Source of the DNA: Zygnema cylindricum
Taxonomy: Eukaryota; Streptophyta; Zygnematophyceae; Zygnematales; Zygnemataceae
DNA length: 64,000 nucleotides
Assembly: GCA_037447655.1 (NCBI GenBank)
Contig: JBBHKE010001558.1
Coordinates: forward strand, 402,025-466,024
Reading direction: 5' to 3'
A program made the translations under genes and the position numbers. Below the pieces are notes generated by a model. It was not told the DNA's origin. It saw only the letters and a program-made list of their open reading frames with translations, and made no database searches. Below, one piece after another: positions 1-64,000 of the stretch; within the stretch, counting starts at the first letter, position 1; every line of letters begins with the position of its first letter.

Positions 1-127
1 TCCTTCAGTGACTACAACAAGTATGGGGGAGAGAGAGAAGAGATGGAGGCAGGCTGCCATCATTTCTTATATATGTTTCCGCTAATTTATTTTAAACTAG
101 AAAATACAAAAACTACTTATTTCAACA
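1..127 (-). mobile_element. copia family A LTR, U3 start fragment
   Basis: Reverse complement of the first ~125 bases of the family A LTRs seen at 16022-18511 and 18512-19524. It shares the block around 'ccttcagtgactacaacaag' and the 'ctagaaaatac' stretch, and ends (minus-strand start) in TGTTGAAATAAG. The rest of the LTR lies beyond the window edge. Confidence 0.75.
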
Positions 128-500
128 ACTCCTTCAACCCTCGGTGTCCGCAGTTCGGAACCGACCGGACTCTTCTCAGTTTCAAGCAGCGAAAGATCCA
201 AAAATCACCCAAAGGGACGATAGTGCCAACTACCAGCCCGAACTATGATTCCCAAAATGGACAGATCCCAAAACAAAGATGGCAATAGAGTCAAACAAAA
301 CAAAGATTCTTCCAAAAGAAAGTTTGTTGGATTTTCTGAGGGTTTTCACTGGAGACAGTACTGAAAAGCAACCTGTCTCCTTCGGCCCCAAGTGCCTTAT
401 ACATCAAAGTTTGTCCAAAATCAGGTCCAAAAGTCAAACCTACGCTATTAGCCAATGAGCGGCCAGCAACGGCAATCAAACTGACATAAGACAAAATAAT
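128..500 (-). repeat. dispersed repeat, inverted copy of 26925-27300
   Basis: The minus strand matches 26925-27300 over about 370 bases, sharing blocks such as 'cacttggggcc', 'ggagacaggttgcttttca' and 'tagttggcactat'. In the second copy it leads into a gag-like reading frame, so it is probably the LTR/leader of a further LTR-element family. No coding function is evident. Boundaries are approximate. Confidence 0.65.
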
Positions 501-3500
501 GTGCACTACTCTTGGGGCAAAAAGTTGGACCTCTGACCACGGCTAGATCCGCGGCCGGAAGTTATTATCTCTTCCACAGTTTTTAAGACAAAGTACTAAA
601 AAGACACGGAAGTGCCAAGCTTTGACTTAATGTAATTAATTAACCACTGGTCAGCTGAATCTGAACTGAATTGCTACAGACAGCTAACAGCAAAATCTAG
701 ATTACAGTCCGGAAGTCTACGTGGCAATCCACAATGTACCCTCCACTAGGGCTGGTGGAAGCTAGTACTATGTGACGGAACTGCGATCTTTCAGACGGTA
801 GAACTTTGTCGTCCGGCCTCCGTTAGGCACGAAACAAAGTGCGTCTTGTTCAGTAGAGGAAATACTTCAATCCTTCCGGCAGGTTGTGCGGGCTTCTCCG
901 AAATCTGAGAATAGTACGGGTTGGAAGGGTACGGAAATCCTCGGTAATATAGAAGTGTGCCTGAAAAGCACTCGAGCTTGACAAAGTTTTGTCTGTTTGC
1001 ATTCAATACAACTAGGAAAAGTACCTAATTTGTTTTGTCCGTATACGTCTGGTACAAATATTTTTTTGCATATTTTTGTACAGGGTCACAATATTCCGAT
1101 GCCACTTCAAGTCGAACGGACAAGAGACGCAAAAAGCAAAGTGCATCTTCTTCAACCGTGAAACGGCACAGGCTGGAAGTCGGTACGTCTACAATGTCAT
1201 GGAAGGACATGCAACGTCACAAGCAATTCTGAAAAATAACGTGCGACAGAACAGATCGTAGACGTTGACAACCATCACAGATATTGTCGACGTATACAAT
1301 TGTCGCAAACGAAAGTTGCGATTTTCGTTTTTACACATAGGGACACTTGAAAACCGGGGCGGATCTGCGCTAAAAATACAAAGAGTTCGCTAAGTTAGAA
1401 GTACATGGGGACATACCCTCTATCTCCATTGGATTTCCGAAAATCCCGCGTAGAGCATTTGAACGTATTAAAAAATGTTTTAGGGACAGTATGACTACAC
1501 ATCGTTACTATGGTTCAGATTTATTATTGTTAATGCGTAGTTAGTCGTGTTTTGTATCGGTAGATTCTACCGATAATTGATATGTATTTATTTTGCCCTA
1601 CCGATATATTTGCAAGGAATTCATTGAAGTGATATATTGATGTATGAGTACAGTGATTAAAGGTAAATGCAGTAAATGGCGTGGTTTTTGGATATTTTTG
1701 TAGGGTTTTCATTAGTATGACATTTATGTACGGAAATGTTGTGTAGTCGTACGGGAATTCTGTACTGGACTGTAGTTGCATTTCTACAAAGTACGGACAG
1801 GATTGTGATAAGTGAAATCACATACTATATACTGTATAAAGTACAACATGCTATAGTATGGTCTTCATATATAATTTCATACATATTGGCAAGAACAAAT
1901 TTATCCATTCCGGAGCGATACGTTGGCCCCTTTGCCGGTCGTTATCGAAATTATCGCGATAAGAAATTTAACGATACACAACTCTAAACACTAAAATTAT
2001 ATAACATTAAATTAGTGGAGAGTGGCGGGTTGTAGTCCACTCCCTTAAATAGTGTTGTGAAGGGCCAAAAAAAGTTACGACCGATTTAGTGTTCTTATCG
2101 CTCATAACGATGGCTAGTGTACAGTACTGTACCGTATTCTACAGTACTGTACCGTACTTTACAATACTTTCTTGGCTGAGTTTCATACTACACCGCGAAT
2201 AGCTATTGACGTAAAGAAATTATTAGTGTGAAGAAATGAGGAATAGATTTTATTTCCAAAAACGCGATGGTAAGACCATCAAAGTACAAAACATGATTAT
2301 TACTAAAATGAATTGATGACCAAGACCAAAATCCTTAAGGACTAAAAACACAATAAAAGTGCTTAAAAAGCCTATAAGAAAACAAATATAACAAGTACAA
2401 CAAAACTAAACTATTGAAACACTACAAACTACCCTAGACACTAATGCCTCAAACCACGCCAAACTAAAGATCAGAACCACAAATATCATCTATATGCGCC
2501 GGGTGAAGAAACAAGAACAGTAATGCTAATCTACACATTTGACACTATTTAGGATACATATTCCCATGTGGTTTTTTTGCACATTTTCGTTGGGTGTGTG
2601 CCCATGTGTTCAATTAAGGGTTTTTTTCCCTCGTTTTCACAAAAAATGGGACTTGCAAAGAGAAAATCTTACGCCGTACGAGAAAAGGGCAAGAACCAAA
2701 GTACATTCTGCGTCATCTTCGAAATTGGATGGTACGTCAAATTGATGTTATCATCATCACGACCAACTTCCACGTCACGCCAACTCATCTCCACACTTGT
2801 ACTGGAATCAGATCGCGACCTGATTGTAATTAAACTAATACCCTATTGACGAATAGCAAAACAGTATTGCACGCGTGAAACGTCTTCAAAAATTTTTGAA
2901 CGAGGGAGAGTACACGCTATTTTTTTTCATGCTCGTCACGCGTATGTACGAACGAAAATGACAAGCATGTACGGAAAAGAAATTGCTGGGGTCTCGGACC
3001 TCCACTTTCATTCATGGGTCCTTTGCAAATGTTTAAGTTGTCCTTGTCTCCCCCCCTCTTTCTCAGTCGACCGCTCCTCTTTCTCTCTTCTTTAAACGAA
3101 ATGCAACAATAATAGTATCAAATGAAATATATTTTTGTTTTTTCTTTGTTTTGAATATTTTTTGTCATAGTTTGATGGCATATCAAATGATAAATGATAA
3201 GAAAAATAAATCGCGAAGCCATGGCGGAAAATCTACGTACTGACAACGTCACAAGGTAGCGTGATTTCGCTATGTCAGAAAACCATAAACATCTACAATG
3301 TCACAAAATCTCGATGTCTAAACCATCGTTGTTTTTGTAAACATCACCAATTTTAAGAAGTTTTGTTGACGTCTTAATTTCGTTTCGTATTTTTATTACT
3401 GTGTCTTGTTGAAATATAAAATCATTAGTTGAGTAAACAAAGCTGTGAGGGGAGATTAAGGACTTCGAATGTTTTTGTGAAAAGTTGTAATATTTACCCT

Positions 3501-4273
3501 TATTAGTGTTATGGTAACAAAAGGACATTAGAATGTATTGTACGTCATAGACACTTGTCGGCAAAGGGAGGACTATGTTGGTTTTACGGAAAAGTGCCGA
3601 CGACCACTTACACGCGGCGTATAGTTGACGAGCGGATTTATATGATCGGACGAACAAAGAATCAACCGCATATCTGGGAAATGTATGGTACGGTTAGCTA
3701 TAGTGACCGTTGATTGGTATCGTGTCGACGGACGCGATTTATGTGGAACCACAAATGACGAAGCACACTCGTACGAACTCGGGTGCTTTGTAATACACGA
3801 CCACAGTCGACTAGACGTTAGTGACAACTTTTGACTAAGCACCTAAAACAATTATTGTACGGTCTCCTATTTGTATATATTTGGAAAATACTGTTTTTTA
3901 GTTTAGCCTATTAGAAAATACTATGTAGTTTTTGGAGAGTTGCAATTAGGGTTTTTGGAAGTACTCAAGGTATAGTGAAGTACAGTTTGGGTAATTTGTC
4001 GTAGCATATAACAATACTGACAATCACCAGAATTAGTAGAGATCAGTAGATACTCATTGTGAGTATATAGTTTAGGACTTAGTCAAATTTATGTATCCAG
4101 TCTTGGGAATATAGTAATCAAAAGGCACTTTTTGAGAAACTTGGAGAGACTATATCTTATGGTTGACTAGGTCAATTGAGCTGCAAATTTGGGAATTGTC
4201 AGTATATTGTGTTATAAATTGTGGTGCTAAAGTTGGTTGTATAAGAGGTTACTTGATAGCTTTTGCTGATTTG
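501..4273. other. unassigned region, no supported gene
   Basis: Long AT-rich stretch in which I find no conserved protein, RNA gene or recognisable element. The small open frames are short and lack homology that I can recognise. Visible structure: two 20-base units containing the palindrome GTACAGTACTGTAC near 2119-2160, and GTAC-rich and 'cgcacgaa'-like words that also occur in the LTRs. The final few hundred bases before 4274 may be the degenerate 5' LTR of the copia fragment that follows. Confidence 0.5.
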
Positions 4274-4459
4274 ATGTCTAATTCCAATACTGCTGGTTCT
4301 CCTTCTGCAAACCGATTTTCCTCTTGCAACTGTGGTTGTAGAACAACTGGTTATGTGCCTTTCGTCAAAAATATCAATCTTCAATGGCCAAAAGAATGCG
4401 TATTGGGCGGCAATGGTCGAATAATATTTTGAAACTGTTGATTTATTGGGGGTGTTAGA
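4274..4459 (+). pseudogene. copia gag N-terminus fragment (family B-like)
   Basis: The ATG at 4274 and its MSNSNTAGS-type peptide resemble the family B gag start (MSTSITTAA at 43207, minus). After a frameshift the text reads EQLVMCLSSKISIF, then YWAAMVE, a stop, and YFETVDLLGVLD. This parallels the family B QQVMG...IPIFFG...YWAGMV...NLLDILDG. The degenerate PBS (GGTTATGTGCC, from 4349) is read through as in the other families. The fragment ends abruptly at the family D LTR at 4460. It is not functional: one frameshift, one nonsense codon and no downstream gag. Confidence 0.7.
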
Positions 4460-5651
4460 TGTTGTTCAAAGCCATTTTTCAGCCATGAATTTACCCTCGG
4501 AATCACCACAGACTACCCCAAAAACAGCCTACTTTGAATCCACTAAGAATTATACAGAATTACCAAAACAATCTGAAACTACATAAACAGAAAGTCCCCA
4601 AGACAATTAGTATCCCATAAAATTTTCATATGAAAATACAAAACAGAATTATCACACCACTCAGTCAAAGTTGCAAAAAAACAGCCTGCCAGAACTTTGA
4701 TGAATCTGACCAACGTCATTATGAATTCCCAAGCAAACTAGAATCACAATAGGTCTGCAATTTTTTCAAAATATGTCCAATACAAAAAGGAACACACATG
4801 CAAAATTTAAGATAATTTTGCCAATACAACTCAGAGAAATCCTCAGATAAAATTACCAAAAAGGAGCAAAACAGTTTTTGTCCAAAAAGTTTCCTAAGTC
4901 CAAAAATGACTAAGTCCTACAAATATACACTAGAGCTTACTACTGACTGTACGGAGGCATACCGGCCGTACGTAACCTATCAACTACCTCTATTAATTTG
5001 AGTATACCCTTTACTTCGTGATATGTCATAAACAAAAGATCTACACTAATAATTAATACACATATGACAAAATATTGTTGTAAATATTTACAAACCTTAC
5101 GAATTTCGTTTTATCAATCGGGACCGTCCAAAATAAATTTCATGTGATGGACGCGATTTCGCGTCCCTCACCAAAATGACCAAACTGACGTCGCTGCCGT
5201 CTGTAGCTCTTATTTGGCATTCTTGATGTCGTGACGTGTGGTCACACAATCCACTTCATGAACTAATACCACCTCATCCAAATTAGTCCGTACTGGTGGC
5301 GTCCTTTTCACTAAATGCCGCTCACGCCATTTTCAGTTCGAAATCCTCTCGTCATCATTATGATTTGTACCTGCAGTGTACTTATTCAAAATATTCCAAA
5401 ATCGGATCGCTCGCGATCCGCGGTACATTTACATATTCCACACCATTCCTTACGGTTTCTTTGCACCACTCAAATAATTCCGTACATCCCAAAACAATTA
5501 GTACCATTACTCCCCCAGTTCGCAAATCCATTGGAACCTCCACTGTAAATCAAGGTAGCGTACGCATTAAAAATCACGTCAACTACTCACGAAACATTGT
5601 GTACACATGAAACGTCGCGTACGCACGAAACTCACTTTTAAAAAACCAACA
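4460..5651 (-). mobile_element. family D solo LTR (1192 bp)
   Basis: On the minus strand it begins TGTTGGTTTTTTAAAAG and ends GAACAACA. It aligns along its length with the family D LTR at 48590-49782 (1193 bp), sharing the CGCACGAAAC-rich start, the 'acggctggtatgcctcc' block and the 'gcttccgagggtaaatt' end block. No internal sequence flanks it on either side. Flanking pentamers (TTAGA left, GTCGT right) do not match, so either the target-site duplication was lost in rearrangement or one edge is a recombination point. Confidence 0.8.
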
Positions 5652-5945
5652 GTCGTGAGTAGGCAGACCAAGACTTAGTGATATTGAGCTACCTCTCTCT
5701 AAGAGAGCTTGTAAATATAAAGGTCATTTTTGACCAGACATAACTTACTGCTTAGGAGAGAAAATTCAGAGATTCTTTTTGCTGTAGACTCAAAGGAGTC
5801 TTACCTTCATAGAGGTGAAGGTGGTCAGAGTTTTTGTTTGTCAAAGTGACAGTTATTCTTTGTGAAACACAAAAGGGTCAGGGTGATCCTAGAGACTTCG
5901 TGTGAGCTGCCTACTCTGAGGACCTATGGAGGTCTCATAGTTGCA
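5652..5945 (+). mobile_element. family A LTR, R-U5 fragment
   Basis: 3' part of a family A LTR in plus orientation: TATA-like 'gtaaatataaagg', the 'actcaaaggagt' stem, the gag ATG context 'ctatggaggtctca', and the end TTGCA at 5945. The 5' part is missing where the family D LTR abuts. It forms one arm of a large inverted repeat with 5960-6145. Confidence 0.75.
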
Positions 5946-5959
5946 CTAGGCCCATAACC

Positions 5960-6916
5960 TGCAACTCTGACAACCTTCACCCCCGTGAAGGCAAGACTCC
6001 CGTGAGTCTATAGCAAAAAAAATCTCTGAATTTTCTTCCCTGCGAAGTAATTTATGGCTGGTCAAAATTTGCCTTTATATTTATAAGCTCTCTTAGAGAG
6101 AGGTACCTCAATATCACTAAGTCTTGGTCTGCCTACTCACGACTACCTACTACGAAACCCTATTCTAATAAAAACACTATATAGTACAAGAAGGTACAAT
6201 GGGCGATGTACTTATTGTATGTCTATTGTACGACATAGTCTACGAGGTAACACCTCTCAAATTGGGAGCGATGGTTCCTATTCCCATCTTCTCCGGTATC
6301 AAATAATGCGGCGCCATGTGGCACCACGTAACGCTATCTCTAATTGCCGTCAAAAGCTCACTTTGGGTGGCGGCTACAATGCCCGTCGTTCGATCAAAAC
6401 ATATTTTACACGGTTCAAATTTCCGTACGTGCATGAATTGTTCCTCTTCGTTAGTTTGGTGTTAATTAGTTTTTTTCTTAATGTTTATATATCTTTGAAA
6501 TCAGTCACGTGTACTGTTTCGTAGCGCTTTAATGGTTAAGGCGCCAGGCTATATAGAATTTAGAGGTCGTAGGATCAAATCCGGATTTAGGCAAATATTT
6601 TGGTAAAATATCATCTACTTCAAAATCTGCCACTTTCTAAATATGGCGGCAGCCATGGCGTGCCTTTGATCCTCACTCTCTCTCTAAAAGTATAACTAAA
6701 ATAGAGAAGTGAAATATTAATTACCTCTTTTCAACAACAACTACCTTTCTCTCTCTAGACAGCACAGGAAGCCATGGCTCTAGCTCTCTCTTCAACCTTC
6801 AGTGACTGCGACAAGTGTGGGAGTTGAAGATAGGAGTTAGAGGCAGACTGCCTCGGCTTGTTTTCTACATTTCATTTTAGACCTAGAAATAACTAAAAGA
6901 ACCATTAATTTCTACA
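5960..6916 (-). mobile_element. family A LTR (957 bp) with PBS remnant
   Basis: Complete minus-strand LTR. It starts at 6916 with TGTAGAAATTAATGG and ends at 5960 with AGTTGCA, followed on the minus strand by GGTTATGGGCC (5949-5959), the remnant of the half-tRNA-Met primer-binding site. It carries the GTAC-rich U3 block (about 6180-6240) and a tRNA-like module (6520-6593). About 110 bases near its 3' end, including the gag start region, are deleted relative to 5652-5945. No internal region follows the PBS. Confidence 0.75.
6520..6593 (+). other. tRNA-Leu/Ser-like module in LTR U3 (antisense to LTR)
   Basis: Text resembles a class II tRNA 5' half: 'gtagcgctttaatggttaag' followed by 'gcgccaggct', an A-box/D-arm and anticodon-stem start typical of tRNA-Leu. 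A B-box-like GGATCAAATCC lies at 6572-6582. No complete cloverleaf can be folded by eye, so this is a tRNA-derived segment, not a working tRNA gene. Confidence 0.55.
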
Positions 6917-7360
6917 TGGGGATGCTTCTATGCGGAGATGCACATCTGGGTATGTATTGTATGTGGGAGACGTGGCTTGTTGATGGAGCAGCAAGCAACA
7001 AAAGGTCATTGCTTAATCCACTATGGAGGTAGAGTATATGGCCTGTGCTCTGTTGTAAAAGAATTAATGTGGGTCAAGTCTTTGCTTGGTGAACTTGGTC
7101 ATCTTAAGAGTGGTGTTCATAAAGTATTTTGTGATAATCAGGCAACTATTGCCATTTCTGCCAATCCTAAACACCATTTTAAAACAAAACATATGGACAT
7201 TAGACTTAGCTTCGTTAGGGAAAAGGTAGAAGACAGAATAATCAGTTTAGAATATAGACTAGATAGTGAAATGGTAGCAGATATGATGACCAAACGTGTG
7301 CCTTCCCCAAAGTTAATTTTCTGCAGGGAGAAGTGTGGTCTAAAATTAAAAGGTGACTAG
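6917..7360 (+). pseudogene. copia RNase H C-terminal fragment, family A
   Basis: Encodes the C-terminal part of a Ty1/copia polyprotein: the WSSKQQKV stretch, then frameshifted text, then VFCDNQATIAISANP, HFKTKHMDIRLSFVREKV and MVADMMTKRVPSPKL, the standard copia RNase H ending. It closely parallels 10061-10516 and 11661-11999. Frameshifts and a stop break the first 150 bases. It is truncated upstream exactly at the edge of the minus-strand LTR (6916) and ends just before the 3' LTR at 7372. Confidence 0.85.
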
Positions 7361-7371
7361 AAAATAAGGGT

Positions 7372-7681
7372 TGTGCAGAAATTAATGGTTATTTTTAGTA
7401 TTTTGTAGGTCTAAAATTAACTGCAGAAAAGAAGCCGAGGTAGTCTGCCTCTAACTCCTCTGTTCATCTCCCACACTTGTCGCACTTACTGAAGGTTCAA
7501 GAGGGAGATAGGGCCATGGCTGCCTGTGCTATCCAGAGAGAGACATGCATATGTTTTAGTAGATTTACTAAAAGGCTAATGACAGATCCAGGATTTGATC
7601 GTGGTACCTTCTTTTTGTCAAGCTAGCCGGTAGCGGTTAGCTTTAACCTACAAGTTTAGGATCGGTGTTAAGACATATAGG
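7372..7681 (+). mobile_element. family A 3' LTR, truncated
   Basis: Begins TGTGCAGAAATTAATGG after the purine-rich 'aaaataaggg' that would serve as polypurine tract of the RNase H fragment. It matches the first ~300 bases of other family A LTRs and ends abruptly inside the tRNA-like module at about 7681, where the pre-integrase text of a second element begins. Confidence 0.75.
7585..7672 (-). other. tRNA-like module in LTR U3
   Basis: Antisense to the surrounding LTR. Reverse-complement text has 'gttaaagctaacc' as the A-box region and GATCAAATCC as the B box. Cognate of the modules at 6520, 10741, 16284, 18223, 19229 and 20143. Confidence 0.45.
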
Positions 7682-7687
7682 GTTTGA

Positions 7688-8561
7688 TGTGAATCTAGAA
7701 AAGCTAAAAGAAATGAAAAATATGAGAGCAGTTGAAAGGATACGCTTTGGGGAAAATGAGAACTTAAGTGATTAAAGTGGGTGTGCTCAGGGTAAAGCAC
7801 ATAGATTACCATTTCCAAACGAAGCAACCTGTAAAGGAGAAAAAAATCTTGATTTGGTACACACGGACATTTGGGGACGGGCAAGAGTGCCATCACCCAG
7901 AGGGAAAAGATTTATGCTTACCATTACCGATGATTGGTCTCGGTACTCCCGGGTATATTTTTTGAAAAACAAATCAGAAACTCCGCAGTATTTCAAACAA
8001 TATATGGCATGGGCAGAAAAGCTTCACGAGACCTCAATAAAAAGAGTAAGAAGTGACAATGGAGGGGAATATACCTCCAATCAGTTTGATGAGTTCTTAA
8101 GAGAGGATGGTGTGCAACATCAAAAGATAGTTCCGGAAAACCCGGAAAAGAATGGTGTTGCAGAGAGATTGAATAGAACATTAAATGATAGTGCACGGAG
8201 TATGTTGTCAGATAAAAGGATAGGAAAAAGATTTTGGGCCGAAGCTATGAATTGTGCTAATTATTTGAGAAATATAGTACTTACTTCGGCGGTAAAAGGC
8301 CAAACTCCATATGAGAGATGGACCGGCCGAAAACCAAATCTATCTCACTTAAAGGTTTTTGGTAGTAAAGTCTTCAGTTTAGATACTGATAAATCTAACT
8401 GGAAACTTGATCCCAAAAGGAAACCCGGATACTTGCTGGGATATGATGAGGATGTAAAAGGGTATAGAGTGTATGATCTAAAGAGAGAAGATATAATTCT
8501 AGTAAAGCACCTGGTAGCTATGGATGAAGGGAAGTCGGCAGATCCCTTCAAATCCTCATAG
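7688..8561 (+). pseudogene. copia integrase (pre-integrase finger + DDE core), A1
   Basis: Integrase region of a copia polyprotein, which inserts the cDNA copy into chromosomes. The frame opens with NLEKLKEMKNM. A TAA at 7773 stands where the first Cys of the zinc-finger CxxC is expected, followed by SGCAQGKAHRLPF. The catalytic core is intact: first Asp in HTDIWG, second in RSDNGGEY, Glu in NGVAERLNRTL. The conserved YERWTGRKP and KVFGSKVF blocks follow. Translation would stop at TAG 8559, after which the same frame continues into the linker. The histidines of the HHCC finger are missing, consistent with the 5' truncation. No start is proposed because the protein is normally part of a polyprotein. 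Confidence 0.9.
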
Positions 8562-9032
8562 TCAGTCACAATCAGATTTGAGTCAGACAACTATGATGAC
8601 TTTCATCTTTCTAACTATTTGGGTCTCCAAGAAGATAATACTCTTGCAGGATCGGATGATATTATTGCAGGTTCAGATGATATTCTTGCAGGTTCAAAAC
8701 AGACCGAGAAAGACTTGGACTTGGAAACACCGGTGACACCTATACCTAAAGCGGAAGACGTGGTGGAAACGGATATGTATCCGAGAGACAGGGGAGAAGC
8801 CGTGGTGATTCGAAAGAATCCACGAGAACCATCAATTCCGGCTGCAGATTTTGAGGGAGGGAGAAGAAGCAACAAAAGACTTCAAGAGAAACAAGTTAAC
8901 AACAAGGTAACTAAACTCTCTCACCCGGATGAACCTCAAACATATGGAGAGACAATGAAATGTCAAGAGAAAAACCGGTGGAAGACGACCATCAATGAAG
9001 AGATGGCTTCAATCGTTGCGGCTGATACATAG
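8562..9032 (+). pseudogene. copia pol linker between integrase and RT, A1
   Basis: Same reading frame as the integrase. Low-complexity acidic/Ser-rich linker including a short internal repeat (AGSDDI twice and a third partial copy, 24-base DNA unit near 8645-8695), then PREPSIPAADFEGGRRSNKR, and MKCQEKNRWKTTINEEMASI, the usual lead-in to the copia RT domain. It ends at TAG 9030-9032 where the RT lead-in normally has Trp (the minus-strand sister at 13150 keeps TWELV). Confidence 0.8.
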
Positions 9033-9035
9033 GAG

Positions 9036-9776
9036 TTGGTGGACTGTCCACCCGATCGAAAACAAATTGGATGTAAGTGGGTTTTCAAATTAAAACTATA
9101 TCTGGACAATACTATTGAGCGGTATAAGGCCCGCTTAGTGGCCAAAGGTTTTACTCAGAAAGAGGGAATAGACTACGAAGAAACATTTGCTCCGGTCGTC
9201 AGATTTCCCTCAGTCCAAATACTTTTCAATCTGCCAACTGCAGAAGACATAGAAGTACACCAGATGGACATCACGACAACCTTCTTGCATGGAGAACTAG
9301 AGGAGGAGATCTTCATGCGACAGCTAGAAGGATTCGTGGAACAAGGAGAGGAAAGTAAGGTATGTCGGTTGATCAAATCTCTCTATGGTTTGAAACAAGC
9401 GCCCAGACAATGGAACAAGAAACTTGATGAGTTCCTTACTGGTCTGGGATACATCCAGATTAGTTCAGATCATTCAATATATGTTTTTGAAGATGAGGAA
9501 AGTGTCATTTTTATTCCAATTTACGTTGATGATTTGCTTGTTCTGAGTAAGTCAATGGAGAAAATAAACAAACTAAAAACATATCTAAAGGGAAGATTTG
9601 AAATGAAGGACATGGGGGAGGCAAAATATATTTTGGGAATAGAAGTAGAGAGAGATAGAGAAAAGAGAATAATTAGACTAACTCAGAAAGAGGTAATTAT
9701 AAACATGTTGGAAAAATTTTTAGATGGACAAAGCCAACAGTTGTACGATTCCCATGGACGTAAAGAAGGGAAGTGA
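9036..9776 (+). pseudogene. copia reverse transcriptase, A1
   Basis: RVT_2-type reverse transcriptase. Conserved blocks in order: GCKWVFKLK, RYKARLVAKGFTQKEGIDY, ETFAPVVR, HQMDITTTFLHGELEEEI (normally KTAFLHG, so the Lys-Thr-Ala is altered), LIKSLYGLKQAPRQW, DHSIYVF, and the catalytic YVDDLLVLSK with both aspartates present. Then GRFEMKDMGEAKYILGIEV. A single-base frameshift near 9716-9720 throws the end of the frame into nonsense. The correct continuation (MDKANSCT-type text) is in the next frame. Confidence 0.92.
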
Positions 9777-10516
9777 GGGGAGTGAGGAAGGAGATATCCT
9801 AATTCTAGATGATGAGTTAGGTCTAGAAGAGAAGAAGTTTATATAGAATATCCCATTCAGACAAGTAGTGGGCTGTCTGATTTATTTTATGAATTGTACA
9901 CGATCGGATTTGGCAGCAACTGTAGGAGTGCTAAGTAGGAGTCTGAATGCTCCTACCAAAAGGGATTGGGAAGAAGCTAAGAGGGTCCTCAGATATCTCA
10001 TAGGAACTAGCGATCTATGGCTGCATCTGGATAGGGAAAATACTCACATCACCACTTGCAGTGATGCCAACTATGGGGATGCTCCGATGCGAAGATGTAT
10101 ATCTGGGTGTGTTCGATATGGGGAATGGTGCTTGTTGCTGGAGCAGTAAACAACAAAAGGTCATTGCTCAATCTACCATGGAGGCAGAGTATATGGCATC
10201 TTGCTCTGCTGTGAAGGAATTGATATGGATCAAATCCTTGCTTGGTGAATTGGGGCATCTTAAGAGGGGAATTCAAAACATATTCTATGATAATGAAGCA
10301 GCAATTGCAATTGTTGCTAATCCTAAACATCACTTTAAAGCAAAACACATGGATATTAGACTTAGCTTTGTCAAGAAAAAGGTGGAGGACAAAATAATAA
10401 GTCTAGAGTATAGACCAGACAGTGAGATGGTGACAGACATGATGACAAAGCCTGTACCTTCTCCTAAATTAATTTTCAGCAAAGAGAAGTGTGGACTTAA
10501 ATTTAAAAGTGACTAG
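9717..10516 (+). pseudogene. copia RT end and RNase H, A1
   Basis: Continues the RT in a second frame from about 9720, with a TAG at 9843-9845. It then reads RQVVGCLIYFMNCTRSDLA and GVLSRSLNAP...WEEAKRVLRYLIGT, the connection domain. A further frameshift around 10080-10145 leads to RNase H: WSSKQQKVIAQSTMEAEYMA, VKELIWIKSLLGELGHLK, IFYDNEAAIAIVANP and HFKAKHMDIRLSF, ending KFKSD with TAG. RNase H degrades the RNA strand during cDNA synthesis. The stop is followed within 16 bases by the polypurine tract and LTR. Confidence 0.9.
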
Positions 10517-10740
10517 AAAAAAAAAGGGAGTGTTGAAATTAAAGGTTTACTTAGGTATTTTCTAGGTTACTTAATTGATCTAAATAGGAGCAGGAAAAAG
10601 CAGAGGCAACCTGCTTCTAACTTCTCTCTCTAGCCCCATACTTGTCGTAGTCACTGAAGGATGGACAGGAAGCTAGAGCCATTGCTGCCTATTTTTCCCT
10701 TAGAGTCCAAAGGGAGCCCTTTGGTAAACTTACCAAAAAG

Positions 10741-10820
10741 GTTGACGGACCTAGGATTTGATCCTGGTACCTGCTGGCCGTCCAAGTAGCTTAGTGTCGT
10801 TACCATGTAGCATTCCACCT
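10741..10820 (-). other. tRNA-like module in LTR U3
   Basis: Reverse complement carries GGATCAAATCC (10754-10764) within the paired context 'ccaggatcaaatcctagg', i.e. a T-arm-like hairpin, plus an upstream degenerate A box. Confidence 0.5.
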
Positions 10821-11156
10821 GTGTTGAAATATATAGGGTACGATAACTACTTAAAGACGTGGAAATAGAGAAGTTCATTTAATTGACGAACGGACCACAA
10901 TCAGAAAGACATAGTGAGATAGAATTACATCGAAAAGTACCGCTTATATTTTTAACGGCTATAAATTAAGACAAATATCAATCGGTTGGCGGAGGAAAAA
11001 GCCAAGATAACGGAATGGACGATTTGGCGGTTTGAGGTCACAACCACACCGGGTGACACGTGGCAACATGACATTCGATAGCGACATCTCCGATACATAC
11101 CATGGTGAACTCGGATATGACAGGTGTCGTCTTCTTGGCCATTTTGTACAATGGCC

Positions 11157-11193
11157 GTACAGAAAGTACTCTGGGCCAAGTACCTTTCTGTAC
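11157..11193. promoter_or_regulatory. GTAC-rich dyad in LTR-A U3
   Basis: Inverted repeat with arms GTACAGAAAGTACT and AGTACCTTTCTGTAC, preceded by TTGTACAATGGCC. The same arrangement recurs in all family A LTRs long enough to include it, about 110-120 bases upstream of the TATA box. Conservation between diverged LTRs suggests a promoter element. The binding factor is unknown. Confidence 0.5.
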
Positions 11194-11301
11194 TGTACAG
11201 TGAATTGATTGGGTACGTACTTCATTAGTAGAGGGATTAGACAGGGGTTTAGGACTTAGGAAAATTAGAGGTAGCCGCCTCTCTCTCCCAGAGAGCTGTT
11301 G

Positions 11302-11308
11302 TATAAAA
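11302..11308 (+). promoter_or_regulatory. TATA box of LTR-A
   Basis: 'gtataaaagg' directly after the 'ccagagagct' block. The same position holds tgtataaatgg at 16892 and gtaaatataaagg at 5711. It would set the U3/R border some 25-35 bases downstream. Confidence 0.55.
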
Positions 11309-11532
11309 GGTCATCTTTGACCAATAATAATTAACTGCTCATGGGAGTAAATTCAAGGATTTTTTTGGTAACAGACTAAGGGGAGTCTGTCCTTCTACGG
11401 GATGAAGTGTGATGAGTGTGTATTCTGTCAGGGTGTCAGTAATACTCATACAAAGACTAAGGGATTGAGGCTATCCTACGGGCTTTTGGTAAGCTGCTTA
11501 CTTTGAGTACCAATGGAGGTCTCAAAGTTACA

Positions 11533-11647
11533 ACAAGTGTGGGAGCTGAAGAAAGGAGTTAGATGCAGACTGCCTATGCTTCTTTTCTGCATTTTATCTA
11601 TTACAAAACAAACCTAGAAAATACTAAAAGAACTTGTAATTTATACA
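11533..11647 (-). mobile_element. family A 3' LTR of A2, truncated
   Basis: On the minus strand the LTR starts TGTATAAATTACAAG at 11647, preceded by an aaggggag polypurine tract (11648-11655). Only the first ~115 bases remain before a junction with the end of the plus-strand A1 LTR. The two elements therefore meet LTR to LTR in opposite orientation. Confidence 0.75.
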
Positions 11648-11660
11648 CTCCCCTTATTTT

Positions 11661-11999
11661 TTAGTCACTCTTTAATTTAAAATCACACTTCTCCCTGCAG
11701 AAAATTAGTTTAGGGGAAGACACACGTTTTGTCATCATATCTGCTACCAATTCACTATTTGGTTTATACTCTAAACTGATTATGTTGTTTTCTACTTTCT
11801 CCCTAATGAAGCTAAGTCTAATGTACATGTTTTTGGCTATAAAGTGATGTTTAGGATTGGCAGAAATGGCAATGGCTGCCTGATTATCACAAAACACCTT
11901 TTGGACACCACTTTTAAGATGACCAAGCTCACCAAGCAAAGACTTGACCCACATTAATTCTTTTACGGCAGAGCAAGAAGGTATATACTCACCCTCCAT
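11661..11999 (-). pseudogene. copia RNase H, A2
   Basis: Reads AVKELMWVKSLLGELGHLK, VQKVFCDNQAAIAISANPK, DIRLSF-like 'YIRLSFIREKV', and LVADMMTKRVSSPKLIFC. It ends KLKSD, then TAG next to the polypurine tract. The upstream part (12000-12411) continues the RNase H/RT connection in several frames with many stops. Confidence 0.88.
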
Positions 12000-12411
12000 G
12001 GTGGACTGAGCAATGACCTTTTATTACTTGCTGCTCTAGCAGTAAGCCCCATCACCCATATACAATACATACCCATATGTGCATCTCCTCATAGGAGCAT
12101 CCCTAAAGTTAGCATCACTCTAAGTGGTGATGTCAGTATTGTTCTCACCCAAATGCAACCATAGATCTCTAGTCCCTATAAGATATCTAAGGACTCTCTT
12201 AACTGCCTTCTAATCATTCTTAGAAGGAGCATTATACTCCTACTTAGTACTCCTACAGTTGCGGCTATGTCTGGACGGGTACAATTCATGAAATATATTA
12301 GGCTGCCCATTACTTGTCTATAAGTGATGGTCTACATAAATCTTTTCTCTTCCGGGCTTACTTATCATCGAAGATTATAACTCCCTCTTCCACACTCCCT
12401 TCACTTTCCTT

Positions 12412-13377
12412 CTATAGTTCCATAGGAGTGGTACAACTATTAGCCTTGTCCATTTTGAATCTTTCTAACATGTTTCTAATGGCCTCTTTTTGAGTTAATC
12501 TTATCACCTTTCCATCTCTGTCTCTCTTTACCTGAATTCCCAAAACACACCTTGCTTCTCCCATATCTTTCATCTCAAATCTTCCTTTTAGATCATTTTT
12601 CAACTTATTTATTTTATCCATAGATTTACTTAAAACAAGCAAATCATCAACATAAATAACAATAAAAATTATTCTTTCCTCATCTTCAAACAAATTAATT
12701 GAGTGATCTAAGCCGATCCGAATATATCCCAAACCTGTAAGAAACTCATCGAGCTTATTGTTTGATCGCCGGAGTGCCGTTTTCAGCATATACAAAGATT
12801 TGATCAATCGGTATACCTTGCTCTCCTCCCCTTGCTCCACAAATCCTGCAGCCTGTTGCATAAAAATCTCCTTATCCAACTCTCCATGTAGGAAGGCCGT
12901 CTTGATGTCCATCTGATGAACTTCCATGTCTTCTGCTGCCGCCATACTAAGAAGTATCCCATCAGAGGGAAACCTGACGACCGGAGCAAAAGTCTCCTCC
13001 TAGTCAATATCCTTTTGCTAGGTAAATCCCTTTGCCACTAATCGAGCCTTGTAGCGCTTAATGATGTTATCCGCGTTGAGCTCAAATTTGAATACCGAGT
13101 TATAGAAGATTGGCTTCCTATCAAAGGGACACTCCACCAATTCCCACGTATTGGCTGCCATAATCGAAGCCATCTCCTCATTAATGGCTGTCTTCCACCG
13201 GTTCCTCTCATGACATTTTATCGCCTCACCATAAGTTTGTGGTTCATGGGAATTAGCCAATTTGGTTACCTTGTTGTTAACTTGTTTCTCTTGCAGTCTT
13301 TTGCAACTTCTCATTCCACCCTCAAAATCTGATGTTGGAATGGATGGCTCTTGTGAATTCTTTTTGAACAGTTTCAA
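12412..13377 (-). pseudogene. copia reverse transcriptase, A2
   Basis: Split over at least three frames. 13018-13377 gives the lead-in (EPSIPTSDFEGGMRSCKRL, NRWKTAINEEMASIMAANTW, YKARLVAKGFT). A short frame gives PVVRFPSDG. 12412-12945 gives the core: EVHQMDIKTAFLHGELDKEI, LIKSLYMLKTALR (GLKQAP lost), YVDDLLVLSKSMDKINKL with both catalytic Asp, GRFEMKDMGEARCVLGIQV and AIRNMLERFKMDKANSCT. The intact KTAFLHG contrasts with the altered copy in A1. Confidence 0.9.
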
Positions 13378-13546
13378 CTTCTCCCCTATACCTCGATTTC
13401 GGGTCTATTTCCACCACGTCTTCCGCTTTGGTTCAAGTTGGCACTAGGGGTTCCACGGCTGAATTCTCCTCAGTTTTATTTGTACATGCAAGATCATCAT
13501 CTTCTCGAAAACGTGGGTAGTTAGGAAGCTCAAAGTCATCAGAATT

Positions 13547-14359
13547 TTATATGATTTTGACTGTTTTTGTATGCTTAAAGGGATCTATAGATTTCCCTTC
13601 ATCCATGACCACTAGAGGCTTTACGAGGATTATATCTTCTCTCTTGAGATTATAGACTCTATATCTTTTTACATCTTCAATATATCCTAGTAGATATCCT
13701 GGTTTTCTTTTCAGATCTAACTTCCAACTTGACCGATCTGTGTCTAGTCTGAATACTTCACTACCGAAAACCTTTGAGTGTGAAACATTTGGTTTTCGGC
13801 CGGTCCATCTCTTATAAGGAGTTTGGCCTTTTACTGCTGAAGTAAGAACTTTATTCTTGAGATAATTTGCACAATTCATAGTTTTGGCCCAAAATCTCTT
13901 TCCTATCTTCTTATTCGAGAGCATACTTGTTGCACTATCACTTAGTGTTCTATTTAACCTCTCGGCAACACCATTTTGCTCAAGATTTTGAGGAACTATC
14001 TTTTGGTGTTGCACTCGATGTTCTCTTAGAAAATCCTCAAACAGATTGGAGGTATACTCTCCCTCATTATCACTCCTTAATATCTAAATAAAGGTCTCAC
14101 GTAGTTTCTCACACCATGCCTTATATTCATTAAAAACCTGTGGGGCCTTTGATTTATTTTTCAAAAAATACACTCTAGAGTATCGAGACCAATTGTCAAT
14201 GATTGTCTTCATAAACCTTTTACCACCAGGTGAGGGCACTTTGGCCGACCCCCAAATTATCACTGTGTACCAAGTCTTACACTTTTTCCCCTTTATAAGT
14301 GGCTTCGTTTGGGAAGGGTAACTTGTGTGCCTTACCTTGAGCACGACCACTACAGTCAC
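13547..14359 (-). pseudogene. copia integrase, A2
   Basis: Two frames. 14084-14359 has KGKKCKTWYT then SPGGKRFMKTIIDNWSRYS; the first Asp region is shifted. 13547-14014 begins at MQHQKIVPQNLEQNGVAERL (Glu motif) and continues RTLSDSATSML, RFWAKTMNCANYLKN and YKRWTGRKPNVSHSKVFGSE. The RSDNEGE-like second Asp region falls between them (about 14040-14083) near a stop. Non-functional. Confidence 0.88.
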
Positions 14360-14510
14360 TTAGGTTTTCACTTTCTCTGAACTAAATTCCTTCCACTATT
14401 CCCATCTTTTTCATTTCTTTCAACTTATCTAAATGCACATGTCTAAGCCTCTTATCCGACATCATAATATCATGAACACCAACATAGTAAAGTTTTTTCT
14501 TTTCATTGCT

Positions 14511-14855
14511 TTAAATCAGCCTAAACATCCCTTGGCTACCTTTTTCAGCAGTGAAATAAACTCCCCCCTCAAAGCTAACAATAAATGTTCCCTTCCAAGT
14601 GCTAGTCTCAAAATCCTTATCATCTAACTCAGACGTTGAGTTGAGGTTTTTGTTTAACTCTGGAATAAACAACACATCAGAGAATGTCACTATGGATGTC
14701 TTTCCCTCGTCTAAGACTTTCAGATCTACCGATCTTACTATAGTAGTAGTGATTACCCTCCCATCCCCATACTCTATCTCTACGGTGGGAATCTTTCTCA
14801 TCTTAGTGAACAGGTTTTTATCCTTACACATGTGCATGGAGGCACGGGAATACAC
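14511..14855 (-). pseudogene. copia protease region, A2
   Basis: Resembles the copia aspartic protease to pre-integrase segment: SRASMHMCKDKNLFTKM, then VEIEYGDGRVI, TFSDVLFIPELNKNLNS and EGGVYFTAEKGSQGMFRL. The usual active site (Asp-Ser-Gly-Ala-Ser before HMC) reads Tyr-Ser-Arg-Ala-Ser, so the catalytic Asp and the Gly are lost. The position between the gag zinc finger and integrase fits. Confidence 0.8.
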
Positions 14856-15061
14856 AATCTAACCTCCTTCACCTTTTAAACCTCCAAAAGCACATTTTTA
14901 CTTTTAAGGAATTTTGACCTCGGTCGTTGCCTCCAACTCCTCATCCACCAAGAGCTCACCGTCCTCGTCCTCCGATTCCTCCTCGTGTTCCTAAGTCAGA
15001 AAAGCCTTTTTCTTTCCTCTAAGAGGTCCACCGATCTGCCCCTCCTTTAACCGAAGTTCGG

Positions 15062-15985
15062 TTAGCTTAGTGCACTCCGCCATATAGTGCCCTGGTTTTT
15101 TGCAAAAATGACACAAACCCTTCGGAGCCCTTGGTCCAATCTCCTCGTTCTGATTTTTCTGACCCCTCCTCCATAATTTCTGACCGGTTTCCTAGAATTG
15201 TTCTTCCTCCAATCGGTCCCACTTGCTAAAGCTTGCCACACTCTTTCCTTCCGTTCGGATCTCAATTCTGTTCTCCCGAATGAGAGTCATCCCTACCACT
15301 GAATTCCATATCCACCTTGAGTTTGGCAAGTCCTACACACGGTTGAACATGTTCTCGAACTCATCAAATAACTTCATGAGCAAGCAGTTAACCTTCATAT
15401 TTTCAATTTTAACCTGTCTAGCACTCTGTAGCTCCATGAATAGTGTTGCCAGCTAATTACAAAAATCGAACATCTTCCCCCCCTTGTATACATATGCGTC
15501 AATTTTTTGATCAACCAACTGCTATTGCTAAATCGTACCCCTTTGGTACATCTCTATGAGAGCCCAATGATCAGATGCCCTCTTTACCTGCAAAGGAGGA
15601 GATGCAAGCCCTTGAGTAAAATGGCAGAGGATGAAGTGCTTTGCCGCCATATTGTTGTAGTCCCAAGTATCGGTATCATTCTCCTTGTTCCTCTGAATAG
15701 GTGACATGAATGCCGAACCGGTGACTATTCGTGTGAATGTCTTCTTCTCCTTTTCTTATCCTCTACCTCCCTTTCCTTTGTCTCTTCTGATTGAAATGTA
15801 TGTGCTTCTTTGGTGAATCTGCTTCTTGTAAGCCTTGGAGGGATCCCAAGAGTGGATGGATGCCTCACCCGTCCACTCACTATTCCCCAAAACCGTTTCT
15901 AACATAGAGCTCCTATCATCATACTCTCCTTGTATATAAAGGTATGTCAATAAAAATGGGCACCATATTGGGTGGGCCCATAACT
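15062..15985 (-). pseudogene. copia gag with zinc-finger remnant, A2
   Basis: Capsid-like gag in several broken frames. The predicted start is the ATG inside the 5' LTR (about 16007 on the minus strand), reading MEVSQLQVMGPPNMVPIFI through the PBS and then broken by stops. Downstream text around 15756-15950 and 15230-15460 is gag-like in composition. 15062-15265 ends in a degenerate CCHC-like segment (VCVIFAKNQGTIWRSALS) at the usual gag C-terminus. Confidence 0.6.
15973..15985 (-). other. primer-binding site, half tRNA-iMet type (A2)
   Basis: On the minus strand AGTTATGGGCCCA follows directly on the LTR end TTGCA. TTATGGGCCCA is complementary to the anticodon arm of eukaryotic initiator tRNA-Met (TGGGCCCATAA), the priming mode described for Drosophila copia. 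Confidence 0.75.
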
Positions 15986-16095
15986 TGCAACTGTGAGACC
16001 TCCATAGGTCCTCCGAGTAGGTGTAATTCTACGGGCTCCATTGCCACCCAGAATTCTCAGATCTTAAGGAAGCTAATCTAGGTAGTGCCGATTCC

Positions 16096-17269
16096 TGTTG
16101 ATATTTGAGTATTTTCTAGGTCTTTATAGAAAAAGAGCAAAGGCAGTCTGTCCCTAACTCCCTTCTCCAAGCCCCCACACTTGTTGTAGTCACTGAAGGC
16201 TTGATAGGGAGCTAGAGCCATGGCTGCCTAAAGCTCATTAGAGAAGACATGGGGTGGATTAGATATATTTGCTAAAAGTTAATTGCCGGAACCAGGAATT
16301 GAACCTGGTACCTGCCGTCCGCCAATTTGAAGTAGCCGTTAGCTCTGACCGTTAGGCTAGGACACACATTACGATATATTAGATTTGGTAAATATATAAA
16401 TCGTTACATGTAGATTAATTCGTTTAACGGCGAATAGATACTTAGTGCATAGATACAGTTTGAATTAGTGCGTAGTACGGTACGCGGACAGAACGAATAT
16501 CGCGCATTTGTTTTGATAGCGAAACAAATACCGCGCGTCGAATTTCAACGGCTAGGATTATAGCCGGTTTTGATCGGACGGCCGCTATAGGCGCCGCGAT
16601 CACGGAAAAGGTACTTTTGGCGTTTTACGGTATTTGACACGTTAGATGACACGTGGCATGATAACATTGGATTACGGGGATTCCGGAGATTACAGGAACT
16701 AATCCTGATTTGACACGTTTCGACATTTTGGCCATGTCGTACAATGGCCGTACAGAAAGTACACCGGCACCTGTACTTTTCTGTACGACACAGTAATTTG
16801 ATTGGTGCCGTACTTCAGTAGATAGAGTTTTAGAGAGGGAATAGGACTTAGAAAATTTTGAGTAGCTAGTCGCCTCTCCCAGAGAGCACCCTGTATAAAT
16901 GGCAAACTTTGGGCAGCCATAACTATCAATTTACTTGACCATTTTCAGTGATTCTTTTTGCTGCGGACTCAGGGGAGTCCAAGCTACACAGGGGTGTAGT
17001 CGGTCAGAGTTTTTGTCTGCCAGGGTGGCTGTATTTCTAAGGGAAAGTCAAAGTGGGTGAATGTGTCCAAATCTCATATTCTAACTTTGCATTCTGTGAT
17101 GGAACTGAGCACACAGAAAGTGTTATTTCACAGGGGTGAATCTATATTGGGGTTCTGACTGTAAAGGGGTCAGTCACTTGGGTTTATAATAACTTGGAGT
17201 CGGCACTATCTAGATTAGCTTCTTTTGGATCTGCATACTCTGAGGGCCAATGGAGGTCTCAGAGTTTCA
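16096..17269 (+). mobile_element. solo family A LTR nested at third level
   Basis: Starts TGTTGATATTTGAG, ends GAGTTTCA (1174 bp), in opposite orientation to its host LTR. Flanked by ATTCC (16091-16095) and ACTCC (17270-17274), a target-site duplication with one mismatch. It carries the tRNA-like module, GTAC dyad (16749-16787), TATA box (16894-16900) and the gag ATG at 17250. Because host and guest are the same family, 16096-18511 forms a palindrome of over 2 kb. Confidence 0.82.
16284..16363 (-). other. tRNA-like module, best preserved copy
   Basis: On the minus strand a perfect T-arm is present: CCAGG, loop TTCAATT, CCTGG (16292-16308). 'tagcctaacggtcagagc' is the A-box/D-arm region about 55 bases upstream. 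The box spacing fits a class II tRNA with a long variable arm. The module lies antisense to the LTR promoter, in U3. No acceptor stem pairs convincingly. Confidence 0.6.
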
Positions 17270-18222
17270 ACTCCAAGTTTATATAAACCTAAATGATTGA
17301 CCCCTTGACTATCAGAACCCCATTAGAGCTTCACTCTGTGAAGTTAGACTTTCTGTGTGCTCAGTTTCACCACATAATGCAAAGTTAGAATATGAGATTT
17401 GGACACATTCACTAACTTTGAATTTCCCTTTGAAATGCAGCCACCCAGACAGGCAAAAACTCTTACCGACTACATCCATGTGTAGCTTGGACTCCCTTGA
17501 GTCTGCAGCAAAAAGAATCACTGAAATTGGTCTACTAAATTGATTGTTATGGCTGGCCAAAGTTTGCTATTTATACAAGGTGCTCTCTGGGAGAGAGGTG
17601 GCTACCTACCCGAAATATTCTAAGTCCTAATCCCCTCTCTAAACCCTCTAGTACTGAGGTATAGACCAATCACATTACTGTATAGTACATAAAGGTACAG
17701 ATGGCGGTGTACCTTTTGTACGGTCATCGTACAAAATGGCTAAAAAGTCAACACATGTCATATCCTGATTCGCTCTTATAATCTCCGGAATTCTTGCATC
17801 CAAATCATATCTCTCCACGTGGCGCCAAGTCATGCCACGTCAGAAAAACGGTATTGTACAAGAAAGTACAAGTGCCGGAGTATTTTCTGTACGGAGAGTG
17901 TACGATGTTGCCGTAATGTGACATTTGTCACATCCGGATTTGTTGTGTTCCGTTTCGAAGATTTTGCAACCTGTACGATGTCACCACGTGTTATCCGGAG
18001 CGGTGATGTCCGCAAATCGCCAAATTATCCTTTCGCGTAGCCGGCGCTAATGACGGCCGTCCGATTTATTTCGCCATTTCATACGGACCGTCGAAACAAA
18101 TGTCCGTACTATTTGTTTCGTCTGGTACAAAAAAGTACAATTGTTTCTATGCCATATAAACCGTAATCTAGTTAAATGGAAAACCCTACTAAATATTATT
18201 TAAATATTTACCAAACCCATTA

Positions 18223-18310
18223 CGTCTTAGCACTAGTCGAAGACTAAACGGATAAGGCTAACGACTACCAGTTACCTGACGGACTGTAGGTACCAGGATC
18301 AGTTCTTGGA
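18223..18310 (+). other. tRNA-like module in LTR U3
   Basis: 'gtcttagcactagtcgaaga' and 'ggataaggctaacg' replace the A-box/D-arm. The B-box region reads CCAGGATCAGTTCTTGG, still a 5-bp stem with a 7-base loop. Confidence 0.45.
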
Positions 18311-19228
18311 TCTGTCAGATACCATTTTGGTAAGTCTACCAAATCAACATCCTTTCTCCATAGAGAGCTAAGGTAGCCATGGCTCTAGCTCCCTGTCTAG
18401 CCTTCAGTGACTACAACAAGTGTGGGGGCTTGGAGAAGGGAGTTAGAGGCAGACTGCCTCTGCTATTTTTCCTATACTAAAACAAACCTAGAAAATACTC
18501 AAATATCAACAGTAGGTAGCGCATACGAAGCCTCCAGGATAACCCTGACCCTTTTATATTTCAGCAAGAATAAATGCCACCTTGGCAGACAAACACTCTG
18601 ACCACCTTTACCCCTAAGAAGGCAAGACTCTCTTGAGTCGATAGCAAAAAGAATCTTGTAATTTGCTCCCCTGAGCAGTAAGTTATGGAGAGTCAAAGTT
18701 GACCTTTGGTACAAAAGCTCTTTGGGAGAGAGGGTCCTCTCTACCAAATTTTCCTAAGTCTTTTCTCTCTCTAAAACTTTATCTATTGAAGTACGTCACC
18801 AATCAAAATACTGTATCGTTTAGAAAGGTACAAGTGCCGGTGTACTTTCTGTACGACCATTGTACGATACGGCTAACAAGTCGACACATGTCATATCTGG
18901 ATTTGTTCATGTAATTCTCGCAGATGCCGTAATCCAATGTTGTCGTGCCACGTGTCAATCGATGTGGCGACAACCGAAAATTGCCAAAATTCTATTCGGC
19001 GATCTTGGCGTTCTTCGCGGCCGTCCTATGAAAATCGGATATTAATCGTAGCTGTCAAAAATCATTGCGCGATATTTGTTTCGCCGTCGAAACAAAATGT
19101 ACGGTATCCGTTGCGTATTCGTACTGTACTTTGTACTTTACAAAACTGTATCCATGCGCGACGTTTATAGTTTCAGTTAAATGAATTTGTTTACGCGTCC
19201 TAGTTTAAATATATGTCAAACCTTATAT

Positions 19229-19320
19229 GTCTTAGCACCGATCCTAGACTATTAGGATAGAGCTAATTGCTACCGGCTAGCTTGATAGACGGTAGGCACC
19301 AGGATCAAATCCTAGGTCAA
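19229..19320 (+). other. tRNA-like module in LTR U3
   Basis: 'cttagcaccgatcctagact' then GGATCAAATCC in a CCAGGATCAAATCCTAGG hairpin context, antisense to the A2 5' LTR. Confidence 0.5.
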
Positions 19321-19524
19321 TCAAGTTCCTTTTTAGTAAATCTACTAAAGCATCTGCCTGTCCTCTAAATTGCACAGGCAGCTATGGCTCTATCTCCCTC
19401 TTCAACCTTTAGTGACTACAACAACTGTGGGAGTTGAAGAGAGGAGTTAGAGGCAGACTGCCTCGGCTTCTTTTATGAAATTAATTAAGACCTAGAAAAT
19501 ACTAAAAGAACCATTAATTCTACA

Positions 19525-19962
19525 GGAACAAGGACATTTTTTCAAATCTCAAACCGACTCTTGCAAAGAATATCTACTATGCATGCGACATGAGTGTTCA
19601 CACGTCAGCTCACGGTGATGTATCTTTGATGGTATATGTGGGGGGAAAGTCAGTTGAAAGAACTCTACACAATGTGTTGTATACGCTAGACTTTAAAATG
19701 AATCTATTTTATTCATCTTTGGTAGAAATCAAGGGTTTTGAGGTAGTCCTCAAAAAGGGTAGATAAGTGGTCCGCAAGCTAGGAAAAGTGGCTATAACAA
19801 GCAATACGAATGCAAGCAAAATGTATCGGATAGACATGGTTGAATGCAAAGAAAAAGATGTTCTCTATTCTAGTGTTTTATCTATTATTGAGTTATGGAA
19901 TAAGAGCTTATAACATATTGATTTTGATAGTCTCAAGAAAATGGTGAATGCAGGAAGGTTTA
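19525..19962 (+). pseudogene. copia protease/pre-integrase fragment (family B-like)
   Basis: Reads SVERTLHNVLYTLDFKMNLFYSSLVEIKGFEVVLKKGR, a stop, VVRKLGKVAITSN, ASKMYRIDMVE, DVLYSSVL and DSLKKMVNAGR. This parallels 41342-42103 of family B (ERTLQNVLF, KGFEVNLKNGR, SKMYRIDMA, DSLRKMV). Several stops. Bounded by the A2 LTR on the left and an LTR-like segment on the right, so it is an isolated scrap. Confidence 0.75.
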
Positions 19963-20765
19963 TATTAAAATGTGTGTATTTTCTAGGTATTTATTTGTCA
20001 ATGTTGAAAAGAAGTAATTAATATTAACTTCTTAATTTAGACTCTAGAGTAAAGAGAGAGAGAGAGAGTCACCATGGCTGCCGTCATAGTCAGAAAGAAA
20101 CAGACAGACAGATTGATAGATCACCAAAAGTTGCCCTAAACAGGATTTAAACATGGGTTTACGGAGTACTTTATAGACGTTCGCCTTGACCATTAAGGTG
20201 TTAAAGAAACGATACAAGTTTGTGGTTCGGCAATTAATTAAAGTGTCACGTAAACGTCACTTTCACTTAAACAGACCAAAATTGACCAAATGACATTTAT
20301 AGTCAAACGGCGCTCGCGGACGCGAATCTAACCGTGTAAAATACATGATCGGACGGACGACGTCGCCCCCGCCAAACCCGAATGAATATTTGGCAGATCT
20401 CGAAAATAGCGGCGCGCTGTGTCACGTGGCGCCACATCATTGGATGCCGGAAAGGATTGGAGGAGGAACGATGGCTCCCACGTTGACAAGTGTCAACCAG
20501 AAAGCCATGTTGTACAATGGCCGTACAAAGGTACAATCGGCCACTTTACCTTCTTGTACTATACACTCTTTTGAATGGCCGAGGGTAGAGTAGTAGGTAG
20601 TTGTGAGTAGGAGTTAAGGAACTTAGCGTGTTTGAGGCGCCTCTCTCCGAGTGTCTTTTTGTATTTATAGGCCATCTTTGGCCAACCATAACTAACTACT
20701 CAAGGGACAAAATTCAGTGATTCTTCTTGCTGTGGACTCAAGGGAGTCGAAGCTACACAAGGGTG
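19963..20765 (+). mobile_element. family A-like LTR, 3'-truncated and diverged
   Basis: Contains 'gtgtattttctagg' at its start, 'caccatggctgcc', an antisense tRNA-like module (20143-20215), a GTAC block (20508-20567), a TATA-like 'tgtatttataggcca', and the R stem 'ggactcaagggagtc'. It stops at 20765 against a family B LTR. Confidence 0.65.
20143..20215 (-). other. tRNA-like module in LTR U3
   Basis: Reverse complement 'caccttaatggtcaaggcga' is a good class II tRNA A-box/D-arm match. The B box is eroded to TGTTTAAATCC. Confidence 0.45.
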
Positions 20766-21174
20766 TGTTGTTCTACAACCACCGGTGCAGGTGGAGGAGC
20801 AGCAGTAGTAGTAGAAGTAGACATGATACACTCTCAGAAGCTATCAAGAATCCTACCAAACAGCTGTTCTTAAGCGCTCACCAATTCTTATACAAGCATC
20901 CAAACCTCACAAAACTCTATCAGAATATAGAGTAGCATAAACACTGATAACTCCCAAAGTTATAGCACAATTGACCCGACAACACTCAAGATATATTACT
21001 CAAAAGTTTCCCAAAAACTGTCTGCAGTTTTACTACTTGGAAGTCAGGATACATAATATGTTATGAGTCCTAAGTCTTATACTTGTGTTGAACTGGCAAC
21101 ACCAGTGTACTTGAGAGGTACATCAAACCACCAAGCTACCACTAATCTGTCAAGCTACCATTGAGCTATCACTA
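20766..21174 (-). mobile_element. family B LTR fragment
   Basis: Matches 34667-35080 almost base for base, including the antisense of the gag start (acatgatacactctcagaag). It starts TGTTGTTCTAC at 20766 and breaks off at 21174 at the edge of gypsy copy G1. No pol sequence of this element remains. Confidence 0.75.
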
Positions 21175-21586
21175 ACATACACAACAACGGAAATAAATAT
21201 GAAAAGTCAGAAAAATATATAAACCATGAGAAGGAACAAAGGTGAAAATGACCCAAGAAAGAAGGGAAAGAATACTCCCCTAGAGTGAAGTGAACCCAAT
21301 AATTCCCCCCCCAGCTCCTTAGCCTGTGGAGGAGCTGGCCAACACAGCTGAGGGCCTCGAAGAGATACGGAGGTAGCAATGGTCAACCGGGTTGAAAGAT
21401 AATGGAGAAGAGAGGCACTCCATGTAGAACCCTTGATCACCACCTGTACATGCATAAACACTCTGCAAACTCAACATCCCATTAGTATCACTATCCACCA
21501 CATTTAGAATGTGTGGAAAGCCTTCGGTGTCGACGGTATGGATCCGTTCCGTGAAAAACGAGTCGCCATTGTCTTCCCGAAGTTCG
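21175..21586 (-). other. G1 sequence after the protease, unrecognised
   Basis: Continues the G1 element on the minus strand. One frame (21319-21717) has RKICLPLVSPRKSLPIMAYL, which parallels RKICLPFISARQPMPTTAHS of G2 (33800). After that the two copies diverge and I find no DNMT or RT motif before the boundary at 21175. Purine-rich stretches (tggggggggaa, ctctaggggag) could be polypurine tracts, but no LTR is identified next to them. Confidence 0.5.
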
Positions 21587-21982
21587 TTACTGGAAAATGC
21601 AGGGAGAGCGGAAGCCAAATATGCCATAATGGGCAACGACTTGCGAGGAGAGACAAGAGGGAGGCAGATTTTGCGTCCCGGAAAATGAGAGGGACGGTTT
21701 TGAGAAGGTCTGATCATGCATATCTACTCCCCCACCGATTCGGAAGATAACATCCTGTCCCACTAAGCATTCGTAGTCGTTGGATTTGGTGAACAATGCT
21801 CGGACAGAAACCTCTACGGACTCACTCTCGGTTCCGTTGTGAAACCGAAAGACAAACGGGTCCTTGGTAATTCCAAGCACCGACTCCGTGGTACCGGCTG
21901 AAGTAAGAAGCCGAGTAGACGTGGCTTGGAGCTTGTCTGCTGTCAGACCAAGCTTGAGCGCAAATCCGGATCCAAGGATCAC
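21587..21982 (-). pseudogene. Ty3/gypsy protease, copy G1
   Basis: Aspartic-protease-like domain: LGSGFALKLGLTADKLQ, LLTSAGTTESVLGITKD and FTKSNDYECLVGQDVIFRIGGGVDM. It aligns well with G2 (33413-33713). The catalytic Asp-Thr is at the end of the preceding gag frame (PLMDTEP), and a single-base deletion right at the Asp-Thr-Gly motif separates the two frames. The element could therefore not make active protease in frame. Confidence 0.75.
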
Positions 21983-22782
21983 AGGTTTGGCTCGGTGTCC
22001 ATGAGAGGGAGAGAAGGAGAAACACCATTAACAGAGAAGGACATTCGAGAATTGTCCAGGAAACTGATGTGAGGATCAAGGTCACGGCGCTCATCCGCGG
22101 TAACCGGCTGAATGACTGAAAGACTATGGTTCAGTTGCAACGCCCTCAAAGCGGCGGCTGTAGCGAACTCGTATACAAGGGGAGAGGCTTTGGGAACCTC
22201 ATTAGGAAAGGGAGAGGCCCTAGGGGCCTCATCAATTATGGCAGAAAGGATGCTTAGTCGTTCCTTCACTCGATGTGCATCAAGTATGGTATTATCCAGA
22301 ATGGTGAGAGCTTCAGCCACAATGGAGGAAGCGGTGTCCGGTAGAGGAGAGAGAGATTCTTTCTCGAAAGAAAGTGGAATACGGGAATTATGTAATTTAC
22401 CGTCCCGATTATGATCAGGGGATCCCTTATCGAAAGTGATTGCCCGTTGTTGGACCGTGGAATCCCGGAGGATTCGACCAACCAACGATGGCGTGTGGAC
22501 GACTGTCCTTGCCATCCCCGTGAACTGGGGTTTCATTTCGGCCATGAAGGCAGCGAATTGCTCCTTCATCATGGCGGCCATCATGACTTGTAACTCGGCC
22601 TTTTCCCTCTCTCTGCGAGAGGTCTTAGGCGGAGTCGCCTCTTTCTCTGTCTCGGAAGGAGGAGTGACCGGCTTGGCAGAACGGGCAGGAATTCCACCGT
22701 TCTGAATCTGATTCTGATACAAAAAATTAGGGTCCCTAACATGGCAACGGTGGACGTAATGTCCTATCTGGTTGCAATGGGT
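21979..22782 (-). pseudogene. Ty3/gypsy gag C-terminal region, copy G1
   Basis: Same frame as the main gag ORF, after one stop. It starts with the second zinc knuckle remnant (THCNQIGHYVHRC, whose first Cys codon is now TGA), then a charged linker (SRREREKAELQVMMAAMMKEQFAAFMAEMK) and a region conserved in G2 (DSTVQQR...RIPLSFEKE...KERLSILSAI). It ends SVNGVSPSLPLMDT, the beginning of protease. Only the TGA near 22783 and the one-base deletion near 21980 break gag-protease. Confidence 0.8.
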
Positions 22783-23928
22783 TCATGTGGCCGACTTATC
22801 AGGGCACATGCGGGCATCATGCCCTGTGTTTCCACATCGAAAACACAATCGGTCCCTGGAATTAAATGGTGGATTTCCCATGGCCGGCGTCTTTAGAGGC
22901 CTATTATTGGGCCATGGGCTACTAGGTGGAGAAAGTGGGGAAGCGACTTCCGAACGATCATGAGCTTCCCACCAACATGATTGCATCTCATATTCTACCG
23001 CATATTGAGCGGCTTGATCAAATGTAAATTTCAGACCGTAAGTTTGAGTGAGATGACTTTGTATAAAACGTTTCGATTGATCTGGAAACTGTCCAACAAA
23101 TCTTTGAACAGCTTCCGCATCGGACATTAAGTCCGGTAAAGCTTCTCGCAGAGTCTCCATGCGAGCACGTAAAGCACGCGCGGTTTCACCTGGTTTACGC
23201 GTGAAATTCATCAATTCTTTCACCTGATCGCGGTTTTGCATCCGATACTCGGCTTCTAAGAAATCGAACATAACAGATAGTGGATCCCGCAACGGAATAA
23301 TCCTTTCTGGTCGTGCTGGGACAGCAGCACGAGCGGCCACAGCATATTGGCGAGGAATTTCTGGGACCGAGGGAATTAGGACAACACCTTGGGCATCTAA
23401 GACCTCGGGAAAAGCGACCTGGAATGGAATATCCGCTTGACCTATGACCTCGGGTGTACCAGCAAAAGGAGGGGAAAATTCCGTCATCGCAAGTATAACA
23501 TCATACTTGCGGGAATATAATGTAAGGGCCGAACCTCTGAGGTACCGGCCAAGAAGAGAAAATGCCACACGAATATCAAATCGATCTTGATAGTGAAATG
23601 CCAAATCACGCATTTCGGTATTATAGAGCATACGGAAATGAGATAAAGACATGGTATCCTTCATCCCTGAAAAACAAAATTGCATTTTCCCCATGCCCCC
23701 CTTTGAAGAGGAAGCCATGTCGTCAAAGGAAGAATGCACTAGTGGTTCCAAATTTGGACCAACCAAAAACGGATATGTGAGAGGATGGGAAAAGATTTCC
23801 TCTGAAAAGTCTCCTTCGATTCTATCTAGGGATGACCTAGAGGAAACTGAGGATAATGATGAGACTGTGGTCAATACTGACCGAACAGACGGAGATCTAG
23901 GGGCCGCAACCGAAACTGGTGCGTCCAT
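22783..23928 (-). CDS. Ty3/gypsy gag polyprotein, copy G1 (381 aa)
   Basis: Structural capsid/nucleocapsid protein of an LTR retrotransposon. The Ser-rich N-terminus (residues 1-60) is followed by a capsid-like helical region: FRMLYNTEMRDLAFHYQDRF, RVAFSLLGRYLRGSALTLYS, RDPLSVMFDFLEAEYRM, QVKELMNFTRKPGETARALR and AVQRFVGQFPDQSKRFIQSH. A CCHC zinc knuckle CFRCGNTGHDARMC (CX2CX4HX4C) lies near residue 365. It ends at a TGA replacing the first Cys of a second knuckle that G2 keeps. The start codon on the minus strand at 23928 is followed by MDAPVSVAAPRSP; the true N-terminus may be further upstream. This is the longest intact frame in the window. Minus orientation, opposite to G2. Confidence 0.85.
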   Translation of the reverse strand: MDAPVSVAAPRSPSVRSVLTTVSSLSSVSSRSSLDRIEGDFSEEIFSHPLTYPFLVGPNLEPLVHSSFDDMASSSKGGMGKMQFCFSGMKDTMSLSHFRMLYNTEMRDLAFHYQDRFDIRVAFSLLGRYLRGSALTLYSRKYDVILAMTEFSPPFAGTPEVIGQADIPFQVAFPEVLDAQGVVLIPSVPEIPRQYAVAARAAVPARPERIIPLRDPLSVMFDFLEAEYRMQNRDQVKELMNFTRKPGETARALRARMETLREALPDLMSDAEAVQRFVGQFPDQSKRFIQSHLTQTYGLKFTFDQAAQYAVEYEMQSCWWEAHDRSEVASPLSPPSSPWPNNRPLKTPAMGNPPFNSRDRLCFRCGNTGHDARMCPDKSAT

Positions 23929-26300
23929 AGACTCGGAGAAACTAGAAAGATCTAGCTGTGGTGGACGGAAAAATGTCCCGCCGCGGGTAGATCCGGATTG
24001 ATAACGTAAGTTATCCTAATCGTGGGCATAAACGAAGAGAAAACCTTCGATTATGACTAAAATATCAAAACGAACTAACCGAGGTGCGTCAAGTGACAGG
24101 CCAATCCAGACAAAATAATTGAACACACGAAGTCTCTAGCAAGACCCGGTGGTCAGATCTAGCAAACAGCCGGAATACCAAAACCTCTACCCTGCAAACA
24201 ATGGGGCAAGGCCGAAGGGCCAGATCTATAAAAACAAACAGAGAAACTATCCAGGCACCTTTCGGTGCAGATCTACAGCGGCACAGACAGAAAATTGTCT
24301 AAACAGTGCCACCAACGACAAGATCTATGAAAGGAAATCCAATCCAGATAATCTCAGGGAAACTCAAGGCCACTCACGGCCAGAGAGCATGCAAGGAAAA
24401 CAAGGAAAATGCAAATGCTCAAAAAGAAAGGTTCGTAATAGAACCAATCCACACCGAACCCCTACACGAGTGTCCAAATTACAAAGAAACGCTCCTGCAC
24501 CCGCAAAGCATCGTGATACTTACAAACACCTTTAATACTTTGGTGAGTACTAAAAGTGAACCGAACTTGGTCGAGGCAAGTTGGATTTTGCAGAGCTCCT
24601 TGGAATTGAACCCGCTCCGATTCCGAATAATCGTGTCAAAAACCACCGCTAAACACCAAAGCAATTAGTATCCTGCTAGGGTATGCGTATCAGCACTATG
24701 CCACGATATACCCAACTATAAAGCAATGATAATTTTAGGTTATAATTCGTGTAATTCTAATATATATGAATATATATTTTTATTTTGCTAAGTGTTCTGA
24801 ATGATTAAGGTTGGCAAGAGGAAAATAAAGAAAATATCAAATCCAACACAACCTAAACATCAACAAGATAGCAAATTAAGTTGCACCAAAGGAAAGAAAG
24901 ATAAGAAATATTGAGAAAAGTTCAAAATAAAACACAAAATACGGTAAGATTGGGCAAAAAGGTTTCCCAAACCAAAATTCCACGCTGAAAAAATCAAAAA
25001 TCTGCGACCAATGAATGGTAATATGCTGACCTAGGGTTAAGAATTTCAAAAAATAAACCCTAAATACGCCCAAACCCTAAATCTGCGGCCGAAACCCTAA
25101 ATCTGCGGCCAAACCCTAATTCCGCAGATTAACCCTAAAAATCTGACACAAAATCAGACCTAAATCTGCAGACCAGAAATAGAGTGGATGCAAGATAGAA
25201 GACAAGAATTGAAAGCAAGAAAGAAGAAACCAAAAAACCAAAACAAAATATTTTTATTTTTTTATAAAATAAAATTTATAAATTAAGTTATTTTTATAAT
25301 ATATTTTCCCAATGCAAAACTGAAAACGAAAGCAAAAATAGAGAGAAAGTAGAATGAAACTTGTAGTAAAATAAAGCTAGATCAAAAGGAAAAAAAAAAC
25401 CAACTCAAATAAAAGGTGGAAGAAAATCTAGAAATGAAAAAATAGATTTTATATTGAAAATAATGTAATTTTTATATTTTTTTTTTCCTTTAGCTTTATT
25501 TTATCACACAAAACTGAGAAGTAAAACTGAAAATGAAAGGTAAATAGGCAGGAAAATGGGAAGAAAAAAAAACAAGAATAAAAACTGAATTTGAAAAGTA
25601 ATATTTTTTTTATGAATAATTTTTATAAAAATAAACTTTTAGAAAATGTGATTTTTAAAAAGTGGAGCTTTTGGACAAGAATACTAAGCCACAAGGTAGC
25701 CACTAGGCTCTTGGGTCTTCAACGTATTCTTTACAAGAGTTATCTCGTACGAAAGCAACGAAGCAAAATAAATAATTCCAACCAAAAACAAGGAAAACTC
25801 AAAATTCGGCCAAAATTCACCCTTCCATTCCCAACCGAAAATACCAACAACACAAAAACAAACACCCAAACCGTTCAGCTGTCCGTGGGAAGGGCAGCGG
25901 GATCCGGATGCTTCTCCACACGAACTCCAATCCACCACTTCCCAAAAATGACACAAGTTGGAGGGAAACCTTCCGGACTTGGCTTTGAGCCGCGTGGATT
26001 AAAAGCGTGGGCAAAATTACAAGAGAGAATGTACGTAAACTATCTAGCCTCTACAGCTAGCTAGCAAAAGAAAGGAAGAAACTTGAGCAATCGGTGAGAG
26101 AGAGAGAGCAAGAGAAAAGCTCCGCCGCCAAGAGAAAATTCTTGTCCAAAAGCTAAATTCTCTCAGTCTGAGAATTAGGCTAAGTAAGAGCTACGCTAGG
26201 CCTAAGCAAAATTAGCCTACGTCTAGTCTACTATACATGCATGAAACTACTAAAGATGTTGGCCAATAGGCGGCCAACATCGACTGCCGTACGCCTGACA
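23929..26300 (-). mobile_element. G1 leader/LTR region, AT-rich, non-coding
   Basis: The minus strand shares several blocks with the region in front of G2 gag: 'acgaattat...ctatcattgctttatag' and 'gtggcatagtgc.gatacgc' (24680-24740 against 30680-30760), 'aaggtttccctccaa.ttgtgt' and 'agcctagtggctac' (25690-25990 against 29970-30200). It therefore holds the LTR end and leader of G1, but I cannot place LTR borders or a primer-binding site. 25060-25140 has three AAACCCTAA-type repeats joined to 'atctgcggcc'. 26255-26281 is a hairpin with 10-bp arms (gatgttggcc). Plus-strand frames here are chance. Confidence 0.6.
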
Positions 26301-26359
26301 AAATCCACTGTCCGAGGGTAAAAACCCTCCCTAACTACATGCGCGCGAACCTACATGGG

Positions 26360-26690
26360 TTCGCGACTTAAATAAATATATGTATTGAAGCGTCGCCCGG
26401 AAATCGCGATACGCCTCCAAAAGATACTTCACGTCGATACTCCCAAAATCGCGTGCATACGCACGAAACGAAACATACCGCACGAAACGAACCATATCGC
26501 ACGAAATAAAAGGTCTAGCACGAAATACTTGAAATCGCGTCACGTCGCCCAAACGATGTTTCGCGTCCAACTTCGAAAATCGTGTACCTACGCACGAAAT
26601 GAAACATATCGCACGAAATTAGTACTACTCAATGAAACCTAAAAATATGAATCGGAATTAAATCGCACGTGAGAACGAAACTTATATATG
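26360..26690. repeat. cluster of CGCACGAAA motifs
   Basis: The word CGCACGAAA (or AGCACGAAA) occurs about seven times, with other text between. The same word stands in clusters at the U3 start of family D LTRs (5585-5635, 38230-38290, 40480-40530, and inverted at 48595-48650, 52838-52880, 56450-56490). Confidence 0.6.
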
Positions 26691-26693
26691 CGT

Positions 26694-26905
26694 GCGAAAA
26701 TCGTGCGTGCATGCATTAAACCGCGCGTACATGCATAAAACCGCGCGTGCATGCATAAAACCGCGCGCGCGTGCCTTAAACTGCGCGTGCATACAAAATA
26801 CCGCGCGTGCGTGCAGAATACCGCGCGTGCGTGAGAAATACTGCGCGTGCGTGAGAAATACTGCGCGTGCGTGCAAAATACCGCGCGTGCGTGCATGATA
26901 ACGTG
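26694..26905. repeat. 20-bp minisatellite, CpG-rich
   Basis: About eleven tandem copies of a 20-base unit built on ACCGCGCGTGCGTGCA plus 'taaa' or 'gaat', with variants. The core is an alternating pyrimidine-purine run, the kind of sequence that favours Z-DNA. It is very GC-rich against the AT-rich surroundings. Apparent protein frames through it (Thr-His-Ala-Arg repeats) are a by-product. Confidence 0.85.
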
Positions 26906-26924
26906 CGAGCGAGCCGCCGACACG

Positions 26925-27752
26925 ATGCGGCATGACATCAGTACGATGGCATTTGCTTTCCCCTGATTGGTTTCTTGTATTCCTTTGATTTTTTGGACTG
27001 GAAGTGGACAAACTTTGTTGTATAACACACTTGGGGCCAAAGGAGACAGGTTGCTTTTCAATACTGTCTCATTTGAAAAACCTCAGAGAAATTCCAAACA
27101 TACCTTCTTTTGGAGATTCTTTGTTGTGCTTTATTACTTAACTCTATTGCCATCTTGGTTTGGATTTGTCTTGCGTGGAGATCGTAGTTCAGGCGGGTAG
27201 TTGGCACTAACAATCCTTTTGGGCGATCTTGACTTTTTGTTATTGAAACCTAGAAGAGTCCAGTCAGTTCCGATCTGCGGCAACCGAGTGGTGAAGGAGA
27301 ATCGTACCGGTCTTCGGTGCCACCGGGAGATATTTCGTCTTCCCTTGGTGTCATCTTGGCTTTTTAGGGTATGTTGAGCTTGCTTTGCTATAATTCTTAA
27401 TTCTATCTTTTATTTCATTTTTTTGGGCAAGGTGATATTGTTAAATCTGAAACAGCCAATCGTTTCAATTTTCATTATTTCCGCGTGGAAGTTCATTGGT
27501 CCTCCTTCGGTAGTTCTCCTTGGATTAAGCAGCGTTCCTCCTGGAACCGGGTGCTCGCATCTTGGGTACTAGAATAGTGGGTTATGAGGATACATTTACT
27601 AGACTTCTAGTGGATTAGCAGAGTACTGAAAAGCCACCCCTGTCTACTCAGATTAGAGGAGATAGGAGCTTTACCTCAGGAATCTCTCTTAGTGGAAGGG
27701 AGTTAGGTTTTCTCATTCTATATTACTTTCTTTTTCTAGTTGTTACCATCTG
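26925..27752 (+). repeat. dispersed leader-like repeat
   Basis: The first ~375 bases match the minus strand of 128-500. The remainder is AT-rich leader-type sequence up to the ATG of the gag-like frame at 27753. Probably LTR/leader of a separate retroelement family. No PBS recognised. Confidence 0.5.
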
Positions 27753-28856
27753 ATGGGGAGAGGAGAGGCTCCGGATAGGGGAACCCCTAACCTTACGCCT
27801 GAGGAGAGAGTTCGGCAAAAGGGGTCCGCACTAGGGGGGGGGTTCTCCCACGCCCGAAGAAGCAGTCCAAGAAGCTCCCATGTTTGAATCTACACCCAAA
27901 GGACCTTTCCTCCGCCCCCTCCCGTCCTCACCCTGAACAGTTCAATTCTCTAGCCGTAGCGGCCCGAGCCCAAGCCGAAGAGAAAAGGAAATTGTCTCCC
28001 ACCTCTCGACAGAAACGGTTGGTCCATACGGAGCTACACCGCGAATCGTAATTAGAGTAAATTACTCTAATTCGGTCGCTCGAAATTTCGACTCTATCAC
28101 ATGAAATAGAGTAAATGATTCTAATTTTTTCATTATGCTATTTAAGGTAAGGTTTAATTAGCGTTTTTAATTCTAATATAGGTTCGTTTTAAATAGTGTG
28201 GAGTACGGACGACGTCCGACTGTCAAAATTGTACTTTTATAAGTTAAAAAGTACAAATAATGATTTAAAACAGGCCATTATCATGTAAATGCGTTTTAAC
28301 AAACCGCGTAGTGCAAACGTCATAGTGACGATAAACTGTACGTTTTTTCAGATTCTGTACGAATACCTTATTTATAGTAGAGGATATTAGCTTGCCAAAT
28401 TAGAGTACACCGCATAAATTAGAGTAAATTCCTTTTTGAAACAGTTCTATCACATAAATTAAAGTAAATTACTCTAATTATTTTTTTCTCTTTTTTTACT
28501 CTAATTTTTTCATTACTCTAATTACGATGCGCGGTGTAGTTCTTGGTCATCTGCTGGAGGTTGGACTCCATACCCGAATGATTCCCAGGGCTGAGAGTCT
28601 GATAGACCCTGCGATGCTAGCTGATCCCCAACGTCTTGGTCGTAAAGAATTACTTGCTCTGCATGATCTCCATGAGCTGAAGCTGAAGAAGGAGTTGGTT
28701 CAAAGAGTGGCCCGGACCGATCGAGCTCGGGTGGATAGACCAGTGGGAGGAGTGGTGGAAATTTTGAGAAGTTCCTCTGAAAGTAGCTCCTCACCGTCAG
28801 AACAAAGTCTACCTAGGAGAGCCCCAGAATTTCGCCCTCTGCAATCTTTCTTTTAG
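27753..28856 (+). pseudogene. unrecognised gag-like frame split by a MITE
   Basis: ATG at 27753 gives GRGEAPDRGTPNLTPEERV. Frameshifts at the G-run (27834-27842) and near 27925 lead to text with FNSLAVAARAQAEEKRKL and RQKRLVHTEL. The MITE follows, after which the same frame continues VLGHLLEVGLHTRMIPRAE, LHDLHELKLKKELVQRVART and a Ser-rich tail, stopping at TAG 28854. It is charged, helical and Ser-rich like retroelement gag N-termini, but I recognise no family. Removing the MITE together with one TA restores the frame exactly, which is good evidence that this was coding. Confidence 0.5.
28037..28536. mobile_element. MITE, 500 bp, TA target duplication
   Basis: Terminal inverted repeats match at 23 of 24 positions (left end CACCGCGAATCGTAATTAG, right end reversed CACCGCGCATCGTAATTAG), flanked on both sides by TA (28035-28036 and 28537-28538). 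Subterminal copies of 'ttagagtaaatt' occur at both ends and near 28405. There is no coding capacity. TA duplication and size suggest a non-autonomous Tc1/mariner-like element. The superfamily is inferred. Confidence 0.8.
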
Positions 28857-29045
28857 GACATACCTACAGGAAGGCTTGCCCGAGGACGTACCATCTCTCG
28901 ATCTCGTCCATGAGATGGGGGGCAGTCGGAAAGGATTACCAGATCCTTAGAAGGGAAAGTAGTTCGACCACCGTGATAGTAAAGGTAGATTCGCTCTTAT
29001 TTCCAAGGAGGAAACATTCCCAGCACCCGCTCCAGCCTTGACTTG

Positions 29046-29215
29046 AGAGCCTTGCAACTCTAAGACCTCCATTGGTACTCAAATAAGGCAGTTTACCAGA
29101 AGCCTCTAGGAATACCTCAACCTTTTTGTCTTTGCATAAGTATTGCTGACACCTTGACAGAATACAGACTCACCAAATTGCACCCATTGGAAGATCCGAC
29201 TCCCTTGAGTATATG
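29046..29215 (-). mobile_element. family A LTR, U5 end fragment
   Basis: Minus-strand match to the 3' end of LTR-A: from 'tgcaactctaagacctccattggtactca' through 'tcaccttgacag...gactcccttgag'. About 170 bases only, ending in TTGCA on the minus strand. Between it and the gag-like pseudogene (28857-29045) I see nothing identifiable. Confidence 0.65.
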
Positions 29216-29361
29216 TCATGCCGTAAGACGTAAGCAAGTATTATTATTTAATCGCGTACTAATTGATGTTTCGGTGACGTGATAGGTTCATATTCGAGAG
29301 TACAACTAGAGATACGTACGGGACAAAGGTTGGATTATACTCCTGTACGGCACCGTGGGAA

Positions 29362-29475
29362 CACGATATAAAATCAACATGGAACTGGACCGCGGTACGA
29401 CGTCGTACTTTAGGAATTCACGATATAAAATCAACATGGAACTGGACCGCGGTACGACGTCGTACTTTAGGAATT
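29362..29475. repeat. 57-bp perfect tandem duplication
   Basis: Two identical 57-base units starting 'cacgatataaaatcaacatg'. Each contains the 14-base palindrome GTACGACGTCGTAC. No variation between the copies, so the duplication is recent. Confidence 0.9.
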
Positions 29476-29889
29476 CAACTGGCTACAAACCTGGCAGGTG
29501 TCTGAAATCATGAACCCTTGGAGGTTCATGCATCATTTTTGCTTAGCTTAGGAAGGGTTTTCATCCTCGAGGTGTAGATGAAAGGCAGTCTGAGGCGGCC
29601 ACGCAGCGGTCGTCTCTTGAAACTGGCAGTGTTTTAACATAAAAACTTGCCTGCTCAGAGACATGTAGGAATTAGTGTAGCCGTACGGATTAGTGAAAGC
29701 ATAGAATAAATGCCATTTTGCGAGATAGTAAATTTTGCAAATTAAGTACGGGAATCCAACATTGGAAGGTTGTCGTTTTCTGATAAACATTATTCTCGGG
29801 ATTTGTCGAACTCTATCGTTAGGGTTTCACCTAAATATTTAGTAACAAGCTAGTTTTTGAGTTAGCGTTTTTCCTTTTTCAGACCCATA

Positions 29890-30353
29890 GTTTCATGCTA
29901 GTAATTATCTCTAAGCTTCTCCTTCTCTTTGTATTAAGACCTTACCTAATCTACTGGCGTAAGCCAGCCTGCAAGGTTTCCCTCCAGATTGTGTTCCACT
30001 TGTCGTGGTGTTTGAATTGTGTTGTGCGGATTGGGTGTTTTCTTGCTTTCAGAGCGCTGATTTTGCGGTCTAGTCTCAGTCCTGTCCGGCTTTGTGGGAA
30101 TACCGACTATCTTGGCTCCCTGAACCGGTTGGGGAAGGGTTCTGGTTCGCTGGCTAGACTTGTGTAGAGAATATTAAAAGACTTCAGAGCCTAGTGGCTA
30201 CTGTCGCAAATATTACTGTACTTAATTTGTACCTTCCTAATTTTCTTTATTCCTTGTGTCAATTGTTTTCTTCTGTCTAGTTTATTTTAATTCGTTTCAT
30301 TTCCAATTTTTTTTATTCATTGTGTCTCTTGTCTAGTTGTTTTGAATTTGTAG

Positions 30354-30423
<70 letters not shown>

Positions 30424-31500
30424 TCTGTTTTTTTTTTTTTTTTTTTTTACTTGTTTGTTATATATATATATATTTCTGTTATGCGTCGTTTTCATTTTAC
30501 TTGTTACCTAGTTTGTTATTGAGTTGTTGGATTTGAGATTGTTGAACTGTCCGGTATCGTTTTCTCTTCTTTCTTCCTACCACATGAACTAACCCAGAAA
30601 ACCTAGAAAACTTAAAATCTTATAACAAAAAAAAAAAAAAAAAAAAAAACCTAAGAAAAAAATATATATAAATATTAGGTTGCACGAATTATCACGAAAA
30701 CTATCATTGCTTTATAGACGGGCAGAGCGTGGCATAGTGCGGATACGCGTGCCCTAACATGCTACTAACTACATAAGTATTTTGAGTTGTGAATTCTTCT
30801 TGACGATTCGTAATTGGAGGAAGGTTGGAGCATCTCTGGGAGACCTTACAGATCGCTCCAAGTGAGTAATCGGGTCCTTGTGGTTGTAGGCACGTGATAG
30901 GTTGTTAACGCGATAACCTACAAGGGTTAGGATCCAACCGAAGACTGTGCCCTCCTTTCCGCATAGGCATTATGGTTCTATTTTCTTTAGACCTGACAAT
31001 GATTGGTCTTGGATAGCGACTTCTTGTCTATTACATCTGGCCTTGTTGGGCCAGGATAATTTCTTGTTTTTATTACATCTGGCCTTGTGGGCCTTGAATA
31101 GTTCCCTGTTTTGTTAAATTTGGCCACAAGTGGCGTTGCATAGGTGACATGTTTCTTCTTGGAGTGGCTTAAAGTGACTTATTGTGGTATTGCTTGGATC
31201 TGGATGTGAACAACCTTGTAGCGGGTGTTCACGATTAGACTAACCCCGGTGATACAGAATAGATCAAATCGTTTACAGGGGTGCTTGTTTGCGTAGGTGC
31301 TTGTTTGCGTGAATTTGAAGACTTCCTGTGTGATTTGATTATTAGATCTGGCAGTGGGCATTTGCTCACTGACTTTGAGTAGGGTCCGGCATCTAGTTGT
31401 ATCCGGATAGGACGACTGTCAGTTTACATGCCAACGGACTGGAACATTTTACCGTTTCCAGCAAGTACCACTAGAAGCTCCAGTCTTTACCGTGGAACGC
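29890..31500 (+). mobile_element. G2 gypsy leader/LTR-end region
   Basis: Shares blocks with the G1 leader (see 23929-26300). Contains a (TA)n microsatellite at 30357-30415, T-runs 30416-30448, an A22 run at 30629-30650, and a two- to three-fold direct repeat around 'tattacatctggccttgt' (31030-31110). LTR borders not located. The stretch 29480-29890 holds nothing recognisable. Confidence 0.55.
30357..30415. repeat. (TA)n microsatellite
   Basis: About 29 uninterrupted TA dinucleotides followed by T-rich sequence. Open frames of Tyr-Ile repeats here are meaningless. Confidence 0.95.
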
Positions 31501-32520
31501 ATCGAGATTTGATTCCGCCCGCTCACCTCTTTTCCAGTTTCTAGGTCATACCAGTCATATCGCCCAGTCTCAGCTTACGGGTTCACCCGACTCTAAGTCT
31601 GGTATTACACCTACATATAGATCTAAATCATTTGTCTCCTCATCCTCTTCCCATAGCTGGGGGGAAGATTCGGACATAGACTCCTTTGATATCCGTGATC
31701 TAAATCTACCACCTTTGCTTTTTCCTTTGAGCGAAAATATACACACTAACTCTAATTCCTATTTTCGGAATATGGCCTCGCCCATAGACACCGGAGAAGG
31801 TAGAAATCAGTTTTGTTTTCCGGGTCTCAATGACACTATGTCCTTGCCACATTTTGAATGCTTTTTGATACCGAAATGCGCGATCTCGCATTCGGGTATC
31901 AAGACCGTTATGATTTACGGGTTGCTTTCTTGCTACTTGGGCGATACTTTAGGGGATTTGCCCTATCTCTATATACACAAAAATATGCGGCAATTTGTGT
32001 TATGACAGAAATGTCACCCACATATTTTGGATCTTTTGCCATAACAGACAGTCGAGAAATTCTTTTCCAAGTTGCTGTACCCGCGGTTTATGACTCTGCA
32101 TGTAACGAAATTTCACCTGAAATACCTGAGGTTCATTATCAGTTCGCCATTGCGGCTCGGGTTGTAATTCCAGCACGCCTTGCACTGCTGGTTCCTCTAA
32201 GGGATCCAGTATCATTTGTTTTCAATTTATTACAGGAAGTGTACCGAATGCGGAATCCCGATCAGGTTAAAGAACTAATGAATTTTGAACGTCGCCTAAG
32301 CAAAACCGCTCCGGCATTGCGAGCACGTATGGAAACATTATTTGAAGCACTGCGAGATCTCATGTCAGACGCAGAGGCAGTTCAAAAATTTGTGGGGCAA
32401 TTTCCCACCCAATCTGGACGTTTCATTCAAAGCCATTTGATTGAGGCATATAGCCTCAAATTTACTTTCGAGCAGACTGCAGAATACGCTGTACGGTATG
32501 AAATGCAGACCAGCTGGTGA
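31500..32520 (+). pseudogene. Ty3/gypsy gag, capsid part, copy G2
   Basis: Homologous to G1 gag over its length. The first part (Ser/Pro-rich, then NQFCFPGLNDTMSLPHFE) is in one frame. After a frameshift near 31855 it continues FDTEMRDLAFGYQDRYDLRV, LLLGRYFRGFALSLYTQKY, VPLRDPVSFVFNLLQEVYRM, QVKELMNFERRLSKTAPALR and FVGQFPTQSGRFIQSHLIEA, ending YEMQTSW at TGA 32518. G1 reads through this point (CWWEAH), so the stop is a mutation. Confidence 0.85.
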
Positions 32521-32622
32521 GACGCTCATTAGCGACCTAAGTCTTCTTCCAATGCAAACCGGAATCCTAATCCTAACCCACGCAACCCATGGCCTTATCC
32601 GAGACCTCCAAGGGCTCTAGCC

Positions 32623-33132
32623 ATGGGAACATTACCAGCAAACCCTGGTGTTCGTATATGCTTCCGATGTGGTAACACTGGTCACGACGTACGCAGCTGT
32701 CCGGATAAAACCGCCATGTGTACTCATTGTAATCAAACAGGTCAATATGTATATCGATGTTACATTAAAAATCTTGATTTCAGTTATCAAAATCAAATCA
32801 AAAACGACGGTATACCTGCTGGCTCGGCAAAATTGGTCACTCTACCCAAGGGGGTAGAGAAAGACAACCCTCCAAAAATCAGTAGGAGGGATCGAGAGAA
32901 AGACGAGATGCAGGCTACTGTGGCGGCTATGATGAAAGAGTTGTTTGCCGCGCTTATGGCGCAGATCAAACCGCAATTAACCGGAATGGCCCGATTGTGG
33001 TCCATATGCTCTCTTTTGCTGGGCAATCTCTTCGGGAGTCCACCGTTCAACAGCGGACAGCTCAGTTTAAAGGGACTCACTATCATAATCGCGAGTCAAA
33101 ATCCATTAACACTCGTATCCCACTATCATTAG
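32623..33132 (+). pseudogene. Ty3/gypsy nucleocapsid zinc knuckles, copy G2
   Basis: Nucleic-acid-binding part of gag. First knuckle CFRCGNTGHDVRSC (CX2CX4HX4C). Second knuckle CTHCNQTGQYVYRC, with Gln in place of the His. Then SRRDREKDEMQATVAAMMKE and LTGMAR, where a frameshift (about 32995) sends the frame into unrelated text. The real continuation is in the next frame. Confidence 0.85.
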
Positions 33133-33713
33133 CTAAAGAACCGCGCTCACCTATTCCAAAAACGGCCTCTAGCATTACCGCTAAAGCATTACCTATTTTA
33201 AAGAGGAGCATACAAGACACCTATAAAGTAAAAGAACGTTTGTCAATCCTGTCCACCATGCTCCCACAGTTGGATAACAACAATGACATTGTAGATCTAA
33301 CTCCTTTAACAGTTGCGTTACAGGCATTACAAAACCATCGTAATGCTCTCTCCCTTCAAGCTATTACCCTTGAAGAGCGGTCTAGCCTCACTCCTCACAT
33401 CATTTTTCTAGATAACAAATTGGGCGTGTTGATAGTTAATGGGTTTGCTCCTGCACTTTCTCTCATTAATACAAGCGCAAAGCCAATTATCCTCTGTTCT
33501 GAGTTTGCCATCAAAATAGGTCTTACAGCGGATAAGCTACAACCCAATACCCCAAGTCTATTGACTTCTGCAGGTAGCACAGAACTAGTTCTCGGTATTA
33601 CGATAAAACCAATATGTTTTCAATTTCAGAGTCAGTTAGCGACGGATTTCGCGGAAATATATGCTCACGCCTTGGTCACCAAGTGTAGTGACTATGAATG
33701 CTTGGTCGGTTAA
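32997..33713 (+). pseudogene. Ty3/gypsy protease, copy G2
   Basis: gag-protease junction in the second frame: ESTVQQRTAQF, TRIPLSLAKEPRSPIPKTAS and KERLSILSTM, then the retropepsin-like domain VNGFAPALSLINTSAKPIIL, FAIKIGLTADKLQ, LLTSAGSTELVLGIT and SDYECLVG, ending at TAA. The active-site triad reads Asn-Thr-Ser where Asp-Thr-Gly is expected, so the catalytic Asp is lost. G1 keeps Asp-Thr but is frameshifted there. Confidence 0.78.
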
Positions 33714-34064
33714 GGCGTTATTTTCCGAGTTGGGGGGGGGGGGGTTGATATGCATGATTAGACATTTTTGTACAGACTGAAAAAAAAATTAGAACGTAAA
33801 ATTTGCTTACCCTTTATCTCGGCCCGGCAACCCATGCCTACTACGGCCCATTCGGCGCTGATCTTGCCAGCCTATGCCACAGTTGGCATAGGTACCTACA
33901 TCATTGAATCTCTAACAACGGATGAAATCTCACCAGATCCTCGAGGTTTACCATAATTATTTACTACACCCGGATTTATCATAAACTCTTCGGAGTTTGA
34001 CCTGCTGTATAACTTTACTATACCAATTCTTTTATCTAGTATTCCAAATCCACCCTCCATTATA

Positions 34065-34666
34065 ATGGATCTGTCCGAGTTTTTTCCCATTAAATGGACA
34101 CCGGTCAATTTACATCCTCACCAAAACAGTCTCGTTATCTTAGAGCTTTTTGCAGGAATAAGGACTTCACTTTTCAGTTGCCTTCGGAACAGTCTTCTGA
34201 TAAAGCATTACTATTCCGTAGATATTGACCCTTTGGCTAGACGCGCTCAGTTGCACCACTGTCAAGTCTTGCACGAACACTATCCTCATCTCTTACCCCA
34301 GTCTGTGTTTCACGATATGCATTCGGCTTTGCCACATGATATCCGGCTAATAAAAAATCATCATTTAATGGAATTGGAACCAATTGATCTCCTCTTTGTT
34401 GGATGGGAATGTAAGGGTATGTCTAGGGCCCGGGAAGGTTTAGGTCTCGCCGATCAACGTACTAAGTTGTTTTTTGAGGTGGTGCGTCTTATCCACTTCT
34501 TCTAAAAACTGGACCTTCTTTTTAGATACATCTTAGAGAACGTCCCAGCTTATAATGATCCTGACCCACGGTTCTTGCAGATTACAAACGCATTGAATCA
34601 TTGATTAGACCACCGTTAATTATTGATGCTGCACGCCACGGTTCGTTGGCCCACCAGGTTCGTTCG
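34065..34666 (+). pseudogene. C5-cytosine DNA methyltransferase, N-terminal part, inside gypsy G2
   Basis: Would transfer methyl groups from S-adenosylmethionine to cytosine in DNA. The 146-residue open frame shows motif I VILELFAGI (residues 24-32), motif II YSVDIDPLA (50-58), motif IV LLFVGWECKGMSRA with the catalytic Cys at residue 116 (nt 34410-34412; usual Pro-Cys is Glu-Cys), then GLADQRTKLFFEVVRLIHF. After an in-frame TAA (34503) the same frame gives RYILENV (motif VI, Glu-Asn-Val). After a frameshift near 34590, LIIDAARHGSLAHQVRS (motif VIII region) runs into the copia insertion at 34667. The layout (LFFE..RL.H, ENV, IDA..AH) looks closest to eukaryotic DNMT3/DRM-type enzymes; that subfamily is my inference. 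It sits between gag-protease (ending 33713) and RT (44741), in the same orientation. Confidence 0.85.
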
Positions 34667-35317
34667 CGTTGTTCTACAACCACCGGTGCAGGTGGAGGGG
34701 CAGCAGTAGTAGTAGAAGTAGACATGATACACTCTCAGAAGGTATCAACAATCCTACCAAACAGCTGTTTTCAAGTGCTCACCAATTGTTATACAAGCAT
34801 CCAAACCTCACAAAACTCTATCAGAATATAGAGTAGCATAAACACTGACAACTACCGAAGTTTTAGCTTAATTGACCCGAGAACACTAAAGATATAATAC
34901 TCAAAAGTTTCCGAAAAATTGTTTGCAGTTTTACTATTTAGTAGTCTTGATACATAATGTGTTATAAGTCCTAAGTCTTATACTTGTGTTGAACCGGCAA
35001 TACTAGTGTACCTGAGAGGTACATCAAACCACGAAGCTACCACTAATATGTCAAGCTACCACTGAGCTATCACTAAGCTACCACTGAGTTACCCACTAAG
35101 TTGACTACAATCGTATGTTTCGCAGTTGCTTTATTCTGTACAGAATCACATTAAGAATATTGGATGCTGCGTTGTCCGTACGGACCATATCAAATATAAT
35201 CTTGGTTGCGTTGTCATGTGTGTGTCGTAGCTTCGCTGCTGCGCTGCTGTGTCTATTTAGCTGTTGCGTTGCTGCGCTGCTCTGTTTGTTAAGACTGAAA
35301 GCTTTCCAAAAACAACA
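34667..35317 (-). mobile_element. family B 3' LTR (651 bp)
   Basis: Starts (minus) TGTTGTTTTTGGAAAGC at 35317. Contains GCTGCGCTGC-type repeats, a series of 'agctaccactgagc' repeats near 35035-35090, and at its end the gag start text. Aligns with 43149-43790 and 20766-21174. Confidence 0.88.
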
Positions 35318-35477
35318 CTCCCCTAAAGCTTTAGACTCAGTATACCGGCGCAGCTGCGATGACAAACTAGCGCAGCATCGCAGCATAGGAATATAGCAAT
35401 TAGCAAGTCACCTAGTCCCACTATATCTCTATGGTGGACTTATCGTAGCGTGACAGTATAGCAGTGCAGCAATTCAA

Positions 35478-36846
35478 TTATTCACTTAATCCCACTCCGT
35501 CCCTACAATACTTCAGCTTAGGAGCAGGAAAAGCTTTAGTGAGCATATCAGCAATCAATTTTGCATCTGGCAAATAACATAATTTAATCACTATAGAGAA
35601 CACTTTTTCTCTTACAAAGTATAATCTTACATCCATGTGTTTGCTTTTGAAGTGATGACTCGGGTTAGAAGCAATTGCAATGGCAGCTTGGTTATCACAC
35701 CAGATCACCTGTAGACTAATCTGCATGTATCCTAGTTCTTGTTATATGGAATTACCCATAAGAGTTCTTTGAGGGTCGAGCTTGCTGCCATATATTCTGA
35801 CTCCATTGTCGACTGTTGTGTAACCTTTTGAAGTTTGCTGCTCTAGCAGCAAGTACCGTTCCCAATTTGTAGAACGAATCCCGTGGTGGATTTCCGGCCT
35901 GGAATGTCGCTATAGCTTGCATCATTCCACGTTTGCAATTTTACTTCTCCTCCGCCTAGTGTGAGTTTGAGGTCTTTGGTTCCTACCAAATATCTTAAGA
36001 CTCTCCTTGCTGCATCAAAATCAGATTTTCTCGGATTCTCTAGACTCCTGCTCAGTACCCCGACTGCTCCAGCAATGTCAAGACGGGTACAATTAATGAA
36101 ATATATTAAGCTTCCCACTATCTGTCTGTAAGGTATTTGTGTCATATAATCATTCTCCTCTGATTCTAAATACTCGCTAACAATGACACCTGGTTCTATC
36201 TCTTCTCTCTCTAACTTTTTTCGAAACCCCATTGGAGTTAGACATCCTTTTGCCCCCCGCATTCCGTACTCATCTAACATGTTTCCAATAGCCTCCTTTT
36301 GAGTCAATTGTATTACTTTCTTATTTTTTCCCCTCTCTACCTGGATACCCAAAATATATTTTGCCTCACCGAGGTATTTCATCTCGAACCGTGAGTTTAG
36401 AGTAGTTTTGATTTTGTTAATTTCAGCCATTGATTTGCTAATTAATAGTAAATCATCCACATACACCGCTATATACACTATCCCATTTTCACCTTTTAGA
36501 ACGTAGACAGAGTGATCATAACTTATTCTTTGAAATCCTAGGCTAGTCAGGAATTCATCAAGCTTCAGATTCCAGTGTATGGGGGCCTGTTTTAGGCCGT
36601 ACAGAGATTTTAGCAACTTGTATACTAAGTGCTCTTTTCCTAGTCCTGCATACTTTTCAGGCTGCTGCATGTAAATGGTCTCTCTAGTTCTCCATACAAA
36701 AAGGCCGTCTTTACATCCATCCGATGTAATTCCATATCTTCTTTAGCAGCTAGGGATAGGAAAATCCTAACTGTCGGAAATCTTACAGCCGGAGAAAATG
36801 ATTCTTCAAAATCAATTCTTTCCTTTTGATTATACCCATTTGCCAT
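35478..36846 (-). pseudogene. copia RT and RNase H, family B
   Basis: 35843-36670 is an intact 275-residue stretch: HLVYKLLKSLYGLKQAPIHW, DHSVYVLKGENGIVYIAVYV followed by DDLLISKSM (catalytic YVDDLL intact), SRFEMKYLGEAKYILGIQVE, IPYRQIVGSLIYFINCTRLD, NDASYSDIPGRKSTTGFVLQ. The RT N-terminus is in an adjoining frame (36640-36846: FEESFSPAVRFPTVRIFLSL, HRMDVKTAFLYGELERP). The RNase H end is at 35478-35726: VIWCDNQAAIAIASNPSHHF, MDVRLYFVREKV, LIADMLTKAFPAPKL. Two frameshifts separate these. The best-preserved RT in the window. Upstream text (36847-36980) has TAG in place of the conserved Trp before ELVD. Confidence 0.92.
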
Positions 36847-36980
36847 AAGTTTGGCCTTTTAATGTTCAATGGTGTTATCGGGATTTAACTTCACCTTGAA
36901 TACCCATTTGTTGCCGATCGCTCTTCGGTCCGATGGAATGTCCACAAGCTCCTATCTTTGAGCATCCATGATGTACTTCA

Positions 36981-39900
36981 TGTTGTTCTTTGGTATAAAA
37001 TAGACCGCAGAAGCGACCCAAACTATCATGCAAGAAGCTAAGCAAAAATAGGTCGACGAACAATCATATGAAATGCATCCTCCATATGCGTACACAGACG
37101 CAACAAACAACATTTAGGGTTTCATGGAATAATCAACATAAATAAACCCTATGACAACATCTAAGGTTTGATGGAATAATCGACATAAACAAACCCTAGG
37201 ACAAATGCATAAACAATGCATATCAAACATATATAAAACAACATAAATAAATAATAACAAAAGACTGCAATCTCACATAAATATTAAATAAAGAAAAGTA
37301 TACCAATAAACACATTTACCCAAATGCATGACCTAATCGGCAACCCTAAAAGTCTACATCTTTGGTCCCCACTTTACTAACCAGCATTGATTATTTATTC
37401 TAATGAAGCTCAAATCTATATATACATTTGTGAGCTGTTAACAAATCACTAAGTGTCAAAATAACCAACGTAAATTACGTAACTGTCATTAAATCAAACT
37501 AATCGTAAGCGTACACCTGAAAGTCAAGCAATCGTAAGCGTACACTTGTCTGCAAATACGACACATAAATTAAAGTGTCGATATCCTCATTAATCACGTA
37601 AAATATAACTATTTTAATCAACACTAAATCATTAATTCAAATAAGACAAAACATTGATGCTTCAAATATTTACACCGACGCATCCAAAAATCCGCGTCAT
37701 AAGTGACAACTTGCTTAGTCACTTGTCGATAAGTCCACGTAGTGAACCGACATCGCATATGTACGGTCCACTAGATAATGTGTCATAAAAACAATGTGGT
37801 TCCTTAAAAATATCGGCGGACGTCGTCCGCCCTCCACGTGCACCTCGAACAACTTGCCGAAATCAATTCGTACGATCCAAATCCTGTCCGTACCGAACTC
37901 ACGTACTTTGTCATAAATGCGCCTTGTCGCATTTAAGGTACACGTCATTTTCGATAAATGCATGTCGCAATAAGCGACAACTTAAAGTACACATGTCAAA
38001 TACGACGCTCCGTACCGGCGGCGTCCCATGTAATAAATTTCATCTGTCGCATTATGTTTCGTACGTGCGACGTACCATTTTATCTTCGTCGATTATCACA
38101 CGTCGGATTGCTTCGCGATCCGCCGTGCATTTCCTCTCACATTTCGCGCCACTCAATTACTCCATTAATTTTATGTGTACATTTAATTCCCTAATCCATA
38201 AATCCTTTCGAACCTCCACAATATATCGCGTAAATGCTTACGCACGAAACATCGCGTACGCACGAAACGATGTGTTCGCACGAAACTAACTTTTCAAAAA
38301 CAACACTCCCCCGAAAATTTAGTTTCGTGCATCCATGATGCCACGTCATCATCTGTCACACTTTATGGAACTACGTCATCAGCTGTCATCAATGTCACCT
38401 TCAACTGCCTCCTCCATTTGAATCCGCCAAATGCCTCCGCCAGAATTTTCCCACTTGTTCCACCATCGCTTCCGCTTCCTCCACATACCATCCAGATTTC
38501 ATAATACATAATATATATATTTTTCATTTTCCGATTACAACAAAATAATTCGTTCCAATACCTAAATCCGGATCTACATTCCCAAAATTCTATCACAAAT
38601 CAACTAAAAATTAAAGCCAAAAGATCACACTAATAATATATCACAGCTCAAATAATTCCTACCTCATTATAACAAATCTAGATTTCAATAATTTTTTTTT
38701 TTTTTTTTTTTCATAAACTATCAAATCCCAAAATTTCCCATATAAAAAATAGTATTTTCCCAAAAATTCTAATAATGTCACATTTCCCAAAAATTTCCAA
38801 CAACTCAAAATCTACATTACAAATCCAATTTTCAACAATCATCGATCCACAAAATTTGGATCTCTCCACCACATGTCACAACTCCACCTTCCGGATCTCT
38901 CTCCCCCAAACGTCGAATCTCCACATTCCACATCTCTCTATCAAACGAATATGTATTTTCCAAAAATAAAATATCATTTCTCATAAGTAATCATTTTCAT
39001 TGAGGGTAGACATTTCGGCACTGTCACTAAGTTAACCCTTGGGGCGATGCAAGATTAAACTCGGCACATACCAACACTATGATAAGGCCGATCTCATGGG
39101 TACACAGACACCATTACTGCAATACAACCAGCAAGGACAATATTAACCCACTAGAATGCGTGTGACAAAAACCTACATCGACTTAACCTAACATATGATA
39201 GATGGGGTGTGGGCCCATAACATGTTGTTCTTTGGTCTAAAATAGACCGCAGAAGCGACCCAAACTATCATGCAAGAAGCTAAGCAAAAATAGGTCGACG
39301 AACAATCATATGAAATGCATCCTCCATATGCGTACACAGACGCAACAAACAACATTTAGGGTTTCATGGAATAATCAACATAAATAAACCCTATGACAAC
39401 ATCTAAGGTTTGATGGAATAATCGACATAAACAAACCCTAGGACAAATGCATAAACAATGCATATCAAACATATATAAAACAACATAAATAAATAATAAC
39501 AAAAGACTGCAATCTCACATAAATATTAAATAAAGAAAAGTATACCAATAAACACATTTACCCAAATGCATGACCTAATCGGCAACCCTAAAAGTCTACA
39601 TCTTTGGTCCCCACTTTACTAACCAGCATTGATTATTTATTCTAATGAAGCTCAAATCTATATATACACTTGTGAGCTGTTAACAAATCACTAAGTGTCA
39701 AAATAACCAACGTAAATTACGTAACTGTCATTAAATCAAACTAATCGTAAGCGTACACCTGAAAGTCAAGCAATCGTAAGCGTACACTTGTCTGCAAATA
39801 CGACACATAAATTAAAGTGTCGATATTCTCATTAATCACGTAAAATATAACTATTTTAATCAACACTAAATCATTAATTCAAATAAGACAAAACATTGAT

Positions 39901-40547
39901 GCTTCAAATATTTACACCGACGCATCCAAAAATCCGCGTCATAAGTGACAACTTGCTTAGTCACTTGTCGATAAGTCCACGTAGTGAACCGACATCGCAT
40001 ATGTACGGTCCACTAGATAATGTGTCATAAAAACAATGTGGTTCCTTAAAAATATCGGCGGACGTCGTCCGCCCTCCACGTGTACCTCGAACAACTTGCC
40101 GAAATCAATTCGTACGATCCAAATCCTGTCCGTACCGAACTCACGTACTTCGTCATAAATGCGCCTTGTCGCATTTAAGGTACACGTCATTTTCGATAAA
40201 TGCATGTCGCAATAAGCGACAACTTAAAGTACACCTGTCAAATACGACGCTCCGTACCGGCGGCGTCCCATGTAATAAATTTCATCTGTCGCATTATGTT
40301 TCGTACGTGCGACGTACCATTTTATCTTCGTCGATTATCACACGTCGGATTGCTTCGCGATCCGCCGTGCATTTCCTCTCACATTTCGCGCCACTCAATT
40401 ACTCCATTAATTTTATGTGTACATTTAATTCCCCAATCCATAAATCCTTTCGAACCTCCACAATATATCGCGTAAATGCGTACGCACGAAACATCGCGTA
40501 CGCACTAAACGATGTGTTCGCACGAAACTAACTTTTCAAAAACAACA
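36981..40547 (-). mobile_element. TRIM-like non-autonomous LTR element, nested in family B pol
   Basis: Two LTRs of exactly 1325 bp (36981-38305 and 39223-40547), about nine differences by eye. The internal region of 917 bp lacks coding text. On the minus strand a polypurine tract (tttcgggggag) precedes the 3' LTR, and TGTTATGGGCCCA follows the 5' LTR as primer-binding site. Target-site duplication CTTCA (36976-36980) / CTTTA (40548-40552), one mismatch. Removing the element restores family B pol (…EAVGEMKYIMDAQ). Polypurine tract and LTR starts match the gag-only family D, so it probably moves with D or copia machinery. The youngest insertion in the window. Confidence 0.92.
38306..39222 (-). 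other. non-coding internal region of the TRIM-like element
   Basis: 917 bases, strongly AT-rich with a T17 run near 38694-38711. No frame has homology to gag or pol. It holds only the polypurine tract (38306-38316) and primer-binding site (39206-39222). Open frames of about 64-77 codons here have no support. Confidence 0.75.
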
Positions 40548-41341
40548 CTTTATTTCTCCTACAGCCTCGATCCAGTGATTCCGTTCTGGTGATGAGAAGG
40601 CCTCTTGATGTGTCAAAGGCTCCCTTGAGGCATCCGAGTAGGCAAAGTGAAAGCTTGCTTGTAGGCGGCTGCTGGATCTTCTTTACCTCAGAAATTCTGA
40701 GGTTGAGATCGGCGGATGCCGCGCATTGCGCTGATTGCGCCGATTGCGATATGTGTGTACAGACCGCTATTGGTCCGGTTCGAATTGAAGTTGTTGAGGA
40801 ACTTGGAGAGAGTCTGACTCCGGAGTCACCACGGGAGAATGTTCAATCTGCGGGATAATTTCTTGCATGCAATCCAAAATGACATACTCCTATACCTTTT
40901 GTTGCTTTTGCTACTCTGTCATTTGAAATAAATCTATGGAGTCTAGTTCATCTTTAACAACGATGTTCTTTGCTACAAATATTTTATGCCTCTCAAACAC
41001 AAAGACTCCATAACCTTTTGAGTGATCGTCATATCATAACAAAATACCGATAATCCTTTTGGTTTCACTTTCCATCTATCTGTAGACATATCCAAGATAA
41101 AGCATTGACTACCAAAGACTTTGAAATGGCTAACATCTAGTTTGCTACCTGTCCAAATCTCATAAGGAGTAGTGTTTACCGATTTGGATCCTATCCTATT
41201 CTTAATATAAACTGCAAAATTTAGAGCCTCAGCCCAGAATTTCGATCCACATTTTTATCTGCGAGCATTGACCTAGAGCTCTCCGTGAGAGATCTATTTA
41301 GTCTTTCCGAACCCCATTTTGTTCCGGTGAATATGGAACAG
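40548..41341 (-). pseudogene. copia integrase C-terminus and RT linker, family B
   Basis: Minus-strand text gives PEQNGV followed by a frameshift inside the Glu motif, SRSMLADK, NTTPYEIWTGSKLDVSHFKV and FILDMSTDRWKVKPKGLS. Then a stop-rich acidic linker, and EAFSSPERNHWIEAVGE, the entry to RT, at the edge of the TRIM insertion. Several frameshifts and stops. Confidence 0.8.
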
Positions 41342-42103
41342 TCAATAGATGACTAATACCTTCCTCAAGTAAAGAGGTTTTAAATTCTTTCGATGTATTT
41401 CACCACCATTGTTCGATCTAAGCTGCAAAATAGGTGAATTATGAAGTTTTTTAACCCATGATTTACAGTGTGTGAAGTGACCAAACACTTCACTCCTCTC
41501 CTTCATGAAGTAAACTTTTGTAAACCTGGAGAAATCACCTGTGAAGGTGACCATATATTTCATCCACCCGACAGATGGAACCTTCGCAGGACAAAAAACA
41601 TCCGAATGAATTTGTTGTAAAAGTTTCGTTGATCGATGCTCAGACTCTTTAGGAAATGGAAATATGTGAATTTTGCCTAAAGCGCAACCATCACAAGTTT
41701 TGGCCAGCTCATCTGTGATTGATACACCCTCTATTTTTCTAGCAAGGACCATTTTCCTCAAACTATCATAGTTTACATGGCCTAATCTTTTATGCCACAA
41801 CTCATCTGAGTGCAAAACACCGGAGTACAGAACATCATTCTCCTTGGTATAAGCCATATCTATGCGGTACATCTTGCTATTATCTCTAGTACCTGTAACC
41901 GCAACCATGCCATTTTTGCTAACAACCTGTCGACCATTTTTTAAATTAACCTCAAAGCCTTTACTCTCTACCAACGACGTTGAAAATTTTTTTTTTTTAA
42001 AGTCATGCACAAATAAGACATTCTGAAGAGTCCTTTCAATTGCTTTTCTTTCTACATAAACTAGCAAAAACTCATCACTCACAGCACGAGTGTGGACACT
42101 CAT
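41342..42103 (-). pseudogene. copia protease end, pre-integrase finger and integrase N-core, family B
   Basis: A 253-residue frame: ERTLQNVLFVHDFKKKKFS, KGFEVNLKNGRQVVSKNG and NSKMYRIDMAYTKENDVLYS. HHCC zinc finger WHKRLGH and CDGCALGK. Integrase Asp in IHSDVFCPAKVPS, TFTGDFSRFTKVYFMKERSE, and the second Asp site reading RSNNGGE, so this catalytic Asp is Asn. The protease active site would lie just upstream (42104-42340) but is not recognisable in one frame. Confidence 0.88.
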
Positions 42104-42342
42104 TCATTAAGCATAATAAATATTTTTCTCCGGCGTTGCTTTCAGATTTTTGAAGATGGCCTTTTTTCAACACATGTGGGTTGATGCTCCTTTATCCATT
42201 ATCCATCCAAGGTCCTTCGCGCCCTCCATTGCTACCGTCATAATGAATAGATCCGTGTCTTCCTCCTCAAAAAATATCAGAGTCTCGTCCTAGAGTGATG
42301 AAAAAGACGCAAATAATGCATTTCCATGAGGTGTAGGCCCCG

Positions 42343-43207
42343 TCAAGCTTTTGTAAAACTGACTTTGTTGCCATCCCGGCCTGTATAAACCTGTATCGTT
42401 AGATTGTTAAAGTTTAGGACAGAATATGTATCCATGACCTCTCTCACTACAATAAAAATATGAATTGTTGGATTGTTTATTTCTACCCTAATTAAACTGT
42501 TTGAACTGATTAAACTGATTACCTTGCTGATTAAACTGACCTTTCTTCCCAAAGTCTGAATTAAAAGCCTCTACTTGCTCAAAATTGATAACATTAGATG
42601 TAGCTTCCTCTTTTAGTAAAATATTGTTGGCTAACTGTAAAGTCCAGCTAGCTTTATCTTTCTGTTTGAGCATGTCAAATGCTCCTTTCATACTACGAGG
42701 GAGACCCATCATGAGTAAAGCTGCCTGTTGAAACGGAGGAGACACCCCACCTGCACAAGCATGTGCATCTACAAGGATACAAAATTTGTTAAAATATTCA
42801 GCCATTGTACCGCCAGTCTACCGCCAGTGTACTTATAGTCCCGAATTTTCCAGCCAATAGAAGCTCTTCTGGACATTAGCCTTTTCATAATCACTTTTAA
42901 GGGATTTCCACATATGAATTGCATTTTTCATTTTTATCCGAGACATAGCTAAGTACTCAAATATACAAAATTTCAGAATAGAACGAGCTTGTGTATTTTT
43001 CTTAGACCATGACGGATCAGATTCATTCAGCGAACCATCCAATATATCCAAAAGATTGACATTCTCAAAATGTGCCTTCACCATACCCGCCCAGTAAACA
43101 TAATTTTCCCCGAAAAAGATAGGAATTCTTGAAGACATGCCCATAACCTGTTGTTTTACAACCACCAGTGTAGGTGGAGGGGCAGCAGTAGTAATAGAAG
43201 TAGACAT
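42343..43207 (-). pseudogene. copia gag, family B
   Basis: The start codon at 43207 lies 59 bases inside the 5' LTR. The frame runs through the PBS (KQQVMGMS) into IPIFFGENYVYWAGMVKAHF, VNLLDILDGSL and AIHMWKSLKSDYEKANVQK, the usual copia gag (UBN2-like) layout, ending after SFYWLENSGL. 42488-42805 continues FNKFCILVDAHACAGG, LLMMGLPRSMKGAFDML and an Asn/Gln/Phe-rich tail. A CCHC knuckle remnant (YCSERGHGYIFC, first Cys lost) is near 42440. Two frameshifts. Confidence 0.85.
43139..43148 (-). other. primer-binding site, half tRNA-iMet type (family B)
   Basis: Minus-strand GGTTATGGGC follows the LTR end AAACAACA. The usual GGTTATGGGCCCA is mutated after ten bases. Confidence 0.7.
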
Positions 43208-43790
43208 GATACACTCTCAAAAGCTATCAAGAATCTTACCAAACAACTGTTTTCAAGTGCTCACTAATTCTTATAAAAGCATCCAAACCTCACACAATTC
43301 TATCAAAATATAAAGTAGCATTAACACTAATAACTCCCAAAGTTTTAGCACATTTGACTTGGTAACAGTCAAGATATAATACTCACAAGTCTCCCAAAAA
43401 CTTTTTGCAGTTTTATTACTTGGAAGTCTAGATACATAATGTGTTTTGAGTCCTAAGTCTTATACTTGTGTTGTACCAGCAATACTTGTGTTCCTGAGAG
43501 GTACGTCAAACCACCAAGCTACCACTAATCTGTCTAGCTACCACTGAGCTACACTAAGCTACCACTGAGATACCCACTAAGTTTACTAGAATCGTATCTA
43601 TCGCAGTTGCTCTATTCTGTACTCAATCATATTAAGAATATCGGATGCTGCGTTGTCCGTACGGACCATATCAAATGTAATTGTGGTTGCGTTGTCATGT
43701 TTGTGTCGCAGCTTCGGTGCTGCGCTGCTCAGTCTCCATAGCAGCTGTGCTGCTCTATCTGCTGAGACTGAAAGCTTTCCAAAAACAGAA
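43149..43790 (-). mobile_element. family B 5' LTR (642 bp)
   Basis: Runs from 43790 (minus start, tip decayed) to AAACAACA at 43149. Contains the gag ATG at 43207. Aligns with 34667-35317 with moderate divergence, so family B inserted much earlier than the TRIM inside it. Confidence 0.85.
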
Positions 43791-44325
43791 ATTCCAAGTG
43801 GACTAACCTGGTGGACATGGGTTGACTTTGAGAGGCTAACCTCGTTGTCCGACCACCTAGCCTTTCAATTCAAGATGCACTTCTTCAATTCCATAAGGTC
43901 TAGACATGTGTACAGACAGACTATCCTATTGCATTTGGTCTTAATATCCCTGACCTGCCACTGCGTGCACTGCCTACACTAGTTGCATATCCACACTCTC
44001 ACGCATACTCACATAATCGACCGGGCATGCTCCACAATACTCATACATGTAGCTTAAAAGAACCTACTGCTACAGAACGAGAACATCTTTTACATTTCAT
44101 TCCAAACACTACTTCCGCCCAAGGACTCACAGAGCGGCAGCACTGCACCTTACTTGGTCGAGTCATGGACCCCCAATCATTGTCATTCGTTTTTGGCATA
44201 GGGTTTGCAGCTGGCCGATACGCACAGAACAATCATTCTCAATCAGCTGCGGGAGGGGGCATACACCATTTAAACATACAGCATCCAAATCCTCACCTTC
44301 TTTTCGGGGTACAACTTATCAGCTA
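43791..44325 (+). pseudogene. C5-cytosine DNA methyltransferase, C-terminal part, gypsy G2
   Basis: Continuation of 34065-34666 after the copia insertion. First KWTNLVDMG (end of motif VIII region, frame restored over the target site). Then, in another frame, PIAFGLNIPDLPLRALPTL and VAYPHSHAYSHNRPGML (target-recognition region). Then EPTATEREHLLHF (motif IX-like), GLTERQHCTLLGRVMDPQSL and FVFGIGFAAGRYAQ (motif X). The Leu-Gly-Arg-x-Met-Asp block matches the C-terminal motif X region of C5 methyltransferases. One or two frameshifts. It ends at a TAG near 44323, about 420 bases before the RT frame. Confidence 0.8.
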
Positions 44326-44399
44326 GATTTTTTTCCTTTCCCCGCTAAGTCTAACACAGATCACACCATTTATGATTTTTTGGAACCTAGTCACATGAG

Positions 44400-45412
44400 T
44401 TGGTATCTTCAGCATACACGGCCGCTAGATCTCAGGTACCGGTACGGGCATCACGACACTGGACAGCTACATTTCCGTCTAGAAGGTTGCATCACGCAGT
44501 AAATTGTTTGCATCAGCTTCTTATCGAGTATGAGTTGGGTCACTCTTTGATAGCAGATAAACAACTAGCATTTGCACAATCCATGGAAGGGATGACCATT
44601 AACACGCCTAAAAAATCGACATGGAAATTCGGAACTGGTGTAACAAAAACTGAACACGAACTTTTAGATGAAGTCATAAACCGAAATGTAGACGCATTTG
44701 CTTTTCCATTAAAAACTTAGGTCAACACACCACTTACAAAATGTCTATTGACCTGGAAGATGACAGACCTATATTTAAGCCCAAGCATCGTCTATCTGAA
44801 ACTGAATGGGAATCTGTAGACAAACGATGCGCAGATTTAGAAGAGGCAGGTCTGTTTTATAAGTCCGATTCCACCTTTGGGGCGCCCTCCGTCATGCCTC
44901 GTAAAAAAGACGCGGAGGGGAATTTCACAAAACGTTGCATGTGTGGGGACTATAGAGAAATGAGTGCACGTACAATCCTGGAGCGACATCCAATGCCGTT
45001 GGCTGAGGATATTTTTGATAATGTTGGAGGAGCGAAATATTTCAGCATCCTGGATGTGCGACAGGGATTTAATCAAATCGAAATAGAGGAAAAAGATCGA
45101 CACAAGACTGCATTTTGGGGTAGTGACGGACGTTGGGAATGGGCGGTTATGCCTTTTGGACTGAAAAATGCACCGACAATATTCCAAAAAGTCATGGACT
45201 CAATCTTGGGGGTATGTAAGTTTGCCCGTTGCTATATCGAAGATCGAATCATCGATTCAGCCTCTATAGAAGAACATGAAGTGCATATAGAGTGGGTGTT
45301 GAAGGAATTAAAAAAGGAAGGACTTAAATGTCATCTTGCCAAATGTACCTTTGGGGCCGAAGGGGTCCCATTCCTTGTGCATTTATCTCATCTGAGGGAA
45401 TTACTCTGCTAG
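44400..45412 (+). pseudogene. Ty3/gypsy reverse transcriptase, copy G2
   Basis: 44400-44720 gives the pre-RT region (HSLIADKQLAFAQSMEGM, TEHELLDEVINRNVDAFAF). After a stop and frameshift, 44741-45412 is RVT_1: LFYKSDSTFGAPSVMPRKKD, MCGDYREMSARTILERHPMP, YFSILDVRQGFNQIEIEEKD, HKTAFWGSDGRWEWAVMPFG, LKNAPTIFQKVMDSIL. The catalytic box is YIED rather than YIDD or YVDD, so one catalytic Asp is Glu. It then reads LKCHLAKCTFGAEGV and is frameshifted at the G-run near 45365. Confidence 0.92.
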
Positions 45413-45999
45413 AAGTCAAAGTGGAAGCAATTAGTAAACTACCGGCCCCAACTGATTTGACTAGCCTGCGTGCATTCCTAGGGTTAGCCAACTATTACCA
45501 GCGGTTTGTTCATAGTTTCAACACACTTGCATCTCCATTAAAAGAACTTTTAAAGAAATCAGTCTCGTTCACATGGGGACCCTCTCAGATCGAGGCATTT
45601 TAAGGATTAAAGGACGCACTATCCACCGCTCCCATCCTTCGTCCCCCAAATTATAAATTACCGTTTTGTCTACAGACTAACTTTGGTAAGCCCGGTATTG
45701 CCGCTATCCTAACTAAACGCAAACTCACAGGTGAGGAATATGTGGTGGCCTACGCCAGTAGAAGCAACAATCAAGCGGAATCAAATTACAGTAGTAACGA
45801 GGGAGAATGCATTGCCGCAGTTTGGGGTATTGTGCATTTTTGACATTATCTCTACAGCAAGCCTTTTACCATTCTTATTGACCATCAACCATTGCATTGG
45901 CTCATGACCAATGAAAAGCTTTCTGACAAATTAGCCCGTTCGGCTCTTATTTTATAGGAATATGACATGGAAATAATCCATTGACCCAAGCTCGTTAGT
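45413..45999 (+). pseudogene. Ty3/gypsy RT thumb and RNase H, copy G2
   Basis: The shifted frame (45328-45603) gives ISKLPAPTDLTSLRAFLGLA and YYQRFVHSFNTLASPLKELL. After a stop, GLKDALSTAPILRPPNYKLP then FCLQTNFGKPGIAAILTKRK (catalytic Asp of RNase H replaced by Asn in QTNFG), VAYASRSNNQAESNYSSNEG, ECIAAVWGIVHF, a stop, HYLYSKPFTILIDHQPLHWL and DKLARSALIL. Several single stops. Confidence 0.85.
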
Positions 46000-46530
46000 T
46001 TGAATGTCAGCGACCTCTGTAGAAACCTTTTGCCCCACTCTAATGATAACGATGTACGACAAGATTTTGATGAAGAATCAGTTGCCTCCTTAACAGCCAG
46101 AGCACATCTGATTTACAGTTTTGCAACATCTACAAACCACAAAACCGAACACGATCCATGGCGAGACAGTGCTTTAATTCTTTTTCTATCTACTCTGTCT
46201 TTTCGGGCGCGCACCCTACCAATAGAGGAGGAGCGTGTTCTTAAGAGAGCCCAAATTTTCTTATGGATGAGAGGCTCACTTATTTGTCTTCTCTCAAATA
46301 GAATTCACCGGCATGTCACACGGCTGACCAAACGACTATCACTTATCAACCAAATTCTACTAACCTTGGACACTATGACACCAAACAGACTTTGAATTTG
46401 GTACACGCACGGTATTGGTGGTCTTGCATGCAGGCTGATATGGCGGCTGTGTTGCAAGAATGCAGCACATGTGACTGGCTACAAACTGTCCAGCGTGCCT
46501 GGGGAACCATAAAGAATGAAACTGGTAGTA
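46000..46530 (+). pseudogene. Ty3/gypsy integrase zinc finger, copy G2, truncated
   Basis: Connection region (46000-46395), then after a frameshift the integrase HHCC finger: GHYDTKQTLNLVHARYWWSC and MQADMAAVLQECSTCDW. The DDE core is absent because G2 is cut at about 46530 by a family D LTR fragment. Confidence 0.78.
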
Positions 46531-46976
46531 ATTTTTAGACTTAGGAACTCTTGGGACAAAAATTGTTTTGCTCCCTTTTGGTAATTTCATCTGAGGATTG
46601 CTCTTAGTTTTATTTGTAGAATTATCTCAAAATTTGCATGTGTGTTCCTCTTTAAATTGGAAATATTGTACAAAATTTGCAAATCTATTGTGTGTCTGGT
46701 TTGCTTGGGACTTTATTGTGAAGTTGGTCAAATTTATCTAATTTCTGACAAGTTGGTTTTTTGCAACTTTGACTGAGTGGTGTGATATTTCTATTTAGTA
46801 TTTTTGTATGAAAATTTGTGGAGATACTTAGTGATCTGGGTTTAATATTTTGACGTAGTTTCGGATAGTTTTAGTAATTATGTAGAATTTTGAGAGGATT
46901 CAAAGTAAGCTGTTTTTGGGGTAGTCTGTGGTGCTTCCGAGGGTAAATTCATTGTTGAAAATGGCTATAAACAACA

Positions 46977-47960
46977 GGTTATGGGCCCACGCCCATGCCT
47001 ACCTATTTTGGATGAGTCTTATTTACCCATATTTGATAGATCTAACTATTATTACTGGAGGAGTATGATGGAGGAGTATGATGGAGAGCTTCTTTAGGAG
47101 GAGGGAGCTGATGAGTGTGGTGGATGGGACATGTACCGAATCATCGCGTGGATGGGAGGAGAAAAACGATGAGTGTTTGATTATTATCAAGCTATGCTTG
47201 AATGAGGAATTTGTAATGATGTACATTTGTCTGAAAATTGCAGTTGAAATATGGAACGATTTAATATGTACTTATCAAAAGACTTCCGTGTATCATTGGA
47301 TGATTAGTGTTACCAAAATAGTTGACTATAAGTATGCAGGAGGTAGTATGGTGGAATAGTGTAATGGTCTACAAGTATTATTTGTAGAAAATGCCTTGGC
47401 AGGAAGAAGCTTTACCGATGTTCAACAAGCTCTCTTTTTAATGAGAGGCCTACCTAAAATATTTAAAGGTGCATTTTGATAGATTGGCTCGGACGATAAA
47501 AAGGATTAGAACCTAACTTTATCAATCATATTTGTTTTAGAGCAAGAGGGTTATAAAGAATCACTAAATAATTTGGGGAATTTTCAGGGTGTTAAAACAT
47601 AGTTTCAGAAAAATAGAGAAAATTGTCAATCTGAAAACTGCTTTTATTGTAATTACTCAGGGTATACCTTCAAGGTATGTCCATCATATAAAAGTGCATG
47701 TCTCACAAGAAATTTCAGAGAAGGGTGGGACAACATTCGAGTTCAGCCCCCTATACAAAGGCAACACAATACATTTACTAATCCGAGGAAATATTTTGAA
47801 GACAAAAGGGTTACACCTTTCGAGAAATTTGTTTATTTGCCAACTGTCATTTTTGGAAATATGGAGAACGAGGACGGAGTGGGAAAAAGTATTGTCACCG
47901 AAGATGGTGTGGAGGAAAATGAGACAGAAAGGACGCGGATTTTATAACTTTTTCTGGTGA
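46977..47960 (+). pseudogene. gag, element D1
   Basis: Frame through the PBS: GYKQQVMGPRPCLPI, then stops. 47078-47359 gives ESFFRRRELMSVVDGTCTES, DECLIIIKLCLN, AVEIWNDLICTYQKTSVYHW and YKYAGGSMVE, homologous to D2 gag. Later text (CNYSGYTFKVCP-like, about 47630-47690) is a degraded zinc knuckle. The LTR ATG expected upstream is TTG in this 5' copy, although the 3' LTR keeps ATG. Confidence 0.75.
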
Positions 47961-47964
47961 CAAA

Positions 47965-48393
47965 TTGGTGAGTGAAAAATGCTTACAAGAGGGAGAGTTA
48001 AGTGAAGTAAAACGAGTTGGAGGAAATGATGCGGAAGTGATAGTAGAACAGAAAAATAATGTGGATGTGGAATTTAATGACCTTAGAGAAAGAGAGAGGA
48101 AAAATGTTCAGAAATTTGGCATAAGAGAGGGAGTTTGTAATTTTGGAAAACAAAATAAAACTGCAAAAATTGGAAAAATAGGAAAAGAAAACGGGAAGAA
48201 GAGATTAGTGAAGAAAAAAATAAAAATTAGAATTTATGACATTAAATGGGTAGAAAACGGTGACAAAGGTGTAAACTTACTGAAAACACAAACATTTATT
48301 AAGAAAGCAAATAAAACATGCAGGACGCAAAGGATCACTAGTAGAACAAAACAGGTTCAAAAGGTGGTAAAAAGAAGACATCGTGAAAAGTGA
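47965..48393 (+). pseudogene. basic C-terminal region of gag polyprotein, D1
   Basis: A 142-residue Lys/Arg/Glu-rich frame: VSEKCLQEGELSEVKRVGG, NVQKFGIREGVCNFGKQNK, KKRLVKKKIKIRIYDIKWVE, QTFIKKANKTCRTQR, KVVKRRHREK. Homologous to 63284-63850 (D3) and the broken copy at about 55005-55530 (D2). Same order in each, downstream of the zinc knuckle. No known domain recognised. Composition suggests nucleic-acid binding or nuclear localisation (inference). Probably one polyprotein with gag in the ancestor. Confidence 0.7.
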
Positions 48394-48589
48394 TTTTATG
48401 GAGGATATTTTTGGAGGAAATGGAAGACATGGCGGAAGGCAACTGAGTGAGTGGTGACGTCAGCGGAAGCGGTGGTGACGTTTGAACAAAAAGGAATAAG
48501 GGAGGAAATTTGAAGGTACGGAAAGGTACAACTATATTTCACACGCGGCATATATTGTACCAGATGCACGAAACTAAATTTTCGAGTAG

Positions 48590-49782
48590 TGTTGGTTATT
48601 AAAAAGTTAGATGCGTGCGCACACGACGTTTTGTGCGTGCGCGTATTCGCGTGCGTATCTAATTATCAAAAGTAATGTGGTGGTTCGAATGGTTTGCGGA
48701 TTTGGGGGAGTAGATGTACAATGAAAATTAAAGGGACGTGAAGAAGTAATAAAGTGGCGCGGAATTCGTTGGAAAAAAGACGGCGGATTGCGAAGCTATC
48801 CGATTTGAAATATTGAAAATGTACGTTGCCCGTACGAAATGTAATTTGTCAAGCGAACGAAGTGCTTACGGTACGGTCTAGATTTGGAGAGAATGACGTC
48901 GTTTCGTCAAGTGTACTTTGGAACCACGTGGCACGACATCGTCGGTGCCGAATAAGAGCTACGGACGGCGGAAATGCCGCCGTTATTTTTGAACAAGTGG
49001 GACGCGAAATCGCGTCCATCACATTATATTTATTTTGGACGATTAGGATTCGTTTGACGAAATTCGAAAGGTTTGTAGCAGCGCCCTCAGTTTGGTCATT
49101 TAGGTGAGGGACGTGAAATTGCGTCCATCACATGATGTTTATTTTAGACGGTCCAGATTCGTTCGATGAAATTAGAAAGGTTTGTAAATATTTGCAACAA
49201 TGTTTTGTCCTATCTGTATTAGGTATTAGTGTAAATCTATTCATTCTCACACGTCACCAAGTATTCGGGTTACGTACGGCTGGTATGCCTCCCTCCAGTT
49301 AGTAGTGCGCTGTAGTGTTTATTTGTAGGACTTAGTCATTTTTAGACTTAGGAACTCTTGGGACAAACACTGTTTTCCTCATTTTTGGTAATTTCATCTG
49401 AAAATTGCTTTCATTTTTATTGGCAAAATTATCTGAAAATTTGTATGTGAGTTCCTCTTTATAATGGAAATAATGTAGCAAATTTGCAGATCTATTATGT
49501 GTCTGGTTTGCTAGGGACTTCATAGTGAAGTTGGTCATATTCGTCTAAGTTTTGGCAGGTTGTTTTTCTGCAACTTTGACTGAGTGGTGTGATAATTCAA
49601 TTTAGTATTTTCATATAAAGATTTGTGGAGATACTAAGTGATCTAGGTGTTATTTGTTAACGTAGTTTCAGATTTTTTGGTAATTATGTAGAATTCTGAG
49701 TGGATTCAAAGTAGGCTGTTTTTCGGGTAGTCTGTGGTGCTTCCGAAGGTAAATTTATGGCTGAAAATGGCTATAAACAACA
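48590..49782 (+). mobile_element. family D 3' LTR of D1 (1193 bp)
   Basis: TGTTGGTTATTAAAAAG to ATAAACAACA. Contains the inverted CGCACGAAAC cluster at its start, repeated 'cgcgtccatcacat' blocks (49005-49140), and the gag ATG near 49757. Matches solo LTR 4460-5651 in full. Confidence 0.85.
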
Positions 49783-52700
49783 GGTTACAATTCCTATAAA
49801 AGCTAACAATTTGTGTTATTTAGGTAACACTTCTTGTTAGCGCAAACAGTTTGTGTAATTTAGATAACAATTTTGTTATCGGTAACTGTTTATGTAATTA
49901 AGGAGCAATTCATGTTAGCGCTAACAGTTTGTGTAAGTTAGGTAACAATTCCAGTTATCGTTAGCTGTTAAGGTAAATTAGTTAAGGATACAAGTTAGCG
50001 CTATATTTGTGTAATTAAGGTAACAATTCCTGTTATTGCTAACAGTTTGTGTATTTTAGGTAACACTTCTTGTTAGCGCAAATAGTTTGTGTAATTTAAA
50101 AAACAAATTTGTTATCGCTAAATTTTTGTGTAATTTAGGTCACAATTCCTGTTATGGCTAACTGTTTGTGTAATTTAGATAACAATTCCTGTTAACGCTA
50201 ACAATTTGTGTAATTTAGGTAACAATTTTTATTAGGACTAACAGTTTGTGTAAGTTAGGTAACCATTTTTGTTAGCGATAATAGTTTGTGTAAGTTAAAT
50301 AACATTCATGTTAACGCTAATTTTTTGTGTAATATAGGTAAAAATACATGTTATCGCAAACTGTTTGTGTAATTTAGGTAACAATTGTTGTTATCGCTAA
50401 CAGTTTGTGTAAGTAAGGTCAAAATTCTTGTTATTGCTAACAGTTTGTGTTTTTTAGGTAACAATTCTTGTTAGCGCAAATAGTTTGTGTAATTTAGAAA
50501 ACAATTTAGTTATCGCTAACTTTTTGTGTAATTTAGGTAACAATTCTTGTTATCATTAAAAGTTTGTGTAAGTTAGGTAACAATTCTTGTTAGCACTAAC
50601 AATTTGTGTAATTTAGGTATATTTCCTGTTAATGCTATCACTTTGTGTAAGTTAGGTAATAAAACATGTTAGCGCAAACAATTTGTGTAATTTAGATAAC
50701 AATTATTGTTATAGCTAACGGTTTGTGTAATTTAGGTAACAATTTTTGTTATTGCTAACAGGTTGTGTAATTTAGGTCACAATTCCTGTTATCGCTAATT
50801 GTTTTTGTATTTAAGGTGACAATAACTGTTATCGCTAACTGTTTGTGTAATTAAGGTGAAAATTCCTGCTATCGCTAACTGTTTGTGTAATTTAGGTAAC
50901 AATGTTTATTATCGCTAACAGTTTGTGTAATTTAGGTAAAAAAAATTGTTAACACTTTGTGTAATTTAGATAAAAATTCCTGTTATCGCTAATTGTTTGT
51001 TTCATTTAGGTAACAATTCGTGTTTGCGGTAACAGTTTGTGTAAGTTAGATAACATTTCGTAACTGTGTAATTATTTGTGTAATTTAGGTAACAATTCTT
51101 GTTATAGCTTAGATAAAAATTATTGTTATAACTAACATGTTTGTGTAAGTTAGGTAACAATTCCTATTAGCGCAAACAATTTGTGTAATTTAGATAACAA
51201 TTCCTATTAGCGCAAACAGTTTGTGTGATTTAGATAACAATTCCTATTATAGCTAAATTTATGTGTAATTTAGGTAATAATTCTTGTTAGCAGTTACTGT
51301 AATTTAGATATCAATTCCTGTTATCGCTAACTGTTTGTGAAATTTAGGTAACAATTCTTGTTATCGCTAACTATTTGTGTAAATTAGGTAACAATTCTTG
51401 TTAATGCTAAATTTTTGTGTAATTTAGGTAACAATTCTTGTTAGCAGTTTGTGTTAGTCAGGTAACTATTCCTGTTAGCATAAAATGTTTGTGTAATTTA
51501 GCTCAAAATACCTGTTATCGCTAACTGTTTTTGTAAGTTAGGTAATTATTCCCGTTAGCGCAAACAATTTATGTAATTTAGATAACAATTCTTGTTAGCA
51601 CTAACAGTTTTTGTAAGTTAGGTAACAATTATGGTTAGCGCAAATAGTTTGTGTAATTTAGATAATAATCCTTGTTATCGCTAACAGTTTGTGTAAGTTT
51701 GGTAACATTTTTTATCAGCGCTAACAGTTTGTGTAAGTTAGGTAACCATTATTGTTATGGCTAAAGTTTGTGTAAGTTAGATAATAATTGTTGTTAGCGC
51801 TAATTGTTTGTGTAGTTTAGGTAACAATTCTTGTTATCGCTAACAGTTTGTATAATTTAGGTTAAAATTCATGTTATTGCTAAAAGTTTGTGTATTTTAG
51901 GTAACAATTTTTGTTAGCGTAAATTGTTTGTGTAAGTTAGATAAAAATTCGTGTTATCGCTCACTCTTTTTGTAATTTAGGTAGCAACTTTTGTTATCGC
52001 TAACACTTTGTGTAAGTTAGATAACAATTCTTGTTAGCGCTAAAAGTTTGTGTAATTTAGGAAACAAACCCTGTTACCGCTAACAGTTTGTGTAAGTTAG
52101 GTAAAAATTCTTGTTAGCGCAAGTAGTTTGTGTAATTTAGATAACAATTCCTGTTATAGCTAACTGTTTGTGTAAGTTAGGTAACAATTCTTCTAAGCGC
52201 AAACAGTTTGTGTAATTTAGATAACAATTCCTCTTATCGCTAACTTTTTGTGTGATTTATAAAACAATTCCTATTAGCTCAAACAGTTTATGTATTTTAG
52301 ATAACAATTCTTGATATCGCTAACTGTTTGTGTAATTAAGGTGACAATTCTTGTTATCGTTAACTCTTTGTGTAATTTAAGTAACAATTGTTGTTATTGC
52401 TAACTTTTTGTGTAAGTTAGGTAATTATTATTGTTATTGCTAACAGTTTCTGTATTTTAGGTGACAATATTTTTTTGAACAAACACTTTGTGTAATTTAG
52501 ATAACAATTCATCTTATCGCTAACTTTTTGTCTAATTTAGGAAACAATTCCTGTTAGCTCAAACAGTTTGTGTATTTTAGATAACAATTTCTATTATCGC
52601 TAACTGTTTCTGTAATTTAGGTAGCAATTCTTGTTATCGCTAATAGTTTGTGTAAGTTAGGTAAAAATTCTCGTTAGCGCAAATAATTTGTGTAATTTAG

Positions 52701-52828
52701 ATAACCTATCGTGTTGTAGCTAACTGTTTGTGCAATTTAGGTAACAATTCTTGTTATCGCTAACAGTTTGTGTATTTTAGGTGACAATTCCTGTTATCGC
52801 TAATTGTTTGTGTAAGTTAGGTAATAAT
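49783..52828. repeat. satellite array, ~40-bp monomer, left block
   Basis: About 76 diverged tandem monomers. The consensus contains GTTTGTGTAA, then AGGTAACAATTC and the palindrome TGTTAGCGCTAACA. Overlapping it is a second dyad, TAACAATTCTTGTTA (arms TAACAA/TTGTTA). Variants replace GCGC by TCGC or GCGCA. Starts immediately after the D1 LTR end and continues after D2 at 57419. No gene inside. Confidence 0.95.
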
Positions 52829-53810
52829 TGTTGTTTTGAAAAGTCACTTTCGTGCGTACGAGACAGTTCGTGCGTAACTGCTAATTGGATTTAATATGTA
52901 GGTTTGAATATATTCACGAATTGGGGGAGCAAACGGATTGAATTAATTAAAGTGACGTAAAAGACTCATTGAGTGGTGTGAACAAGCAGTGACAAATGGA
53001 GGGCGGATCGCGAAGCGATCTGATGTAAAATAAACGGAATGTTGAAATAGGCGCCGCCGGTACGGAGCAGCTGTGACGCAATTAAATCAACGCAGTTGCG
53101 GCTATTTTTATGATCCCTATGGATAGCGCAGCCAGCGTAGCTAGCGCAGCTGCGGATAATATGAATAGGATAGATTTCAAGTAATGATGATTAAACAGTA
53201 GTGGTAGCTTAGTAGTTGCTTAGCGGTAGCTTGGTTTTTGACATACGAAGAGTACGGTGTAAATATTTTGTACAACAGAGGTTTGTCCTTTTGAATAATA
53301 ATTTTATTAGAGTAGATAAAGTACGGCTGGTATTCCTCCGTACTTTTAGTATAACCTGCAAGACTTAGATTATTTTATGAATCGTAGTCAAGTTTATCAA
53401 AACAATGGCAAACTGTTTTCTGCATCTTTGACCAGCTGGTGTGGTCACTCTGTTTAATGCTTTCATGTGAAACTTTGTGGAGTTATTTTCTGATATAGAA
53501 TCTAGATGTGTGTGAAGTTTGATTATATTCCAATATGTCTTTAAGATTCTGTGAACAGTCTAAATGGTTAGTTTGTGGAGTTGTCACCTATTTTTGGGAA
53601 ACTCTGGAGCTTATATCTTCTAGATGCCTTAGTGGATTTGGCTGTAACTTTGGGAGTTTACATTTTATATGGTATACTGAAAATAGGTGCAGTTTGAGGT
53701 AATTTTGTCTATTGTGGAGTAATCTATGTTGTCTGAAACATAGCTGTCTTTGAGGTAGTCTGTGGGTGTTTCCATGAGTAATCAATGGCTGAAATAGGCT
53801 ATGGACAACA
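52829..53810 (+). mobile_element. D2 5' LTR
   Basis: Starts TGTTGTTTTGAAAAG, ends GGACAACA. Includes the inverted CGCACGAA motif, AGCGCAGC-type repeats (53085-53155), and the gag ATG at 53785, 26 bases before its end. Confidence 0.9.
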
Positions 53811-54468
53811 GGTTATGGGCCCACACCCATGGCTACCTATATTTTATGGATCAAAATATCACTACTGGAAGTGTGCGCTTGAGAGCTACTTCAAGATGAT
53901 GGAACTAATGGTTGTGGTGGACGGTACCTTGGCCAAAACGTCAAATGGATGGATAAGTAAAAATAATGAGTGTCTAAGGGTTATTAAGAACTCCTTGACT
54001 CTAGATTTAGTAATGTCATACCTTAGTGTTAAAAATGCAGCTGAATTATGGAAGTGCTTAGAATGTATGTATGCAAAGACGTCTATATATCATTGGCTTA
54101 GTATTGTTACCATAATAGTTGAACACAAGTATGTAGTAGGTAGTATGGAGAAACACTGTATTGCCTTACAAGTATTATTTGCAGAAAATAATTTGGCAGG
54201 AGGAAAATTTACAAATGCTCAACAAGCTATCTTGTTAATGAGAAGTCTACCTAAAGAATATAAGAGTGCACTAGATCGATTGACTGTAATTGATAAAAAG
54301 GATTGGAGCGTAACTGTAGCTAGACGAGTTATTCTAGATGAAGAGGCTAATAGAAGGGTTTTATCAAGTGAAAGGAATATAAAGGAATCTAAGTCTCAGT
54401 TTCAAAAATTTAATGGTAATAGTGATTTCGGAGATCGGCCAAAATTTGTTTTTACTGTAATGATTTAG
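53785..54468 (+). CDS. gag protein of element D2 (227 aa, C-terminus frameshifted)
   Basis: Copia-type gag. The ATG at 53785 is inside the 5' LTR. Translation reads MAEIGYGQQVMGPHPWLPIF, so the PBS encodes QQVMGP. It continues YGSKYHYWKCALESYFKMME, LMVVVDGTLAKTS, NAAELWKCLECMYAKTSIYH, AENNLAGGKFTNAQQAILLM and KDWSVTVARRVILDEEANRR, the UBN2-like layout of copia gag. Near 54445 a two-base loss destroys the first Cys of the zinc knuckle (intact in D3 as CFYCNDLGHTFTVC) and the frame stops at 54468. The best-preserved gag of family D. Confidence 0.88.
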   Translation: MAEIGYGQQVMGPHPWLPIFYGSKYHYWKCALESYFKMMELMVVVDGTLAKTSNGWISKNNECLRVIKNSLTLDLVMSYLSVKNAAELWKCLECMYAKTSIYHWLSIVTIIVEHKYVVGSMEKHCIALQVLFAENNLAGGKFTNAQQAILLMRSLPKEYKSALDRLTVIDKKDWSVTVARRVILDEEANRRVLSSERNIKESKSQFQKFNGNSDFGDRPKFVFTVMI

Positions 54469-55578
54469 GACATACCTTCAGGGTATGTCCATCGTATAAA
54501 AGTGCATGTGTTACAAAGAATTTCAGAGATGGATGGGACAACACCCTAGTTCGAACCCCAACAAGAAAGGAATCAAGCGCTTTTGTGAGTGAGAGACAAA
54601 ACTCGACAAATGACAAAAGACATATACCGTGTGTTGACGAATTTATGTATTTACCAACCTACTGTGTTGTTTCGAATGGAGTAAAGGAGAAGGTGACAGA
54701 AAAAGATTTGGTGTCTGTCCCTTTTTGGAACGTCAGATTGGTGAGCAACAAAAAGTTATAGGAAGAAGAGTTACTAGAAGTAAGAGAAATTAGAGGAAGT
54801 GAAGGTCACTCGGAAGTGGAAGCCGAAAAATACTTAACGTAAAGACTAATAAATTAAACCCAGTTTTTCCAGAAGACTAATCGAAGATATGAAGAAAATT
54901 GGAATTAGGAATGAGGTGTATAATGTGGAAACAGGTGGAAGGAGTTATGTCACCGAAGATAGTGTGGTGAAGGACGAAAGAGAGAGAGAAACAATTTGTG
55001 TGACTTTATCAAATGACAAATCTGTTAGTGAAAATTGCTTACAAGAAAGTTTGTAAATTAAAGTAAGAGGAGTTGAAGGAAGAGATGGACACTTAGAAGC
55101 AGAAACTAGAAATAAGGTGTCCGTGAAAATTGGTGAACTAGGAGAAGAACAAATAAAAACTATTCAGAAAATTGGAGTGAGAAAAGAAGTTTGTGGGAGT
55201 GAAAAATGTAAAAAAAATGCAGAAGTAAGAAATATAAGAAATGAAATAGCAAAAAAATAGTGCAGTTGAAAAGAAGAAGAATCAAAATTAAAAATTCTCA
55301 GATGAATGAAGTAAATGGGAGTAGCAAATCTATGGAGAAAAACATAAAGGTAAAACAGAAAATTAGTATTTTTGACATTAAACGAGTAGAAAATTGTGGC
55401 AGAAATGTAAACTTTCAAAAAAGACAAAAGATCATGAAAAAAACAAAGAGAAGATGCAAAATTCAAAGGATCAAAGGAAGAAGAAAACATGCTTAGAAAG
55501 TGATAAAGAGAAGAGAACAGGAGAAATGATTTTCTGGAGGACATTTTTGGAGAACGTGAATTTAGAGAAATCTTAATT
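54469..55578 (+). pseudogene. zinc knuckle remnant and basic C-terminal region, D2
   Basis: Out-of-frame continuation of gag: 'LGHTFRVCPSYKSA' text, then NFRDGWDN. An acidic middle section has stops. ETGGRSYVTEDSVV and CLQESL are followed by a stop, then GVEGRDGHLEAETRNK and VRKEVCGSEKCKKN. The basic tail follows in two frames: LKRRRIKIKNSQMNEVNGSS, KVKQKISIFDIKRVENCGRN. Aligns throughout with D3 63008-63850. At least four stops or frameshifts. Confidence 0.75.
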
Positions 55579-56436
55579 TTGGAAAAACTTATATTACAGG
55601 AATGTCTTATAAAGACAACTTCTTTTGACATTCAATATTTTTGGTAGGATTTTAGATTCGGTGTTCTTCCTTGTTCAGTTAGTTCAAAAGTAACAAAAAG
55701 ATTTATTTATGTATTTTTGAAGACGAAAGAGGTGGTGGAAGCAATGACTTGTTCCGGAAGGATAATTTCGGGAGACATGGTCGAGCGCAGCGGAAGCAGT
55801 GGACAAACATCGGAAGAATTTCGCGTCCCAAACAACGGCGAGCATAGCGGCGCAGAAAAAGGAGTGGTGACGTATGACACTTACACGCTGATTATTCTAT
55901 TCCAGGTGACCGCAACAAAATATTCAAGGGTTATGCATTTATTGCGTTAGGGGAGCTATTACAGGACACTTTTTGCAAGAAAGCAGCAAGCGAATGGGAA
56001 TTGGCAGAGAGTTGCAGGAGCAATGGCGACATCGGCAAAGCAGTGGTGATGTGTTATTTTTGCTAAAATTCATGTATGATAAACAGTGGAGGTTGATACA
56101 GAATTTTGAATATTTAAATATTTTTTATTATTCTTTTGTTTATCCATTAGAGTGGAAATATCTGCATACAGCATGGACTAATGAGTCTAAAGCTTTAGGG
56201 GAGTGTTGAATTTGAAATCTTTAGTCTCAGTAGATGAGGCTATGAGGAGGAAATAAAGGGTGAAAAAGAACAGCAGCTAGAACTGCGATGTCCAACTAGC
56301 GCAGCGTAGCAGCATAGCAGTACAAGCTGCACTTTGTATCCATAGTGCGCTGTGATGTCAAACTAGCGCAGCGTAGCAACTTAGCATTACACGCTGCATA
56401 TTTTTCTGGGTGCACGAAACTAAATTTTCGGGGGAG
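55579..56436 (+). other. non-coding 3' tail of D2 with GCAGC repeats and PPT
   Basis: No homologous protein. 56190-56205 holds 'aaagctttaggggag' plus TGTTG, the same polypurine tract/LTR-start text as family B (35318-35332), suggesting a chimeric origin. Two copies of 'aactagcgcagcgtagca' follow (56288 and 56356). The element's own polypurine tract is 56427-56436. Confidence 0.6.
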
Positions 56437-57418
56437 TGTTATTTTGAAAAGTCAGTTTCGTGCGTACGAGACAGTTCGTGCGTAACTGCTAAATGGATTT
56501 AATATGGAGGTTTGAATATATTCACGGATGGGGGGAGGGAACGGATTGAATTCATTAAAGTGACGTAAAAGACTCATTGAGAGGTGTGAACAAGCAGTGA
56601 CGAATGGACGGCGGATCGCGAAACGATCCGATGTAAAATAAACGGAATGTTGAAATAGGCGCCGCTGGTACGGAGCAGCTGCGACGCAATTAAGTCAACG
56701 CAGTTGCGGCTATTTTTATGATCTGTACGGACAGCGCAACCAGCGCAGCTAGCGCAGCTGCGGACAATATGAATAGGATAGATTTCAAGTAATGATGATT
56801 AAACGGTAGTGGTAGCTTAGTAGTTGGTTAGCGGTAACTTGGTTTTTGACATACAAAGAGTACGGTGTAAATATTATGTACAACAGAGGTTTGTCCTTTT
56901 GACTAATTAATTTATTAGAGCAGATACAATACGGCTGGTATGCCTCCGTACTCTGAATATAACTTGCACGACTTAGATTATTTTATGAATCGCAGTCAAG
57001 TTTATCAAAACAATGTCAAACAATTTTCTACATCTTTGACCTGTTGGTGTGATCACTCTGTTTGATGCTTTCATGTGAAACTTTGTGGAATTATTCTATG
57101 ATATAAAATCTATATTTTTGTGAAGTTTCACTGTATTCCAAGATTTCTATAAGATTCTATGAACAGTCTAAGTGGTTAGTTTGTGGAGCTGCCACCTATT
57201 TTTGGGAAACTCTGGAGCTTATATCTTCTAGATGCCTTCGTGGATTTGGCTATAACTTTGCGAGTTTACAGTATTTATGGTATAATAAATATTGGAGCAG
57301 TTTGAGGTGATTTTGTTTATTGTGGAGTAATCTGTGCTGTCTGAAACACAACTATTTTTGAGGTAGTCTGTGGGTGTTTCCGTGAGTAATCCATTGCTGA
57401 AATAGGCTATGGACAACA
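56437..57418 (+). mobile_element. D2 3' LTR
   Basis: TGTTATTTTGAAAAG to GGACAACA. Same length as the 5' copy but with visibly more differences than the TRIM pair at 36981-40547, so D2 is older. Confidence 0.9.
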
Positions 57419-60400
57419 ATAATTATTGTTATGGCTAAGAATTTGTGTTTTTTAGGTGACAAATCCTGTTAGCACAAACACATTGTGTAATTTAGATAAT
57501 TAGTCCTCTTATCGCTAACTTTTTGTGTAATTTAGGAAACAATTCATGTTAGCTTAAACAGTGTGTGTATTTTAGATAACAATTTCGTTATTGGTAACTA
57601 TTTTTGTAATTAAGGTGACAATTCTTGTTATCCCTTACTGTTTGTGTAATTTAGGTAGCAATTCTTGTTATCGCTAATAGTTTGTTTAAGTTAGGTAACA
57701 ATTATTGTTATCGCTAACAGTTTGTGTATTTTAGGTGACAATTCTTGTTAACACTAATAGTTTGTGTAAGTTAGGTAACAATTACTGTTAGCGCAATCAA
57801 TTTTTGTAATTTAGATAACAATTCATGTTAGCGCAAACATTTTGTGTCTTTTAGTTGACAATTCATGTTAGCGCTAATAGTTTGTGTAAGTTAGGTAACA
57901 ATTCTTGTAAGCGCAAACAATATGTGTAATTTAGATAACAATTCCTATTATCGCTAACTTTTTGTGTAATTTAGGAAACAATTCTTGTTAACGCTAACTA
58001 ATTCTGTAATTTAGGTAACAACTTTTGTTATTTCTAACAGTTTGTGTAATTTAGGTAACAATTCTTGTTGTTGCTAACAGTTTGTGTATTTTAGGTAAGA
58101 AATATTGTTAGCGTAAACAATTTTTGTAAGTTAGATAACAATGCATGTTATCGCTCACACTTTGTGTAATTTAGGTAACAATTCTTGTTATCGCTAACAG
58201 TTTGTGTAAGTTAGAAAATAATTCCAATTAGCGCTAACAGTTTGTGTAAGTTAGGTAACAATTTTTGTTATCCTAAAAGTTTGTGTAAGTTAGGTAACAA
58301 TTCATATTAGCGCAAACAGTTTGTGTAATTTAGATTAAAATTCCTGTTATCGCTTACTATTTGTGTAATTATGGTGACAATTCTTGTTATCGCTAACAGT
58401 TTGTGTAAGTTAGATAATAATTCCTGTTAAAGCTAACTGTTTGTGTATTTTAGGTAACAATTATTGTTACCAAAAACAATTTGTGTAATTTAGGTATCAG
58501 TTTTTATTAGAGCTAACAGTTTGTGTAATTTAGATAAAAATTCCTGTTAGCGCAAAGAGTTTGTGGAAGTTAGTTAACAAAACGTGTTTGCCATTACAGT
58601 TTGTGTAAGTTAGGTAACAATTTTTGTAAGTGCTAATTGTTTGTGTAAGTTATGTCACCATTTTTGTCAGGGCTAACTGTTTGTGTAAGTTAGGTAACAA
58701 TTTCTTTTAGCGCAAACAGTTTGTGTAATTTAGATAAGAATTCTTGTTATAGCTAACTGTTTGTTTAATTTATATAACAATTTTTGTTATCGCTAACAAT
58801 TTGTGTAATTTAGATAACAACTCTTGTTAGCGCAAACTGTTTGTGTAATTTAGATAACAATTCCTATTTTCGCTAATTTTTTTTGTATTTTAGGTATCAA
58901 TTCTTGTTAGCAGCTTGTGTGATTTAGATAACAAATCCTATAATCGCTAACTGTGTGTGTAATTTTGCAAGAATTCTTCTTATTGCTAACTATTTGTGTA
59001 ATTTAGGTGACAATTCTTGTTATAGCTAATAGTTTGTGTAATTTAGATAACAATTCCTGTTATCGCTAACTTTTTGTGTAAGATAGGTAATAATTATTGT
59101 TTTTGCTAACAATTTGTGTACATTGGGTCACACTTTTTGATATTTCTAACAAATTGTGTAAGTTAGGTAATAATTATCGTTAGCAGTAATAGTTTCTGTA
59201 ATTAAGGTAACAATTCTTGTTAGCGCTAAGAGTTTGTGTAAGTTAGATAGCAAGCCTTGTTATCGCTAAATGTTTGTGTAAGTTAGATAACAATTCCTGT
59301 TATCGCTAAGTGTTTGTGTAAGTTAGGTAACAATTTCTGTTAGCATAAATTGTTTGTGTAATTTAGCTAACAAAGCGTGTTATCGTTAACTTTTGATGTA
59401 ATTTAGGAAACAATTCTTGTTATCGCTAACAGTATGTGTAAGTTAGATAACAATTCCTGGTAGCGCTAACAGTTTGTATTAGTTAGGTAACTATTTTTGT
59501 TAGCGCAAACAGTTTGTGTAATTTAGATAACAATTCTTGTTAGCACTAACAGTTTGTGTAATTTAGATAAAAATTCTTGTTATCGCTAACAGTTTGTGTA
59601 AGTTAGGTAACAATTTTTATTAGCGCTAACAATTTGTGTAAGTTAGGTAACCATTCTTGTTAGCGCTAACTGTTTGTGTAAGTTAGACAATAATTCGTGT
59701 TATCGCTCACTCTTTGTGTAATTCAGGTAACAATTCCTGTTATCGCTAACAGTTTGTGTATGTTAGATAACAATTCCTGTAAGCGCTAACAGTTTGTGTA
59801 AGTTAGGTAACAATTCATGTTAGCGCTAACAATTTGTGTAATTTAGAAAACAATTCCTGTTATAGCTAACTGTTTGTGTAATCTAGGTAACAATTTCTGT
59901 TAAGGCAAACAATTTGTGTAATTTAGATAACCATTCATGTTATCGCTAACAGTTTGTGTAAGTTAGGTAACAATTCATGCTATCGCTAACAGTTTGTGTA
60001 AGTTAGGTTATAGTTTCTGTTAGGGCAAACAATTTGTGTAATTTAGATGACAATTCTTCTTATCGCTAACTTTTTGTGTATTGTAGCAAACTACTCATGT
60101 TAGCTCAAACAGTTTGTGTATTTTAGATAACAATTTCTGTTATCGCTAATTGTTTTTCTGTAATTAAGGTGACAATTGTTGTTATCGCTAAGAGTTTGTG
60201 TAAGTTAGATAAAAATTTCTTTAGCGCTAACAGAGTGTGTAAATTAGATAACATTTTTTGTTATCGCTAACAGTTTTTGTACAATAGGTAACAATTCTTG
60301 TTAGTGCTAACATTATGTGTAATTTAGGTAACAATTCCTATTAGCGCAAACAATTTGTGTAAGTTATGTAACAATTCTTGTTAGTGCAAACAGTTTTTGT

Positions 60401-61058
60401 AATTAAGGTGAGAATTATTGTTATCGCTAACTGTTTGTGTAAGTTAGGTAACAATCCTTGTTAGCGTTAAAAGTTTGTGTAAGTTGGGTAACAAAATCTT
60501 TTAGCGCTAACAATTAGTGTAATTTAGATAACAATTCTTGATATCGCTAAGAGTTTGTGTAATTTAGGTAACAATTCCTGTTAGCACTAACATTTTGTGT
60601 AAACTAGGTAACAGTTTTTTTTAGAAGTTTGTGTAAAATAGATATCAATTCACGTTATCGCTAACAATTTGTGTAGTTTAGATAACAATTCTTGTTATCA
60701 CTAACAGTTTGTGTAAGTTAGGTAACAATTTTTGTTAGCGCTAACAATTTGCGTAATTTAGGTAACAATTTCTGTTAGCGCTAAAATTTTGTGTAAGTTA
60801 GGTAACAGTTCCTGTTAGCGTTAACAGTTTGTGCAATTTAGATAACAATTCTTGATATCGCTAAGAGTTTCTGTAATTTGGGTAACAATTTATGTTATCG
60901 CTAACTGTTTGTGTAAGATTGGTAACAATTTTTATTATCGCTAATTATTTGTGTAAGTTAGATAATAATTCCTGTTAACGCTAACAGTTTGTGTAAGTTA
61001 GGTAACAATTCATGTTATTGCTAACTCTTTGTGTAATTTAGGTAATAATTCTTGTTAT
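57419..61058. repeat. satellite array, ~40-bp monomer, right block
   Basis: About 91 monomers of the same satellite as 49783-52828, beginning with the D2 target duplication (ATAAT). Many units keep the perfect TGTTAGCGCTAACA dyad (for example around 59480-59830). Bounded by the start of D3. Confidence 0.95.
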
Positions 61059-62120
61059 TGTTGTTTTAAAGACTTAATTTCGTTTGTAGCCTTGATAATA
61101 CGGTATGAGGCGTACGTAATTTTGGGGAATTAAGTGTATTAGTAAAATCAATGGACTAATTGAGTGGCACCGAATGCGCTAGGAAATGGATGGCGTATCG
61201 CAAAGCGATCCGACGATTAGTATTCAAAATGTTTTAAAAAAATACGCCGGCCGTACAGAATCTAAAGCGAGATACGTCTTTTATGGCAAATGACATGTAC
61301 CTTTTATGTTACACTGGTTTTATTTCAAAGGACGTGATTACGGTACGGTTGATTTGGATGACATGACATCGGCTCATTGAGTGACTCAGCATACGATTTT
61401 GTTAGATTGCGTGTACTTGTAAGTATTTGAAACACCAATGGTTTGTCTTTATGTGTATTAGTTATTAGTGTAGATTTACTTATTCTGACAATACATAGAA
61501 GTATTGTGGTATACTAACATTAATAGAGGTAGCTGGTAGTTAGTGTACGGCTGGTATGCCTCTATACAATTAGTATAAAGTCTGAGTGTATTAATCATAG
61601 GAATTAGTTTATTCTGATCAATCACAGTCAAGTTTATCAAAGCAATGATAGACTATTTTCTTAATATTTGACCTTACGTACCTTGAGTATAACTTGCAGG
61701 ACTTCGATTATTTTATGAATCGCAGTCAAGTTTATCAAAACAATGGCAAACTGTTTTCTGCATCTTTGACCAGTTGGTGTCATCACCTTGTTTGGTGCTT
61801 TCATGTGAAACTTTGTGAAGTTATTTTATGATATAGAATATATATGTGTGTGACATTTCATTCTATTCTGTTATTTCTGTTATATTCCGTGAAAGGTCTA
61901 AGTGGTTAGTTTGTGAAGCTGTGAACTAATTTGTGAAACTCTAGAGCATATATCTTCTGGATTCTTTAGTGGATTTGGCTGAAAATTTGGGAGCTTACAA
62001 TATCTATAGTATACTGCCTATAGGAATAGTTTGAGGAGATTTTATTTATTGTGGAGTAATCTGTGCTATCTGAAACACAACTGTTTGAGAAGTAGTCTGT
62101 GGTGCTTCCGAGTGAAGTCC

Positions 62121-62735
62121 ATGGCTGAAATAGGCTATGGATAACACGTTATGGGCCCACACCCATAGCAACCTATATTTGATGGATCAAAATATAACTA
62201 CTGCAAGTGTGCGCTCGAGACCTACTTCGAGATGATGGAGCTAATGGATGTGGTGGAATGTACCTTGGCCGAAACCTCAAATGGATAGAAAAGTAAAAAT
62301 CATGAGTTTATAAGGGTTATCAAGAACTCATTGACAATGGAATTAGTAATGTCATACCTAAGTGTTAAAAGGACGGCTAAATTATAGAAATGCTTAGAAA
62401 ATATGTATGCAAAGATGTCTTTATATCGTTGGCTTAGTACTGTTACCAAAATAGTTGAACACAAGTATGTAGGAGGTAGTATGGAGAAACGCTGTATTGA
62501 CTTACAAGTTTTATTTGCAGAAAATGATTTGGCACGAGGAAAATTTACAAATGCTCAACAAGCTATCTTGTTAATGAGAATTCTTCCTAAAGAATACAAG
62601 AGTGCACTAGATCTATTGACTTTAATTGATAAAAAGGATTGGAGCGTAACTGTAGCTAGACGAGTTATTGTAGATGAAGAGGCTAATAGAAGGGTCTTAT
62701 CAAATGAAAGGAATATAAAGGAATCTAAGTCTTAG
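62121..62735 (+). pseudogene. gag, element D3
   Basis: ATG near 62121 (in the LTR) starts MAEIGYG-like text running through the PBS (VMGPHP), then stops. 62403-62735 is open: YAKMSLYRWLSTVTKIVEHK, GGSMEKRCIDLQVLFAENDL, FTNAQQAILLMRILPKEYKS and DWSVTVARRVIVDEEANRRV, ending at a TAG that interrupts the path to the zinc knuckle. Confidence 0.82.
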
Positions 62736-63259
62736 TTTGAGAAATTTAAAGGTAATAGTGAGTTCGGAGATCGACCAAAGAAATGTTTTTACTGTAATGA
62801 TTTAGGACATACCTTCACCGTATGTCCATCGTGTAAAAGTACATGTGTTAAAAGGAATTTCAAAGATGGATGGGACAACATCCTAGTTCAAACCCCAACA
62901 AGAAAAGAATCAAGTGCTTTCGTGTGTGAGAGACAAGACTCGACAAATGACAAAAGGCATACACCGTGTGTTGACGAATTTATGTATTTACCGACCTTCT
63001 GTGTTGTTTGGAAACAGAAAAGGATTTGGTGTCTGTCCCTTTTCCCGACGTCAGATTGGTGAGCAACAAAGAGTTACAAGAGGAAGAGTTATTTGAAGTA
63101 AGAGAAATTAGAGGAAGTGAAGGTCACTCGGAAGTTGAAGCCGGAAAATACTTAAACATAAAGACTAATAAATTAAACCCAATTTTTACAGAAAGACTGG
63201 GCGAAGATATGAAAAAAACTGGAATTATGAATGAGGTGTATAATGTGGAAACAGGTTGA
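62736..63259 (+). pseudogene. zinc knuckle and acidic middle region of gag, D3
   Basis: Intact CCHC knuckle CFYCNDLGHTFTVC near 62782-62823. Then CVKRNFKDGWDN, CERQDSTNDKRHTPCVDEFM and YLPTFCVV, a frameshift, and VSVPFPDVRLVSNKELQEEE and LFEVREIRGSEGHSEVEAGK, to a TGA at 63257. The same frame continues in the next entry. Confidence 0.75.
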
Positions 63260-63283
63260 AGGAGTTATGTCACTGAAGATAGT

Positions 63284-63850
63284 GTGGTGAAGGACGAAAG
63301 AGAGAAGGACACGATTTTGGTGACCTTATCGGATGACAAATCGGTGAGTGAAAATTGCTTACAAGAGAGTTTGTTATCTGAAGTAAGAGGAGTTGAAGGA
63401 AAAGATGGACACTTAAAAGCAAAAATTAGAAATAAGTTGGATGTGGAAATTGGTGAACTAGGAGAAGAACAAAGAAAAACTGTTCAGAAAATTGGAGTGA
63501 GAAAAGAAGTTTGTGGGAGTGAAAAATGTAAAAAAAATGCAGAAGTTAAAAATATAGGAAATGAAAATAGCAAGAAAAGAGTGCAGCTGAAAAGAAGAAG
63601 AATCAAAATTAAAAATTCTCAGATGAATGAAGTTAATGGGAGTAGCAAATCTATGGAGAAAAACGTAAAGGTAAAACAGAAAATTAGTATTTTTGACATT
63701 AAACGAGTAGAAAATTGTGGCAGAAATGTAAACTTTCAAAAAAGACAAAAGATCATGAGAAAAACAAAGAGAAGAAGCAATATTCAAAGGATCAAAGGAA
63801 GAAGAAAACATGCCCAGAAAGTGATAAAAAGAAGAGAACAGGAGAAATGA
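63284..63850 (+). CDS. conserved basic C-terminal region of family D polyprotein, D3 (188 aa)
   Basis: The longest uninterrupted copy. Order: acidic part (KDEREKDTILVTLSDDKSVS, LLSEVRGVEGKDGH), a short Cys-containing segment KEVCGSEKCKKNAEV, then a very basic part KKRVQLKRRRIKIKNSQ, KVKQKISIFDIKRVENCG, VNFQKRQKIMRKTKRRSN and GRRKHAQKVIKRREQEK. In frame with the upstream zinc-knuckle part across one TGA, so it is a polyprotein segment rather than a separate gene, and no own start is proposed. Function unknown. The charge and the fact that all three D elements keep it suggest RNA packaging or nuclear/chromatin targeting (inference). Confidence 0.65.
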   Translation: MVKDEREKDTILVTLSDDKSVSENCLQESLLSEVRGVEGKDGHLKAKIRNKLDVEIGELGEEQRKTVQKIGVRKEVCGSEKCKKNAEVKNIGNENSKKRVQLKRRRIKIKNSQMNEVNGSSKSMEKNVKVKQKISIFDIKRVENCGRNVNFQKRQKIMRKTKRRSNIQRIKGRRKHAQKVIKRREQEK

Positions 63851-64000
63851 TTTTCTGGAAGACATTTTTGGAGAACGTGAATTTAGAGAAATCTTAATTT
63901 TGGAAAAACTTATATTACAGGAATGTCTTATAAAAACAACTTCTTTTGACATTCGATATTTTTGGTAGGATTTTAGATTCTTTGTTCTTCCTTGTTGAGT

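Follow-up and report, generated by a model that had tools for sequence, protein, structure and literature searches.

A Ty3/gypsy retrotransposon family of Zygnema cylindricum carries a DNMT3-like methyltransferase domain with two forms of motif IV

Retrotransposons are usually targets of DNA methylation. Some also encode methyltransferases of their own, as the initial annotation of this locus noted for a few eukaryotic lineages. Such domains have been reported in gypsy elements of Klebsormidium nitens and in dinoflagellate elements (de Mendoza et al. 2018, PMC5890265). In the excerpts of that study available to us, KnitGypsy-Dnmt3 is an LTR gypsy element of a green-lineage host, with a Dnmt3-related DNMT that lacks the DRM rearrangement and lies inside the Pol frame; the domain conserves its key residues and is under purifying selection, with Ka/Ks below 0.2. 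In yeast it produced no methylation, a result that the authors call inconclusive, and SymbioDIRS-Dnmt3 methylated CG. The dinoflagellate SymbioDIRS-Dnmt3 and SymbioLINE-Dnmt share with the family described here a retrotransposon-borne DNMT and a high copy number, but they are DIRS (tyrosine recombinase) and LINE elements rather than gypsy (same excerpts).

DRM3 and DNMT3L are a second point of comparison, being DNMT3-class proteins in which the motif IV Pro-Cys pair is changed or lost. They differ from the present domain in being host regulators, and DRM3 misses further catalytic residues: the excerpts of PMC2965745 describe the motif IV Pro before the catalytic Cys as invariant, OsDRM3 as having Cys without Pro and being predicted inactive, and DRM3 proteins as lacking the motif IX Glu and the motif X Gly. 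A related element outside the host, L001 (contig CADCWO010000201.1, deposited as part of a cyanobacterial MAG), shares the order gag-PR-DNMT followed by RT-RH-INT-PHD; unlike the family below, it uses two frames rather than one, has Pro-Cys, and is 37-45% identical to the window pieces.

The Zygnema family shares with KnitGypsy-Dnmt3 the gypsy Pol domains, a Dnmt3-type domain in the Pol frame with an unrearranged motif order, and a green-lineage host, so, going by the excerpts of PMC5890265, its kind is already known. Set against the description of KnitGypsy-Dnmt3 given there, it stands out by Glu-Cys in motif IV of the window's clade and by at least 121 matches to the DNMT of that clade; it also has a PHD finger. 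No Glu-Cys clade was found in the literature searched.

A methyltransferase inside a broken gypsy element

The window, by which we mean the whole 64-kb stretch analyzed, contains a decayed Ty3/gypsy element on the plus strand at approximately 29214-46487. By blastn, its 5′ LTR (29214-30212) aligns with that of host copy C1344 in two blocks (80% and 91%), and its 5′ untranslated region (30218-31125) shows patchy 80% similarity to the same copy. Next come a gag region with a CCHC zinc knuckle below the Pfam cut-off (31389-32994), traced with shifts and stops by tblastn against the polyprotein of C1344 (frame L032), and an aspartic-protease-like region (32997-33713), the end of which agrees with the initial annotation and which is recognized by homology alone, the window piece having no Pfam match. 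The two DNMT parts (34065-34669 and 43788-44257) follow, and then a linker in two frames with homology to a host copy (44239-44714), the reverse transcriptase (44699-45385; RVT_1 1.3e-23, 86% to the C1344 copy), RNase H with the connection (45382-46356; four stops, homology to L001 and a host copy) and the zinc-binding start of integrase (46359-46487). Similarity stops at 46487, most of the integrase is missing, no 3′ LTR was found within the 64-kb window, and a second LTR-like element lies shortly beyond, at 46526-49787. An Rfam scan gave no match at gathering scores. The window copy is an old, broken family member, in which the methyltransferase lies on the same strand between the protease-like region and the reverse transcriptase, as had been proposed.

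The left DNMT part carries motifs I, II, IV, VI and the start of VIII. An ATG stands at 34065, the domain of L032 is homologous from 34104 onward, and motif IV (GWECKG) lies at 34401-34418. Its open reading frame (33957-34505) matches PF00145 at E 3.2e-7, over the curated cut-off, and its nearest solved structures are DNMT3A, a weak match (E 0.003). The right part, identified by homology, holds the rest of motif VIII (WTN), the target-recognition region and motifs IX and X, with three stops near its start. The Pfam search proposed for both pieces was significant for the left one; the right piece (43904-44326), searched alone against Pfam and PDB, gave no match, but it is colinear with L001 (E 8e-16) and aligns with a host copy at 81%. 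In the window and in the other copies the motifs run from I to X, and the DRM-type order (VI-X before I-V) was not seen.

The two parts are separated by a later insertion on the minus strand (34670-43787), correctly recognized at the outset as copia (RVT_2 3.5e-37, and gag_pre-integrs). Its LTRs (34670-35314 and 43152-43787) are 86.7% identical, and its 5-bp flanks, CGCGT and GAAAT, do not match as a target duplication. The DNMT halves abut at this junction, with '..VRSR' just before the first LTR at 34670 and '..SKWTN' just after the second LTR end at 43787; in L001 the residues matched by the left half end at 925 and those matched by the right half begin at 928. Copia is not all that breaks the gene, and the earlier view that its removal restores the frame holds at the junction only: outside copia there are also a stop (34503-34505), a shift of frame near 34565-34577 and the three stops after 43788, and hence its removal would not yield an open gene.

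The left DNMT piece had no match among 49 candidates of the protein database; extended to the length of the polyprotein, with stops written as X, it had none at E<=1 among 1742 candidates. Viral contigs searched with the RT, the DNMT piece, the gag of a second gypsy copy in the window, an RT alignment and the L001 DNMT gave no match, nor did genome contigs searched with the window RT alone. Named RT relatives are from Closterium. The L001 domain is matched by phage C5 methyltransferases as well, the top five of those listed reaching 28-32% across 55-63% of it; a phage search with the L001 DNMT returned 175 records, all below 60% identity and none covering more than 80% of the query.

The family in the host genome

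Searching the 353-Mb host genome with PF00145 gave at least 123 matches, and the window-type DNMT query alone gave at least 121. At 15 of the 20 best PF00145 places (of at least 123) a reverse transcriptase lies downstream on the same strand, with colinear domain order. Copies with the order gag-PR-DNMT-RT-RH-INT, which the initial annotation had proposed to look for, do exist. In C1344 one open frame of 2395 aa encodes gag-protease-DNMT-RT-RNaseH-integrase-PHD finger (PF00145 2e-11; protease below the Pfam cut-off), so that PR, RT, RNase H, INT and DNMT share one frame, as in the KnitGypsy kind described in the excerpts of PMC5890265. Examined for a DIRS-like arrangement of repeats, C1344 showed LTRs that are two plain direct repeats identical over 931/931 bp, which indicates a recent insertion; no clear target duplication was found there.

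When the reverse transcriptase was the starting point, a listed DNMT lay upstream on the same strand at 64 of 150 listed RT places (median DNMT-RT gap 469 bp, at the 55 places found with the window-type query), and it was also present at all four further places fetched from the 150. Among these 68 of 150 places, none had PR joined directly to RT without the DNMT, the arrangement that would have spoken for an unrelated insertion. A second gypsy copy in the window, with no DNMT seen after it, covers the part of the L032 frame from residue 153 to 885; it is uninformative as a DNMT-less member because its similarity ends just before the DNMT region. The RT at L035 was rejected as a family RT, being 32% like that of L001 and on the opposite strand from the DNMT, and belongs to another element. 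DNMT and RT trees group the same five copies (100/100 and 99/100).

Among solved structures, those nearest to the L001 domain are DNMT3A/B/C, ahead of HhaI and DRM; for L032 they again come before HhaI, and no DRM is listed at E<=1. On this ranking the domain is classed as DNMT3-type; the phage matches to the L001 domain count against the label. The host genome also holds a CMT-like methyltransferase exon, which matches chain 4fsx at 3.7e-29, versus 1.2e-12 for the next group (6x9i), and so points to a green plant. The table names 4fsx 'DNA (cytosine-5)-methyltransferase 1'; we take it to be maize ZMET2, and 6x9i to be human DNMT1.

Glu-Cys and Pro-Cys clades

We read 60 stretches (of at least 123) in a non-random sample comprising the 20 best PF00145 matches, 20 chosen by profile match span (about 3 to 113) and 20 mixed; one of them, the CMT-like L024, falls in neither clade. 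The catalytic Cys of motif IV was present in 60/60 element copies read, window included. The residue before it divides the family: in the window's clade all 37 copies read, including open-frame C1344, have Glu-Cys in place of Pro-Cys and so depart at this site from the conserved key residues described for KnitGypsy-Dnmt3 (PMC5890265), and all 23 copies of the other clade keep Pro-Cys, with Glu-Cys in none. The 20 stretches chosen by profile span are all Glu-Cys, as are four copies of this clade fetched later. Glu and Cys are each written with either of their two codons, while the residues stay fixed. The Glu-Cys copies form one branch (SH-aLRT 100), as the early suggestion of a distinct clade anticipated. 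Of the 24 Glu-Cys copies read for motifs, every one has motif VI (LEN), and most have motifs I, VIII, IX and X. We conclude that the family has divided into two clades, Pro-Cys and Glu-Cys, and that at least one Glu-Cys element, C1344, inserted recently.

Between the window copy and L032, dN/dS is 0.23 (0.16-0.35) for the DNMT and 0.25 for the RT; between L032 and L021 it is 0.12 for the DNMT. The Glu-Cys DNMT median is 0.188 from 3 usable of 21 pairs, since pairs outside 0.1<dS<1.2 were left out (18/21 and 15/28). The DNMT of both clades appears to be under purifying selection, with dN/dS well below 1 in the comparisons made.

CpG depletion is a footprint of CG methylation. In an uncontrolled comparison of 10-kb stretches (4/4 Glu-Cys, 7/15 Pro-Cys), CpG observed/expected was 0.81-1.03 in the Glu-Cys stretches, a weak depletion, and 0.64-0.76 in the Pro-Cys stretches, a stronger one. 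The window element, likewise uncontrolled, gave 0.89 left of copia and 0.71 right of it.

Possible roles of the element-borne enzyme

We favor, with reasonable though far from complete confidence, the reading that a DNMT3-type C5 methyltransferase is a regular polyprotein domain of this gypsy family (PR-DNMT-RT, with PHD after integrase) and acts on cDNA or chromatin. Inside the particle the enzyme would be either set free or kept attached to Pol, and its substrate would be cDNA newly made by the element or, alternatively, target chromatin chosen with the PHD finger; new copies might then resemble host DNA or be quietly tolerated, close to the initial suggestion that self-methylation may let the element tolerate or exploit host silencing. 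Since the other motifs read are conserved along with the catalytic Cys, the Glu-Cys enzyme most likely still has a methyl-transfer chemistry but a changed cytosine pocket. The CG methylation by SymbioDIRS-Dnmt3 in yeast speaks for the favored reading; the described invariance of the Pro, the lack of methylation by KnitGypsy-Dnmt3, the weak, uncontrolled CpG depletion of Glu-Cys stretches and the small number of usable Glu-Cys pairs for dN/dS speak against it.

It is quite possible, if less than probable, that the Glu-Cys domain is instead a pseudoenzyme like DRM3 or DNMT3L, kept for DNA binding, or for binding and steering or blocking a host or Pro-Cys-clade methyltransferase. The loss of the motif IV Pro in 37/37 copies, the predicted inactivity of OsDRM3 (PMC2965745, excerpts) and the smaller, uncontrolled CpG depletion of Glu-Cys stretches are consistent with this. 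Against it, the catalytic Cys is kept in 37/37 copies, broken ones too, through synonymous codons, and most of the 24 copies retain the Glu of motif IX and the Gly of motif X, both missing in DRM3 according to the same excerpts. A more specific form of the catalytic reading, which we regard as rather unlikely, is that the Glu-Cys clade represents a catalytic C5 lineage without the motif IV Pro, with a changed substrate (e.g. RNA-DNA hybrid, single-stranded cDNA or non-CG sites), selected in the retrotransposon and perhaps aiding its spread to more than 100 copies.

The remaining explanations have almost no probability left. That Glu-Cys reflects decay of a single old copy of the ordinary Pro-Cys kind would suit the broken window copy and the Pro-Cys of the related L001, but is ruled out by 37/37 copies, among them an open-frame copy with identical LTRs. 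That a host methyltransferase gene fragment came by chance to lie inside or between unrelated elements, which the window by itself could not exclude and with which the lack of a DNMT after its second gypsy copy would agree, is refuted by the common domain order of 15/20 host stretches and the single 2395-aa frame; the independent related element L001 and the end of the second copy's similarity just before the DNMT region also argue against it.

In a large family with its own methyltransferase and at least one recent insertion, the element itself would control a silencing tool, while the host has methyltransferases of its own. Two clades in one genome, differing in one catalytic neighbor, amount to a natural experiment on the role of the motif IV Pro, and the same contrast bears on whether these elements depend on methyl transfer itself or just on having the protein. 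The Glu-Cys branch thereby makes self-marking of element DNA a testable question.

DNMT pieces of the window copy and a related element

Searches with the left DNMT piece of the window element (ORF 33957-34505) gave a PF00145 match above the cut-off (E 3.2e-7) and, in the PDB, DNMT3A at E 0.003; the right piece, searched by itself, gave no family match. The insert that splits them, a minus-strand copia (RVT_2 3.5e-37, gag_pre-integrs 8.8e-12), has LTRs at 34670-35314 and 43152-43787 (TG..CA, 86.7% identical), and comparison of 5 bases on either side revealed no matching target duplication. The apparent start of the copia gag frame is included in these LTRs, and a repeat pair within the copia, at 36979 and 39221 (spacing 2242 bp), is 100% identical over 300 bases.

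L001, a related element from outside the host, was reached through an alignment of RT relatives. Its residues 480-890 align to window 33360-34559, 895-925 to 34571-34663 and 928-1073 to 43799-44233, beyond the copia. Since this alignment is continuous in order across the copia, both DNMT pieces were once adjacent parts of one gene, as the initial annotation had proposed, and the colinearity of the blocks indicates that the protease-DNMT-RT placement is common to L001 and the window element. L001 is a 9285-base contig, circular through a 127-base end overlap, which is filed under a cyanobacterial MAG and presumably represents eukaryotic contamination of it. Its first frame carries the DNMT (PF00145, 6.8e-12) and an aspartic-protease match below the cut-off; the second carries RT, RNase H, integrase and a PHD finger. 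Further gypsy-like RT contigs (L002-L009) come from MAGs of bacteria or archaea and from one Streptomyces assembly.

Copies in the host genome and their constraint

The window corresponds to positions 402025-466024 of contig C1166. In the 352,776,454 bases of host genome searched, at least 123 PF00145 matches passed the cut-off (782 candidates, of which 123 were scored), and 10 kb were fetched round the best 20. An RT lay downstream on the same strand in 15 of these 20 stretches, four had a DNMT without RT within the 10 kb, and one (L024, G000:C514) held a CMT-like exon, whose nearest chains were 9mvy, 7ubu and 4fsx, the last presumably maize ZMET2; this resemblance suggests a green-plant host. 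The stretch on contig C1344 (L032) encodes a single 2395-aa frame with zinc knuckle, protease, DNMT, RVT_1, RNase H, H2C2, rve and PHD in order, the first two below the cut-off and the others above it (PHD, 1.5e-9). The PHD finger ends the gypsy polyprotein C-terminally, after the integrase, in both L032 and L001. The L032 LTRs are identical (931/931), with no clear target duplication at them, and the stretch on C1407 (L033) is 99.89% identical to L032 over 7287 bases.

The L032 DNMT protein gave at least 121 matches in the host genome, 64-100% identical (1865 candidates, of which 120 were scored; one place appears twice in the count), and the L032 RT at least 151, of which 150 were used in DNMT-RT pairing. 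At least 64 of these 150 RT places had an upstream same-strand DNMT among the matches listed, and of the others four were read directly, all four of which carry one; the check covers 68 of the 150 (64 listed, 4 read). In the 55 pairs from the DNMT query the median gap was 469 bases, with 44 within 380-520.

Compared with L032, the window copy retains the 5' LTR (29214-30212), 5' UTR, gag, protease-like region, DNMT, linker, RT, RNase H and, up to 46487, the beginning of the integrase. The aligned pieces fall in several frames, with four stops in gag, four from protease to DNMT, three in the right DNMT piece and four in RNase H. The RT core is free of stops, and its frame (44672-45412) matches RVT_1 at E 1.3e-23. 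A 57-bp perfect tandem duplication lies at 29362-29477, within the 5' LTR.

Satellite DNA lies 3' of this copy, as does a second LTR-like element; the latter has its repeats at 46526-46981 and 49333-49787 (86.6%) and resembles a neighbour with a copia-type gag. Two 40-bp satellite arrays (49802-52835 and 57421-61058; 73-76% matches) adjoin related copia pieces. A second gypsy copy on the minus strand (23721-21499, gag frame from 24015) has gag and protease only, 55% to L032 residues 153-885. It is followed by a PHD-finger-like stretch at 21450-21388, for which 2 of 500 shuffles were as good and no Pfam match was obtained; this copy possibly lost an internal segment reaching from before the DNMT up to the end of the PHD.

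Between the window copy and L032, dN/dS was 0.23 (0.16-0.35) for DNMT, 0.25 (0.15-0.40) for RT, 0.26 for the protease piece and 0.60 (0.34-1.15) for gag. L032 against L021, another host stretch, gave 0.12 for DNMT and 0.05 for RT; against the stretch L022, DNMT gave 0.066 at near-saturated dS (2.5), and RT, with saturated dS, no usable ratio. Because neutral decay of broken copies shifts dN/dS towards 1, decay did not produce this signal of constraint.

Motif IV in the two clades

The motif IV sequence of L032 and L033 is GWECQG, and Glu-Cys is also present in L021, where a stop replaces Trp, and in L022, where Ser replaces it; the other element copies among the first 20 stretches have GWPCQG. 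Across 60 stretches plus the window, Glu-Cys was found in 37/37 copies of the window's clade and Pro-Cys in 23/23 copies of the other, with one stretch in neither. The Glu codons are GAG (21) and GAA (16), the Cys codons TGT (25) and TGC (12). Four further copies also have Glu-Cys. In a 61-row tree a branch sets off each clade (SH-aLRT 100 and 99), which bears out the suggestion in the initial annotation that Glu-Cys could mark a distinct clade. The window, L021, L022, L032 and L033 group in both the DNMT tree (100/100) and the RT tree (99/100), which shows that DNMT and RT travelled together in the window's clade; four proteins (P0002, P0003, P0005, P0006) join that clade in the RT tree at 82/93. 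The tree program warns of long branches meeting at L001, which leaves the branching order of the clades relative to it unsure.

A Cys without Pro might denote a pseudoenzyme: in PMC2965745 the motif IV proline is called invariant, hydrogen-bonded to the cytosine amino group, and a Cys lacking it is predicted to be inactive. However, Cys is retained in all 37 Glu-Cys copies, and most of the 24 copies read for them also keep the Glu of motif IX and the Gly of motif X, both of which the same source describes as lost in DRM3 proteins. We consider it somewhat more likely that the enzyme is modified than that it is dead. Among open full-length DNMTs, seven Glu-Cys copies gave a median dN/dS of 0.188 (3 of 21 pairs in range) and eight Pro-Cys copies one of 0.276 (13 of 28 pairs). 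CpG o/e was 0.81-1.03 in four Glu-Cys stretches versus 0.64-0.76 in 7 of 15 Pro-Cys stretches (L018-L037), and 0.89 and 0.71 for the two parts of the window element; as neither flanks nor GC content was controlled for, the difference does no more than hint at distinct methylation of the two clades.

Origin and possible role

Among solved structures, DNMT3A/B/C rank first for L001 (2.4e-8) and L032 (8.4e-11), and HaeIII/HhaI follow (1e-5 and 0.002). Phage C5 methyltransferases match the L001 DNMT too (five best listed, 28-32% over 55-63% of it); descent from a host DNMT3 is therefore no more than likely. This kind of element is already known from KnitGypsy-Dnmt3 of Klebsormidium nitens (PMC5890265); the 2018 cases are restated in PMC12344493, which names Copia and DIRS, and tracheophytes are described as having no transposon methylases in PMC6338049. 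No Glu-Cys clade was met in the portions of the open-licence literature searched.

According to PMC5890265, SymbioDIRS-Dnmt3 domains are active on CG in yeast, and its discussion puts forward methylation of own cDNA for DIRS. Given that activity and the position of the DNMT inside Pol, the leading idea is that the gypsy enzyme would methylate the element's own cDNA. The analogy of chromodomain integrases suggests that the PHD finger would read histone tails at the target.
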